Source: Boswellia sacra
Lineage: Eukaryota > Streptophyta > Magnoliopsida > Sapindales > Burseraceae
DNA length: 64,000 bases
Assembly: GCA_013180625.2 (NCBI GenBank)
Contig: SNVD02010487.1
Location: forward strand, 310,001 to 374,000
Direction: 5' to 3'
Positions 1-64,000 of the stretch are shown piece by piece; the stretch's first letter is position 1; each line of letters starts with the position of its first letter. Both the position numbers and the translations under genes were made by a program. The notes beneath the pieces were generated by a model. It ran no database searches. It saw only the letters and a list, made by a program, of their open reading frames with translations, and had not been told where the DNA came from.

Positions 1-3000
1 CTTCTAAGGAATTAGCCTTGAAGTTGCTAAAATTTTTATTAAGTGAAATGACCAAGTGATTTCGAAACTACCAAATACATATTGTAGTTGTGCTATATTT
101 TTGAAGTTGTTGAAATTGCTTACTTCACTGAAGGAAAAGTTTGCTCCATAACCACTTAATAATCATGCATCAAAAGTGCAATGGGAAATGATAGGTTGCT
201 TATTCGGTGGTTTTATTTGGTATCTTACAATCTATTCTACAATAACTAATTGGTATACCTTCTAGTAGGGAGTAATTCAATTTGGCACTCACCCATAAGA
301 TCAATGTTTTCCTATTCCAAGAGTATCAAGTAAATTTGAAGATGCTCATATAAAATGGGAGTGATGATGACAAAAACAGTCACTTGGTTGTGAATACACT
401 AATTAATAAGTTATTGCATTCGACCACAAAGCCTCCTATTTGGTACCTACCAATTAGATTCCTATTTGTTACCTACCAAATTGATTTCAATATTCTCATT
501 TTGCATATGGATACAATTATTGATCTTTACCCATTTGAGTTTAATTCCTAAAAGCTATCAATGATCGAAACTAGAAATAAACTTATTCCAATTGGTTAGC
601 TAAGCTAGGAATGAAATCGAAATCAATCTTAATAAAGGAAAGGATATGTCTTTTAAAGAATATTACGGACAAATCAAATCAATGCGAAAGAGGAAAAATA
701 ATCTATATGGGCATCTTTTACATCTAAAGTAAGAATCCATGTTGAATATAGATTTAATGCTAAAGACCCCATAAATAAAATGACTCAAGGATATTTTCAT
801 CTAGTGCTCTAGGAAAAATGTCATTATAGTGATTTTTGACTGGAGCATAGGAGGGTCTTAGTCAACAATCTGGCCATTGAGTCCTCTAATTTCTTTTCTC
901 TTTTGCAGAGTACTAAGGGTTGGTGCCTTTGGGAGTTACTAGTTGGTCGACGTTTCAGGTCTCATGCATGAGGGCCAATTTTTAAGACTATGTAGGGGCC
1001 ATCTCTCGAAGTTTTATGGGGGCCAAGAAATGCCGCACATAGTGCAAAGTGTCACATACGGGCCAAAGCGTAACAAATAGTCCATATCAACCTCTACTAA
1101 CCTAAGCACCATAAATTGCAATTGAGATACTCAAACAAGTTTTTATACTCCCCATTCCTGATCACTCTGCCCCCGATTGCTTCGCCAACCTTTTGTCTCC
1201 CCCATTCTTAATCGCCCATTCTTGGCCATGTAAAAAATGCCAAAACAATACAACATAATAGCTGTCTAGCATGCTACATAAAAGTGGAATGGTCCTTCGA
1301 TCCATGTGGCAACTCTAGAGTGCGACAACACATTGAGAATGACAATTTCAGTGTGCTTGGAAGCGAAGAAACAACATCTAGCTGCCTATTTGACATGAAA
1401 TGGGTGGCCTAGATGCCTCAAATGTGTAAAAAGAAGTCTAAAAGGGATAATTAAAGGATGAAAAAAAAAATGTTGGAGCGTTGTGGGAAACCCTAGATAG
1501 CCATTTTTGGATTCTTTAAGGTTTATCCAAGTCTTGGGCCTCCAAAAAAAAAGGACAGGATAGTTGCTTTCTTAGCTACTTTTTGCCCTCAACTATTGTT
1601 TTGTTGTTATTCTAGCTGTTACATCGTAATTTCATTGATTTTCACCACTATTTACATGCCATTTTATACTTAAAAATCTTCCTTTAAACTTTATGTAAAA
1701 CTGCCACTGTCATGACTGACTTAAGCATCAAAAGGTACACACTGGCATGTTCGTCGTGCTCTAAGCTTTCTACTAGTTTTGCAATTCTGGGTTCTTTAGT
1801 GGTGCTATCAGCTACGAGTTCAAGTGACAGTCAGGAGATGATATTTCTCCTCAAGAGCATACAATAAAGAGGAGAGTAGCAGTCCATCTAAGGTGACCAA
1901 TTCTAACTATTGAGCATGAGGATCTAGGGCATGCATCCCTTTGTTGTTTGTGCCCATTTTTCAACAGTAGTAGAAATTTTTACTGAGGGCAATTGATTGA
2001 TGGATTTATAAGAAGTAGGTAATTCCAATGAAATTTTAAAAAGTTATATTTGAATGATATTTTGTGAAAACTTAGAGCTAGTAAGTGACATTAAGGAAAC
2101 AAGAAAAATTTTGTGGATGCATTTATGACGTGTGAAAATAAAAAACAAAAAAAAAAAAGAATTGAGTACCAGGACATCGGAGAGTCTGGGAGACGTACAA
2201 CTACAAGCTTTTGGTGTTTTCAAAGAAAAATAGGACAACTTTTCTATGTTTAGAGTCACACTCAACTCTCTGATTTTTGGATGGCTCAACATTTTTCAAT
2301 TTTTTTTTCACTCTTCCATTTTAATTCTACCAATGCTCTTATATATTACATTATTGGGCATAGTTCTACAAATACTAAACTAGAAAACAATTTAGAATTA
2401 ATAATATGCTATTATATTTTACTTAAAACAAATATATTTTATTTAAAAATAAATTAAATTCAAATTTGTTTAGATGATAAATTTAAAAATAAGTTAAATT
2501 TAAATTTATTTAGTTGATAAATAATTTCATTATATTATTAATTTTTCTAAAAGTATTTAAACGATTGTATTCTTGTTTTTCTATTTTTATAGGGGCTAAT
2601 ATCACAGACTTCCTCGATCTTTAGGTTTTATTTCATCAACAAAGAGCTTTTACATTTTTCATAAATTTAATCTCTAGGTTTTGGAAAATACATCATAAAC
2701 TTCCTTCCGTTAAAATCATCGTTAGATGGCATCATATTTATGTCTAAATATTTTATAATTACTTAAATACCCTTCAAAAAATTTTTAAATAAAATATTTC
2801 AATTAAAAATTAAACAAAAAATTTTAAAAAAATCCCAAAACAAATTAAATTACCAACACCACCCCTAAAAAAATCTTACCACCACCCCTAAAAAAAATTT
2901 CATTGATTTCATCCTTGTGTCACTGCCACCACAAACCCAACCCTTACTGTCATCGATTTCTCCACTATGGAATTAAACCCAAAATAAAATTCCCAATCCA

Positions 3001-4475
3001 AAATTACCAATAAATTACCAAAATCATTTAGAAATCAAATTCCCATCACAAAATTAACAACCTCTATAAATCACAAACAACTTATAATCATTATGCAACC
3101 TAGCAGTGGATGGCGGTTGCATGACTTGATAGTGGTAGTGGTGATGGTGGGGAAGACCCTTATTCCAATATCTCTAATACCTTCAAGAATTGGAACTTTG
3201 ACTTTAAATTTATGACGATTGTGGTGCTAATGCTTTGATTGTGATTCGTCCAAGAACAAGAGGAATTTGGGAATTAGAGACTTTGGTTCTTATTTTGGAT
3301 ATTGAAGAAGAAGAACAAAGGAGTAGTAGCCACAGTTTGAGGAAGAGGTGGTGGCAGCTTTGAGAAACTTGGCATCCATCTATCTTAGAGATGGTGCGGT
3401 TGAAGATGCAGATGAGGAAGCTTTTTTCAGTGATGTTGAGTGCTTGATTTCTAAGTTGAATGGGCAACATTTGGGGACCTTTTGTTTTTTTGGTGTATTG
3501 TTGATGGTGGCTAGAAGCGTATGGGAGAGAGAGAGGAGTGGGAAATGAGAAAGATTTGTTTGTTTATTATAAGAACAAGCTCTATTATGTAAATATGATT
3601 TTTGCTCATTTACAAGCAAACAATTTGTTTGGCTCGATGGTTAAATGCAAGTGTGAAGAATTTGAAGTCTTGAGTTTAAATCTCACAATCACATTTCTGT
3701 TTCTTAAATTTTAAAGGTTTAAATGATTATTTTTTTCCTACCAATTTCAACATATTTCTGTAAAGTAAACCATTCATTTAATGAATGAGAGGTCTATGTG
3801 TAATTTCTAAAATCGAGAAACTAAATTTATGAAAAATACAAAAGGCCTTTATTGATGAAATAAAGCCTAAAAGTAAAGGAGGTCTGCACATTATCCCATT
3901 TTTATATTCTATTAATTTTATCTTTTCAATTTTTTTATCAAATACACTCTTATTGTAAAACATAATCAAACACTTTCTTTATCATTCATTTTTCATAAAG
4001 ACTAACAATAAATCTTCTATTTTGATTCTAGTAAAAAAAAATTAACAAAACAACAAATTCAATAAATTCAAACCAAAACAGAAACAAGGAAAACACATAA
4101 AAAATAGGGAAAAAAAGACTAGCAAATATTTCTTTTATTTGGTTTTGCAATGAAAATTTGGGTAGAAATAAATCATAAAATAATTGAACAAAAATTTCCC
4201 TAACATTAAAATATTTCATCATTAAACAACAAATTTCAATTTTAATTTATTATATAAGATTTCAAATAATTATAAAATAGATATTGTATTTGTTAAGATA
4301 CAAGTATGAGACTTTCATATTAAATAAACATAAATATTTTTAAGATATATATTTGTTATTTCATTATGAAATATGATATAATCTAAAATATATTATATAA
4401 AATTCATATTTTATTTAAAAAAATCTCTTTTTTTTTAAATTAACAATATTAACATAAATATTTGGTTCAATTTGT
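1..4475. other. Unassigned AT-rich intergenic DNA
   Basis: I recognise no gene, LTR pair or RNA gene in this stretch. It is AT-rich with several very AT-rich blocks (about 2390-2560, 2740-3080 and 4220-4475). A short open frame at 3348-3548 (+) has no recognisable domain, and the opposite strand is open over the same interval, so I do not call it a gene. Diverged TE remnants are likely but cannot be delimited by eye. Confidence 0.5.
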
Positions 4476-5869
4476 TTTAGAGTAATGCTATATACAAAAT
4501 TGATATCCTAACTTTGTGTCCCAAGTGAGCTGGCTCTTGAAATGTCAATAGGTAGTTCATTAATTTAATCAAGGGGTGTGATGTGACAAGTTACTTGTAT
4601 TGATATGCGTAACACCCTAAATTTTACTAATGACTATGATATTATTATGTTACCATAAATATGTGTTAATGTACATGTGTTGTATTTAAGTATTATTGTT
4701 ATAAGTAAAGATTAGGAGATGAGTTTGAAAGATCAAGGAAGTTGGGGGTCCGAAAGAATTTTGCCCCCACAAGCTTATCTATATAAAGAGTGAGCCTCCG
4801 AAAAATTCATTGTTTGCTCTCCATACCTTCAGCACCATCTTCCACTCTTTCCACTCCATTTTGCCAATAAGTCAAGAAGACAAGGGAAGTGAAAGGTAAC
4901 ACCTACCTTCTTCTCCTAGTTCTAGCTTGGAGTATGAAAAATTTTTAGAAATTTTTGTTGCTTAGGTGTTTTATATCATGCATATACTAAAATTTTGGTA
5001 GGTGAGGTATATTAGAGTGAGTTACGAAATATTTAAATGGATTGGATGAGGATATAAAGTTAGAAATAAGATTTGAGCTTAAATTCTGCAGGGTTATTAC
5101 ATTGAATAGTAAGGAGTATGAAAATTCTCACAAATTACACGTTTATTCTTTGTCTTTGAAATTTTTACTAATTAAACTAGACATGCCTAGGAGTATGTAT
5201 AATTTTTAATCACTCAAAAAATTCAAAGTATGTGAATTTTGGTGAATTTTTGAATTTCTAACACGAAATTTAGATTTCCCCCATTTTAGAACAGAGGAAA
5301 GGGAACAAACTTGATTTGAGGGGCCAAATCTTTGTAAAAATTTCTGATTTTTGGTATGAAAAGTTTTTAACATGTTTTCTTTGAGACTAAATATTTTTAT
5401 GGTTCTTGAAGCTTTGTACAACTTGTGGTGATTTTTCCAAATTGGGCTGATAAAATTGAGGGTTTAAACTTTTAGAACAAAGCAAGTGAAAACAATTACT
5501 TTTGAAAGACCAAAACCCTTTAACAAAGCTGTAATTTTGGTATGGTAAATTTTGTATGTGTTATATATCAACTTGTAAAATTTTGTAGCCATTTGAGTAG
5601 GATTGCAAATTCTATAAATCCTAAAGTCTTATTGTGCAGTGGGAGGAATACATGGATAGAAATGATAAGTACTGAACTAAGTGAATTTGACAAGGATTAT
5701 GAGCTCATTGTGCTCTAAATATTTTATGGAGACATATTGTATGTGTAAAAATGTTGTCTACAAAGTTGTGTAGAATTTGGGGTTGGCAACTAGTTTTGAG
5801 AAATGGTTTAATTGAGTATGTATAGAAAGAAATAGAAAAGGGAATTAATTGCCATTGTGGTATGGTGAC

Positions 5870-7739
5870 TGTCATGCCCTATAATCTCTTATTTATAGAC
5901 TTTAGGGGTGATTGATTAAGAAAAATAATAAACATATATCATCAATATCTCACTTTCTTCTTCTTCTTCTTCTTTTTTTTTTTTTTATAACACATGAATT
6001 CATTACAACTTATGGCTATTTGTTCAAAATAAATTTTACATACACTGGTGACTAAATTCAATACATAAATTGCTAGTCACATAACAAAATCTCCCATCAT
6101 AAGCTAGGAGAAACAAAACCATCCCCAAAAATCATGGCATGCATGCGAACTCCAGACTCCGTAGGAAAGCTCTAGGACATCACTAGTATGAACATCCTTC
6201 TGTGTACCTGTGGAGGGAGGGGGTGAGCATAAAGCCTAGTAGGAAAACTCTAACATTATACTAAATCACACGCATTCAACAATTACTCAATTACAGAATT
6301 TCACATCCAATAATAATAAATCAACAAATATGTTTATTGCACATAAAGTTTATAATCGTGTTCCCGTTGGATCCGTATACAAAACGGCCCATCCAAGGTT
6401 CAACACAACATGTTTAACGTATTCGTGATCTCTTTGGATTCGTATACGAAACGACCCATCCAAGGTCCAACATATAATGTGGATAGTACTCGTGTTCTCC
6501 TTGGATCCGTATACAAAACAGCCCATCCAAGGTTTAACACTAAACATTTTATATCCGTATTCTCCTTGGATCCATATACATAACGACCCATCCAAGGTCC
6601 AATGCATACATTTACAACCTTTCAATATCATTACTATGATAAATCTCAAGAAAATACAATTTTTATGCAAAATCCACGACTTTTTGGGAAGTGTATAGTT
6701 GATTTGGAGTGGTTCTATTTCGCTTGACACTCGACACTCGACATGCGCATCGAGTCATGCACGCAATGCGTGACACTATTTGTTCGACATGTCACACTCG
6801 ACCCTCAACACTTCATGTCGAGTCACCTTCGACACTCGACACGTTAACGACTCGACCCTGGACACGTCACACTCTACCCTCAACACTTCATGTCGAGTCA
6901 CCCTCAACACTGGACACGTCACGCTTGACGTTTTCCACTCGACACTCGACAAACGAATGTCTACTACTATCAAGGGAAACATCATAATCGAATCCAAAGT
7001 TGTGAACCTGTTCTATTAAGTCGGTTAAAGCATCCCATTTCTAGATTTCGACTCCAAAGTTAAAAAATTCACCAAAAATCCAATTTAACTCCAAATTCAA
7101 CAAAATCAGCGGCTAATCAAAGCTTTAGATGTCTATTTTCTCAAACAAATGAAAAGTCATACAATTCTCAATCCAGAAAAATGCATCAACTCAAGCAACA
7201 CAAGACAATCACATGAACTACAACTCCTCTCAAAACCATCTCTACTTCACTTCATTAACACTTAGTTTTTACACATAATTTCTCATTCAAACCCTAAACA
7301 ATCAACTGACAATAAATAGTTTCACTCATAGTTCATCATCCAAACAACAAAACAATCAATTTAGAATAGATCACATGCATAACAAACCAATATCAATTAA
7401 AAAACACACTACATGACATGAGATAAGCATAGTGTTAGAAAATCCCTACTTATTTTCAAAGCTTATACACTTTTTTTTTTGAAATTTTTCCTCTCTTTTC
7501 TTTCCTCTCTTTTTCTTCTTCTCCCTCTTCTCTTCTTCTCTTCCTGGAACCGTTAAACTCTTCTCTCCCTTTCTCTTTTCTTCTTTTTAATTCTAGAAAA
7601 CCCTGTCTTATATAAACATAAGGCCTTGGTTCATAGGCCTAGGTCCACCAACTTCCAACCCACTTAATCCTTTAGACAAAATTTCTAAATTTTGCAATAT
7701 ATAAATGCCTACATATTAATTTTCTTTTGAGACTCTACA
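5870..7739 (-). repeat. 3' LTR of the minus-strand chromovirus
   Basis: Read on the minus strand it starts TGTAGAGTC immediately after a polypurine tract (complement of 7741-7760) and ends at 5870. A TATA-like box (complement of about 7608-7616) lies about 125 bp into it. The part 5870-6951 matches the other LTR at 24007-25215, but 6952-7739 has no counterpart there. It contains four tandem units of about 62 bp centred on a TTGGATCCGTATAC motif (6360-6600) and many TCGACACTCGACA repeats (6725-6951). Confidence 0.7.
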
Positions 7740-7744
7740 ACCTA

Positions 7745-8237
7745 CCCTCCTAAAAAAAATTTCATCCTTGAAATTTGAAAATACGAGTCAAAACTTACCC
7801 CTTGCATTCAAAAGCTCCGGATACTTTCTTTGAATCTCAGACTCTAACTCCCATGTGGCCTCTTTAACGCCATGAAGCTTCTAGAAGACTTTGAGTAATG
7901 GAATGGTTTTGCCACGTAGGACTTGCACTCTTGAGTCCAAGATTTGAATAGGAACCTCTTCATACGAAACATCTTGTTGAATATCCAACTCACTCCAATC
8001 TAGCACATGTGTTGGATGGGGCCTATACTTCCTTAGCATCGATACATGAAATGTGTTATGAATTCCTAATAATCGTAGCGGCAATGCTAGCTCATAAGCT
8101 ACTTCACCTACTAGCCTTAGGATTTCAAATGGACAAATGTAGCGTGGAGCAAGTTTACCTTTCTGCCCAAAACGCATCAAGCCTTTATGCGAAGACACCT
8201 TTAAAAGCACATGGTTACCCACTTTGAATTCTAGCGG
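7745..8237 (-). pseudogene. Integrase C-terminal region and chromodomain of the minus-strand chromovirus
   Basis: The translated minus strand has the typical post-integrase segment, including a stretch reading roughly GPFEIL-like, then VAYELALP and HNTFHVSMLRKY, at about 8170-8010. Chromodomain-type residues (ATWELESEIQRKYPEL, about 7855-7810) follow. A stop separates the two parts near 7881. The domain would target integration to chromatin in an active element. The coding end runs directly into the polypurine tract and 3' LTR, as in other Tekay elements. Confidence 0.75.
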
Positions 8238-9330
8238 TCATCTCCTTTTGTCTGCATAGCTTTTCTATCGACTATAAGCTGTAAGTAAACGTTGACGTAT
8301 CAATTTCACCTTTTTAGTTGTCTCTCGTACAAGCTCAAGTCTTAAAAAGGTAGCTTCTCCCACTTTTACCTAACATAAAAGGGACCTACATGGTCTACCA
8401 TAGAGTGCCTCATAAGCTGTCATTCCAATACTTGATTGATAGCTGTTGTTGTATGTGAATTCCACAAGTGGTAGATGATCCCCCCAATCACCTTCAAAAT
8501 CCACCACACAAGCCCTTAACATGTCTTCCAAAATTTGAATAGTATTCTCTAATTGACCATCAGTCTAAGGATGAAAGGCTGTACTAAATGACAACTGAGT
8601 GCCCATAGCTCTTTGAAGGCTTTGCCAAAATTGAGTTGTAAACCTGGGATCTCTGTCTAACACCACTGAAACTGGAACTCCATGTAATCTCACAATTTCT
8701 TTAATGTACAGTCAACTCAAAACATCCACTGAATCGATTGTACGTATAGGAAGAAAGTGTGATACTTTGGTTAACCTATCTACAATTACCCATATTGCAT
8801 CCTTCCCTTTTAAAGAATGTGGTAATCCAGTAACAAAATCCATGGTGATATGATCCCATTTCCACTTTACTACTGGCAATGGTTGAAGTAATCCTGCAGG
8901 CCTTTGATGCTCAGCCTTCACTGGTTGACAGTTAAGGCACCTAGCCACATATTTAGCAACATCCCGCTTCATTCCTTTCCACCAAAACTGGCGACATAAA
9001 TCATGATACATCTTGGTACCACTAGGAGGAACAACGAATTTAGAATGATGAAATTCCTTAAGAATATCATCTTTACGCTCTTTACTTGATAGAACAAAAT
9101 CCTGCCCTTGAATCGCAAACTCCCTTCTGAACCAATTGTCAAATCCATACTTCCATCACTGCGTAACACTTGCTCAAACAAGGCTCTAGTCTCTGAATCT
9201 TTATTTTGCAACTCAATCACTCTGTGCACAAGAGACAGTTGGGCAACAAGTGTAAAAAGGCGAATTTGATCTCCACGATCCTCAACGAAGATATCATAAT
9301 CATAAACAGACCATAGCATGCTCCACTCCT
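8238..9330 (-). pseudogene. Integrase of the minus-strand chromovirus, broken
   Basis: A zinc-binding HHCC-type segment ([17 protein letters not shown], then CLNC) is followed by the catalytic core beginning WDHITMDFVTGLP, with a VDRLTK segment downstream. The frame stops near 8712 and continues past it with further stops. Integrase would insert element cDNA into chromosomes. This copy cannot encode a full enzyme. Confidence 0.75.
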
Positions 9331-10011
9331 CTATCATCTCACTAATCATGGCCCTCGACTTCCTACTCAGTGCGTCAGCCACCACATTGGCCTTGCCTGG
9401 ATGATAATGGATAGAGAAATCATAGTTTTTCCAATACTCTATCCATCTTTGTTGTCTAAAGTTCAAGTCTTTTTGAGTGAAAATGTATTTCAAACTTTTA
9501 TGATCACAAAAGACTTCAAAACTTTCTCCATACAAATAATGTCACCAAATTTTCAAAGCATATACTATTGCAGCCAGTTCTAGGTCATGAGTGGGATAAT
9601 TCTGCTTGTGAGGTTTCAACTGACGAGAAGCATAGGCTACAACCTGACCCTGTTGCATTAATACACACCCTAACCTATCCAAGGAAGCATCAGTGATTTC
9701 TACATAATCAACTCCACTTTGTGGTATCACAAAGATAGGTGTTGAAGTTAATCTTTTCTTCAATTCTTGGAATGCTTGCTCACATGCATCATTCCATTCA
9801 AATCTGACTCCTTTCCTTGTTAACCTAGTCACTGGTGTAGCCAATCGAGAAAAATTCTCAATAAAACGCCGATAGTACCCTGCTAGACCCAAGAAATTGC
9901 GTACTTCAAACATATTCTTTGGTCGTTCCCATTTCATAACTGCTTCCACTTTTGATTGGATCCACTAAGATTCCTTGTCTTGACACCACATGGTCCAAAA
10001 ATTTTACTTTT
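9331..10011 (-). pseudogene. Reverse transcriptase C-terminus and RNase H of the minus-strand chromovirus
   Basis: The segment carries [14 protein letters not shown] (reverse transcriptase connection), then an RNase H domain with [34 protein letters not shown] and [16 protein letters not shown], ending near ADALSRKS. A stop near 9541 breaks the frame. It continues the reverse transcriptase at 21448-22187 across the CACTA insertion. Confidence 0.85.
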
Positions 10012-10024
10012 GATCACTACAAGA

Positions 10025-10735
10025 AAATCACTCTTTAGCTACTAATAAAATTGGTCGCCAAAGATAAAAAATGGTCGCAGAAAGATGCAGTGACGAAAAA
10101 AATGTTGGTCGCTAAATGGTCGCACTAGGCCCGTGACAGAAAGTCATTGCGACGAAATCCGTATGTCATCGCCAACTGTAACTTAGTGACTAATATTGGT
10201 CGCTATAGGTAAAGATTTAGCCACCACAAGTGGTCGCTAAATGCTGCTATTCCGCTACCAAAGTTTCGTAGCCGATTCATGAGATTCAACGATGACAATT
10301 TACGTTGCCAAATATGTAATTTGGTCGTCGAATATCCTTAATGGAGACCATATTTTCATATAGCGACAAACATTTTGGTTGCTGAATGCATTATTTAGCG
10401 ACGAAAGTTAGTCGTTGTAAATACATATTGGGTGACCACATTTGGTCGCTGGATGCAAACATTTGACCACGAATATTTCGTTGCTAATTCATGATATATA
10501 GCGATGACATATTGGTCGCTGAATATATGAAATTTGGTCGCCAAATGTCCTAAACTTCCATACTTTTGGAGATGATATACTATATACAGAGACGAAGGAT
10601 TTGGTCGCTGATTGTGTGATTTGGCGACTAACATTGGTCATAAAAGGTACAATACAATTGGTGTTTTATGCAAATTATTGGTCGTAGATTATACAAATTT
10701 GGTCGCTAAAAGGTCTATTATCCAAGCCGATCAAA
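10025..10735. repeat. CACTA left subterminal repeats
   Basis: More than a dozen copies of TGGTCGCT/TTGGTCGC and close variants occur in both orientations, spaced 20-60 bp apart. Subterminal motifs of this kind are the binding sites of the TNPA-type CACTA protein. The same motif fills the opposite end (20805-21447). Confidence 0.75.
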
Positions 10736-10949
10736 TTATTTTTAAAATTATTTTGGCTTTAAAAAAAATTGAAATCGATATTTGTATAATTTACCATAAA
10801 TTAATTTTGATTAAATTTTATATTCATTCACAATAAATTTGTAAGATAAAAGATCATTAAATCAAATATATACATGACCCAAAAAATTGTAGCACAAAAA
10901 TCAAGTATTCATGTAAACTTGAAACAAGAGTAACAACGAATCATATAAG
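10736..10949. other. No recognisable feature
   Basis: AT-rich DNA between the subterminal repeats and the transposase-gene remnant. Nothing is recognised in it. Confidence 0.4.
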
Positions 10950-13900
10950 TAGCAAAACAAAACAAGCTGAGCTTCATCAATTGATCTATACAGTTCAACA
11001 TGATTCCTAATAACATGAGTTACCCAAACTTTTCAACAATCCCTTTCTAAAGGCTTGTGATGTACTGGAACTTTAGGATCTACACTTGTAATCTTTCCTT
11101 CAGCCACAATTTCATCTGGGTCATCTGAGTACCAATGCAGTAATAGGCATCTTGCAGTTTCACTTGGTATAATTTGATGAGTTGAAAGACTTCCTTTTTG
11201 TGACTACGATTAATAGAATTAGTTTAATTATTACTTTAAATAATCATATACTTTAATTCATATAACATTACAAATACAACAAAATGTGTTGGTTTCTTAC
11301 TCGAGGGATACATGCATAAGAGCTCATCATTTAATCAACACTCCGATTCTGTACAATTTCAAGGTATGAAATCCATTATATATAATGACATATGGTATAG
11401 ATCATTTTTAAGTAATGAAAAGTCTACTTACCTGGGTCATTTTCATTAACAATGCATTCACTTTATCCATCTGGTCTACTAATGTTTAAAAAAGTATAAT
11501 TATTTTAGCATTCTCAGTATCTACTGCATCTCCATCACTTCTTATGGGCATTACAACATTCTACAATGGTTTTCTGAATTTGTAATTTAACCCCTGCTGC
11601 TGGACAATTTCAGAATTTAGCATTATCACCCCTGCAGAAAATAAAAAAAGAAATTAGGCCAAGTTAATATGAAAAATAAATCAACGAATACCATAATTAA
11701 AAAAATTATAGGAATAGATCAACGAATTACATTGCAAAAGTTGACTACTTCCTTTTCCCAATACCATAATTAAGTAGTCAACAATGGTGGCTTGTGTACT
11801 AATCTAAAAAGGATACCATATTTAATTAAGCAGCCAACAATGGTGGCTTGTATACTAATTTAAGAAGGATACAAGATACAAGCAACAAAAATGCACATCA
11901 TGAATAGGTCTCTATCATTGCCGCTTTGAATCTACAATTGCCCAAACCTTTGAAACAATAACAACAATGAAGTAAAGATGCAGTACTGGAACTAAGAAAT
12001 AACACGAAAACCAAAACTTGGACCAAAATGCTTTATCGTTTTCTTTTCATTTAGATTTCACATGGTGACAAATGCACATGATAAGATATGAGAAACAACA
12101 TAAAGCAAATGCACATGAACTAACAAATAAATGCACATGAACTAACAAACAAATGCACATGATAAGATAGGAGAAAATCAGATAAGATTTCACATGTTGA
12201 CAAATATAAAGCAAAACCGAATGGTGGGCCAAAAAAGAACTAAGAAAAAGAAATAAAGAGAGAAGACACAAAACCTGCAAATTTGTTGCATGATAAAGCC
12301 TTCCATGTGTTGGAACTTCTCATCATGATCCATCTTCTCCACAAACCATTAATAAAATAAGTAAAATGAATATCAATATCAAATAAATGTCAAACTGTAA
12401 AATAATAATAATAATAATAACAACTACAAAATAAACTACAAGATCTTGAAGTAGGATACAAAAAAAGGAGCAATAAGAACTTGGAATCAATTTATCAACT
12501 TCTTCAGCAGGCAAGCCATAGCATAAGCTTTCTTAAATAATGTTGTTAATTAATTAATTGAATGGGAGATTCTTCAGGATTTGACATAGTCATTTGGTGT
12601 CATTATAAATAACCAATAATCTCAGAATATAATATCAATTATTATCATTTAAAATCATTATACTATAAAATTGGTACTAGGAAGACATCCCATTAATAAC
12701 ATAGTACCAAAACAAATCTCCTTAGCTAAAAGGCTACCAGTGATATCAAAGGGAATATGCACACTACATTATTCCTTTTCTGATGTTGCTTGTCTTGAAT
12801 TTGCACTTATCAAAAAAAGAAGAGAAACAAGGTCATTTCTACTTCCCAAGAAAGAGCCATAATATTAATTTATTATTGACAACTATGGAAACGGGTTAAA
12901 AAAATTTGATGATATAAGCCAAAATTTAATATACGAAGTCAAGATCGATGAGTTATGAAGTGAAGAAGTAAATTTAATGTGATTATAATAATATAAAGCG
13001 AATGTAAGCTAACAGAGATATCTACAGAGAATCACATGCTTTCTACCCAATAAAGACCACAACATGTGAGAACAAATATAATAAACATATACTTGTGCGT
13101 GAAGTACATACCAACATGCATTGTGTACATTTAAAAGCACAAATGTAAAGATAGTACTCAATCAAAAATGGCGTATAAAGGGTAGAAATAGGTACTTTAA
13201 TTATCAATCAATCAAGAGATAAAGAGAAGTTAATTGGCAGCAATTGATGACATGACAAGAAATGAGTACTTTATGATCAATAATCTAAATCAGAAACTAA
13301 ATTGAAGCAAAGATAACAAATAAATTAATAATTGAAATAAAATTGATATGCAATAATATACAAAAAATTCCAATTGAAAGTTAACTGTTCTATTTTTTAC
13401 TTCTTTTTTCAGTATTTCACTCAAACTTTCTATTGATTTTTTGTCATGCTTATCGTTAGCTAATTAATATAAATTATATAATTGCTGAGAGATGCCAAAT
13501 GGGCTATGCCATGCATTGATTATTATTACTATAGACACATAACACCATTGTTGCTATTTCTAACTTTTGAATATTAAAATAGATATTAATGCAAGCAACG
13601 GAAGTTAGCTAGTGTGATTATATTAATTAAATTAACCATGCGGCAGATTGCTTTAAAGGCATAGTAAATTAATCATGAATAAGTTACTTTTAATATTAAA
13701 GCAATCAAAGTTGGCTTGTTTTCTTAATTTAATATTCAAAAATTCTTGTAGTCAAACGAAAGAATCATATTACCTTATTGTTAAATACAGAAAAAGCGAG
13801 GTTTGCGGATGAACTCTTAGCATTGTTTAATTATGAGAGATTATGAGGTTTCGTTTTATGCTACAATAAAAGCTCGAGCAACTTTACCTCATTGTTGTCA

Positions 13901-14150
13901 TCGATGCCGAATCCCCCAACCACTACATGAAGTGTAGCGTTTGCAGGCAGCAAGCAAGGCCCATCTGGAATCGAAGAAATTGATGGAGGCACATATAATA
14001 GTGGCGACACACGACATAAAAGAGGAGAAAGCATCAAAATTAGAAATAAATGAAAACCTAACTATTTCAACTAATTAAAGATAATGAAAATACCTTCTAC
14101 TTGACTTCTGCCCGATTCAGATCTTCTAGCAGCTGCCAATGAACTTTTCA
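10950..14150 (-). pseudogene. Remnant of a CACTA second gene (Transposase_24-like), intron-containing
   Basis: On the minus strand, exon-like segments are visible: a short first exon near 14140-14090 starting MKSSLAAARRSESGR and ending at a GT donor, one near 14030-13890 (DGPCLLPANATLHVVVGG), and a C-terminal segment near 11170-11020 reading DDPDEIVAEGKITSVDPK. The last resembles the conserved C-terminal pattern of plant En/Spm Transposase_24 proteins. No continuous frame exists. Assignment rests mainly on the C-terminal segment and the CACTA context. Confidence 0.4.
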
Positions 14151-15600
14151 TACGATTGATGTTAAAATCTGGCGACCCAAGTCATGAGTGGTGAGGGATC
14201 TGGAGTTTGGAGGCGTTGGACGTTGGTGGAGTTAAAAAGAAAGGTTTTCTTAGATGCTGGCAACAAGAGAATGACAAGGAGATCGATCTTCTCTTTGTTT
14301 TTTTATTTTGCCACTTTTTAAGCCCAAACGACGTCGCTTTGACTGCCTTTTTTTTTATTGAACAAAAACGACACAGTTTGGATGTACAGTTTTTTCATTT
14401 TCTATACTTTCTTATTATTTTTTAACTCTAAATTTTATTGAGTCACTATTTAAACATGAAATTATATTATTGAAAAATTTTTTTAATTCCTAATTCATAA
14501 GATTTTTTAACTAAATATTAATTCTTTTCCTTAACTTGCAAATTTTACATTTATTTATTTCCTTAAATTCTTTCATTTAAAAATTATATTTTCTAATGAA
14601 TTAAAATTAAAATTAAAATTTATTTCCTTTTTCATAAAAAAATTTAATTTCATGTTATGTATTTTAAAATTTTATATATTATTATATTTTTGTACATACT
14701 TGTCATTGTCTAAAAATGTAATAAATATATAATAAAGTCAAAACAAAGAGTGATAAAAATGAAAGAAAAAGGTAGATTTGACTTTCATACTAGCGTTATA
14801 TTTCTCACTTTTTTGAAAGAACGCCAAATAAAAAAATTAGAACGTGATAAATATGTAAAAATTTCTTGTAATGTGCATGTAAAAAATTTTAATAATTAAT
14901 GTAATTTTCCATAACATTTAAAATTCAAAATATTTTTAATTATTTTTAAAATTTTAATATGATTTTTTAAATGTAATAATATAAAATTATTTTTTTATTT
15001 TGATATTTAATATTTTCTTTTTAATATGAAAATAAATAATATAGAATTGGATTTGTTGCAAGTTGCCAAAAGGTAGCTTTTGCAATGTGCATTTATTGCA
15101 CATTGCGAAAGGCCTGTTGCCATAGCCTTTTTTCTTCTAGGCCTATTGCTCATCCTCCCCATTCTCATATTATAAGAATGCTTCTTATTTTGTAGAGATA
15201 CTTCTATAAATTTTTTGCAATTCTTCTCAAATTTCCACTTAATCTCACATTGATCAAGTCTTCATTAAGTAATTATTATATTTTTGTTGCAATCTACACT
15301 TTAGAGTAAAAGACAAAAGTCTTGTTAATTTTAATAAGCAAGATACATATATAAAATTTAAAAATAAATATCATGTAAGTAATGTTTTATGAAATAAGAA
15401 ACAAAATTTAAATAATTTCAGTCGATAGATGACATATTCATTTCTCAAAGTCATCATTTATATGTAAAACCTAAAGATGAGTAACTTTCAGGGGTGATTA
15501 GGGGTGATTATGAAAAATTTTAATATATTAAAAATTCACGTAATTTTACTAAACTATATAAACAAAATAATCTCCAAAACCTAACCTAAAACCTAAACCA
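14151..15600. other. AT-rich interior of the CACTA element, no gene recognised
   Basis: Apart from a small open frame at 14207-14425 without recognisable features, this stretch is very AT-rich non-coding DNA. No terminal structure marking the left edge of the inserted retroelement segment could be found here. Confidence 0.4.
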
Positions 15601-15853
15601 AGTCGTCTCTCTCATTCTCTCTAGCGCCGCAGCACATCCTCCGTGACTTGTCGATTCCAGCCTCGCTGACTCCAACAGCCCCGCGAGGCACTGACTCTAG
15701 CAACCCTGCTACTCGCCAAATCCAGCGGTCTTTCCAAAAAGGGTAAACTCAGAAGGAAGCAGAGAACACTTCCAAAAAGGGTCGATGCTTGCAGATCAAA
15801 GAGAAGAACGAACTCAACATATTTTCGGTAATATCTTTCCTCTTCTCTTTGCT

Positions 15854-16396
15854 ATGGATAATGAAAACATTCTTTCAGCCCTTCAAAAACGCTTTCCTTC
15901 ACTCCCTCAAAATGCTCTGGTAAAAATCTATAAAGCACGATTTAACAGATTTAGGATGTTGATGATTAAGAAAATTCCTGTGGACATCCGCTGGTTAATC
16001 GAAGCTAAGGTTAGATTAGCTAGCGAATTTGAAATTGATTTTACAGCATACATGCCTAGTCTAGGAAAAAGCACTCTCGCCAAAAGGCGACGTGCTAAAA
16101 GGTTACAAGTCTGTTATAGGTGTGCTAGATAGAATTGTAACCAGAAATGTCGTTCTTTAGGATTTGTGTCTAAAAATAGGGAAGATAAGTTGCAGTTCAT
16201 CAAGGATGGACTGAGTAAAGAATCGTTAGATAATATCTTACTGACTCTTGAGAATCATTCTTGTGGATTAGTGCAAAGAGAACTGATGAAATTGTGGACA
16301 CAATTCTGAATAGAATATCAACAATATAGTCCAGGAAATCTGACTCTAAATGATTCTGTTTGCCAGTTTGCAAGAAAACTGGATGGAAAGATGTGA
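15854..16396 (+). pseudogene. Carlavirus-type nucleic-acid-binding protein (NABP) gene, broken; copy A
   Basis: This is homologous throughout to the open gene at 57961-58509: the N-terminal helix, a PVDIRWLIEAKVRL segment, a basic GKSTLAKRRRAKR patch, the first CxxC of a zinc finger and a conserved FIKDGLSKES segment. Relatives in carlaviruses bind nucleic acid and can suppress RNA silencing. Two in-frame stops break it: TAG at 16130-16132, between the second and third finger cysteines, and TGA at 16307-16309. The start ATG at 15854 aligns with the start of the intact copy; an upstream ATG at 15785 adds a non-homologous 23-residue leader. It lies 532 bp before a LOG gene in the same order as in the complete element. 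Confidence 0.7.
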
Positions 16397-16539
16397 GCCA
16401 CAATTTTTCGTGAATTTTTCATATTGTTGTTTCTCTCTTAAGTTTTTTTATCACTATTTTTTTCTTTCTTCTTTCTTTTTTCCTTATTGTTTATCATGTT
16501 ATTATTGTTATTTAGTCATTTTTGATTGTGTATCTTTTA

Positions 16540-16750
16540 GTTTTGACAAACCACGCAGCTTTTCATAAAGTCAAAGTAGGAGATAAGTCAAACTTCTCAT
16601 GCTTCATCTGGGAGACAAGTGTGGCGGTTTTGTCAAACCTCGCCGAAAGTATATTTCCATTTTTCATGCTTCACGCAGGAGACAAGTGTGTAAGTTTTGT
16701 CAAACCCTGTCGAAAGCATATCTCATTTTTTCAAATCTTGGGGCGATAAA
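16540..16750 (+). repeat. Three degenerate tandem units between NABP and LOG (copy A)
   Basis: Units begin GTTTTGWCAAACC at about 16540, 16626 and 16694, and share GCTTCAYSYRGGAGACAAGTGTG blocks. Spacing is 68-86 bp. The equivalent spacer in the complete element (58510-58751) lacks them. Function is unknown. Confidence 0.6.
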
Positions 16751-16928
16751 TCTGTATCGAGTAACCCCCACCGAAATTATGTCCCTATGTGTCAAATTTG
16801 AGAGTTTTACGTGTGTATATATCCATTTTGCATATTTTCAAATGTCATTTTATAACCTGTCTTGAACTTGAATAGCATAATACCTAACATGCATCATTGT
16901 CTTACACAAGGTTAGAACACTTGTAGAA

Positions 16929-17579
16929 ATGGAGAAAACACCAATTCGGCGATTCCGCAATATATGCGTATTTTGCGGATCGCAATTTGGTAAAGATGGA
17001 GAGTTTACAACAGCAGCTCTTAATCTTGGTAGGGCATTAGCTGAGAGGGGTATTCATTTGATTTATAGAGGGGGTAGTCTTGGGTTAATGGGGTGTGTGT
17101 CAACAGCTGCATCCCTAGGAGGGAGCAAAGTTCTCGGCATTATCCCTAAATCATTAGCTGTACGAGATATCGTAGGCAACACAATCGGGGAAGAGTTACA
17201 GGTCTCTAGCATGCATGAGCGTATTGCACATATGGTTGTTAAGTCCAATGCATTTATAGCTTTGCCTGGTGGTTATGGTACATTAGAGGAGATATTTCAA
17301 ATCACCTCTTGGGCACAGCTAAACATCCATCGGAAACCCATTGGTTTGTTAAATGTTAATAATTTTTTTGATGGTTTGTTGTCCTTTCTTGATCAAGCTG
17401 TAGAAAAAAATTTCATCTCACCATCAGCAAGGCAAATCCTGGTTACAGCTTCAACTGCAGGGGAGTTAATTGACAAACTACAAGAATTCGTCTATTCGCC
17501 TGATCCAATAATGGCTCGGATAGATTGGTTTGGAGAAGGCAATAAAAGGCGTAGACTAGATTTAACGCTCCATCTGTAA
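16929..17579 (+). CDS. LOG-like cytokinin riboside 5'-monophosphate phosphoribohydrolase, copy A (inside CACTA)
   Basis: A 216-residue open frame of the LOG (YgdD/lysine-decarboxylase-like fold) family. LOG enzymes release active free-base cytokinin and ribose 5-phosphate from cytokinin riboside monophosphates. Visible landmarks are FRNICVFCGSQ (residues 9-19), MHERIA near 94, PGGYGTLEE near 112-120, and HRKPIGLLNV. The Rossmann glycine motif that is usually YGGG reads YRGG here (Arg at residue 47, codon 17067-17069), which may impair nucleotide binding. Host LOG genes have several introns; this has none, suggesting capture through RNA. It is about two thirds identical to the LOG at 58752-59396 and shares its LDLTLxL C-terminus. 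Expression and activity are unknown. Confidence 0.8.
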   Translation: MEKTPIRRFRNICVFCGSQFGKDGEFTTAALNLGRALAERGIHLIYRGGSLGLMGCVSTAASLGGSKVLGIIPKSLAVRDIVGNTIGEELQVSSMHERIAHMVVKSNAFIALPGGYGTLEEIFQITSWAQLNIHRKPIGLLNVNNFFDGLLSFLDQAVEKNFISPSARQILVTASTAGELIDKLQEFVYSPDPIMARIDWFGEGNKRRRLDLTLHL

Positions 17580-19420
17580 TCTCTATCTACTGGTTTGCTT
17601 CATTTTTGTTTGTTTTTTTTTATTGTGTTTATTTGAGATTTTTCATGTCATTTCTTTTGAGATTTTTCAGGTTATTTCTTTCACCCCAGGTAATATTTTC
17701 TAATCTTGGCTTTTAAAGTGGTGGCTTAAAAAGTTTAAGTCCTCTTGAAATGCATTCTAGATCTCTTTAATCCATAATGGCTAAATAAGGAGGCTAAATT
17801 TTAAACGTTTTAGACCCATTCTAACTGACTTGTTTTTGTTTGCTGACTTGTTGAACTTTGTTATTTTATAAGTAAGTTTAGTTTTATGTAATTTAGAGTT
17901 ATTATGTGTTTTGTCTTTATTAGTTTCGATTCAAAAAGAGAAATTTGTGGAAAAATACTTGAGAATGGCAGAATATGGGGTTTCTTGAACCCTTGAAACG
18001 CATTCTCTTAAAATAAATATGTAGTTTGTTTATTTCATGTTGTTTGAAGTGTCTTGTTTCTTGTTTTGTTCTTTCATAATAAAGGTATATAGGCTAGAAA
18101 CCTTAAGTCTGCAGGCTACTGGTCCTAAGGATTGTTGAAATATACAATTTTGACTCAGGTGTAATAGCACCACGTACCTCTTTTCTTGCATTTTGTGGGT
18201 CGATGATAACACAATGATTGAATTAAGAATAACTCTTGGAAAATGATAAATGATGCATGGATCTGTGTGCTTGAAATGTATATTGGCTTTTGCTTTACTT
18301 TTGATTCCTTGCACAACATTGAGTACCGAGCCATTATCACTGAGTTATTTGTTTACTTAGAGAAAGTTTATATAATTTAAGTGTTTCTTCAGATTTCAAT
18401 GAATTCTAGAACTTGTTTGATGGTCACTCGAGGCGAAATCCTAGACTGTGCAACATTAGGGAAATGATTTAGGCCATCTTTGGACCGTTTGAGCCTTAAT
18501 AGCCAACCTTGACTGGCATTGATCCCTAGTTACCCCTTTGAGCCTCTATAAGCCTTTTTCTTTGTTAACTCACTAAAAGATTTCCTCACCTTAATTGAAT
18601 TTTTTTTTCCAAACAGTTTATCCCTTACCTATGAGCAAGTAGATCATTCGCGATTACATTTTGAGCTATGTTCTGGTTTTAGGAAGTTAGAGGAGGTTGG
18701 GTTGTGTCATGAGCAATGCAAGTGAGTTTTATTGTGTTTGTAAAAAGAAAAGAAAGAAAAAAAAGCAATCTGTACTTATCTTCTACGTACTTAAACATTG
18801 AGGACAATGTGTTGTTTAAGTGTGGGGGAGGGGAAGTGTAGTAAAAAAAACACAAACAAAAAAAATAAAAAAAAGAGAAAAAAAGAAAAAGAGATCTATA
18901 CCCTTGAGTGTTCTTAAAAAGAATGAAATAACAAAGTCCTACTTGATCCTTGGTGTTGTGCATGTCTACATTAGTGGAGAGTGACTTGAAAAGTAGACCT
19001 ATGGAGTTCATTTATACACACATATTCACTATTAAATATGATTCATTTTTATGCATAAACTCATCTGGGTTACAAATGATTAGGTGAAAATGGCTCTACA
19101 CACACACACTTGAGGAATTGAAGTGAAACGAAACTAATCTTTGAGATGAAATTCTTGATCAAGTGCATTATTTTGAAGTTTTCCTTAGGTTATAATTAAG
19201 TACAATCTTTGAGGCCTATTTGAAAGTTGAAGCATTTGTGTGTTTTCCTTTTTTTCTCGAGTTTTGTTTTCCTTTGTTTCTCGAGTGTTGTTTTCCTTTT
19301 GCAAAAACTGGATAGTCATCATCTTTATTATCAAAGATTCAACTCTCCATAACTAGTTTCTCTTCTATCCCTATTTTCATTTATGTTTAAGAACATGTTT
19401 ATATTGTGTTCCTCTTGGAA
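17580..19420 (+). mobile_element. 3' non-coding region of an Athila-like retroelement, fragment
   Basis: It has landmarks also found after the LOG gene of the complete element: CTTGAAACGCATTCT-type motifs (17735 and 17985), ACATTGAGGACAATG (about 18795) followed by a G-rich GTGTGGGGGAGGGG stretch, and a long A/G-rich tract (18841-18900). These are typical of the region upstream of the 3' LTR in Athila-type elements. No LTR was recognised, so the segment looks truncated. Its exact edges are unresolved. Confidence 0.55.
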
Positions 19421-19435
19421 AAAATGCTTCTAGAG

Positions 19436-19571
19436 TATGGGTGGATGATGTTAAACAACCTTCAGCATCATTGTGGAGAACAAGTGCTGATATGGAAACA
19501 ATAGAAGATGCTAGAGGAAGTTCAGTTGCTTGGCCAACTGAAGCAATCGTTATGATAGATGACTGCTGATC
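19436..19571 (+). pseudogene. C-terminal exon of a CACTA Transposase_24-like gene
   Basis: After an AG acceptor-like site, the frame reads VWVDDVKQPSASLWRTSA and then DARGSSVAWP before a stop. This resembles the conserved C-terminal pattern of plant CACTA second-gene proteins. Its orientation is opposite to the remnant at 10950-14150, which suggests two different CACTA elements are mixed here. Confidence 0.45.
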
Positions 19572-20029
19572 TTGGTAAGTTTTCTATCCCCAGTTGTACT
19601 TCATTCTTTATATGTTAGTTGTATATATAAGTGTCTAGAGACTGTTTATGAAAGCAAGGTTCCCAAGTTTTAAAATAAAATTCAATCATAATTTTGTTTA
19701 TAGTAAAATATAATCCTAGATTTCTTATAATAATTTTGTCCTTTTCTCCAAACTTATTATTCTAAGAATGCCTATTAAGGTATTATTTCTAATGAATTTT
19801 CAAATGTTCTATGCAGTTGATGATAAGAAGTGGATGAAGGTTTATTGCCATAGAGTACCTTTTGGATATAGCCAATGCAATGTACATATGACATAGGCCT
19901 CATGGGAGTTAAAACAAAGAAGCTATCAAATTTTTTGGAACTCTAGCTTTTTGACTCGGATACAAGTTATTACGTTAAGCTCTTTGTTTAGATATCACTC
20001 TTTGGGAAAGATGGACTTTGATATGGAAA

Positions 20030-20799
20030 CAAAGTTTATTTGAATGTTGATTACGCACTTTCAATACTAGATTTATATGTGATGACTTCTACTTGAGCAA
20101 TTCATGATATATATGAGTACGTGAATGTGCTATTATGATTTATAAATATTTAAGAATTATTATGTACATATTGGTAAATAACATAAAATTTATAACTTTT
20201 AAGAAATGATACAATATTATCATTGAAATGTCCAATTGTATTAAATCACAAATTTTACAATAACGAAGAATGCTATGAAATAAATTGAAAAAATTATATT
20301 ATAACATTTTTTTAGTGTTATAAGATATATTTTATATATTATGAAGTCATGGATATGGTAGCAATTATAACATTCATATGCAAGTTATGAATTTTATAGC
20401 ATTCATGAATGTCATGTAAACATTGAAAATTGAAAATAAATTATAGCATTATGAAAACGCTAAGAATTTTATAACACTCATGAATGTTATGTAAACATTG
20501 GAAATTAAAAATAAATGATAGCATTATGAAAATGCTATAATTTTATAGCATTAATGAATGTTATGTAAACATTGAATATTCAAAATAGATTATAGCATTT
20601 TGAGAAAGCTATAAATACAACTTATAGATAACATTTTTCAAGTGTTGTTATAAGTATATGAAATGCTATTGTTTTATAGCATTTTTTATGGATGCTATAG
20701 AGAAAGCATAGCATGGGCAGTTATAACATTCAGAAAATGCTATGAAAACCGTACAACAGCATTCATGGCATGTTATGAAATCCCATTTTTGTTGTAGTG
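20030..20799. repeat. Right end and subterminal repeats of a second CACTA-like element
   Basis: Repeats built on ATAGCATTCATGAATGTTATG and ATAGCATTATGAAAATGCTATA occur four or more times. They are followed by TTTTTGTTGTAGTG ending at 20799, a CACTA-type terminus. No matching CACTACAACAAAA left end was found, so this element is truncated or its left end has decayed. Confidence 0.5.
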
Positions 20800-20804
20800 T
20801 AATT

Positions 20805-21447
20805 TTCCGCTACGATCCCATTTGGTCGCTATATATATATATCATTCTGCAACCATTTAAACGTGGTAGCTAAAGCTCTTGGGGGTTCCTTACCATTTTA
20901 GCGACCAAAACTTTGGTCACAAAATGAAATTTTCTACTACAATTCGATATGGTCACTGTATGTGCCATTCTATGACCATTCATTATGGTAGCCAAATCAC
21001 TTAGGAAAATCGATTTCCTTAACCTTTTAGCAACGAAAATATTGGTCGCGGAATGATATTTTCTGCCACCATTTCTTTTGGTCGCTATAGATGACATGAC
21101 ATCTAGCTACCACTTCTCTGGTGCCTAAATATGATTTTGGGACAATATCTCTTAACCTTTTCAGCGACCACAATTGGTCGCAAAAAGCTTCTTTCAGCTA
21201 CGAAACATTCAATGGTCGCTAAAAGATAATTTTCGACCACTTGATTTTCTACGACTAACGTTGTTTTCGTTGCTGGATAAGGATATGGCGACGATATATT
21301 GATTGCTGAAAAAAATTTTTACTTCGTCAGCTTTGGCCACCACCTTCAGCTACGAACATATACTTTCATCACAAAATCAAACATATTGCTACCAATTTCC
21401 ATCTGTCGCCGAAAATTTGGTCGCTAAAGGGTATTTTTCTTGTAGTG
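20805..21447. repeat. CACTA right subterminal repeats and terminus
   Basis: Multiple TTTTGGTCGCTA / TAGCGACCAAA motifs run up to the terminal inverted repeat ending TTCTTGTAGTG at 21447. This mirrors the left end at 10015-10735. Confidence 0.75.
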
Positions 21448-22187
21448 GATAGCCAAAATTCACATTTACCTAGCTTGACATAAAGGCGATGCTCTCTCAG
21501 TGTTTGGAGTGCTATCCGTAGATGTTGCTCATGTTCAACTTTAGATGAAGAATAAATAAGGATATCATCTACAAACGCAATCACAAATTTGTCTAAGTAA
21601 GGTCTAAAAACATGGTTCATCAAATCAATAAAGGCAGTAGGAGCATTAGTCAGTCCAAGTGGCATGACAAAAAATTCATAATGCTCATACTGGGTACGAA
21701 AAGTGGTCTTGGGTATATCTCCTTCCTTTATTCTCAAGTGATGATAACTCGAACGAAGATCTATCTTGGAAAAACAACAAGATCCTTTTAACTGATCGAA
21801 CAAATCATCGATCCTACGTTAAGGATATTTGTTTTTCACTGTAACCCCATTTAACTGCCTGTAATCTATGCATAAACACAATGAACCATCTTTCTTCTTC
21901 ACAAACAATGCTGGTGCCCTCCAGGGAAAAGTACTGGGTCGGATGAATTCTTTCTCTAGCAATTCTTCTATTTGCAACTTTAGCTCCCTCAACTCTACTG
22001 GAGCCATTCGACAAAGAGCAACTAATATGGGTGCCACACCAAGATACACCTCGATAGCAAACTCCACTTCTTTAGTTAGAGGTAACCCGGGCAATTCTTC
22101 AGGAAAAACATCAGGAAAATCACTTACCACATGAGGAAGTTCAGAAACGCCTATATTCGTCTCTTCTACTAATATACTTGCTATCAT
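21448..22187 (-). pseudogene. Reverse transcriptase N-terminal part of the minus-strand chromovirus
   Basis: Reading down from 22187: [12 protein letters not shown], then [16 protein letters not shown], then [36 protein letters not shown] and FVDDILIYS, the YxDD-type catalytic motif. The frame breaks once near 21810. It reaches KCEFWLS exactly at the CACTA boundary and resumes with a VKFL-type continuation below 10011. Confidence 0.85.
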
Positions 22188-22189
22188 GT

Positions 22190-22760
22190 TCTTGACCCTT
22201 TTCTTGTTTTATGACTCAAGCAAAGGGTAATGTAGTAATACATATTTGTCCCCACAAAAACTGAAAACGATCCCCTCTGGCATGTGGATCATCACTTTCT
22301 TCTTGTGACAATCTAATATAACTTGGTAAGCCAACAACCAATCCATTCCTAATATCACATCATACTCTATGAAATCCATAAGTATCAAATCAAATGAAAA
22401 CCTGTGGCCATTGATCCCTAGCATACAAGTATCCTCCCAACCTCTAGAGTACTACCCATAGGTGACACCACATGTAATATAAAGTCCAACAAATCAGACT
22501 CTAATCCTAATGCAGATGCAAAATGGGTAGATATAAAAGTGAGTAGCTGCAGAATCAAATAAAACACAGGCTCATGCGTTCAAAACTAATAATGTACCTC
22601 CAATAACCCCATGGTCTGCAGGCTCTGTCTACTGAGTCAGAGCAAAAAGTCATCCCTGAGTCACCTGTCCTTGATGTCTAGTGCTTTGAGCTGATCTTGA
22701 AGGCCTAATGGATTGAGAAGAAGCTGCTTGAGACCTCTGAGAAGTCTGATGTGACTGAGT
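22190..22760 (-). pseudogene. Protease region of the minus-strand chromovirus
   Basis: The segment 22424-22209 contains DVILGMDWL, the conserved post-protease motif of chromoviruses, preceded by broken coding sequence. The aspartic protease active-site triplet is not readable in one frame, so this domain is decayed. Confidence 0.6.
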
Positions 22761-22879
22761 ATCACATCCTTGAAACGGTGGTCCAGACTCCCTTGTCAAG
22801 GAGTCAGTTGGGTCTGACTAGTGGCACTCTGAGGACCTCTCATCCCTGCCGAACAATCTCGTTTGCATATGATCATATT

Positions 22880-23826
22880 GTCTGCATCTAAACATATAGG
22901 ACATTGATGTCACAAATGACCTGGTTTCCCACACCCATAACAAACTCTCTGACTCTGTGAGGACCCACTTGACATGGAGCCTTGAGATTGCAGTTGCTGA
23001 GATTGAGAATTAAAGGAAGTCCTACTAGATTGAGTTCTCTGTCTCTTAGCTAAATGATCATGTAATTGCACTCCTCTAAAAGGTATGGCAATACCCTCCA
23101 CCCTATGACTCTAGGAATATCTCTCATATTCTGCAACTAAGGCGGTCTTCACCACATCAGAATATGTCGTTAATATACATATTGTAATTAAGGGTCTGAT
23201 GACATCTCTCAGCCCCTTTTGAAATCTCTGAGCTTTACTAGCCTCATCTGCCACCAAACTAGGTACAAAACGAGATAAGGCAGTAAATCGTGCCTCATAC
23301 TGTTGCATCATCATATTCCCTTGAGTCAAATATATAAACTCATTTTCCTTTTGGTCTTGAAAAGCCGTAAGAAATATTTATCTAGAAAAGCAGTAGAGAA
23401 GTCCCTCCATGTAAGGATGTTTCCTCCTCTAATACGCTCAACAGATGTTCACCACTGTAATTCCTCTTCTGACAACAAATGAGTTGCAATCCTAACCCAT
23501 AAATCCTCTTCAACTTGCAAAAGATTAAAGAGGCGCTCAACTCATGTAAGCCAATCTTCTGCAACATTCGGATCGGGCTCCCCATTGAAAATAGGTGGAT
23601 TGTGGTGTTGGACTTCTCTAAGTTCACTCTTCATTCTGTTATCAACACTCGTCTCTAATACCAGTTGAGGCGGTGGTGGTAGGTTTCCACGAAAAGTCTC
23701 TATAATCGTGTTTGCCACTTTTTTTGCTAATGTATTGGCAACATCCCTCATGGCCTTGTAAAATTCCGACCTCTCACCACCCTTAGGTGGGTTGGAACTT
23801 GAAGCACTTCGTGTAGGAGAACTCAT
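22880..23826 (-). pseudogene. Gag of the minus-strand chromovirus
   Basis: It starts with MSSPTRSASSSNPPKGGERS at 23826, has a gag core (VAEDWL..., then MMMQQYEARFTALSRFVP) and a zinc knuckle CYGCGKPGH at about 22945-22917. Frames shift near 23540, 23380 and 23110. Gag would form the virus-like particle. This copy is inactive. Confidence 0.75.
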
Positions 23827-23985
23827 TATCTAATTTTATCAATGGCAAAACATAAGTGGCAGAATTCTATAACATATGGAACAGAACACAACAAACAGTT
23901 ATTCAAGGCACGTGCAAGCACACAAACATGACTCTAGCCCTCCCAGACCATCTACCTCCTTTTCACATGTCCATAGTAAAGCCTA

Positions 23986-23998
23986 GGCTCTGATACCA
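23986..23998 (-). promoter_or_regulatory. Primer-binding site (tRNA-iMet) of the minus-strand chromovirus
   Basis: The complement of this stretch is TGGTATCAGAGCC, the classical plant initiator-methionine tRNA primer site. It lies 8 bp inside the 5' LTR end at 24007. Confidence 0.85.
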
Positions 23999-24006
23999 CA
24001 CCACTC

Positions 24007-25215
24007 TGTCACGTCTAAAATCACTTATTTAGACACTTTAAGGGTAATTAATTAAGAAAAATAATAAACATACATCATCAATAACTTACTTTCTTCTTCT
24101 GTTTTTTTTATAACACATAAATTCATTACAACTTATGGCTATTTGTTCAAAATAAATTTTATATACACTAATGACTAAATTCAATACATAAATTGCTAGT
24201 CAAATAACAAAATCTCCCATTATAAGCTAGGAGAAATAAAACCGTCCCAAAAAATCATGGCATGCGTGCGGACTCCAGACTCCCTGGAAAAGCTCTAGGA
24301 CATCACTAGTATGAACATCCTTCTGTGTACCTGTAGAGAAAGAGGGTGAGCGTAAAGCCCAATAGGAATATTCTAACATTATACTAAATCACCCAAATTC
24401 AAAAATTACTCAATTACATAATTTCACATCCAATAATAATAAATCAACAACTATGTTTATTTGCACATCAAGTTTATAATCGTGTTCCCTTTGGATCTGT
24501 ATACAAAACGACCCATCCAAGGTCTAACACAAAATGTTTATCATATTCGTGTTCCCCTTGGATCCATATACAAAAGGGCCCATTCAAGGTCCAACACATG
24601 ATGTGGATAGTACTTCTGTTCCCCTTGGATCCGTATACGTAACGGCCCATCCAAGGTCCAACACTAAAAATTTTATATCAGTATTCTCCTTGGATCCGTA
24701 TACATAACGGCCCATCCAAGGTCCAATGAATACATTTACAACCTATCAATATCATTATTATGATAAATCTCAAGAAAATACAATTTTTATACAAAATCCA
24801 AGACTTTTTTGGAAGTGTACAGTAAATTTGGAGTGGTTTTGTAATTTCACTCGACACTCGACACTGTACACCTCGACATTCGACACACGACACTTGACAT
24901 GCACGTCGAGTCACGCACGCAACGTGTGACACTATTCGCTCGACACATCATGTTCGACCCTCGACACTTCATGTCGAGTCACCCTCAACACTCGACACGT
25001 TAACGACTCGACCCTCGACACGTCACGTTCTAACCTCGATACTTCATGTCAAGTCACCCTCGATACTCGACACATTAACAACTCGACCCTCGACATTTCA
25101 TGTCGAGTCACCCTCGACACTCAACACGTTAACAACTCGACCCTCGACACTTCATGTCAAGTCACCCTCGACACTCGACACGTCACGTTCAACGTTTTTT
25201 ACTAGACACTCGACA
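24007..25215 (-). repeat. 5' LTR of the minus-strand chromovirus (short relative to its partner)
   Basis: On the plus strand it begins TGTCACGTCT and ends CTCGACA, directly followed by TSD gtgac. It shares with 5870-6951 the four TTGGATCCGTATAC units (24485-24720) and the TCGAC-rich repeats, but has extra copies of a roughly 50-60-bp CACTCGACACGTTAAC unit (24960-25190). It lacks the 788 bp that extends the other LTR to 7739, including that LTR's TATA-like box. Confidence 0.7.
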
Positions 25216-26666
25216 GTGACCCTTAAAGAAATTTTGTTGTGTTCTTAGGTTGAACGCAAGATTTGACAAAGGAGCTTTATAAGGTAAGTAAGATAAACTT
25301 TTCTAAGGACACAATAAATTTGTTATTACACCTTATGTGATACTTGTGTAATATGATGAATGGAAGGCTTGACCTTGAGCTTGTGTTATGAGATTGAAAT
25401 GCAAATTGAATTCATGATTTGAATATGATGGATTAGAAGCTTAACATAGAGATGCGTTCATGTGACTAAAATGTGAATTTTGATACATGAATGGCATGCC
25501 AAACCTTAGGACACTAAGCTCTAATAACTTGAGAGGAGGTCTGGACCATGTGGGAGATGCTCATTGAAGGGATGCGTTGTCTACAGATGCCACCAATGGG
25601 TGGTTATGTGGGCCCACTCATGTGATATGAATGTGATATGAAAAGTACTACCTTGATTGGAGTGCACAGTTCCTAAATGAATAAGATGTATGTGTCACAT
25701 GTGTGAAATTATGTTATGTGAATCCCTAAGATTTCATTGATATGAAATGGGCATATATATGCGAATGATATGAGTTAATTGAGAAAGCATGTATGTATTG
25801 AAATATGTGCTTATGAATGTATGTAAGGATGTGAATGGAATGCGAAAAGCATGTTTAAGTGAGCTATATATTTACAAGGGTATGTGCTCAAAGAATGTGA
25901 ATGACTAGAAAAGTGCATATGTGAGATGCACTTAGCAATAATGTTGATATGTAGGAGATAGACAGAAGTGGAAAAAGTATAGGCCAAACATAGAATTGGT
26001 GCAGGACTGCCAGTATGGGGCGTAGCCTTAACCGACCTATAGAGGTCTAGACAGAGAGTTGACGCAGGCATGCAACACACATTGTGCTCCTAAATTTGGA
26101 AATGGCTAAGAACTAGAAAATTGGCGTCCTTGCACGAATTCCTTTGCATAGGAGCGCGACCTCTACACAGTGAATACTATTTTTTGACTTTCTAAACAAG
26201 TTATTCATTACTTGTATGATAAGAATTGAACAGTAACTGTACATCTACACGAATATTGTTGTTCATTGAGTATTGTAGCATTTTCAATTAGCTTACTTAC
26301 TGAGTTATACTCATTAAGTTTATTGTGTTCATCAGGTAACCAGTAGTTGTGAAGGTGGATGGAGGATTTTTGGCAGAATTGGCAAAGTTCCCTTGACAAC
26401 CACAAATTGTCACGACACCATCTTGTGATTATTCTTTGTTAGAACATTTTGACTATTGTACATGAAATGATAAACTTTAGGTGTGACTTTGTTCTCATAG
26501 AAGTGAAATTAATTTTTGAGCTAAATTAGTGTGATTTTGGAGCAAAGTGACTGTTTGATAACTCATTCGAAGTGTATAGAATTTGGGTGTGACAATATGT
26601 CAGCAGCCAATTTACTAGGGACACAAAATTGAAATACCAACTTTGTACGTATATTATTACTCTTTA

Positions 26667-28580
26667 TTTGATAATAAAGCTCAGGATCAATTATTCATCA
26701 ACTTCATTTTTGGCATAATTAAACAAAATAAGAAAAAAATCAATAGGATGATCAAGTGACACTTAACAAAAAAGAATTATCATTAATTATGATTTAATGC
26801 ATCTTGATTAGGAAAGAATTAAAAGTAACTTTGTTGAAATTAGAACATTAACTTCCATGCATTTATGTTATAAAAATTTTATTTATTATTAATAATCATT
26901 TGAAAAATTTTAAAAATTTTCAAACTACATATTTTACTATAAATTAATCTTCATCAACTAAATCAAAACAACAAGCAATTATCTCCTCAATCGCCAAACA
27001 TTGTATGAGAGCGAAGTTACTTTTCAAGCTAGTAAAGCTTGAAAGGATCATTTCCACGCCAAACATAATGGAAAAATCCACCAACTTAAAGAAATGGAAT
27101 AAAATATCATGGGCATGAGTCAAATTAAAATAAAATATAATATCATATGTAGACAAATGTTCACGTCCACTCCTCCCATAATTTACTCGAATCCGAGATG
27201 TAGCTAGAAATATGATCTAGAGAGGTAAATTGACTGAATGATAACATTTTAAATTCTCCATAAAAATAGACACTAAAATATTTATAGAAGTTTATAAAAT
27301 TTTGAACATCTATAGGTTCCCTATAAAACTATAAACACGGAGGAGCATAAGCGTTGTAAATATTCAAACATTCAGGGGGTTTTTAAAAATATTAACATGT
27401 GGAGGAATTTTCGGATAAACTTCTGAATTTTTTTATAAATTCCATGACGGGCAAACGCCCCTCCTAAAGTCTATGTGGCTCCGTCCTAAATGCCACAAGT
27501 ATTAAAATGGACAAACTAAAAAAAATTCATAGCCCCAATTAGACTAGCATTCATCAAAGCATGCGCATTGAAATAGAAGAACAATGTTACAATCAACCCT
27601 TGCAGCATCAGTAATCTCCTTTAAGGTGTTGAATAAAGATTTTAGCTATACCCTTTTTTTCTGGCGCCATGACGTATAGCTTTCTTCGCTAACATTTGTG
27701 ATAAACAGTTCTCAAATTGGGTTAACATACTCCTTTTGCTTCTAAACTACTAGTACTAAAAAAGTTATTCAATCCATGCCATAAGCCAAGTAACTTCAAA
27801 ACCAACAACCTTGTAAACAAGGAATTACCATACTGCCGCCCTTTTTCTCTCAGGAAGTCCCAACAAAAATGTGACATCATAGCCTAACCAAAAAACTTAT
27901 AAATTGCACAGAAATCACAAGAAATTCCATACTGCATGAGAAAAATATATTGGCAATATAAACAAGAGTGTTGATCCACTAATGAGATGCCAATACCTTG
28001 GGAAGGCTCCTGTAAAATGTGGTTTCAAATAAAACAGTTTCAACCTAAGGGAAAAGCAGAGTAGTCAGACCATAATATGCTCGCACGAGGTCCCAGGTTC
28101 AATTCCCCCTGGACACCTACCTCCCGAGGAGCCAAGAGTTTTCCGCTTGCCAAAGACTGTAGGATTCGGTGCAGGCCCCAGCTTTGAAGTCAAGTACGAT
28201 AATTTAGATCTTTCAATAACTGGAACAAATTTAACAAACACATATACAATGCAGTCAAAAAGCCCCAAATTTGAAGCCATCATAAACCCAAGTGGACGAA
28301 AGCAACCCCATCAAAATTTAACATTAAATTAAACAAATAAGAGAAGGGATGAAATGGAAAGAATTTAAGAGCATACAGATGTAGACTTATGCATCCTGGT
28401 TCGTGATTCATGGGGCCATTGATCTAAAATTGGAAGTTGAAGCAAAATAATTTCTCAGTCTTTCATGCGGAATACAAGGTTAGACAATTTAATAAAGTTC
28501 ATTAACTAGCAATGGTCCTTCATTGCATTATTGAACATGGTTGATGTATAATGCGGTCATTTTTATAAAACAACCGTGCA
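26667..28580. other. Intergenic DNA, nothing confidently recognised
   Basis: AT-rich, with no gene-like reading frame. A possible tRNA-like B box (GGTTCAATTCCC, about 28087) hints at a decayed SINE, but no A box, tail or target-site duplication was found. Confidence 0.4.
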
Positions 28581-28585
28581 TAATT

Positions 28586-28955
28586 TGTTGAAAGTCTTCC
28601 TCCCATGTGTGATTGTGTCAAAGGTTGGCACCTCCCTTGGTGAGGTAGGTGACCAACCAAAGGAAAGTCTAAGGGTAGGCAAGGTTAGGCGACTAATCTC
28701 ACCTACCCCATTGACAATGCATGAAGAATTCTCCTATAAATATAGGACGAATTCTGCCTGAGTTTGTATGGAATTAGAGAGAATCCAGAGAGAGTTCAAG
28801 ATCAGAACCAGAGAGTTGTGAGAGTGTGAGAGAGCCAGGAGAGCTCCAGGAAATTTAGGGGAGTTTTTGTTTAAATCTTGTATATTGATTTTCTCTGTTA
28901 ATACAAATTAATTTTCTCCCTAATTCTGTTCTGAGTTTGCATCGCATCCCCAACA
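28586..28955 (+). mobile_element. Solo LTR, 370 bp, Copia-like
   Basis: It begins TGTTGAAAG and ends CCCCAACA, with inverted TGTTG/CAACA termini. A perfect 5-bp TSD taatt lies at 28581-28585 and 28956-28960. A TATA box in CCTATAAATATAGG near 28733 supports plus orientation, followed by a purine-rich GAGAGA leader. No internal region follows. Confidence 0.75.
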
Positions 28956-28960
28956 TAATT

Positions 28961-30563
28961 TTGACATGAAACCTGATCCTCCTACTAGTCAACACGTAAA
29001 ATTTTTTTCAAAGTTTCTGTGCCTAATCCATAGTTTGATCAGTTGAGCATAGGCTGGTGCATGAGAACACTGCAGTCAACATGCTGCTGTCCTGTAGTGG
29101 CCACTGGCAACCCAACCCTCCTTCATGCATTGCAATGTGGATGCTGATATGCTAATTAGTTGAGCATAGCCAGTGTTGGAGGTAAGCAGGCATTTGCACT
29201 TTGCGAGCACTGACCTTGTGTAATTGGCAGAAGGCAATGAGTTGTACAAATCGATACAAATGGTTCTATAAGTCCACTCTGCTGGCTGCTTTCTATGTTA
29301 TAACACCTGGTAGGTACACATGACACAAATGAGATGAATTTTGAAACCTCTCAAAACATTAATAGTCAAAAGCTAATGTAAACACAGTTGCTTACCACAT
29401 CGAGAAGCTCATCCGTAAGAAGGTAAGCTACCATGGGCATATGTTACGATTTTATCTTCCAAATAAATCGTCTATAGGCTACTGACATTCGTTGACCCAT
29501 CTCTATTACATGTATCCCTAACTTACCCCTAAAAAAAATGGTTAATGTACCATTATATAAGTGTTTAACCACAAACAAAAAGGAAACTGACATTGATGTC
29601 AGCTACCCAATATTTTGTCCACAACTATCCAGCTTTCTAGCAAGCACATACATGCCTTGATATGCTGGAGAAGGTTAAAAATTAACCTGTAATTTTTATC
29701 AGAACTAACCATAACCCTCAAACAATTTGTAAGAAGCCCTAATAGCATCTCCCTTAGGCCAAAACTGCCTTATCTGATGTTCATGATTCAGGAAGGATCA
29801 GCATCTATGCACCACCAAGTCATGCCTCTCAGTGCCTTTTGCGGTCCACCAATCATATTACTTCCGCAGGTCAAGATCTAGTAGACAAAAATGTCAACAT
29901 TTGAGGCATGTGCGGTTATTTTTCTCCTTGTTCCTTTCCTCTTTGGGTCTGAGTTAGTCCAAAAACTCTTTAACCATGCCCTTTTCTTCTACCTTGACCC
30001 GAACCTACGCACTCGGAACACTATGTATAGTATATGAAACTAGGCTCCTGTGATAAGTTGTTTGTATGTGACTCTTGGAAGAACAGAGTCCCGGACTTTT
30101 TGTTATTCCATTGCCAGACCCATCCCGTAATGGTGATAATAAGTTAGCTTTTACTGGTAATTAATCAATCAAAAACTAGTCTAAGACAAAACAATAATCC
30201 AACCTCACCAATAATTGCAAGCAACTTCACAATCGCCTGGTGCAGTGGCCTACAGAGAATTTTGACATACACCCAGAATTAGATGCTTTAGAACTCTACC
30301 ATCTTTAACTTATGATACACTTCATTCCACTTACCTACATCTACAGAACTTTTTGTTCCATTTCCCTATGTCTCCTGGTTGCAATTCAGATAACTTCTTC
30401 GATTTCTACTTCAAGTTCCGTTCAACGGTTACCAGCTATATATATAAAAAGAAAAAAGAAAAAATCACCATTATGCAGCCATGCATTTAAAAAATAGAAA
30501 AGAGGACTATATATAAACGTGAATAAGCTAGTATATAAGGAAGTTGATAATGTTATGCATGAC
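28961..30563. other. Intergenic DNA, nothing recognised
   Basis: No open frame of note, and no repeat termini or RNA gene that I can support. Confidence 0.4.
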
Positions 30564-30779
30564 ATGGACATTCTTGATTATATAAAAGTAACGACGACAT
30601 ACAAGACAAACTTCTTCATCTCATGTTTGTCCTTCGTAACAGTCCTCCGCATAAACTTATCAGGCACAACCATGGACATTCTTGATTATATAAAAGTAAC
30701 GACGACATACAAGACAAACTTCTTCATCTCATGTTTGTCCTTCGTAACAGTCCTCCGCATAAACTTATCAGGCACAACC
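30564..30779. repeat. Perfect 108-bp tandem duplication
   Basis: 30564-30671 and 30672-30779 are identical by eye over all 108 bases, each starting ATGGACATTCTTGATTATA. The period is a multiple of three and the plus frame stays open across both copies (30519-30803), but no domain is recognised and no function is claimed. Confidence 0.85.
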
Positions 30780-32836
30780 ATGGACGCAAAACAAAATGAA
30801 TGAATTATATCCTCGAGCAAGAGTGCATACAAATCATTTATCATATAACACTTATTAATCTGCCTTATCTAATCTCTGCCAAGCAATTATAAACCTCTCA
30901 AGAATGATAAGCAATGCTAGGCTTCAGCGCATCATAATCGTCTATCCACTGAAAATGTAGTTACTTGAAGGTATGACAAATTAATCTTCAATTTGTCGTT
31001 TATAACAAGTGTTTCAATCAATGTTTAGCAGGCACAAACAATTGATCATTGCTTAATATCTTACCAAAAGTGGGACCAGAAATCGAGGCAAGCCTTGCAC
31101 CAACAAATACATCTCATTCTTGCATATCATGTTCTATCTTCCTTGACAACATAACATGTGTCAGCAACTCAGTAAATTTTCAACTGCTAACTTCCTAATT
31201 CCGGAAGAGGTATCAGAGAATAGCTGCACTTATCTTTCTCTCCAATGCTCTCTAATGGTCCCCAATATTTCTGCTTGCTAGACAAGAAAACCTGTGCAGG
31301 AAAATATAATTCTACAATGTCTTAGATCTTTTAGCTTCCTTGCATTCTTCAGAAGAAGAGCCGTACCTGGGGACAACATAAGTTTAACAATATTGAGTTA
31401 ACTTTGCAAAATGACATTGAAAATCTGTACTTCTAAAAATTTTGGGGACTTCTTCAAGCTGTGCACAAAATTTTTGAAATACCCAAGAATTACAAACAGT
31501 GTTTCTAAAATTTATTTAAAAGCATTTAATTTTTACATTTCTTGACAAAGTCTGCATAAAAAATTTTTTCGAATCTTTAAAATTTGTGAAATCAAGGAAC
31601 TTTTTAGATTTTTTTTTTTTTTATGATTATCAAGGATTTCATGTAAATTTTTTTAGAATTAAAGAAATTACTAATGACTCATGGCAACTTCAGCACTGAA
31701 TACATAATTTTATCATGAATGTTTCACACATTTAACTATAAATATTAAGATATAAACATGTTCTAGCAAAAGCATACCACATTTAAGTAAAGGACATTTG
31801 AGATTTATATGTTTTTAGATTTATAAAGCTCTTTAGACCTTGACATTGGAAGCACAGACAATTGATCATTCATTTTACATATCCAGCTATAAAACACACT
31901 GTTGCACATACTTCTTTTTCATTAGAAATGTATGCTCCTAAGACAACCAAAACTCAGGTCAAGCAAAGCACCCAAAAAAATAACAAAACTACACCAATGT
32001 CATTCCCTATCATTATTAACTCACAGAATACAAGTTCTTGCAAGTAGAAAACTTAGGCTCTTAATTTTGTTAGATTCAAGAGAGAGAACAGTTTCTGCGT
32101 AGAACTAAATTGAGCAAGTTAAAGAATCTGGTTTCGGAAAACTTAGGTGTGATTTTACAGCAGATCAGAAACCATTAAGCTCTATAAGTCAAACTAAAAA
32201 TAAATTTTGTTGCACCTGTCACAGCATTGACCTGGGGCCAACACCCAGACACAAATATGTTAATTTTTAGACCAAATCTGGTTCTAGATTTCAGCTACTA
32301 TGTTTATTAATTTTCGTAATTCAACCAAAACAGCTAAGCCCATTAGCTCAACTGATGATGCAGCACATACTGACTAATGCGTATTGAACTGACTATTGGT
32401 TTACGTCAGGATCAAGTACGGTAATGTGACAAATAATCTCTGTATCATTCAATAAATCAATTGGGATGATTTAGTTGTTAAGGCTTAGGAAATTAGATCA
32501 TATTTAAAGAAAATCCATGAAAAGAATTCAACAAAAAAGGTACACCGTATGTCATGCGCGACAAAGTTAATAGGGGCAATTGCTGCTAAGTAAGTTTATA
32601 AAGTTACCATCGACCGAAATCTTCTTTTGAATTGGTGGATTCACATGCCATGACTAAAACTAAAATAACCAAATACAAATACCTGAATAGATATACTTTT
32701 ATGAGAAAACAAGTTTTCTAAACAATACAAAACACATGTGGCCTTACATTAGGTGATGATGACAAATTTATGCCACTTGTTGAAAGCAAGACGGGTTGAC
32801 ATATATACATCAATGGGAAAAAAGAACTAGGAGAAG
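30780..32836. other. Intergenic DNA, nothing recognised
   Basis: AT-rich and non-coding by eye. No element ends were found. Confidence 0.4.
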
Positions 32837-33054
32837 TTTTTTTTTTTTTTTTTGTAACCGAGGTGTCCGGGCCAGCTTACGCGCACCATGACTAATCCTC
32901 GGAGGAGACTAGCGTAACCACAACCCACTATCACGGTCTCTCACTTAAATCATCGAGGAGGCCATTATGGAGACTCGAACCCAAGACTTCACCATTGGTG
33001 CTGTACCAACTCCATCCTGGCCCACTTCACCACTTGAACCAACCCATTGTGGGT
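32837..33054 (-). mobile_element. tRNA-derived SINE with poly(A) tail, minus strand
   Basis: On the minus strand an A-box-like GGTTGGTTCAAGTGG near 33045 and a B box GGGTTCGAGTC near 32978 form a pol III promoter. The body ends in a 3' A run (the T run at 32837-32853). An imperfect 12-bp TSD flanks it: aactaggagaag at 32825-32836 and aactaggtgaaa at 33055-33066. It is non-coding and mobilised by LINE machinery. Confidence 0.75.
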
Positions 33055-33066
33055 AACTAGGTGAAA

Positions 33067-33735
33067 TTGCAAAGTAACCAATATCTTTCTATGCTTAGAT
33101 AAGCGGGAATATTGCAAGAAGTTGGCACACAACAAGAGTACTTGTAATCTAGTCCCCGGAATGTAAAGCCAAGTATTTTCATTAGTTGATTGAACAAGTG
33201 ATTAAATTTTACTTTTAGCATTATCTATAATTGGCAGGGGAATAATGGTGGCTCGAAAGTAGGATTGGTTGCCTAGAGAAATTGCATGGTGCAAGTGAGA
33301 ATAGGGGCACATCATCAGTTCTACTGAATTTCTCAACTCAATTGGGTAACTCTCAATGGTTTTATATTTTATTAAAAGAGTTGCAGTTTCTAGTTTTTAT
33401 ATCATGAGGCGGGTTATGGAAATCAAGTTGTACTTGTAGGTGCTGAAAGATGTCCCAAAACCAAGAGGTTGAAGCTGGTAGTATATGGGGATGGTTTTCA
33501 TTTGTTTTTTTTGAATGAATCTAGGGGATGCACTAATATCATCATTTTTCTGGAGGTACATATCTATTGCTTTAGGGGATATGGACAACTTTTTGGGGTA
33601 CATACCTGGTGCTATATGTTGATGCATATAAAGCATGTTGGATCATTTTCTTTTTCTTTTTTTTTTTGGCTGCTGATCTAAACTTTTGTTATTCTGAACC
33701 TCAAGATATGTCATAAATTATTGTTGAACGATCTT
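33067..33735. other. Intergenic DNA between SINE and nest 2
   Basis: Short open frames on both strands at 33397-33681 overlap each other and carry no recognisable motif. Nothing is supported as a gene. Confidence 0.4.
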
Positions 33736-34105
33736 TGACGTAGCATAGCTTATTTTATTATTAGGGTTATTATAGTCTTTTAGTGATTAGAGTTTTATTT
33801 AATTTGGGAAATTATCAGTTTAGGGATTTTAACTCAATTAGGGATCTTGTCTGTTCCTAATTTGATTCAAACATAAATTGTTAGTTTAGGGATTTTGACT
33901 TTCCTAATTTGCCTCAAATTCCAATATGTCTTGATTAGTATCAATATAGGGTTTCGTTATTATTTTGTTAGACATTATTCAAACATTGACTATTTGATAT
34001 ATTAAAGAAGAATTCAGACAGATTGTTAGTTGATTGTGTGTGAGCTTGAGTGATTATTGAGTGTGTGTTTGATCTTGCTTTGTTCTTGTTATGGGTTCCC
34101 CGTCA
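33736..34105 (+). repeat. 5' LTR of the plus-strand chromovirus
   Basis: It starts TGACGTAGCATAGCTTATTTT and ends CCCCGTCA. Its start matches the sequence from 63931 at the far end of the element (TGATGTAGCATGGCCTATTTT). Length is 370 bp. The sequence before it is atctt; the matching flank is outside the window. Confidence 0.8.
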
Positions 34106-34108
34106 ATT

Positions 34109-34120
34109 TGGTATCAGAGC
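34109..34120 (+). promoter_or_regulatory. Primer-binding site (tRNA-iMet) of the plus-strand chromovirus
   Basis: TGGTATCAGAGC, three bases after the LTR end, complementary to the 3' end of plant initiator tRNA-Met. Confidence 0.85.
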
Positions 34121-34990
34121 CTAACATCATTTCACAAAATTCATCCTAAATTCCATAAACCCCAAACGCAATCACTATTCATTACTGTTCATAGTTGGAG
34201 TTACTGTTTATCACTAGCCACTGACGCATCACCCATCACCAAATACATCAAATTGTAGATCAACCATCCCCATCATTCTTCCCTTTATCACCGTCAGCAG
34301 AATCCCACCGGAAACCCCTTAAAACGCCCAAAAATCGTTCGTCGCCATTATTGTTTATCGTCGCCAACCGACGAGTGGTGTCTCACCTCGACCACCAAAG
34401 TGATAGATCAGCCCCTCCCCGTCAACTTTCCCTTCTTGGCTGATCACTAATTGTTGCCGGAAAGTCTCCAAAAGTAAAAAATTTAGTTTGGAAGCCACCA
34501 CAAACCATCGCGGCTTACACCGCCAGTTGGAAAAGCTTTTTCCATTGCATATCCAGCACCTGAAGGTTTAGCCGTCACCGTCCAATCGTCGGAAGCCGCC
34601 ACTTGAGAGTGTTTGTTATTTGAGCTTAGGGACTTCTTTGTCACTTTTGAAATTGGTTGATACTTTTGACTAGGCGCTTTCAAGTTATTTGCCATTGAAT
34701 CAAGCCTAATTTTCTAGAAACCCACCCACTTTGAATAATTACACCATTGTCCGAATTTTAAAATTTGCAATTTACTAGTTTTATAGTTTAACCCCTGCAT
34801 TCTAAATATTCACATATTAGCCTATACAGTTCCATAAATTTCACTTGAGTGCATACACTTTCAGTTTAGAGAAAAAAAAAACCATTGCATAGTAACTTTT
34901 CTTGCCTTATTTGCATTGTAGCAGTATCAGATTTATTTTATCAGTTATAGGAAATTTTAGTCTAGACTTGGCATTACTACTTAAGAAAAA
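34121..34990 (+). other. Untranslated leader of the plus-strand chromovirus
   Basis: Non-coding leader before gag. It contains ATTACTGTTCATAGTTGGAG-type sequence near 34175, a motif also seen in the leader of the small LTR element and of the LINE in this nest. Confidence 0.6.
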
Positions 34991-35657
34991 ATGGTAGACC
35001 CAAATCCCTCACCTAAACAACCTGATTTAAATACCACAAACAATAGGTTGAATGAATTAGAACTTAGGTTCACTCAAATTGAACAAATATTAAGTGATAT
35101 TAGAGAGCAAGCTAATCGTAGGGATAATAATCTTGGGTCATCTAATAGATTTGATAAGGGTAAGGAAGTCATAGGATCTACATCTAAAAGACATTTTGAG
35201 CAAGAATATACTTATAATCCTTTGTTTAAAGATGATAGTGATGATAAAGGCAGTCATAAAAGCACCAGAAATCGTTCTAGGCATGAGTCATCTAACATTC
35301 CAAACGGTGCCAAACACAATGTTCTTGAGTTTGATGGTAGGTTAGAACCCACTACTTTTTTATATTGGATAGATGCCATAGAGGAGTACTTTGATTGGAA
35401 TGAGATGGTAGACTTTTATTGTGTTCGTTTTTCTCGACTTAAATTAGTTGGTACTGCTAAGAGTTTTTGTCAATCCATAGAACGTAGATTTCGCCAACAA
35501 CATCGTCGTTCTCCTACTTGGGAAGAACTAAAAATGGACCTTACACAAAAATATGTCCCTCAGTCCTATAAGAAACAACTTTATAGGCAATTGCTTAACC
35601 TTTGGCAGGGATATTCTAGTGTCTTTGAGTACCAATCTAAGTTTGATGGTCTTCACA
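34991..35657 (+). pseudogene. Gag N-terminal part of the plus-strand chromovirus
   Basis: Starts MVDPNPSPKQPDLNT, followed by a coiled-coil-like segment (LNELELRFTQIEQIL) and the gag core with FDGRLEPTTFLYWIDAIEEY and WEELKMDLTQKYVPQSY. The frame is open up to the CACTA insertion, after which it resumes in frame at 44508 once the element and one TSD copy are discounted. Confidence 0.85.
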
Positions 35658-35669
35658 CAATACAATAAT

Positions 35670-36957
35670 TTTTTATATATTTGTCACTTTGTAATTTTTT
35701 TATTTGGCGGTTTTTAAAAAAATTGAGAAATATAACAATAATCTGGAAGTCAAACCTGGTTATTCAACTTATTTGTCAATTTTTGTCTTTATTGAATCAA
35801 TATTTATCACATTTTTATAAAAGTATGACAAGTATGTGTACATGTAATATTTCCTCTTTCCCTCTATCTTTTCATCTTCTCTTTAAAATATGTACATATA
35901 ATATTTTAATTTTCAATAAAACAAAGAAGTTAAAAATATTAAAATAATAATTAAATAATATAATTTTATGTTTTAATTAAAATTGAAAAATAATTTTTAA
36001 AAATATTTAAATAAAAGATAATATTATTGCCTATGTGAAAACAATAAATTTTTAAATATTAAATTATATAAAAGTAAATTTTTAAATGTGAAAATTTCAT
36101 GAAATAAATAAAATTATTTTATAATTTCAACGTGATAAAATTATTTAAAGTACTTTCAAAGTGATGAAAATTAGATTATTTAATTTTTTGATAAAAAAAT
36201 TAAGGAATTAAAAATCTCAAATAAAATTTATTTTTAAATAATACAACATTTTTGTTTAAGTAAAAATTAGTATAATTTATTTTAAAAATTAAATTAAAAC
36301 AATTAGTGCTCCAAAAATTAGGAAAAATATCTATAAGGTTGCAAATGAAAAATTATGAAACATAGGGACTTATAAATGTTGAGGATGATTCTGATAAATT
36401 TTAATAGATATGGATTTCCACAAAATTTAACACTAGTACATAATGAAAAGGAGGTTCACCTAAAATCGTAAACCTAAATCGACGATTCCTAAAACACCTC
36501 CACTCCAGTACCTATGCTCACACGCCCTTCTCCACTCCGCCATCCTTTGTTACATTTGCCACTCACTTTATCATTCATGGCTCACTCCCTCGTTCAGCCA
36601 CTAACTTGTCAATCGGCTACTAAGTCATCAATTAGCTCCCTCATCCACTTCATGACTCGTCACTTATCATTAATCACAAGCCTGGTTTTGTTTTAATAGA
36701 AGAGAAATTGGCGACATGCAGAGGTGAAATCTATCTCAAAAAAGCCTTTACTGAAAAATTTGGTTATTTCTAGTTCAAGTTCTCATCTTTCGTTGGATTC
36801 TTCTAGTACTTCGTGCTTGTCTCTTTATTTTGCTTTATGGGTATTACTTAAAACTTGATTTTTTTTTTCATATTACAGATAACAAATATGTTTGCTCTCT
36901 AAATAGTATTGAGACTCGTGTTTCTTGTGACTCGCTCTTTGATCGATTTTTGAGTTT
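35670..36957. other. Left interior of the Pack-CACTA; unidentified
   Basis: 35680-36470 is extremely AT-rich. 36480-36960 is more balanced and gene-like (a TTTTTTTTCATATTACAG acceptor-like site near 36880), but I cannot identify a parent gene. Confidence 0.4.
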
Positions 36958-36962
36958 GGTTT

Positions 36963-37410
36963 TGATGTAGGACGTATTAGATTATAAATTAGGAATTTTA
37001 ATTTTGATTTTAGGGATTTTAATAAATTAGGGATTTTAACTATTATTAGGGATTTTGACTTCTTGAATTGGGAGTAATCCTAATTGGAGTTATTTTCATA
37101 ATTAATAGTTTACAATTTTATTTAGGATTTAATTTTGGCATTTTCTAGTTAAACTAGGATTATAATTCTATTTCCTAATGGGATTTTATTTCCTACTAGA
37201 ACTAAGCTTTAAGATCCTATAAATAGGAACCTTTAGTTATCTTATTTGCAGATTTGATTGTTATCGTTTTTTTTATCTTTTAGTAAAAAAATTATTTGTC
37301 CCTCAATTTTCGCTCTACTTCTTCCCCAAATTTCTTCTATTATTTCTCCCATTTCCTCTGTCTACATCTCCCTCCCTTTCTATTAACTTAAGGAACCCCA
37401 TTCCTCATCA
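36963..37410 (+). repeat. 5' LTR of the small non-autonomous element
   Basis: Contains repeated TTAGGGATTTT motifs and a CCTATAAATAGGAAC TATA-type promoter near 37218. It matches 38536-38984 closely. Confidence 0.9.
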
Positions 37411-37574
37411 ATTGGTATCAGAGCGTAGTTTTGATCCCCTCTTGTACTATTTATCCTTTAGATTTTTGTTTAACCTATAAACCCTAAACCTCCCACCACC
37501 ATTAACTTACTTTATCCCAATTTCATCTTCCATCGTCCCTTAAAAAAATATATATATATATAGTTACTATTCAT

Positions 37575-37725
37575 CAATGTACTTTTCACCAGTGTTACTG
37601 TTCATGCTGAGTACTGTTCACTAAAATTACTGTTCATAAGATACTGTTCACTGGAGTTGCTATTCACCGTGAAAACTGTTCACTAGAGTTATTGTTCATC
37701 AACAACACATAATTCGGTTTGACCT
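37575..37725 (+). repeat. ACTGTTCA-type leader repeats
   Basis: About eight spaced copies of ACTGTTCAYNR or close variants (for example TTACTGTTCAT, GTACTGTTCACT, AACTGTTCACTAGAGTT) lie in the untranslated leader of the small LTR element. Function is unknown. Confidence 0.7.
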
Positions 37726-37811
37726 TTCTGCCCCTTTGACGTTTGTTCTACTTGTTGATTTTGTGGGTATTTGAGTAATTTTACATCAATTTAGCTGAAT
37801 CTTATCCTATT

Positions 37812-38495
37812 ATGATGACTAGAAGCAAGAAAAACCAAACTGAAGACCCTGACACATCCGACACCTCAGTCCAAAAACCTGAAATACTAGAAACACTCGA
37901 GCTAATGATAAAAGCCTTAGAAAATAGGACAAACATTAGGATAAATGCATTGGAAAAGAAAGTGACAGAAACATTAACAATTGTAAAAGCCTTACAAGCT
38001 TCCTTTCTTAAAATACAAGGCTGTAATTTGGAGTTATCCACCAAACATAGGAATCAAGAGATCTTTGGTGCAACTCCTAAGAACCATGAGGATGAGTGTG
38101 ATGATTCTAGTGGAGTTGATGAAGTAAGCGAGATTGATCTTCTATATTGGCATGAATCTAGAGGTGATATTGAAAGCAAGGGCAAGATGAATCCTAATGA
38201 TATTGTGGAATCTATATGTGAAGAATCTCACGAAATCATTCAAGAAATTGATTTCATAGGTTGTGATTCATATTTGGGTTCTTCTACTTCTATTATTGGG
38301 TCAACGGTCAAGTCTTCCATGGGGATTATTGTTTCTCTACCAATATTGAAGGCCGCTGAAGCATCAATAATTTTTCTATTATGTGTGCTTCTAATATTAG
38401 ATCGCTATGAAGTGAAGATTTGGATTGATGACTTTCCAATGATCGTACAAGGCAAGACGTGGCGTTTCCTTGTGTATTGGCAATTTTCTCCTTGA
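37812..38495 (+). CDS. ORF of the small non-autonomous LTR element, unknown function
   Basis: A 227-residue open frame starting MMTRSKKNQTEDPDTSDT. A likely coiled coil lies at residues 25-70 (ETLELMIKALEN..., NALEKKVTETLTIV), followed by an acidic DDECDDSSGVDE segment and a conserved EESHEIIQEIDFIGCDSYLG segment. The second copy (minus strand, 62597-62081) preserves the same layout, including the acidic and IGCDSYLGSST parts, so the frame is a family trait. Its position right after the primer site suggests a gag-like or packaging role, but no known domain is recognised. The start is chosen as the first ATG of the open frame. Confidence 0.6.
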   Translation: MMTRSKKNQTEDPDTSDTSVQKPEILETLELMIKALENRTNIRINALEKKVTETLTIVKALQASFLKIQGCNLELSTKHRNQEIFGATPKNHEDECDDSSGVDEVSEIDLLYWHESRGDIESKGKMNPNDIVESICEESHEIIQEIDFIGCDSYLGSSTSIIGSTVKSSMGIIVSLPILKAAEASIIFLLCVLLILDRYEVKIWIDDFPMIVQGKTWRFLVYWQFSP

Positions 38496-38535
38496 CAACT
38501 CGCCAGGAGTCGAGTTCTTTTAAGAGGGAGAGAAT

Positions 38536-38984
38536 TGATGTATGACGTATTAGATTATAAATTATGAATTTTAATTTTGATTTTAGGGATTTTAATAAAT
38601 TAGGGATTTTGACTATTATTAGGGATTTTGACTTCCTGAATTGGGAGTAATCCTAATTGGAGTTATTTTCCTAATTAATAGTTTACTATTTTATTTAGAA
38701 TTTAATTTTGGTATTTTCTAGTTAAACTAAGATTATGATTTTATTTCCTAATGGGATTTTTTTTTCCTAGTAGAACTAGGCTTTAAGGTCCTATAAATAG
38801 GAACATTTAGTTATGTTATTTTTAGATTTGGTTGTTATTGTTTTTTTAATCTTTTAGTAAAAAGATTATTTCTCCCTCAATTTTTACTATACTTCTTCCC
38901 CAAATTTCTTATATTATTTCTCTCATTTCCTCTGTCTACATCTCCCTCCCTTTCTATTAACTTGAGGAACCCCGTTCCTCATCA
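38536..38984 (+). repeat. 3' LTR of the small non-autonomous element
   Basis: Partner of 36963-37410. It is preceded by the purine tract at 38522-38534 and followed by TSD ggttt. Confidence 0.9.
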
Positions 38985-39228
38985 GGTTTGTAAAGAGGTT
39001 GTTGACTGGGTGTTCAAGGTGAAGGCCGTAGCCGGTGAAACGATGTAGTTTCATTAAAGTAAGGGTGTTATAAGCGAGGTAGATGAGGTGATGGTGAGGC
39101 TGTGTGAGAAGAGAGAGGAAGCGAGCAAGGATGGTGCAGTAGGTACGGCGCACGACAAGTTCTTGAAGGGATGCGGGCTTTGGGGCTAGGTCATTCAAGG
39201 ATTTGAAGGTGTTTGAGAGCGGATCCAC
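38985..39228 (-). pseudogene. Unidentified host-gene fragment, minus strand
   Basis: An open minus-strand segment starting at an ATG at 39228 reads MDPLSNTFKSLNDL, then LQELVVRRTYCTILARFLSL and YNTLTLMKLHRFTGYG, with codon use that looks coding. It runs into the small LTR element inserted at 38984 and can be followed on the other side of it (from 36957 downward) for about 20 codons before a stop. I do not recognise the parent gene. It appears to be another captured fragment within the Pack-CACTA. Confidence 0.45.
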
Positions 39229-39338
39229 GATTTTGGTTTACTTTGGGTTAGGGTCTTAGAGTCGATGTGGGTTGTTTAGAGGGTGGATGGTGAGTCATCC
39301 ATGGTGGTGCATCGTCCATAGTGGTTTTTCAATTGTTT

Positions 39339-39431
39339 GACGGGAAAAGAGATTATTATCGTTACTTAGCTGAGTTCAAATCTGGTGATGATAGTAAAGA
39401 AGTTGCAGATCAATCACTTAAGGCTTACGAG
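39339..39431 (+). pseudogene. 14-3-3 protein exon fragment captured by the Pack-CACTA
   Basis: The frame reads [20 protein letters not shown], then [10 protein letters not shown], the conserved helix of plant 14-3-3 (GF14) phosphoserine-binding regulators. It ends in GAG followed by a GT splice donor at 39432. Only this exon is visible, so the intact protein cannot be made. The preserved donor shows capture from genomic DNA, not from mRNA. Confidence 0.75.
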
Positions 39432-39760
39432 GTTTGTTCAATTTGTCTCTTTCCTCCCTCCTTACTCCATTACATGTGATTTTTTCATTCTAGAAAAATA
39501 AAATTAGAGTGTCACTTTTGCTTCTTTAATGCAAGCTATCACAGTTGTTATTTACAAAGTACAAATATGACACTCTTGTTGGACTAATTCTTCTCTTTGT
39601 TTGGCTTCTTTCTTATTTAAATTGCGCTAAACATTTTGGAAGTTCTTATTTGAACATTTGAGACCAATATTCAATATTAACCCTTACCGTGTATGTCTAC
39701 TCCAGTAACTATATTTCTTAGTAATTTGTGGGTTATATCTATAGGTCATGAAAATACTGA

Positions 39761-40245
39761 GATTGGAGGTTTTGAATTCCTGGCACCAACAACTCGTAGA
39801 AATGCCTTGCGGATATTGCGAGCTATGCAGCTTTCCAAGCCTAGTTTGTCTCTTCTCAGCACTGATGACGTCCTCCTGAACTGCCGCCGCTTTGGGGTAT
39901 GTTCTAGAACATATGTTTATTGAAATCTTAATTTATTTTATTTTGCAGTGTTATTGGAAGAGAGTCCAGGTGTTGGGAAAACAAGTCTAATTACTGCTTT
40001 AGGCAAATATTCTAGGCATAAAGTTGTTCGCATTAATTTACCGGAGCAGGTGAGTGTTTGTGTGTTTATGCTATCTTTGTTCTTCATCCTTTTTTACATT
40101 CTCTGTAACCTTATCATATTTCTATGCATATGATTTTAATTGTGCTTCTGGTGCAGACTGGCATAATGAATTTGTTGGGGTCGGACTTGCCTGTTGAGAG
40201 TGATGAGGGAATGAAGTTTCATGGGCAAATGGAATCTTACTGCAG
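39761..40245 (+). pseudogene. Midasin (MDN1) AAA-ATPase exons captured by the Pack-CACTA
   Basis: Three exon-like pieces: 39761-39842 (LAPTTRRNALRILRAMQLSK), 39949-40049 (LLEESPGVGKTSLITALGKY, a Walker A motif, then VVRINLPEQ) and 40157-40245 (LLGSDLPVESDEGMKFHG). Each inner boundary has AG/GT signals. Midasin is the giant dynein-like ATPase that remodels pre-60S ribosomes. The piece after GMKF is out of frame relative to the family, and the normal downstream AAA domains are absent, so this is a dead fragment. Confidence 0.8.
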
Positions 40246-40834
40246 GTTAAGACATGTTTTAAAAAAAACTTTTTGTCTTTAGTTTACTTGCTATGTATAC
40301 TGAAATACTTGATGTAAATGTATGTAGCAATAATTATACGGTCCTCCAGGTTCCTTCAATACTTGAGTAACACCTCTTTTAAAAGAAACTTTTTTGGTTA
40401 CTCCACTAATTTGCCTTTTTTCTATTCTTTTTTGCACCCGGTGCATCCAGGAATTTATTTTGGTTTGTGTATTTATATCCAGTATTAATCTTGTCAGACA
40501 ACAACAGTAGGTGCTATTCATTACTTTCCTTTATCATGCTTTACATATTTATGTAAAAGGGTGTTTCGGGTGAAACTAGGTTCATCAAACTAATGTGATG
40601 GAGAATAAAGAATCTATATATTCTAGGAACTACGTTGTTTTAGGCATTTAGATATTTCATTACTCATTCTAGTTTGATTTTATATTTGTGGTTAAATCTT
40701 TAATTTAGGTAAAAGGGCCTTAGATTGTTCTATTGGTAGAGTTTGATGGTCTCTTTATAAAGAATACTATTTCTCTCCTAATTCACTCTAGGTCTCCCCT
40801 TTCTTTTCTGCATTTCTTTGCTTCTAATATATAT

Positions 40835-40838
40835 CTCA

Positions 40839-40874
<36 letters not shown>

Positions 40875-40893
40875 GCTCTCTCTCTCTCTCTTA
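40835..40893. repeat. (TC)n microsatellite
   Basis: A nearly uninterrupted CT/TC dinucleotide run with two single-base interruptions, in an intron-like part of the Pack-CACTA. Confidence 0.9.
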
Positions 40894-40899
40894 ACCTGT

Positions 40900-42395
40900 C
40901 ACTTTCTACCTGTCCTGCTCTACATCATATTGACATTGTAATTATGGTTGCAGAAAATTTTTGGTGTTTGTTGATGTGTCAAGTAGATTAGCAAAGCTAG
41001 GAGTTGCCATTTGCTAATCCTTTGTACTAAATAACCAGTTCATAAACTGAAAAATGTTATAATTGCCAACTTAAATATAAAATATTTGTTACTCTTTAAT
41101 TACTAAAACATTGAAGTTAAATAAAAAGTAGTAACATATTTCTCCTCATGCTGCATCAAAATAAATTGCAAAGTGGTGGACTTTAACAATGATGATTATT
41201 CTGGTGATGTATTGCCAGCACTCTCACAATTCTTCTAGGAGACAGTTAAGCCTTTTTTTATTGTGAATAGAAATCCTTGTTGAACTTTGACTTTTTTTTT
41301 TTAATTTCTGATAGGAATCCTGTTGTTGCCTTGATGACATTTGCTAGTAACTATTCCAGATTCCCACATGCTTGCTGCCACCTACACCATGGTTGTTACT
41401 GGCCATTAATTTAAAGGTTTCACTCTACTTTTACCATCACTTGACATGTGAAAAGAAAAATGATTCTTTTCCATTATATTGAATTTTAAGCCAATCACTT
41501 TCATCTAGGTATATTGGAACAATTTACTTGCGTAAGTATATTTTGGATCAGTTTACTGGCATAGATCAAATCGATGAATTGATAGTGCCTTGAAATGGTC
41601 CTGATTAGATTATAAGTCCTTTTTTCTTGTTAAAATAGCTGGAAATGTGTGGCAACTATGATGTGATATTTTCTCGTGTTCTCAATCCCTCTCCCATTTA
41701 AAACCATACCTTTTCTTTTTTCAATAATCTTCTTCCCTATTGCTGCAGTAGTTATAATCTTCTTCCCTACTGCTGTACCCAACTTTATATTGATACTCTG
41801 TTTTTGCTGGTCCTGTCTTTATTTCAACACCTAGTTGTTTTAAACTTAGGTGCACCTGAGAAGACGGAAGCCTTTTTATAAATCCTTTCCCAAGAGTGCA
41901 GCTGAATTCTTGATACTTAATAGTGGGAAACTTAGGAGTTTTATGATAGTGTTGATGGTCATGCAAAAGTTAGAATGAGATTTTTTTCACTCCAAAATTG
42001 TTATCTTATTTTACTTTCATTGGGAGCTTAGGAGTTTTATGAAAAATTTGTTTAATGTGACAAATGATACAGATTATGAATTCTTAAATTTTTCAAAATA
42101 CCCATTATATATATATATATATATTAATTTTTTTAAATACTTGGTGTCTAAAACTGCCAAATATTTGACGTGAATGTACTTATAACTCATTATGAGGGGA
42201 GTGCTATGAGCTTTATCTGAATGCTCACTTCTGCATGTCTTCCCAATTTGTCACTAGATTTTAATCTTGTTAATGTATCTAGATTGATTTTTGAATATTA
42301 AAATCATCCCTGATGATATATGTGTGCTGTTAGAACAGATGTCATGTCTACCTCTTTTGTCCTTCAATAACTAAAACTTGTCTTTGAATTGCCAG
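40900..42395. other. Pack-CACTA interior between gene fragments
   Basis: Non-coding, T-rich and intron-like. It includes a (TA)n run near 42105. No gene fragment is recognised. Confidence 0.4.
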
Positions 42396-43830
42396 ATTGC
42401 TTCTAAGTTCCTTAAACCAAATAAGAAAACTACAGATCTTGTCGGCAATGAGAAAATGAAGGCTAGCAAGAATGTCAGGCATATTGTTGTTCCCTATACT
42501 AGTACAGCGAGATCTCAAGTTATTCTTGATATCATTCGTTGTTATAGCAGGTTAGTTGTTTGTAATGTTAATTGTAGTTTAGTAATGAATATGTTTATCT
42601 GATATATTCTTTATTGGATTGATTACTTTATGTTCAATTTTTTATTTCTGGTTCAGTGGAGGCCGCATAATTATTTTCACTAAGATGAAGGAATCTGCTT
42701 CACAACTTGCTGATTTTTTGCCTGAAACGCAGGCTTTACATGAGGACATACAACAGTCTCAACGTGAGGTAAATTTTATGTGCTCACTTTTTGTACTTCT
42801 GTGTAATACACCCAAAAAAAAGGCGATTTCTTGACAAGTTCTTGTTTACTATTAACTGACTCTGCTTGCTTTGTTGAATTATGACCTTTTACTTGCAGGT
42901 TACTCTTTCTGGGTTCCGGTCAGGCAAGTTCATGACATTAGTGGCCACAAATGTGGCAGCACGAGGATTAGACATCAATGATGTTTATTAATTATCCAGG
43001 TTTGTGCCTTATGTCTTGGAAATCTTTATACTATGTTTATGTGCGAATATACTGACTAATGTTTATGTTTTAATGTGAACCTCCTCGTGATGTTGAAGCC
43101 TACATCCATCAATTTGGATGTACAGGAATAGCAAGTATGTGTAGAGAGAACTTGGCATTTTCTTTTTGTTTTAAATTCACTAAGAGCGTATATATTTTAT
43201 TTGTTTATACAGAGTTTGTTGGCGACCTTAGATGGATTATCATTTTTTCAGGCAATACTGGAGTAGCTGTAATGATTAATGATCCTAGAAGGTCAAATGT
43301 ATCCAAAATAGAAAGAGAATCTGGTGTGAAATTTGAGCACATATCTACTCAGCCAGGTGATATTGCTAAAGCTGCTGGTGTAGAAGTAGCTAAAACAATA
43401 ACCAATGTTTATGATAGTTATCTTTACTATCTTGGTTCTTGTAGATGCTTAAGATGATTGTTCTCTATGTTTTTAATATCTATCTACCTATTGAATTGCG
43501 GTGCAATTCCTGTATTTGAGTCGACTGCTAAAGAGCTACTGAGCACTTCAGGTCTATCAACAGTAGAACTGCTTGCAAAAGCACTCGCTAAGGCTGCTGT
43601 AAGTTTTTTGGTTTCTTCTTGTTTTGCATCAATTACATATGTGTTGTGTAATATATCTTTTTGAGGAAGTAATTTTTCATACTAAACACTGTGTGTATCG
43701 GGAATAACTAACTTATGACATGTTTTGTTTTGCAGGGTCATGTTGAGATAAAGAGCATATCACATCTTTCATCTTTGGAGAATCATGTTACATTGCTTAT
43801 TGAAGCTGGAAAACTGATCTACACCGCATC
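42396..43830 (+). pseudogene. RH7-type DEAD-box RNA helicase exons captured by the Pack-CACTA
   Basis: Seven exon-like blocks with AG/GT borders: 42396-42550 (IASKFLKPNKKTTDLVGNEK), 42657-42768 (GGRIIIFTKMKESA), 42899-42988 ([19 protein letters not shown], helicase motif V), about 43078-43135, 43252-43425, 43502-43598 and 43736-43830. Together they cover the helicase C-terminal domain and the start of the GUCT-type tail of nucleolar RH7 relatives. An in-frame TAA follows INDV, and motif VI, usually HRxGRxGR, has become HQFGCTG, so the ATPase arginine fingers are gone. The N-terminal DEAD domain is absent. Confidence 0.8.
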
Positions 43831-44194
43831 GTAAGCTCCAAAATCTTTCCGATTTTAAGACTTTGATGTGACATTGTATAATAAATTAGGGAGTTTAATA
43901 ATGTGAGTTATTAGAATTGTTTCGGTGAGGAGTATGAGTTTATCTGATGAGGGTGATGACATGTTTGTGTGCCTCAACAGGCTTAAACTAGGTACAATAT
44001 TTGATGTTGGACTAATGATCTATGTTATTTTTTATTATAGTCTCTGATTGTCTGTAGAAGCAAAATTAACAAGATAAAAGGGTGCCTGCCACCTTTATTT
44101 GATTGAAGGTAGGAAGCAAATTTGATAATTTATCCCCAATAATTAATATATCCTCAACTTCGCTTGCAAAATGCATTACCAAAGAATTATGGTG

Positions 44195-44504
44195 CATATT
44201 TGTTTACACCCAGAATTAACCCTAAACGGCTAAAAACTGGGTATATATTTTTTTAATTTTTAAATTATTTATACTTGGTGGTCAAAAATTCCCAACTATA
44301 TTTTTTTTTAATTTTTAAAACTATTATACTTGGCGGTCAAAAACCGCCAAATATAGTCAGGAGCATATTTGGCACATTGACCAACCGCCAAATATGCCAA
44401 ATTGACTATATTTGGCAGTGTCATTAGTGGCGCTTTTAAGACCGCCAAATACATATATATTTGACAGTTTTTGACCGTCAAATATGAGCATTTTTCTTGT
44501 AGTG
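44195..44504. repeat. Right subterminal repeats of the Pack-CACTA
   Basis: Repeated TTTGGCGGT / ACCGCCAAATA motifs in both orientations lead to the terminus CTTGTAGTG at 44504. This is the expected layout of a CACTA end. Confidence 0.75.
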
Positions 44505-44507
44505 ACA

Positions 44508-45000
44508 TTAGGTGTAACATTCAAGAGTCTAATGATGCCATCGTATCAAGATTTATTAATGGACATAGGTTTGACATCAAGCGTGTTGTTGAGTTGAGCT
44601 CCCCTAAACTGTAGAAGATGCCTATAATAAAGCCCTAGAAGCCAAACTCTATGCGAAAACTTATAATGCTAAGCAAACTTCTTCAGCGCGTACTCCATCT
44701 CCTCAAATTAAGGCTTTTAATAGGAGCAACTTTAATCAACAATCCTCCACTACTAGAGCTTCTAGCTCGTCATCTCCTAGTTACTCCACATCTAGTGCCT
44801 CCAATCCTAATGTAAATCCTTGTTTCAACTCAAATAGGGAAAGATCAATGAATGCTTCAAACCAATCCTTTAGTTCCCTAATTGTGTGCCACAATTGTCA
44901 AGGTAGAGGCCATGCTGCTGCTCGTTGTCCTAGTTGTACTATGAACATAGGATATGAACCTAGTGAATCAATACATGAGATCCTGAAGGAGAGGTCTTAG
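44508..45000 (+). pseudogene. Gag C-terminal part with zinc knuckle, plus-strand chromovirus
   Basis: Continues the gag broken at 35657: NDAIVSRFINGHRFDIKRVV, a serine-rich linker and a zinc knuckle CHNCQGRGHAAARC near 44890. Stops occur near 44614 and 45000. It is non-functional. Confidence 0.8.
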
Positions 45001-45824
45001 AACCATTGGAGGAGAGTGAAGATTTAGGATTAGGAGACATTCAAGAAGAGGAGTTTAATGAGCAATTGTCAGTTATGCATTGTATCTTTTCTACTCCAGT
45101 AGTTTTTGATTCTTGGAAGAGAACTAGTTCCCTTTAAGAATTAGTTACGCAAACTAGTGATAGATGGAGGTAGTACCTTAAATGTCATCTCTAAGGCTGT
45201 AATTGATTGGTTTAACATCACTCTAAAGCCTCACCCTAATCCTTTTCAGGTAGCTTGGGTTAATAAAACAACCCTACCTTTCACCCATAGATGCCTCGTT
45301 CCTTTTAAGTTGTGTTCTTACAAAAAATAAAATAAAATCTATTGTGATGAGTTACCCATAGATGTAGCTCGTATCCTCCTAGGTAGACCATGACTTTATG
45401 ACCATGATTTTATAAACAATGGGAAGAGAATGCCTATGTTTTTAATCATTGTGGTAAGCCTATTACCTTGAAACTAGCCAAACCTAATGACAATTGTAAG
45501 GTTTTAACTATAGTTCAAAAGGATAAGCCAACTCCAATATCTAGATCCAATACCGTAGAGCCTAAGAAACACAACTTGAATATTTTGGTTCCAACTCATT
45601 TTATGAAAAAAAGCCAAGAGACTGGTGTTGTGTACACTCTGGCTTTAAAAAAACAATCACCGGAGTCCAGTTTAGACTTTTCCCCTAAGATAGGTGAACT
45701 TTTAGAATAGTTTAGTGGTGTAGCCCTTGAGGACTTACCAAACGAGCTACCACCCATGAGAGATATTCAACATGTCATTGACTCAGTTCTAGGTTCATAA
45801 CTTCCTAACCTTCTACATAATAGG
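45001..45824 (+). pseudogene. Protease region of the plus-strand chromovirus
   Basis: The aspartic-protease-type triplet is in LVIDGGSTLNVISKAVID near 45147-45200 (DGG instead of DSG/DTG), followed by LPFTHRCLVPF and ARILLGRP near 45390. Several stops break it. 45468-45710 is an open linker to the reverse transcriptase. Confidence 0.65.
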
Positions 45825-46440
45825 ATGAACCCCCTTGAGAGAGCTGAGTTAAATAGAAAAATAGAAGGTTTGCTAGAAAAAGGTCTCATTCGTCATAGTC
45901 TTAGCCCTTGTGTAGTTCCAGTGTTACTCACCCATAAGAAAGATGGATCTTGGAGAATATGTGTTGATAGTAGGGCCATCAGCAAAATAACTATTAAGTA
46001 TAGGTTTCCCATACTTAGACTCGATGAAATGTTAGATAAGCTAGCTGGTTCTAGTTGGTTCTTCAATAGAGACTTAAGGAGTGGTTATCACTAGATTAGG
46101 ATTAGACCAGGTGATGAGTGAAAAATTGATTTTAAATCCCCTGATGGATTGTATGAGTGGTTAGGTATGCCTTTTGGGTTGTCTAATGCTCCTAGTACTT
46201 TTATGAGAGTCATGACATATGTGTTACGACCCTTTATAGGGAAGTTCCTTGTAGTTTATTTTGATAATATTCTCATATATAGTAAGAGTGAGGAAGATCA
46301 TTTAAACCATCTTAAGAAAATTTTCAGTACCTTTAGGAATGAGAAGATGTACATGAATCTTAAGAAATGTTATTTTATATAGTCTCAAGTCCTTTTCTTA
46401 GGATTCATAGTTTCTTCAGAGGGTATAAAAGCTGATTCGA
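45825..46440 (+). pseudogene. Reverse transcriptase of the plus-strand chromovirus, catalytic residue lost
   Basis: [65 protein letters not shown] and [11 protein letters not shown] follow the chromovirus order. The catalytic YxDD motif reads YFDN (codon 46266-46268 encodes Asn), and stops lie near 46093, 46120 and 46380. It cannot polymerise DNA. Confidence 0.85.
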
Positions 46441-46481
46441 GTAAGGTAAAAGCTAGTACATCGTGGCCTACACCTAAGACT

Positions 46482-47030
46482 TTGTTTGAAATTCGCAGTT
46501 TCCATGGATTAGCTTCTTTCTATAGGAGATTCATTAGAGAGTTTAGCACCATTATGGCACCCATCATTGATTGTATGCAAAAGGGTGAATTTCAATGGAC
46601 CCCTGCAGCGGCTAGAGCATTTGAGCTTGTTAAACAACGTCTGACTCAAGCCCCTGTTCTAAGGCATCCAGATTTTTCCAAAGTCTTTGAAGTAGCTTAT
46701 GATGCTTCAAAAGGAGGTATAGGAGGAGTCATGAGTCAAGAGGGTCACCCCATTGCTTTCTTTAATGTGAAACTTAATGAGGCTAAACAAAGATATTCTA
46801 CCTATGATAAAGAGTTTTATGCTATTGTTAGATCTCCACAACATTGGCAGTATTACCTTTTGCCTAATGAATTTGTCGTTTACTCTAACCACCAAGCGTC
46901 AAAATATCTTCAATCCTAAAAGCGATTAAATCAGAGACATATCAAGTGGTATGAGTTCCTTCAAATGTTCACCTTTGTCCTTAGACAAAAGCCTATAGAG
47001 GATAATAAAGTAGCTGACGCCCTTAATAGA
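46482..47030 (+). pseudogene. Reverse transcriptase connection and RNase H, plus-strand chromovirus
   Basis: [18 protein letters not shown], then [38 protein letters not shown] and [13 protein letters not shown], where the usual DH of the last motif is NH. A stop follows at 46917. The frame runs into the LINE insertion at 47044 and continues from 49366. Confidence 0.8.
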
Positions 47031-47279
47031 GTCATGTACACCCTTTTTTTTGGAAAAGTTACTTAGTAATATTAATCCAAAAATGTTAAAATGTACAAAA
47101 ATCCGAGGGGCATACCCCAAGATTACAAAAGGACATGAAGTCCAAACAAACAAACCAACAAAGGATAGAAAATAAAGGCCACAAGCGGCCTAAACAATGA
47201 AAAACAAGCCACAAACGACCTTAACAACATAAATGAGAAATGACCACAGTCGGTCTAAATAAAAAAAAATACAAAAGCT

Positions 47280-48600
47280 TTAACCCTTCTTATTTTTCTT
47301 CTTCTTACCCTTCCGTACAGGGGTAGCTGGGGTATCCGAATTATCATGATCAATCCTATCAATTTGATCTTCATCACTTAGCCTATTCAAAGGCTCAAAT
47401 CGAGAGGGAGAAGACTCAGGAGGTTGTCCTGTATTTATTCGCCCTGACGAAACGGATGCCTCACGATTGGTAGAACACTGGATAGCACCTAAGAGCCTAC
47501 CCTGGTCAGTCGCGAAAGGAGATAGAGAGTCAGAATCTGAGACCGACTCTGCACTCGAGGCTGTGGCCTTCATAGGAGGAACAACTTGCACTGGCAAATT
47601 TGCTGGAAAAGCAACAAGCTTTGGACTCTCAGCGACCTTGGTCGCAACCTTACTCGAATTCAAAGGAGTACCATCAGAAGAGGTGCTATCCGGGTCGTTA
47701 GCCTCATTCTTATCCTGACCTGTAGTCTTTTCGGGTTCCGACAACGGTGTCCAAACTTACAACATTTGGAGCAACGTTTTGGGACCCACTCATATTCAAC
47801 TTGAATTTGGATGGGCTCTGGAGAAAGCTTGCATATGAACTCAAAGTTGCGAATCAGAGGGTGTTTTGCATCCAAAAGAACACATACCCTCGCATACTCC
47901 AATCTGGAGAGATCAGAAGTCATCTTGTCACAAGATAAAGGTTCTCCAACCATGCTGGAGACAATACTAAGACCTTTGGTTGTCCACAGAGGAAACGGTA
48001 GGCCATATAATCGGATCCAAACAGGAATATACCTCAATTAATTTGTATTAAAATCAAAATGCGGGTTCCAAGGTTGTAAGACAATTGTTTTACCTCCAAA
48101 CAAGGACCGCGTGCAATGATGTTATAAACCTCTTCCTCAGTTTGGAAGCGGAAAATAAGAAAACCCTTGTTCGTGGAACGGACGTCTTCTAAGCCACTAG
48201 ATTTCCATGCACGCATGGCCAACGAGCGAGCAGCTTGAAAAGGCATCACATATCCCGGAAAAAAAGCCAACAAGACATCTACGCCATTCGGCCACATTCT
48301 CATCAACAATCTCATCCGGGATCTTCAGAATTGTCCCCGGTTCCTTGGGGTTAATCCGAATTAGTTTGCACCGGGAGCTCGAATCGGTGATTTTAATTTT
48401 GTTAGCCCAAGAGCCAGCAGTTGTCTTGGGTGGGTCCATCCAGTGAATATGAATCAAATACAATGCAGAATCATAAAAAAGAGATGGGAGAACGAAGGCA
48501 AACCAGTCACCGAAGCGGCTCGACTTCCAAAGTCGTCGACATCTCTTTATAAACGATAATCCGCAAGGAATATGCAGCTCGACCAAAAGGCAAAGTTGTG
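47280..48600 (-). pseudogene. LINE ORF1 (DUF4283 plus zinc-knuckle), frameshifted
   Basis: Pieces in three frames read, in order: KIKITDSSSRCKLIRINPKE, then GFLIFRFQTEEEVYNIIARG (DUF4283), PVWIRLYGLPFPLWTTKGLS, and a zf-CCHC_4-type segment ending VPKRCSKCCKFGHRC. These are the conserved blocks of plant L1 ORF1, an RNA-binding chaperone of the LINE particle. Two frameshifts (about 48315 and 48040) and one near 47745 break it. A serine/proline-rich C-terminus reaches 47280. Confidence 0.75.
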
Positions 48601-48639
48601 TGAAATAGCCTGAGGAACAATCTGGTCAGGGTTGATGAA

Positions 48640-49200
48640 CAGTGATACCGGCCGGTAAAACAGTGAAATCGGAGTTGAATAGTGTCACCCGAATGAAGAC
48701 ATGGTGATTTGAGGGTCTTGCGGTTAGAAACAGGTGACGCCCAAGAAGGAAAAGTTGGTCAGCATTACTCGATCTACAAGGTGGTGGTGGAGGTGAGATG
48801 CAACTCGCCGTTTTCCGGCGAGAGATGACGGTGAATAGTAAATTCGAAACTTTGTGGCCTTGAACGGAGGTGATGCGGCACGAATCTGGTGGTGCTAATG
48901 AAGGGAAACTTGTAGATCGTCGACTGATCTACAAGAATTTGATGGAGGTGAGATGCCACTCGCCGGTGAGAGCGGCGACCGGCAGTAAATAGTGAAATAT
49001 CCGAAACTTCAAGGCCTTGAACGGAGGTGTTGCAGCGCGAATCTGGTGGTGCTGAAGAAAGGAAAGTTGTAGATCGAGGTAAGGCCAACACGATGGTGAT
49101 GGAGGTGTTGTTACACTCGCCGTTTGGCAGCGGATGAATAGTGAATCCGAACACTGTTTTCGACGGTTTTGATCGCCTTCTGGTCAGAATCTGAAGAGGG
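48640..49200 (-). repeat. Degenerate 130-170-bp repeats in the LINE 5' leader
   Basis: Blocks with CCTTGAACGGAGGTG, CGAATCTGGTGGTGCT and GTAGATCG recur near 48860, 49010 and 49070. Tandem repeats at the 5' end can act as promoter units in LINEs. That role is inferred here. Confidence 0.5.
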
Positions 49201-49365
49201 TCAAGAAGGAAAGTTTCCTCAGGCTATTCTGATCTACAACATATGTAAATCTCAAAGGCTGATCCGCCAAATGAGCAGAGTGAACAGTAACTCCGGCGAC
49301 CCTAATTGAGAGAAAATTTTCTCCCTTCCAAGCTCCCTAAACCCTAAACCCTGTCATGTACACCC

Positions 49366-49618
49366 GTCAAACCATGCAAGTTGAAATTGTAGGATTTGAT
49401 AGGATGAGGTCTAAATATCCCTCTTGTCTTGATTTTGACATCATTTAAAAGGAACTCTTAGATAATAATCGTAGATATCATATAGATTTTATCATTCATG
49501 ATGGTTACCTTTTTAAGGGTTCTTGTTTATGCATTCCTCATGCTTTTATGAGAGATTTTCTAGTTTGGGAAATGCATATTGGAGGATTAGCTGGTCACTT
49601 AGGGAGAGATAAAGAGAG
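49366..49618 (+). pseudogene. RNase H-integrase linker of the plus-strand chromovirus
   Basis: It resumes after the LINE and contains GYLFKGSCLCIPHAFMRDFL and HIGGLAGHLGRDK, the start of the integrase zinc-binding domain. The rest of that domain is missing: the sequence passes into the truncated minus-strand LTR element at about 49614-49620. Confidence 0.75.
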
Positions 49619-50165
49619 ACATGTAGACAGAGGAAAGGGGAGAAATAATAGAAGAAATTTGAGGAAGAAGTAGAGTGAAATTGAGGGAGAAAATAATATT
49701 TTTACTAACAAATTAAAAACTAATATTCAACAACTTAAGAAATAAAATAACTAGAGACACTTATTTATCTTACCAACAATCATAACTTGACTAGGAAATA
49801 GTATCTATGAGGAAATAGAATATAATTTCAACTAAATAAGAAAATATCAAAATTAAATCTTAAATAAAATAGTAAACTATTAAAATAACTCAAATTAGGA
49901 TTTCTCCAAATTTAGAAAGTCAAAATCCCTAATAATAGTCAAAATCCCTAATTTATTAAAATCCCTAAACTATCATTGAAAACTCTAATTTATTCCTAAT
50001 ATGTCATACATCAATTATCCTTCGCATGTAAGAACTCGACTCCTGGCGAATCGTCAAGGAGGAAGTTGCCAATACACCAGAAAATGCCACATTTTGTCTT
50101 GCACAATCATTGGAAAGTAGTCAATCCAATCTTTGCTTCATGAAGATAAATTACTAATGCTTCAG

Positions 50166-51593
50166 TGATAAACGTATGAAAGTACACTCTTAAGCATAAA
50201 TAATTAATGCTAATTGGACAGTATTATAAAGCTTTTATGATATTTTAGCATAATTATTTTGCTTATGCCTCTTTTACATTTGTTTCATTTCTTTTGCATT
50301 TTCTTTAGTTTTTATCTTGAAATAAAGTATTGTCCTTAAATTGTGATTAATGGAAATCATTTTTTCAGGTTTAATAAAATGGACACAACACTCAATCTAT
50401 AGATCAAAATGGAGAGATTATTGAACCTGGAGCAATATGTCTCAATTTTACACAAAGTTGAAGAACAATCAAAAGCCCAAATCCAACATTTGATGGGCCG
50501 AAATTGAGACACAACAAAACCAAATTGTAGTTGTTTCTCAGCCCGACCCATGTCCAGTATTTGGGATATATCTCAAAGAATACTTGTCAAAATTGCATGA
50601 ATCTGGTGGCCCTGGAAAGTTGAGACAAAATTCTACAACTTTCATGTTTTCCACAAAGCTCAATTCGGTCCATTTGGTGGTCAAAAATCAGCTGCAAGTT
50701 GGTGGAATGTTTAGTGGCCGACAATGTGGAAAAATTGGTGGAGGTTTGGTGTAATAGTTCCATTTCATCACCTATTTAAGGACAACTTGAGGAATTGAAT
50801 GGGAGGAGAGAAAAAAATCATTTGAGTTCACATTTTATCATTGTATATTACAATTCTCTCTTGTATTTTCTTTTTAGAAATGATAAGAATGAATTGTAAG
50901 TTAGGCTAGAACTCTTGGTAAGGCTAGAGATGAACTTGTATGTGTAGTTTATCTATTTCTCCACTTTTATTCTACCTCAAGGGCTATAAAGATTGTATGT
51001 TTGTTTATGTGTTAAACTCTTTCTCATCTTGTGATTTCTTTTTAATCCAGAAATTATAATTCTCAATTTCATATAAATTCAGTCATGCTTTCTTTATGTG
51101 ATTCATGTTGAATTATAATTGTTACTGGTAGTTTCGTTTTATGAGTTAGTCCTTTACTACAATATTGTCATATGATATATTGTCGCTCTTGGATAACTTG
51201 TAAGGATGAATGTTGTTGGTAAATATTACTTGTAAAGAGTTTATGCATGTCAAATACATGTGTTTATCATTTATGTTATACTATAAATATTTTTCGATTG
51301 ATTGTTTGGGATGTGAAACTTTCAATTGAGTTATAATTATTAAATCAAAGTGGGGATTAGATTTACAAAACATATAAGTGATTCTCGATGCCTTACTTCT
51401 TAATTACCATCGATTGTTTCCAATTATTAAACACTGAATTTTCTTTAGAACTAATCACTTCAAAGTTAAATTTTACATTTTTATTATCTTTTTAATATTT
51501 TTGTTTTACGAACCTCTTTTATTGAAGGCCTCCTTGTGGATTCGACACCTCAACGTATACTACAATAACCGTGGTATATTTTGGGCATAACCG
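50166..51593 (+). repeat. 5' LTR of the Athila-like element
   Basis: Starts TGATAAACG and ends AACCG (AACCA in the partner). It is identical in length to the 3' LTR. The mid-LTR contains the transcript start region; no strong TATA assignment is made. Confidence 0.95.
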
Positions 51594-51598
51594 AAAAT

Positions 51599-51616
51599 TG
51601 GCGCCGTTGCCGGGGA
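51599..51616 (+). promoter_or_regulatory. Primer-binding site for tRNA-Asp
   Basis: TGGCGCCGTTGCCGGGGA, five bases after the LTR, is complementary over 18 bases to the 3' end of plant tRNA-Asp(GUC). Athila-lineage elements typically use this primer. Confidence 0.85.
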
Positions 51617-51667
51617 GGTAAAATGGACGAAAGACGGTTTGTATTTTTTATTTCCTTTTCTTTTTTT

Positions 51668-52025
51668 TGGCCTAACTTGGAATAATTTGCCTAATTTTCC
51701 TAACTTTGACTAATTTGCCTAATTTTCCTAACTTTGACTAATTTGCCTAATTTTCCTAACTTTGACAAATTTAACTAATTTTCCTAACTTTGACTAATTT
51801 GACTAATTTTCCTAACTTTGACTAATTTGCCTAATTTTTCTAACTTTGACGAACCTTATTCCTTTTACTTTTCAAAGGTCGGCTTTGCCACCTTGTTTGT
51901 TTTATTATTATTATTATTATTTTACTTGTTAAAGGTCGGCTTTGCCGCCTTTACTTGTTATTTGTTTTAATTTTTTTATTCTATATATACTTATCGAAGG
52001 TTGGCTTTGCCACCTTGTTTGTTTT
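51668..52025 (+). repeat. Leader repeats of the Athila-like element
   Basis: About six 28-bp units of TTTGCCTAATTTTCCTAACTTTGACTAA type (51680-51850) are followed by three copies of an AAGGTYGGCTTTGCCRCCTT block (about 51877, 51930 and 51995). The element's untranslated leader runs to the gag start at 52175. Confidence 0.8.
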
Positions 52026-52174
52026 ATTATTATTGTTGTTATTATTCTCTCTAACTTTTGTTATCTTATTGCTTTTTGACTTTATTTGAGAACTTTCTTG
52101 TGTAAAAAAAAAAAAATAAAAAAATAAAAACAAAAACAAAAAAAACAAAAAGAGAGACAAATTGTGAGTGATGT

Positions 52175-53518
52175 ATGAAGCAATCTAGAGACAAACGAGG
52201 AAGATTTATAAAAAAATCCGAACTAGAACCACAACAAGATTTTGCAATCGAAGAAAAATCAATTCTTGGTTCATCTTCATCTTCTAATTCTGATACAATG
52301 AGCCAACATGAGGACAACCCCGTTAAAATTCTAAAAGATTACTTGCATCCTACCCGCACAACCACACCATCATGTATCATATTTCCACCTAATACACCCA
52401 AATTGGACTTTCACCCTGGGATGATACATCTTTTACTAACTTTTCATGGTTTAGATAGTGAAAACCCGTATGTGCATGTTAGAGAATTTGAAGAAGTAGT
52501 GGGCACCTTTCATAGTCAGGCCAATGCCATAGATTCTATCAGGTTAAAATTTTTCCCTTTTTCTCTAAAAGACAGGGCAAAGAGTTGGCTATACTCTTTA
52601 AGGCTGAGATCCATAGGAACTTGGACAGAAATGACCCAAGTGTTTTTTAACAAATATTTTCCACAACATAAGACTAACGGCCTGAAAAGACAAATTTCCT
52701 CTTTCTCCCAAAAAGATAGTGAAACCTTGTACCAAACTTGGGAGAGATTTAAAGAGTTGTTAAACATGTGTCCTCATCATGGGTATGAAAATTGGCGCTT
52801 GGTTAGTTACTTCTATGAGGGACTAACAATTAGGGAGCGCCAATTTGTTGAGATGATGTGCAATGGAGAGTTTCTTCAAAAAGACCCTGAGGAAGCCTTA
52901 GAATTCCTCAAAGACTTAGCTAAAAAAGCCCACACATGGACTGGACCTAGTGCTATAGATAGCACAAATAGGTCACGATCTAGTGGAATTTACCATCTTA
53001 GGGAAGAGGACAACCTTAAAGCCCAATTAGAAGTCTTAACCAGGGAATTGGAAGTCTTGAAAACCAAAGATAGGAAGGTCACCCATACAGTTGCTAAAGT
53101 TGAATCACAAGATCCATGTTTTATTTGTGGAGGGATGGAACACTTAGCTCAGGATTGTCCAACTTACAGTGAGATAAGAGGGGTGTACGAGGAATAATGT
53201 AACGCCTTAGGGATGTACAAAAAGCCTTATTCACCCTATTCTAAAACCTATAACCCTAGCTGGAGAAACCACCCAAACTTTAGTTGGAAATCTAACCCCC
53301 AAAACAACAACCAATGGAAACAGGAACAACAACCACCCAAGTCTTATCAAGCACCTCAATACAATGCACCACAAGTTAGGAATTCCTTAGAGGACACCTT
53401 ACAAGCATTTATGGAGGCCCAAAATAAGACGAACCAAAAATTTGAAACAGTTCTTACACAAGTGGTGGAAGAGAACAAGGAGATCAAAAGTCAAATCACT
53501 AAGCTAACTATGCTTTGA
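52175..53518 (+). pseudogene. Gag of the Athila-like element, interrupted by one stop
   Basis: Starts MKQSRDKRGRFIKKSELEPQ. The retrotransposon gag core spans about residues 110-230 (RLKFFPFSLKDRAKSWLYSL, FFNKYFPQHKTN, ERFKELLNMCPHHGYENW). A zinc knuckle of CX2CX4HX4C type lies at residues 315-328 (CFICGGMEHLAQDC). An in-frame TAA at 53195-53197 interrupts it. The same frame continues with a basic and Gln/Asn-rich tail to the stop at 53516-53518. Gag would build the particle that packages element RNA. The start is the first ATG of the open frame after the leader. Confidence 0.85.
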
Positions 53519-54241
53519 CCATACAAGAGTGAGGTAAGTTGCCATCTCAAACTCAATCTAATCCAAAAGGGCAACACATGGCACAAGTCTCTACTTCTGA
53601 CACACAAAATCTCAAAGAGGTAAATGCCATCACTACTCGAAGTGGTAAGATCTTAAATGAGCCTACATTGCCAATCAACACTACAAGATGTTCTCCCACA
53701 AAAGGAGGACATTTTTGAGAAAGAACTTGAAAAGAAATTTTCGATTCCAGTGCCTTTTCCCCAAGCTCTCAGATCTAATGGGAAAAACTCTAAAGTTTAA
53801 GGTGAGATTCTAGAACACTTAAAACAAGTTAAGATTAATCTTCCCTTGTTGCATGTAATCAAACAGGTTCCGGCTTACGCCAAAGTTATCAAGGATCTAT
53901 GCACCATCAAAAGAAAGCACCATGTCAAGAAGACTGCATTCTTGACGGAACAGGTAAGTGCAGTCATTGAACAGAAAACCCCACCCAAGTACAAAGATCT
54001 AGGGTGTCCTACAATTTCCTGCCAGATTGGGACACATGAAATCAGTCAAGCATTGTTAGAATTGGGAGCAAGTGTCAATCTCATGCCCTATTCGGTTTAC
54101 TTACAATTAGGACTTGGAGAGATCAAACTCACATCCGTAGTTCTACAATTGGCCGACCGATCAGTCAAGAAACCACGGGGAATAGTGGAAGATGTTTTAT
54201 TATAGATTGATAAATTTTATTACCCTGTTGATTTTCTTGTT
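53519..54241 (+). pseudogene. Aspartic protease region of the Athila-like element, broken
   Basis: The linker includes NAITTRSGK near 53625, a typical Athila signature. The protease segment is 53846-54205: KTAFLTEQVSAVIEQK, PTISCQIGTHEISQALLELG and ASVNLMPYSVYLQLGLGE. The catalytic Asp of the usual DLGAS motif is Glu here (ELGAS). Frameshifts lie between 53519 and 53846, and a TAG lies at 54203-54205. A downstream ILGRPFLATANAFINCRNG segment follows in the next open frame. Confidence 0.8.
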
Positions 54242-56092
54242 TTGGATACTCAGTCTGTGGTTAATATAGAGTCCAAAACTCCTCTTATTTTAGGGAGACC
54301 TTTTCTTGCTACTGCTAATGCTTTTATTAATTGCAGGAACGGTCTCATGAAATTATCATTTGGTAATATGACTCTTGAGGTGAATATTTTCCATATTGGA
54401 AAGCAACCACGAGAGGAGGACGATTGCTACCATTCATATATGATAGACACACTTATCTCAGAGGAGGCTTATAGAAAACAGGATTTTGACTCTTTAGACT
54501 ACCTTCTTGATTCTGAATTTGAAGATTTATTTTATCCTGATGATACAACTAATGTGTTTGGTGTTTTTGACTCACAGGATAAAAGGACTCGATTTTGGCA
54601 ACCACGCTTTGAAGAATTGCCTCGTGGAAGAGAGAAGCCAAAACCCTCTAACTTAGAGGCTCCAAAAGTTGAACTTTCTCCATTGCCCAAAGGTTTGAAG
54701 CACGTTTTCTTGGGAGCAGGTGATACCTTTCCTGTTATTATTTCTTCAGAACTTAGTGTTGAACAAGATGAAAAATTGATAAACTTGTTAAAAGAGCATA
54801 AGTCTGCACTAGGATGGACTATAGCTGATATTAAAGGTATTTCTCCATTAATATGCTCCCATAGAATCCATCTAGAGGAAGGTACCCAACCTCGTAGAGA
54901 CCCCCAAAGAAGACTTAATCCAACAATGAAAGAAGTGGTAAAGAAAGAAGTCTTAAAACTATTAGATGCAGGTATAATCTATCCAATATCTGATAGTCAA
55001 TGGGTAAGTCCAACACAGGTAGTGCCTAAGAAATCTGGAGTAACTGTGGTTCAAAATGATAAAGGAGTGTCTGTTCCAACTAGAGTAGTAACCGGATGGC
55101 GGATGTGCATTGATTATAGGAAATTAAATACAGCCACCCGAAAAGACTACTTTCCATTGCCTTTTATTGACCAAATTTTGGAACGTGTAGCTGGTCATCC
55201 CTTTTATTGCTTTCTCGATGGGTACTCAGGATATTACCAGATAGAGATAGCTCTAGAGGATCAGGATAAGACTACCTTCACATGCCCTTTTGGTACTTAT
55301 GCTTTTCATAGGATGCCATTTGGATTATGTAATGCACCAGCTACTTTTCAATGTTGCATGCTTAGTATTTTCTCAGACATTGTTGAAAAATGCATGGAGG
55401 TTTTTATGGATGATTTGACTGTTTTTGGTAACTCTTTTGATTCATGTCTACTTAACTTAAAATCTGTTTTGAGTAGGTGTGAAGAAAAAGGACTTGTGCT
55501 TAATTGGGAAAAATGTCATTTCATGGTGTCTTCTGGGATTGTTTTGGGACACATTGTTTCAGAAAGAGGAATGGAGGTTGACAAGGCTAAAATCGAGTTG
55601 ATCTCTAAATTACCTACACCCAAAACGATAAAAGATGTCCGATCTTTTCTAGGGCATGCTGGTTTTTATAGGAGGTTTATACAAAATTTTTCTTCTATAT
55701 CTAGACCATTGTGTAACCTCTTATTGAAAGATGCTGAATTTGTATGGACTCAGGCTTGTGAGGACGCATTTCAGACATTAATTGCCAAACTCACTACTGC
55801 CCCTATTATGCAGTCACCTGATTGGAGCCTTCCATTTGAGATTATGTGTGATGCTAGTAACTATGCTATAGGAGCAGTCCTTTTTCAAAGAAGGGAGGGC
55901 AAACCCTTTGTTGTTTACTATGCTAGTAGAACCTTAAATGATGCTCAAATGAATTATTCTACTACTGAAAAGGAACTATTAGCTGTTGTTTTTGCCTTGG
56001 ACAAATTTCATTCTTATTTAATTGGTTCACCTATTACTGTGTTTACTGACCATGCAGCTCTGAAGTACCTTTTTTCCAAAAAGGATTGCTAA
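54242..56092 (+). pseudogene. Reverse transcriptase and RNase H of the Athila-like element
   Basis: An open segment of 616 codons. It contains ILGRPFLATANAF (end of protease), reverse transcriptase motifs WRMCIDYRKLNTATRKDYFP, CFLDGYSGYYQIEIALED, RMPFGLCNAPATFQ and VFMDDLTVFG (FMDD catalytic motif intact), the connection SFLGHAGFYRRFIQNFS, and RNase H motifs EIMCDASNYAIGAVL, YSTTEKELLAVVFALDKF and [16 protein letters not shown] single-base frameshift just before the stop at 56090-56092 separates it from integrase. In a live element it would be part of one gag-pol polyprotein copying RNA into cDNA. Confidence 0.9.
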
Positions 56093-57575
56093 GGCCCATC
56101 TAATTAAATGGATTCTTGTTTTACAGGAATTTGATCTAACCATTAAGGACAAGAAGGGCGTCGAAAATGCTGTAGCAGATCATTTGTCCCGTCTTGAGTT
56201 CCATGATTCCACTAATGTCTAACCCATTCAAGATGATTTCCCTGATGAACATCTTTTCACTATAAGCCAAGTACCATGGTATGCACATATTGTAAATTAC
56301 TTGGTTTGCGGGGAAGTTCCATCTAACTGGAGTGTACAAGATAAGCGTAAGTTCTTGGTTGAGGTGCGTAATTTTTATTGGGATGATCCTTATCTTTTCA
56401 AATATTGCGCTGACCAAATTATGCGACGTTGCATTCCTGAGAGTGAAATTGCTAGTGTCTTAAACTTTTGCCATGGCACTGCTTGTGGTGGTCATTTCTC
56501 AATAAAAAAGACTGCTGTAAAAATTTTACAGTGTGGACTCTATTGGCCCACTTTGTTTAAAGATACTAACAATTTTTGTCGTTCATGTGAAAGATGTCAA
56601 AAGTTGGGGGCTTTATCTCGCCGTCATATGATGCCTCTTAGCCCTATTCTTGTTATTGAGATATTTGACTGTTGGGGTATTGACTTTATGGGACCTTTTC
56701 CTCCATCTTTTGGTTATCTTTATATTCTTCTAGTTGTTGATTATGTGTCCAAATGGGTGGAGGCAATGGCTTGTCGTACTAATGATAACACAACCGTGGT
56801 AAAATTCTTAAAAGAAAACGTGTTATCTAGGTATGGTACGCCACGTGTCATTATCAGTGACCAAGGGACACATTTTTGTAACCGTTCTTTTGAAGCTTTG
56901 ATGCGCAGGTATGGTGTTCTTCATAAGATTTCCACCGCATATCATCCACAGACAAATGGGCAAGCTGAACTTGCAAATAGGGAGGTGAAGCAGATTCTAG
57001 AAAAGACTGTTAACCCGAATCGCAAAGACTGGTCTTTACACCTTTCTGATGCATTATGGGCTTATTGCACTGCGTACAAAACTATTCTAGGGATGTCTCC
57101 ATATCGCCTTGTCTATGGGAAAGCTTGTCATTTACCTGTTGAGCTAGAACATAAAGCTTATTGGGCTGTCAAAGCCCTTAACTTTGATTTGAGTGTTGCA
57201 GGTCTTCAAAGAAAGTTACAATTGTCTGAAATAGAAGAATTGCGGAATGATGCCTATGACAACTCCAAGATTTACAAGGCTAAGATGAAAGCGGCTCACG
57301 ACAAACAAATCTTGAGGAAAAACTTTGAGCTAAATCAACGAGTTTATCTTTATGATTCTCGATTGCATTTACACCCTGGAAAGTTGAGATCTCGATGGAC
57401 TGGACCATTTGTCGTAAAGCACGTTTTTCCCAATGGAGCGGTGGAGATTGAGGACCCCACTGATGGGCGAATTTTCAAAGTTAATGGGCAACGGTTGAAA
57501 AATTATGTGGAAAGGGAAAGTCAGTTTATGTGTCTCGAGGAGATCTCTCTTGAGCCTCCTGTCTATCCTAATTAA
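56093..57575 (+). pseudogene. Integrase of the Athila-like element
   Basis: The open frame resumes after the frameshift; a TAA at 56220-56222 precedes the long open part (56301-57575). It has zinc-binding residues in [11 protein letters not shown] and CRSCERC. The catalytic core has D (WGIDFMGPF), D ([10 protein letters not shown]) and E ([16 protein letters not shown]), all present. The C-terminal Athila-type segment includes [15 protein letters not shown] and [17 protein letters not shown], and the reading ends at 57575. The core domain is well preserved, but the frameshift and the upstream stop prevent a normal polyprotein. Confidence 0.9.
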
Positions 57576-57960
57576 TCAGGTTCTATCTGTCTCATCTATC
57601 TGTACCATATCTTGACTTTTGTACCATATCTTGATTTTATTTTTGTTTTTATTATTTGGTTGTCCTTGCTTTTATTATTTTTCTACCCCATATCTTGACT
57701 TTGTCTTTGTTTCTATCATCTATTTGTACCATATCTTGACTTTATTTTTGCTTTCTTTATCTCATTGTCTTGCTTTTATTATATGTTTGTCCTATAATTT
57801 TTACTTTATTTTCTGTTTTTGCTTTTATTTTCTTTTGCGTGTTTTATTTTACTTCCCGGTTAAGTGGCGGATACGGTACTCCGTGACTAATTAAGTCGGT
57901 TTTTCAGTTCCCTAAAAACTGTAACCCAAACAAAAATCGTGCATTCTTTTACCTTTCAAA
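57576..57960 (+). other. Spacer between pol and the accessory cassette
   Basis: T-rich, with four or five copies of TACCATATCTTGACTTT-like motifs (57602-57745). It ends in GTCGGTTTTTCAG at about 57896-57908, which looks like a pyrimidine tract plus AG splice acceptor 52 bp before the next ATG. A spliced subgenomic message could explain how downstream genes are expressed. This is inference only. Confidence 0.45.
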
Positions 57961-58509
57961 ATGGATACGATTCTTTCAAACCTTCGTAGACATTTTCCTT
58001 TTCTTCCTCCAAATGCATTGCTCAAAATTTACAAAGCACGGTTTGCAAGGTTAAAATTCCTAATGCTCATGGGTTTACCTGTTGATATACGATGGTTAAT
58101 TGAAGCCAAAGTTCGATTATCTGGTGAATGTTCAAAAGCCTTTGTTTCTTTCATGCCTGGTTTGGGTAAAAGCTCTTACGCAAAAAAGCGAAGAGCAAAT
58201 AAATTACAAGTTTGTCACAAATGTGCACGATGGACCTGTAACAAGCGATGTCGCTCTTTAGGATATGTGTCTGTCAATCGAGAAGATAAGATTCAGTTCA
58301 TTAAGGATGGACTGAGTAAGGAGTCTCTAGATAATATCTTGTTGACTCTTGAGACGCATCCTTGTGGACTTGTGCATCGAGAGATTTTAAGATTATGCAC
58401 ACAATTTCAGGAAGAGCAAGAACGCTATAGTCTCGGGAATCTGACTCAAAACGACCTTGTTTGCCAATTTATAAGAAAATTGGATGGGAAGCATATCCCC
58501 AACTCATAG
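57961..58509 (+). CDS. Carlavirus-type cysteine-rich nucleic-acid-binding protein (NABP-like), intact
   Basis: A 182-residue open frame. Residues 1-60 are helical and end with PVDIRWLIEAKVRL; a basic patch GKSSYAKKRR lies at 69-78; a zinc finger C85-x2-C88-x4-C93-x3-C97 follows; then LGYVSVNREDKIQFIKDGLS and a C-terminal helical region. The order of basic patch, Cys finger and a Y/I-S-x-N-x-(x)-(x)-x-x-FI-x-x-G block is that of the carlavirus NABP family, which binds nucleic acid and can suppress RNA silencing. It has an N-terminal and C-terminal extension relative to that family's usual 90-130 residues. It lies 385 bp after pol and 242 bp before LOG on the same strand. Function in silencing defence is inferred, not shown. 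Confidence 0.7.
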   Translation: MDTILSNLRRHFPFLPPNALLKIYKARFARLKFLMLMGLPVDIRWLIEAKVRLSGECSKAFVSFMPGLGKSSYAKKRRANKLQVCHKCARWTCNKRCRSLGYVSVNREDKIQFIKDGLSKESLDNILLTLETHPCGLVHREILRLCTQFQEEQERYSLGNLTQNDLVCQFIRKLDGKHIPNS

Positions 58510-58751
58510 AAGGTGTTTCAGCCGTTACTGGACGTAAAACCAAAGGAAGATGTGAGCCACAATCACAACTACCTGTACATATGCACGTTTGCTATTATTT
58601 TTGAGTTTCTATTTTATTTTTATTTTCAACGTTTGTCAGACAAACAGTTGAGCTACCTATATAGATGTCATTATTGTACCACCTTTTTGCATTCTATAAA
58701 TACATCTCATGTTCTTCATTTGCATATACATAGTTAGTGAGTTGTATCAAA
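58510..58751 (+). other. Spacer between NABP and LOG in the complete element
   Basis: AT-rich, without the tandem units present in copy A. No promoter can be named with confidence. Confidence 0.4.
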
Positions 58752-59396
58752 ATGGAGGGAACCTCAGCTCGTCGATTCCGAAATATTTGTGTATTTTGTG
58801 GATCTCAGCCTGGTAATGATATAGCTTTTTTAGAAGCAGCTCATAATCTTGGTAAGGTTCTAGCTGAGAGAAAACTTTATTTAATTTATGGGGGAGGTAA
58901 CCGTGGGTTAATGGGGTGTGTGTCAACAACTGCATACTCAAGAGGAAGTCAAGTTTTAGGCAATATTCCTAAAGCTTTAGTTAACGTTGCTGGGAAAATA
59001 GTTGGAGAGGAATTACAGGTCTCATCCATGCATGAACGCATAGCTCGTATGATTGTAAATGCAGATGCCTTTATTGCTTTACCAGGAGGTTTTGGAACAA
59101 TGGAAGAAATCTTTCAAGTTGTCTCTTGGGCCCAACTCAATATCCACCAGAAACCCATAGGTTTGTTGAATGTCAATAATTTCTTTGATTGTTTATTGTG
59201 TTTTGTTAATCAAGCTGTGGAACAAAGGTTTATCTCACAATCAGCACAACGGATCCTTGTCTCTGCCTCAACTGCTGATGAACTAATTGATAAATTGCAA
59301 GCTTTTGTTTATGAACCAGACCCTGAAGCATCTCAAATTAATTGGTCAGTGGAAATGAGCAATAAGGGAAAATTGGATCTGACACTTCGTTTGTAA
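58752..59396 (+). CDS. LOG-like cytokinin riboside 5'-monophosphate phosphoribohydrolase, copy B (retrotransposon-borne)
   Basis: A 214-residue open frame of the LONELY GUY family, near the usual plant length. It converts cytokinin nucleotides to free bases in the cytosol or nucleus if active. Landmarks: RFRNICVFCGS (8-18), the Rossmann motif YGGGNRGLMG (46-55), MHER (93-96, with the conserved Arg), the catalytic signature PGGFGTMEE (111-119), WAQLNIHQKPIGLLNV, and a C-terminus LDLTLRL shared with copy A. An in-frame ATG at 58737 adds five residues; I chose 58752 because it aligns with the start of copy A. There are no introns, unlike host LOG genes, which points to capture through RNA. All motifs I can judge are intact. 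Confidence 0.85.
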   Translation: MEGTSARRFRNICVFCGSQPGNDIAFLEAAHNLGKVLAERKLYLIYGGGNRGLMGCVSTTAYSRGSQVLGNIPKALVNVAGKIVGEELQVSSMHERIARMIVNADAFIALPGGFGTMEEIFQVVSWAQLNIHQKPIGLLNVNNFFDCLLCFVNQAVEQRFISQSAQRILVSASTADELIDKLQAFVYEPDPEASQINWSVEMSNKGKLDLTLRL

Positions 59397-60647
59397 CTTT
59401 TCTTACTTTTGGCTTTGTTCACAATATTTTATTAAGTGTTTTTCAGGTTTGTTTCTCTTGAATAACTAAAGCTTCAGGTGATGTCTCCTATACTTTCTCT
59501 TTCTACATTTAAACATTGAGGGCAATGTTTCGTTCTGGTTGGGGGTAGATAGGAGGCATATGTTTTGCATTGCATTATCTCTTGGTCTGAGAATGGCAGT
59601 GTAAAGAGTTCATTATCTCTTGAGACGCATTCAGAATGGCAGAGTAGGGAGTATAGTTTTGACCTCTTGAAACGCATTCTAACTAGTTGATTTGTTTTTT
59701 ATTTTTGAATTATATTTCATGCACAGCTGCTTATTGCATGTTTTCTCGGTAATTCTTGTCTAAATGGGTTTGTTTTTCTATCTAGGTATGATTTCAAAAT
59801 TATTGGTTTGAGTGATCTTTTCTATTTAGGTTATCAAAGAATGATTTCTGAAATTATTTTGAGCACAATGTTAAGCCTTGTGGTAAGATGGATGATTCAA
59901 TGTATATAGCCAAGAGAATTCTCATGTTTAAGTTCACATTTTTTTTAATCTCACATATCTTTTGTGAGTGAGTGGAGAGGTTGAGAAAACAGCTTACGAA
60001 CTTTCATTGATCCTTTGAATTGATTAATCCTTGTTTAGAATGTCATTACTCGAATTGAGCTAAGGGACGATTCAAGGTGAAATTTCAATTCTTGTGAAAA
60101 AAAACATAAAAAAAAAGAAAAAAAAGAGAAGAAGTTAGTTCGATTCAATAATGTCTTCATTCACTTTTAGAATATAGAAGTTTTATGAAGCAGCCTTTTC
60201 TCATCAAGCTGTATTAATTCACTCAAGATAAATGAAGTCCTAAAGGTAGCATGTTGCAAGAATGATTTGATTCTAAACATTGGATTTTCCTATCTTTGGA
60301 TCAATGTTAGTTGTCTGTCTGTCCTTAAATGTGACCTTTCCTTGAGTGTTTATTCTATTTTCCAACTCCATGAGAGAAATCATAATCTTTTTAAACAGTC
60401 GTTGACCTGTGAGGATATGGAGTTGAGGCTTTTACATAGAGTAATTTTCAAGGCTATATGTGTTGCGGTTCGTGGTAAGAAGGTTTGGCTTGATTCACAT
60501 GTGCTCAGTTTTGGAAGTTATGATTGAAATAACCTTTATAGCAATTGTGATCTTGAACTGACTTTTTGTTTGAAATGCTGAAGTAGTTCTTCATGCTTCA
60601 TTTACGCTTGAATTGCTAGGGACTAGCAATAAGCTGGCTGGGGATTG
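59397..60647 (+). other. 3' non-coding region and polypurine tract of the Athila-like element
   Basis: Contains CTTGARACGCATTC motifs (59618 and 59665), ACATTGAGGGCAATG (about 59513) followed by GGTTGGGGGTAG, an A/G-rich tract (60098-60137), and a CTAGGGACTAGCAATAAGCTGGC block. The purine-rich GGGGA at 60640-60644 next to the LTR is the likely plus-strand primer site. The same landmarks follow LOG copy A. Confidence 0.65.
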
Positions 60648-62075
60648 TGATAAACGCATGAAAGTACACTCTTAAGCATAAATAATTAATGCTAATTGGA
60701 CAGTATTATAAAGCTTTTATGATATTTTAGCATAATTATTTTGCTTATGCCTCTTTTACATTTGTTTCATTTCTTTTGCATTTTCTTTAGTTTTTATCTT
60801 GAAATAAAGTATTGTCCTTAAATTGTGATTAATGGAAATCATTTTTTCAGGTTTAATAAAATGGACACAACTCTCAATCTATAGATCAAAATGGAGAGAT
60901 TATTGAACCTGGAGCAACATGTCTCAATTTTACACAAAGTTGAAGAACAATCAAAAGCCCAAATCCAACATTTGATGGGCCGAAATTGAGACACAACAAA
61001 ACCAAATTGTAGTTGTTTCTCAGCCCGACCCATGTCCAGTATTTGAGCCATATCTCAGAGAATACTTGTCCAAATTGCATGAATCTGGTGGCCCTGGAAA
61101 GCTGAGACAAAATGCTACAACTTCCATGTTTTCCACAAAGCCCAATTCGGTCTATTTGGTGGTCAAAAATCAGCTGCAAGTTGGTGGAATGTTTGGTGGC
61201 CGACAATGTGGAAAAATTGGTGGAGGTTTGGTGTAATAGTTCCATTTCATCACCTATTTAAGGACAACTTGAGGAATTGAATGGGAGGAGAGAAAAAAAT
61301 CATTTGCGTTCACATTTTATCATTGTATATTACAATTCTCTCTTGTATTTTCTTTTTAGAAATGATAAGAATGAATTGTAAGTTAGGCTAGAACTCTTGG
61401 TAAGGCTAGAGATGAACTTGTATGTGTAGTTTATCTATTTCTCCACTTTCATTCTACCTCAAGGGCTATAAAGATTGTATGTTTGTTTATGTGTTAAACT
61501 CTTTCTCATCTTGTGATTTCTTTTTAATCCAGAAATTATAATTCTCAATTTCATATAAATTCAGTTATGCTTTCTTTATGTGATTCATGTTGAATTATAA
61601 TTGTTACTGGTAGTTTCGTTTTATGAGTTAGTCATTTACTACAATATTGTCATATGATATATTGTCGCTCTTGGATAACTTGTAAGGATGAATGTTGTTG
61701 GTAAATATTGATTGTAAAGAGTTTATGCATATCAAATACATGTGTTTATCATTTATGTTATACTATACATATTTTCTGATTGATTGTTTGGGATGTGAAA
61801 CTTTCAATTGAGTTATAATTATTAAATCAAAGTGGGGATTAGATTTACAAAACATATAAGTGATTCTCGATGCCTTACTTCTTAATTACCATCGATTGTT
61901 TCCAATTATTAAACACTGAATTTTCTTTAGAACTAATCACTTCAAAGTTAAATTTTACATTTTTATTATCTTTTTAATATTTTTGTTTTACGAACCTCTT
62001 TTATTGAAGGCCTCCTTATGGATTCGACACCTCAACGTATACTACAATAACCGCGGTATATTTTGGGCGTAACCA
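60648..62075 (+). repeat. 3' LTR of the Athila-like element
   Basis: Starts TGATAAACG and ends GTAACCA, followed by TSD ttcag. It is 1428 bp, like the 5' LTR, with about 28 substitutions between them by eye. Confidence 0.95.
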
Positions 62076-62080
62076 TTCAG

Positions 62081-62597
62081 CGGCCTTCGATAGTGGTAGA
62101 GAAACAATAATCACCATGGAAGACTTTATCATTGACCCAATGATAGGAGTAGACGAACCCAAATATGAGTCACAACCTATGAAATCAACTTGTTGAATGA
62201 TTTCATGAGATTCTTCACATGTAGGCTCCATATCATCATTAGAATTTATCTTGCCCTCAATCTCCATATCACCTCTAGATTCATGTCCATCTTCAAGATC
62301 AGTCTCGCTTTCTTTATCATCTCCACTAGAATCATTACATTCATCGTCATGGTTTTTAAGAGTTGCATAAAAAATCCCTTGTTTTCTATGTTTGGTAGAT
62401 GACTCCAAATTAGGGTCTTGTATTTTGAGAAAGGAAGTTTGTAAGGATTTTAAAGTTGCTAATATTTTTGTCATTCTATATTCCAAAGCATATATCGTAA
62501 TATTTATTGTATTTTCTAAGGCTTGCACCATTAAGAGTATTGAAGTTTGTACTAATAGACACAATGTAGATGTCGACAAGAAGAGTATGGTGGTCAT
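62081..62597 (-). pseudogene. ORF of the truncated small LTR element, interrupted by the Athila insertion
   Basis: It matches the 37812-38495 ORF: ALEN..., SFLKIQDPNLESSTKHR, the acidic DDECNDSSGDDK segment, EESHEIIQQVDFIGCDSYLG, and KAAE at the insertion point. Its remaining C-terminal codons lie on the other side of the Athila element (below 50165). The N-terminus has diverged and lost the MMTRSKK start. Confidence 0.7.
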
Positions 62598-62757
62598 GGT
62601 GAACAGTAACTTCGATGAACAGTACTCATCTGCGAACAGTGATTGTAACTTTTTTTTTTAATTGAATGGGTGACAAAAGATGAAATTGGGGTAAAGTAAG
62701 TTAATAGTGGTGGGAGGTTTAGGGTTTATAGGTTGAACAAAAAAATTAAAGGATAAA

Positions 62758-63369
62758 TAGGTTATACACTCCCCTCCATATTCTTTACCTTCCTTGGAGA
62801 GATGTTAGTATAGATTTCCTTTTAGGATTACCTAAACTGCTAGGAAACATGATTCTATTTTTGTTGTGGTTGATAGGTTTTCTAAAATGGCCCATTTTAT
62901 CCCTTGTTCCAAGACTAGTGATAGTCCACATATAGCTCAACTATTCTTTAAGGAGATTGTCCGTCTCCATGGACTGCCTGTGTCAATTATGTCGAATAGA
63001 GATGTTAAGTTTGTTAGCTACTTTTGGAAGACACTTTGGAAACTGTTTGATACATCTCTTAAGTTCTCTTCAGCTTATCATCCTCAAATCGATGGGCAAA
63101 CTAATGTGGTTAATCATAGCTTGGGGAACTTGCTTCGTTGTGTGGTAGGCGAGAAGTTAGGTAATTGGGATATAATGTTACCTATGGCTGAGTTTGCTTA
63201 TAGTAATGCTATTCATAGGTCAACTAGTAAGAGTCCATTCATGATTGTTTATGGTATTGCACCCCACCGACCCATTAAGCTTGTTCACTTACCCTCTCAC
63301 TACCCTTCTTCAAATTTTGCATCTGATTTTGCCACCTATATGTGTGATTTGCATGTTGAGGTTAGATAA
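62758..63369 (+). pseudogene. Integrase core of the plus-strand chromovirus, catalytic residues lost
   Basis: Resumes with YTPL, then KHDSIFVVVDRFSKMAHFIP, RLHGLPVSIMSNRDVKF and SSAYHPQIDGQTNVVNHSLG. The second catalytic Asp (usual SDRD) is Asn, and the catalytic Glu position (usual GQTE) is Asn. The zinc-binding domain between 49618 and here is mostly deleted. A stop lies at 63367. Confidence 0.8.
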
Positions 63370-63888
63370 ATGATTTCCTTGAGCAGTGATAAATATAGGT
63401 CTGCTGCTAATTTGTATTATAGAGAAAAGGTATTTAAGGAAGGTGATTATGTCGTGGTTCGCCTTGGTCCTTCTCGCTTTCCTAAACAAGCTAACAAGAA
63501 ATTGCAAGCTCGTGCCCATGGCCCATTTAAAGTTAATCATAGGCTTGGTTCTAATGCTTATTTACTTGATTTGTCTTCTGATTAGGGTATCAATCCAATT
63601 TTTAATGTTGCAAACTTGTATCATTACTAAAGACATTTCAAGCCTCCAGCTGTTTTTGACGTTTCTACAGGTTCTCCTACTGTTGTTGTACCTCGTTTGC
63701 CTCCGTTCAATCCTCCACCAAATGATAAGGTTGATTGTATTTTGGATGACCACTTTGTTACTTTTACTACTGGTGGTTTTCGTCATTTCCTTGTTTGTTG
63801 GAAAGGACGACCAACAGATGATGATACTTGGCTTTCTGAGGATGAGCTCCGTCGCATCAATTCCCATGCTTTAGATTTTTACTTATAG
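63370..63888 (+). pseudogene. Integrase C-terminus and chromodomain-like tail, plus-strand chromovirus
   Basis: KYRSAANLYYREKVFKEGDY, VVRLGPSRFP, and ARAHGPFKVNHRLGSNAYLL are the GPF/Y-type module. After a stop at 63583, the tail 63697-63888 ends in FLVCWKGRPTDDDTWLSEDE, a chromodomain-like motif (WKG, then W and E). It is the normal C-terminus of a chromovirus pol. Confidence 0.8.
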
Positions 63889-63917
63889 TCCTACTCATCT
63901 AGAGACGAGTCTTTCTA

Positions 63918-63930
63918 AGTCGGGGGGAAT
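63918..63930 (+). promoter_or_regulatory. Polypurine tract of the plus-strand chromovirus
   Basis: AAGTCGGGGGGAAT directly before the 3' LTR start at 63931 (the purine core is GGGGGGAA). It primes plus-strand cDNA synthesis. Confidence 0.75.
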
Positions 63931-64000
63931 TGATGTAGCATGGCCTATTTTATTATTAGGGTTATTATAGTCTTTTAGTGTTTATTTAATTAGGGTTTAA
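63931..64000 (+). repeat. 3' LTR of the plus-strand chromovirus, truncated by the window end
   Basis: TGATGTAGCATGGCCTATTTT, then TATTATTAGGGTTATTATAG, matches the start of the 5' LTR at 33736. About 70 of 370 bp are inside the window. Confidence 0.85.

Follow-up and report, generated by a model that had tools for sequence, protein, structure and literature searches.

Structure of the element and its additional genes

The window analysed here, 64,000 nucleotides of Boswellia sacra DNA, contains a Ty3/gypsy retrotransposon (element A) with two open genes between integrase and the 3' LTR, one encoding a putative nucleic-acid-binding protein (NABP) and the other a LOG-like protein (Table 1). The two LTRs align without gaps and differ at 28 positions (20 transitions; JC distance 0.0199). 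The 18-nt primer site, whose letters we take to be the complement of tRNA-Asp, is the sole match in the window at ≤3 mismatches and was found in 0 of 100 shuffles. An earlier note on this DNA had called the boundaries firm; the 1428-bp LTRs, the TSD and the primer site were confirmed, with coordinates correct to the base. Its two open genes between integrase and the 3' LTR also stood, with Pfam cut-offs passed and a match to AtLOG3.

The genes follow the order gag, protease (by position), RT, RNase H and integrase, and the ORF list and Pfam show extra coding space between integrase and the 3' LTR. A Pfam scan of the protease ORF gave no match, and gag-pol is interrupted in the present copy, where it does not form a single open frame. 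The primer site, the gene order and the extra 3' coding region are those of the Athila type, and we assign the element to that lineage on these features. When the flanks of the element were joined, they aligned over the junction with an uninterrupted paralogue (79%, 1047 columns, 11 gap openings), and this continuity argues against the assembly join that the note had considered.

Table 1. Features of element A and of the second gene pair in the window.
Feature	Position	Strand	Details
CACTA-type DNA transposon holding copy B	10015..21447	.	11,433 bp; CACTACAAGAAAA ends; 3-bp TSD GAT
Copy B NABP-like gene	15860..16390	+	two in-frame stops
Copy B LOG-like ORF	16929..17579	+	open, 216 aa
TSD TTCAG, left copy	50161..50165	.	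5 bp
Ty3/gypsy element, Athila type (element A)	50166-62075	+	
5' LTR	50166..51593	+	1428 bp, self-BLAST
Primer-binding site, tRNA-Asp type	51599..51616	+	18 nt, 5 nt past LTR
gag ORF	52175..53197	+	340 aa; Pfam Retrotrans_gag, CCHC zinc knuckle
Protease ORF	53846-54205		assigned from position
RT + RNase H ORF	54242..56092	+	616 aa; Pfam
Integrase ORF	56301..57575	+	424 aa; Pfam H2C2, rve
Non-coding leader 5' of NABP, conserved	57853..57910	+	similar block in contig L001
TTTTTCAG inside NABP leader	57900-57907	+	possible 3' splice site (inferred)
NABP gene, flexivirus type	57961..58509	+	182 aa; Pfam
LOG-like gene	58752..59396	+	214 aa from first ATG; Pfam, AtLOG3 match
Short 3' motif AAACATTGAGGGCAATG..GGTTGGGGG	59511..59546	+	
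3' LTR	60648..62075	+	1428 bp, self-BLAST
TSD TTCAG, right copy	62076..62080	.	5 bp

The non-coding sequence around the two genes was also inspected. RNA structure in the NABP leader was rejected, as no special fold was found there (z -0.70), and the TTTTTCAG within it is one of 8 in the window. Motifs similar to AAACATTGAGGGCAATG..GGTTGGGGG occur in L001 and 3' of the copy B LOG. The word TATAAATA at 58695 was considered as an internal LOG promoter and is a lead only, because the window contains it 9 times and it is missing before the copy B LOG.

The NABP gene

The NABP has a basic stretch followed by a putative zinc finger of four cysteines (C85, C88, C93, C97), all four being kept in 99 of 118 aligned rows. 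The element A protein lies above the Pfam cut-offs of both Carla_C4 (28.4 vs 20.9 bits) and Viral_NABP (27.9 vs 23 bits), and that of L001 is above the cut-off of Viral_NABP and slightly below that of Carla_C4. When 41 NABP rows were scanned at E ≤ 0.01, 36 matched Viral_NABP and 35 Carla_C4. The search for relatives gave 434 matches at E ≤ 0.01, of which the listing covers 120. Five scans of viral contigs, four by protein and one by DNA pattern, found no relative.

The predicted NABP structures are of low confidence (mean pLDDT 58.8 and 65.9). Foldseek returned 34 viral matches, each weak; 21 are from viruses that we take to be flexiviruses, and 19 of these are nucleic-acid- or RNA-binding proteins or silencing suppressors by name. 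For the low-confidence model of pLDDT 65.9, none of the viral matches reached E ≤ 0.001 and the query TM-score was at most 0.24.

Flexiviruses encode cysteine-rich nucleic-acid-binding proteins to which the NABP is homologous. The p12 protein of Chrysanthemum virus B, a carlavirus, likewise has a basic motif and a four-Cys region and belongs to Pfam Carla_C4 and Viral_NABP (available text of PMC7588395 and PMC12172455), and it is described as an activator and suppressor (PMC7588395). Suppression of silencing by the NABP is plausible by analogy, the function being documented in the carlavirus relatives only. The NABP differs from the flexivirus proteins in being retrotransposon-borne, in its conserved C-terminal region and in its length (182 aa vs 62-170 aa in the 21 matches, some of which are fragments).

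Altered residues in the LOG gene

The LOG ORF, translated from 58737, matches Pfam Lysine_decarbox with 127 bits, and the protein of element A matches AtLOG3 (PDB 2a33) with an E value of 5.7e-58. In copy A and in a second copy in the window (copy B, below), the PGGxGTxxE motif and the catalytic Arg99 and Glu122 are present, and Lys100 is replaced by Ile (CgLOG numbering, the site being located through motif spacing on AtLOG3). Across 210 aligned LOG rows, position 100 is I in 43, M in 54, L in 23, K in 89 and N in 1. An aliphatic residue is thus found in 120 of the 210, namely element A, copy B and 118 others; Arg99 is kept in 202 and Glu122 in 206.

The C-terminus is altered as well. The LOG of element A ends in KGKLDLTLRL, and an LxLxL pattern lies within the last 25 residues of 104 of the 120 I/M/L rows, vs 2 of the 89 K rows and 0 of the 24 canonical rows of the tree described below. 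Six of the seven codons of LDLTLxL differ between A and B, five synonymously and one by a replacement at x. This tail may be EAR-like, a reading based, like the NLS-like call, on short motifs.

In CgLOG, Lys100 is part of the adenine pocket and of a proposed prenyl pocket, and alanine at "these crucial residues" almost abolished activity (PMC4979012, available text). The assay used AMP as the substrate of a bacterial LOG and the mutants are not named singly, so these data are not decisive (PMC4979012). Because Lys100 also belongs to the proposed prenyl pocket, its replacement by an aliphatic residue could alter the use of cytokinin without abolishing it.

A quick tree was built from 76 rows chosen from the 210. 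Forty element-like LOGs, a minority of them shown to lie inside an element, group in a single clade (SH-aLRT 95) that excludes AtLOG3/8 and the 24 canonical LOG7 sequences. Lysine is kept in 2 of these 40. Xanthoceras/Acer-type LOGs, which adjoin the clade, keep the lysine without LxLxL, so the lysine change is not universal. The LOG apparently goes back to a single capture of a plant LOG gene, and its separation from the canonical LOGs means that it is not the ordinary host copy that the note had asked about. Some altered-clade proteins are annotated as host LOGs, e.g. P0197, LOGL10 of Populus trichocarpa.

Like canonical LOG7-type phosphoribohydrolases, which act on cytokinin riboside 5'-monophosphate, the element LOGs belong to the same family and have PGGxGTxxE and the catalytic Arg and Glu. 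They differ in forming a separate clade, in the replacement of Lys100 in most members and in a KKRKLDLTLRL-like tail instead of the canonical one. From these residues, the LOG of element A appears changed such that its original job may not be quite kept. The suggestion that it simply raises active cytokinin is weakened, because the pocket lysine is aliphatic in 120 of 210 rows and a new basic/LxLxL tail is present.

A second copy, recurrence and selection

A second, diverged NABP+LOG pair lies at 15860-17579, its LOG sharing 67% amino acid identity with that of copy A. No Athila LTR, primer site or pol was found near it; instead, it is held in an element with CACTA terminal inverted repeats and a 3-bp TSD. 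In the search for a transposase gene, the longest other stop-to-stop frame of this element was 110 aa, and none of four listed frames scanned by Pfam matched. Near copy B, two short pieces resemble the 3' non-coding region of element A in reversed order (71% and 77%), and short matches (62-65%) lie between the CACTA ends. The module may also fit another chassis, a CACTA transposon, here with the LOG open and the NABP decayed. The earlier note had mentioned neither this second pair nor the interrupted gag-pol and the replaced pocket lysine of the LOG.

Between copies A and B, dN/dS is 0.18 for NABP (bootstrap 0.09-0.32, 175 codons) and 0.15 for LOG (0.07-0.24, 214 codons), and against the NABP of L001 it is 0.18 for A (0.10-0.29) and 0.13 for B (0.07-0.25); the ratios are rough because dS between the copies is high (0.9-1.7). 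For both genes, the comparison of the two copies shows purifying selection. The integrases of element A and L001 share 68% amino acid identity, and their dN/dS is unusable (dS 5.3; 160 of 300 bootstraps worked).

The L001 contig has integrase and NABP without LOG, which suggests that LOG was a later addition. In Rhamnella, P0099 joins the end of an integrase to NABP and P0096 joins NABP to a LOG fragment. In Xanthoceras, a LOG (ACOSQ2_032186, P0252) and an NABP (ACOSQ2_032187, P0013) have consecutive tags and lie on equally long contigs. Short contigs of equal length with NABP and LOG matches (e.g. 8723 and 4511 bases) were excluded as evidence of pairing, because equal sizes can be chance. 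The second pair and the Rhamnella and Xanthoceras neighbours mean that the arrangement is not confined to one locus, and occurrence at several loci and in other species, with purifying selection, supports the view that the pair is element cargo. Since this cargo occurs at more than one locus, with the genes adjoining each other or integrase elsewhere, and is under purifying selection, NABP and LOG likely have a role in the element's life.

Comparison with known elements

Steinbauerova et al. reportedly described, in 2011, two Athila-like elements with similarity to LOGL4. PMC9289625, citing Steinbauerova et al. 2011, records Ty3/gypsy elements with a LOG/YgdH domain from Citrus and Populus. 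These resemble element A in having a LOG-type domain within a dicot gypsy LTR element, and the available parts of that account mention no viral-type NABP, replaced lysine or LxLxL tail. PMC9289625 also states that extra ORFs of plant gypsy elements are mostly without known domains. Its orchid gypsy elements carry an extra enzyme gene as element A does; however, the enzyme is a different one, an AlkB-type RNA demethylase active in vitro, and the accessible text leaves an NABP/LOG pair unmentioned (PMC9289625).

According to the available text of PMC1142308, the Athila/Calypso/Diaspora lineage shares with element A the Ty3/gypsy gag-pol and the tRNA-Asp primer site from 5 bp past the LTR, the latter being described for Calypso and Diaspora. 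Athila and Calypso also have extra coding space 3' of integrase, but their extra gene is env-like instead of NABP and LOG, and Diaspora has none (PMC1142308).

In the partly accessible literature on carlavirus/NABP or LOG with retrotransposons, a gypsy-borne NABP, the NABP+LOG pairing and an altered LOG were not found. The note knew of no plant LTR element described with this pair, and the literature covered named none; LOG in gypsy elements was already in print for Citrus and Populus (PMC9289625).

Possible roles of the two proteins

The explanation that we consider best, and to which we give about even chances, is an effector module of two proteins that promotes expression of the element itself. 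An Athila-type lineage carries two accessory genes 3' of integrase and before the 3' LTR, both probably being expressed from spliced or internal transcripts. After its capture the LOG was changed: a basic tail has LDLTLRL at its end and, in most relatives, the pocket lysine has given way to an aliphatic residue, whereas the nucleotide loop and the catalytic Arg and Glu are retained. Beside the NABP, it may act on growth or transcription as an effector whose substrate use has changed, possibly recruiting TOPLESS via the EAR-like tail, and the two could jointly open an expression window for the element in dividing cells. That a silencing suppressor would be combined with a growth effector is plausible. 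Against this explanation stand the interrupted gag-pol of this copy, the lysine-keeping LOGs beside and within the clade, the possible shift in cytokinin use, the shortness of the EAR-like and NLS-like motifs, the low-confidence NABP models with their weak viral matches and the roughness of the dN/dS ratios.

Alternatively, as the note proposed, the LOG could still activate cytokinin as an enzyme, with more free cytokinin and cell division as the result, while the NABP blunts silencing, which is possible but doubtful. The retained PGGxGTxxE, Arg99 and Glu122, the purifying selection on LOG between the copies and the lysine of the Xanthoceras/Acer-type LOGs agree with it; an aliphatic residue might be tolerated in the proposed prenyl pocket, and CVB p12 is said to cause hyperplasia and leaf malformation (available text of PMC12172455). 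However, Lys100 is aliphatic in A, in B and in 120 of 210 rows overall, the near-zero activity of CgLOG with alanine at pocket residues speaks against it without being decisive (PMC4979012, in part), and the conserved new tail is left unexplained. It is improbable that the proteins act within the particle without any host action, the NABP by chaperoning or packaging RNA and the LOG as a nucleotide-binding structural partner: the gag already has a CCHC knuckle and the basic LxLxL tail would better suit nuclear partners, although the basic four-Cys zinc-finger-like region of the NABP, its position at the site of the extra 3' ORFs of other elements and its presence without LOG in L001 fit such a role.

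Chance transduction of passenger genes, their frames open only through the youth of the insertion, is very unlikely. Neutral frames could have stayed open since insertion because the LTRs are only 2% apart, but dN/dS of 0.15-0.18 between the copies at dS >1, the many related proteins and the one deep LOG clade require long-term selection. An assembly join, or an ordinary host gene copy beside the element, has a negligible probability. No point in favour of either was found; the TSD, the LTR pair, the continuity of the flanks with the uninterrupted paralogue, the LOG clade, the second pair in the window and the neighbouring genes in other species led us to reject both, together with a single locus.

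Within the effector-module explanation, we tentatively propose a fuller version that we regard as rather unlikely. A retrotransposon lineage would possess a two-protein nuclear effector module, composed of a flexivirus-type zinc-finger protein, both regulator and silencing suppressor, and a captured LOG that has ceased to be a hormone enzyme and instead binds a ligand or corepressor, and whose EAR-like tail could recruit or titrate TOPLESS; unless there was horizontal spread, the lineage would apparently date back to the divergence of several dicot orders. If true, this would parallel the pathogen effectors that, in the sources available, use TOPLESS. Because activities have been measured for named relatives of NABP and of LOG, virus-like action of a plant retrotransposon on silencing and growth control can now be tested on two small proteins by standard leaf and enzyme assays. 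As a natural experiment, the altered LOG clade bears on the question of which LOG residues cytokinin release needs, and host LOG families may be inflated by the annotation of altered-clade proteins, such as P0197, as host genes.

Structure of the NABP- and LOG-bearing retrotransposon

The earlier note described an LTR retrotransposon with firm borders (element A), and this was borne out: the element is real and complete in outline, with an LTR pair, a TTCAG duplication on either side and a primer site. Both LTRs are 1428 bp long, with 28 differences (JC distance 0.0199) in a gap-free alignment, and the tRNA-Asp-type primer site occurs only once in the window and in none of 100 shuffles. Element A sits within an older repeat, and when its flanks were joined, they gave a single alignment through the junction with the uninterrupted paralogue of that repeat (1047 columns, 79%, 11 gap openings). 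Pfam detects Gag, RT, RNase H and integrase; gag-pol is not a single open frame, which makes autonomy of this copy unlikely. Assignment to the Athila lineage rests on the primer site, the layout and the 3' extra region. Separately, the snoR71 match within gag scored 59.6 bits (cut-off 40), and as a guess, this Rfam family may originate from, or have travelled with, retrotransposon gag.

Features of the window and their positions
Feature	Position	Remarks
Element A	50166-62075	LTR retrotransposon
Repeat array	51643-51894	~28-bp units (CCTAACTTTGACTAATTTGCCTAATTTT), between primer site and gag
snoR71 match (Rfam RF00097)	52679-52785 (-)	antisense within gag
NABP, element A	57961-58509	intact
LOG, element A	58752-59396	intact
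Integrase fragment	62857-63582	different gypsy element, directly downstream of element A, 25% identity
Paralogue of older repeat	37903-38948 (-)	uninterrupted
CACTA transposon	10015-21447	11,433 bp; CACTACAAGAAAA ends, GAT duplications (3-bp TSD)
NABP+LOG pair, copy B	15860-17579	within CACTA transposon; NABP with two in-frame stops, LOG an open 216-aa frame
Direct repeats	5869-6917 and 24006-25073	85% identity, on both sides of the CACTA element and of gypsy pol fragments; perhaps LTRs of the older gypsy element that the CACTA transposon entered
CACTA-end-like sequence	44493	TTTCTTGTAGTG

Identity of the two genes

Both genes following integrase are indeed open, as the earlier note held. The carlavirus-type nucleic-acid-binding protein (NABP) scores above the Pfam cut-offs for both Carla_C4 and Viral_NABP. 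When it was scanned with 40 relatives (E<=0.01), Viral_NABP matched 36 and Carla_C4 35 of the 41 rows, and any other family matched at most 2. The structure model of NABP was poor (pLDDT 65.9), with query TM-scores of <=0.24 against viral structures; 21 of the 34 viral matches, none individually significant, came from flexiviruses, a CVB p12 fragment among them. The leader upstream of NABP contains a splice-acceptor-like TTTTTCAG, a word found 8 times in the window, and the NABP ATG is the next start, an arrangement that would suit a spliced message. The LOG gene, a relative of cytokinin-activating enzymes, matches AtLOG3 at E 5.7e-58.

A published survey (PMC9289625) reports LOG (YgdH) in consensus sequences of gypsy elements from Populus trichocarpa and two species of Citrus, in accordance with Steinbauerova et al. 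2011. Our literature search found no retrotransposon with a carlavirus-type NABP, an absence that is weak evidence because most subscription journals lay outside the search.

Recurrence of the pair and suggested order of gain

More than one locus carries the pair: the window has a second one (copy B), and neighbouring genes occur in Rhamnella and Xanthoceras. The protein database holds 434 NABP relatives at E<=0.01, and the 120 listed include hosts named Rhamnella, Populus, Xanthoceras and Acer; the LOG search gave 7799 matches, 120 of them listed, with ordinary LOGs among the remainder not distinguished. One Rhamnella protein (P0099) fuses an integrase end (69% over 111 aa) to NABP, and another (P0096) fuses NABP (65%) to a LOG fragment with MHERI (50% over 110 aa), although its NABP half fell short of E 0.01 in the Pfam scan. 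Both gene models appear degraded and could be artefacts of annotation, yet they demonstrate adjacency. In Xanthoceras, one LOG and one NABP have consecutive locus tags on equal-length contigs.

Copy B lies in a CACTA transposon that inserted into an older gypsy element on the minus strand, within its reverse transcriptase; after excision in silico, this reverse transcriptase aligns over the junction (29.5% over 264 aa). An Athila LTR, primer site and pol were looked for around copy B and only short 3' pieces were found, so either the CACTA element captured an Athila 3' piece, or an Athila insertion in it decayed.

A database contig of 3330 bp (L001, 1-3330) is filed under a bacterial MAG (Candidatus Nomurabacteria, DAIEQH010000041.1), but its content is plant retrotransposon DNA, probably contamination of the reference genome set. 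It carries integrase (68% aa identity) and NABP (75–77%). Downstream of NABP come, in this order, the flanking block known from element A and AACATTGAGGACAATG..TTGGGGGG, a motif that follows LOG in element A; no LOG was detected in L001 at E 1e-3. An element still lacking LOG would look like this, which suggests that LOG came after NABP. Alternatively, L001 lost its LOG, or carries it further downstream, which is possible because the contig ends 983 bases past NABP.

Selection on NABP and LOG

Comparison of copies A and B gave a dN of 0.22, a dS of 1.20 and a ratio of 0.18 for NABP (bootstrap 0.09–0.32, 175 codons, the two stops of copy B excluded), and 0.21, 1.39 and 0.15 for LOG (0.07–0.24, 214 codons). 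Against L001, the NABP ratio was 0.18 for A (0.10–0.29) and 0.13 for B (0.07–0.25); for integrase of A, dS was 5.3 and the ratio unusable. The NABP and LOG ratios are rough because dS is high, but every upper bound is <0.33.

Phylogeny and altered residues of LOG

We aligned 210 LOGs, including element-like LOGs (a label assigned by sequence, not from each being seen inside an element), canonical LOG7 from a wide range of angiosperms and three LOGs with solved structures. The tree used 76 hand-picked rows, the 134 omitted being mostly near-copies plus odd-length rows, and was built by a quick method with SH-aLRT support only and no bootstrap. The 40 element-like LOGs form a single clade (SH-aLRT 95), which groups with the Xanthoceras/Acer type in a joint clade (49 rows, SH-aLRT 81) to the exclusion of 24 canonical LOG7 rows and AtLOG3/8; this topology is consistent with a single capture of LOG. 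P0217, from the annotation of Rehmannia glutinosa, is an element-like LOG on a long branch; its host is distant from the other named hosts, and horizontal transfer or a wider host range may explain this.

In CgLOG, the adenine site consists of Met96, Lys100 and Glu121, Lys100 also belongs to a proposed prenyl site common to AtLOG3, OsLOG and CpLOG, and the pair proposed to carry out catalysis is Arg99 with Glu122; changing "these crucial residues" to alanine almost wholly abolished activity, except in S19A, not each mutant being named (PMC4979012). At position 100 (CgLOG numbering, located from the motif spacing of AtLOG3), 89 rows have Lys, 54 Met, 43 Ile, 23 Leu and one Asn, while Arg99 is retained in 202 and Glu122 in 206 of the 210. 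Almost every replacement (120 of 121) is aliphatic, which suggests that the change was selected, whether for catalysis or for substrate. An LxLxL motif lies within the final 25 residues of 104 of the 120 Ile/Met/Leu rows vs 2 of the 89 Lys rows, accompanied by a basic-residue run in 95 of the 104. In the LDLTLxL stretch (seven codons), copies A and B share one codon unchanged; five others differ synonymously and one, at x, by a replacement. The EAR repression motif has LxLxL as one consensus form, and the tail may bind TOPLESS.

The Xanthoceras/Acer-type LOGs lack LxLxL and retain Lys100, apart from P0310 with Asn. P0153, sister to the remaining 39 element-like LOGs, combines Lys with LxLxL, which suggests that the tail was gained before Lys was lost; P0301 within the clade also has Lys100.

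Possible roles of the two proteins

The earlier note proposed that LOG raises active cytokinin. Cytokinin release is possible, and likeliest in lineages retaining Lys, but the pocket residue is changed in most rows. By homology, NABP may counteract silencing that targets the element, or it may reprogramme transcription. LOG keeps the nucleotide loop and catalytic pair, has an altered pocket residue and has gained a basic, leucine-rich tail, and in this altered form, it may act beside NABP as a nuclear effector.
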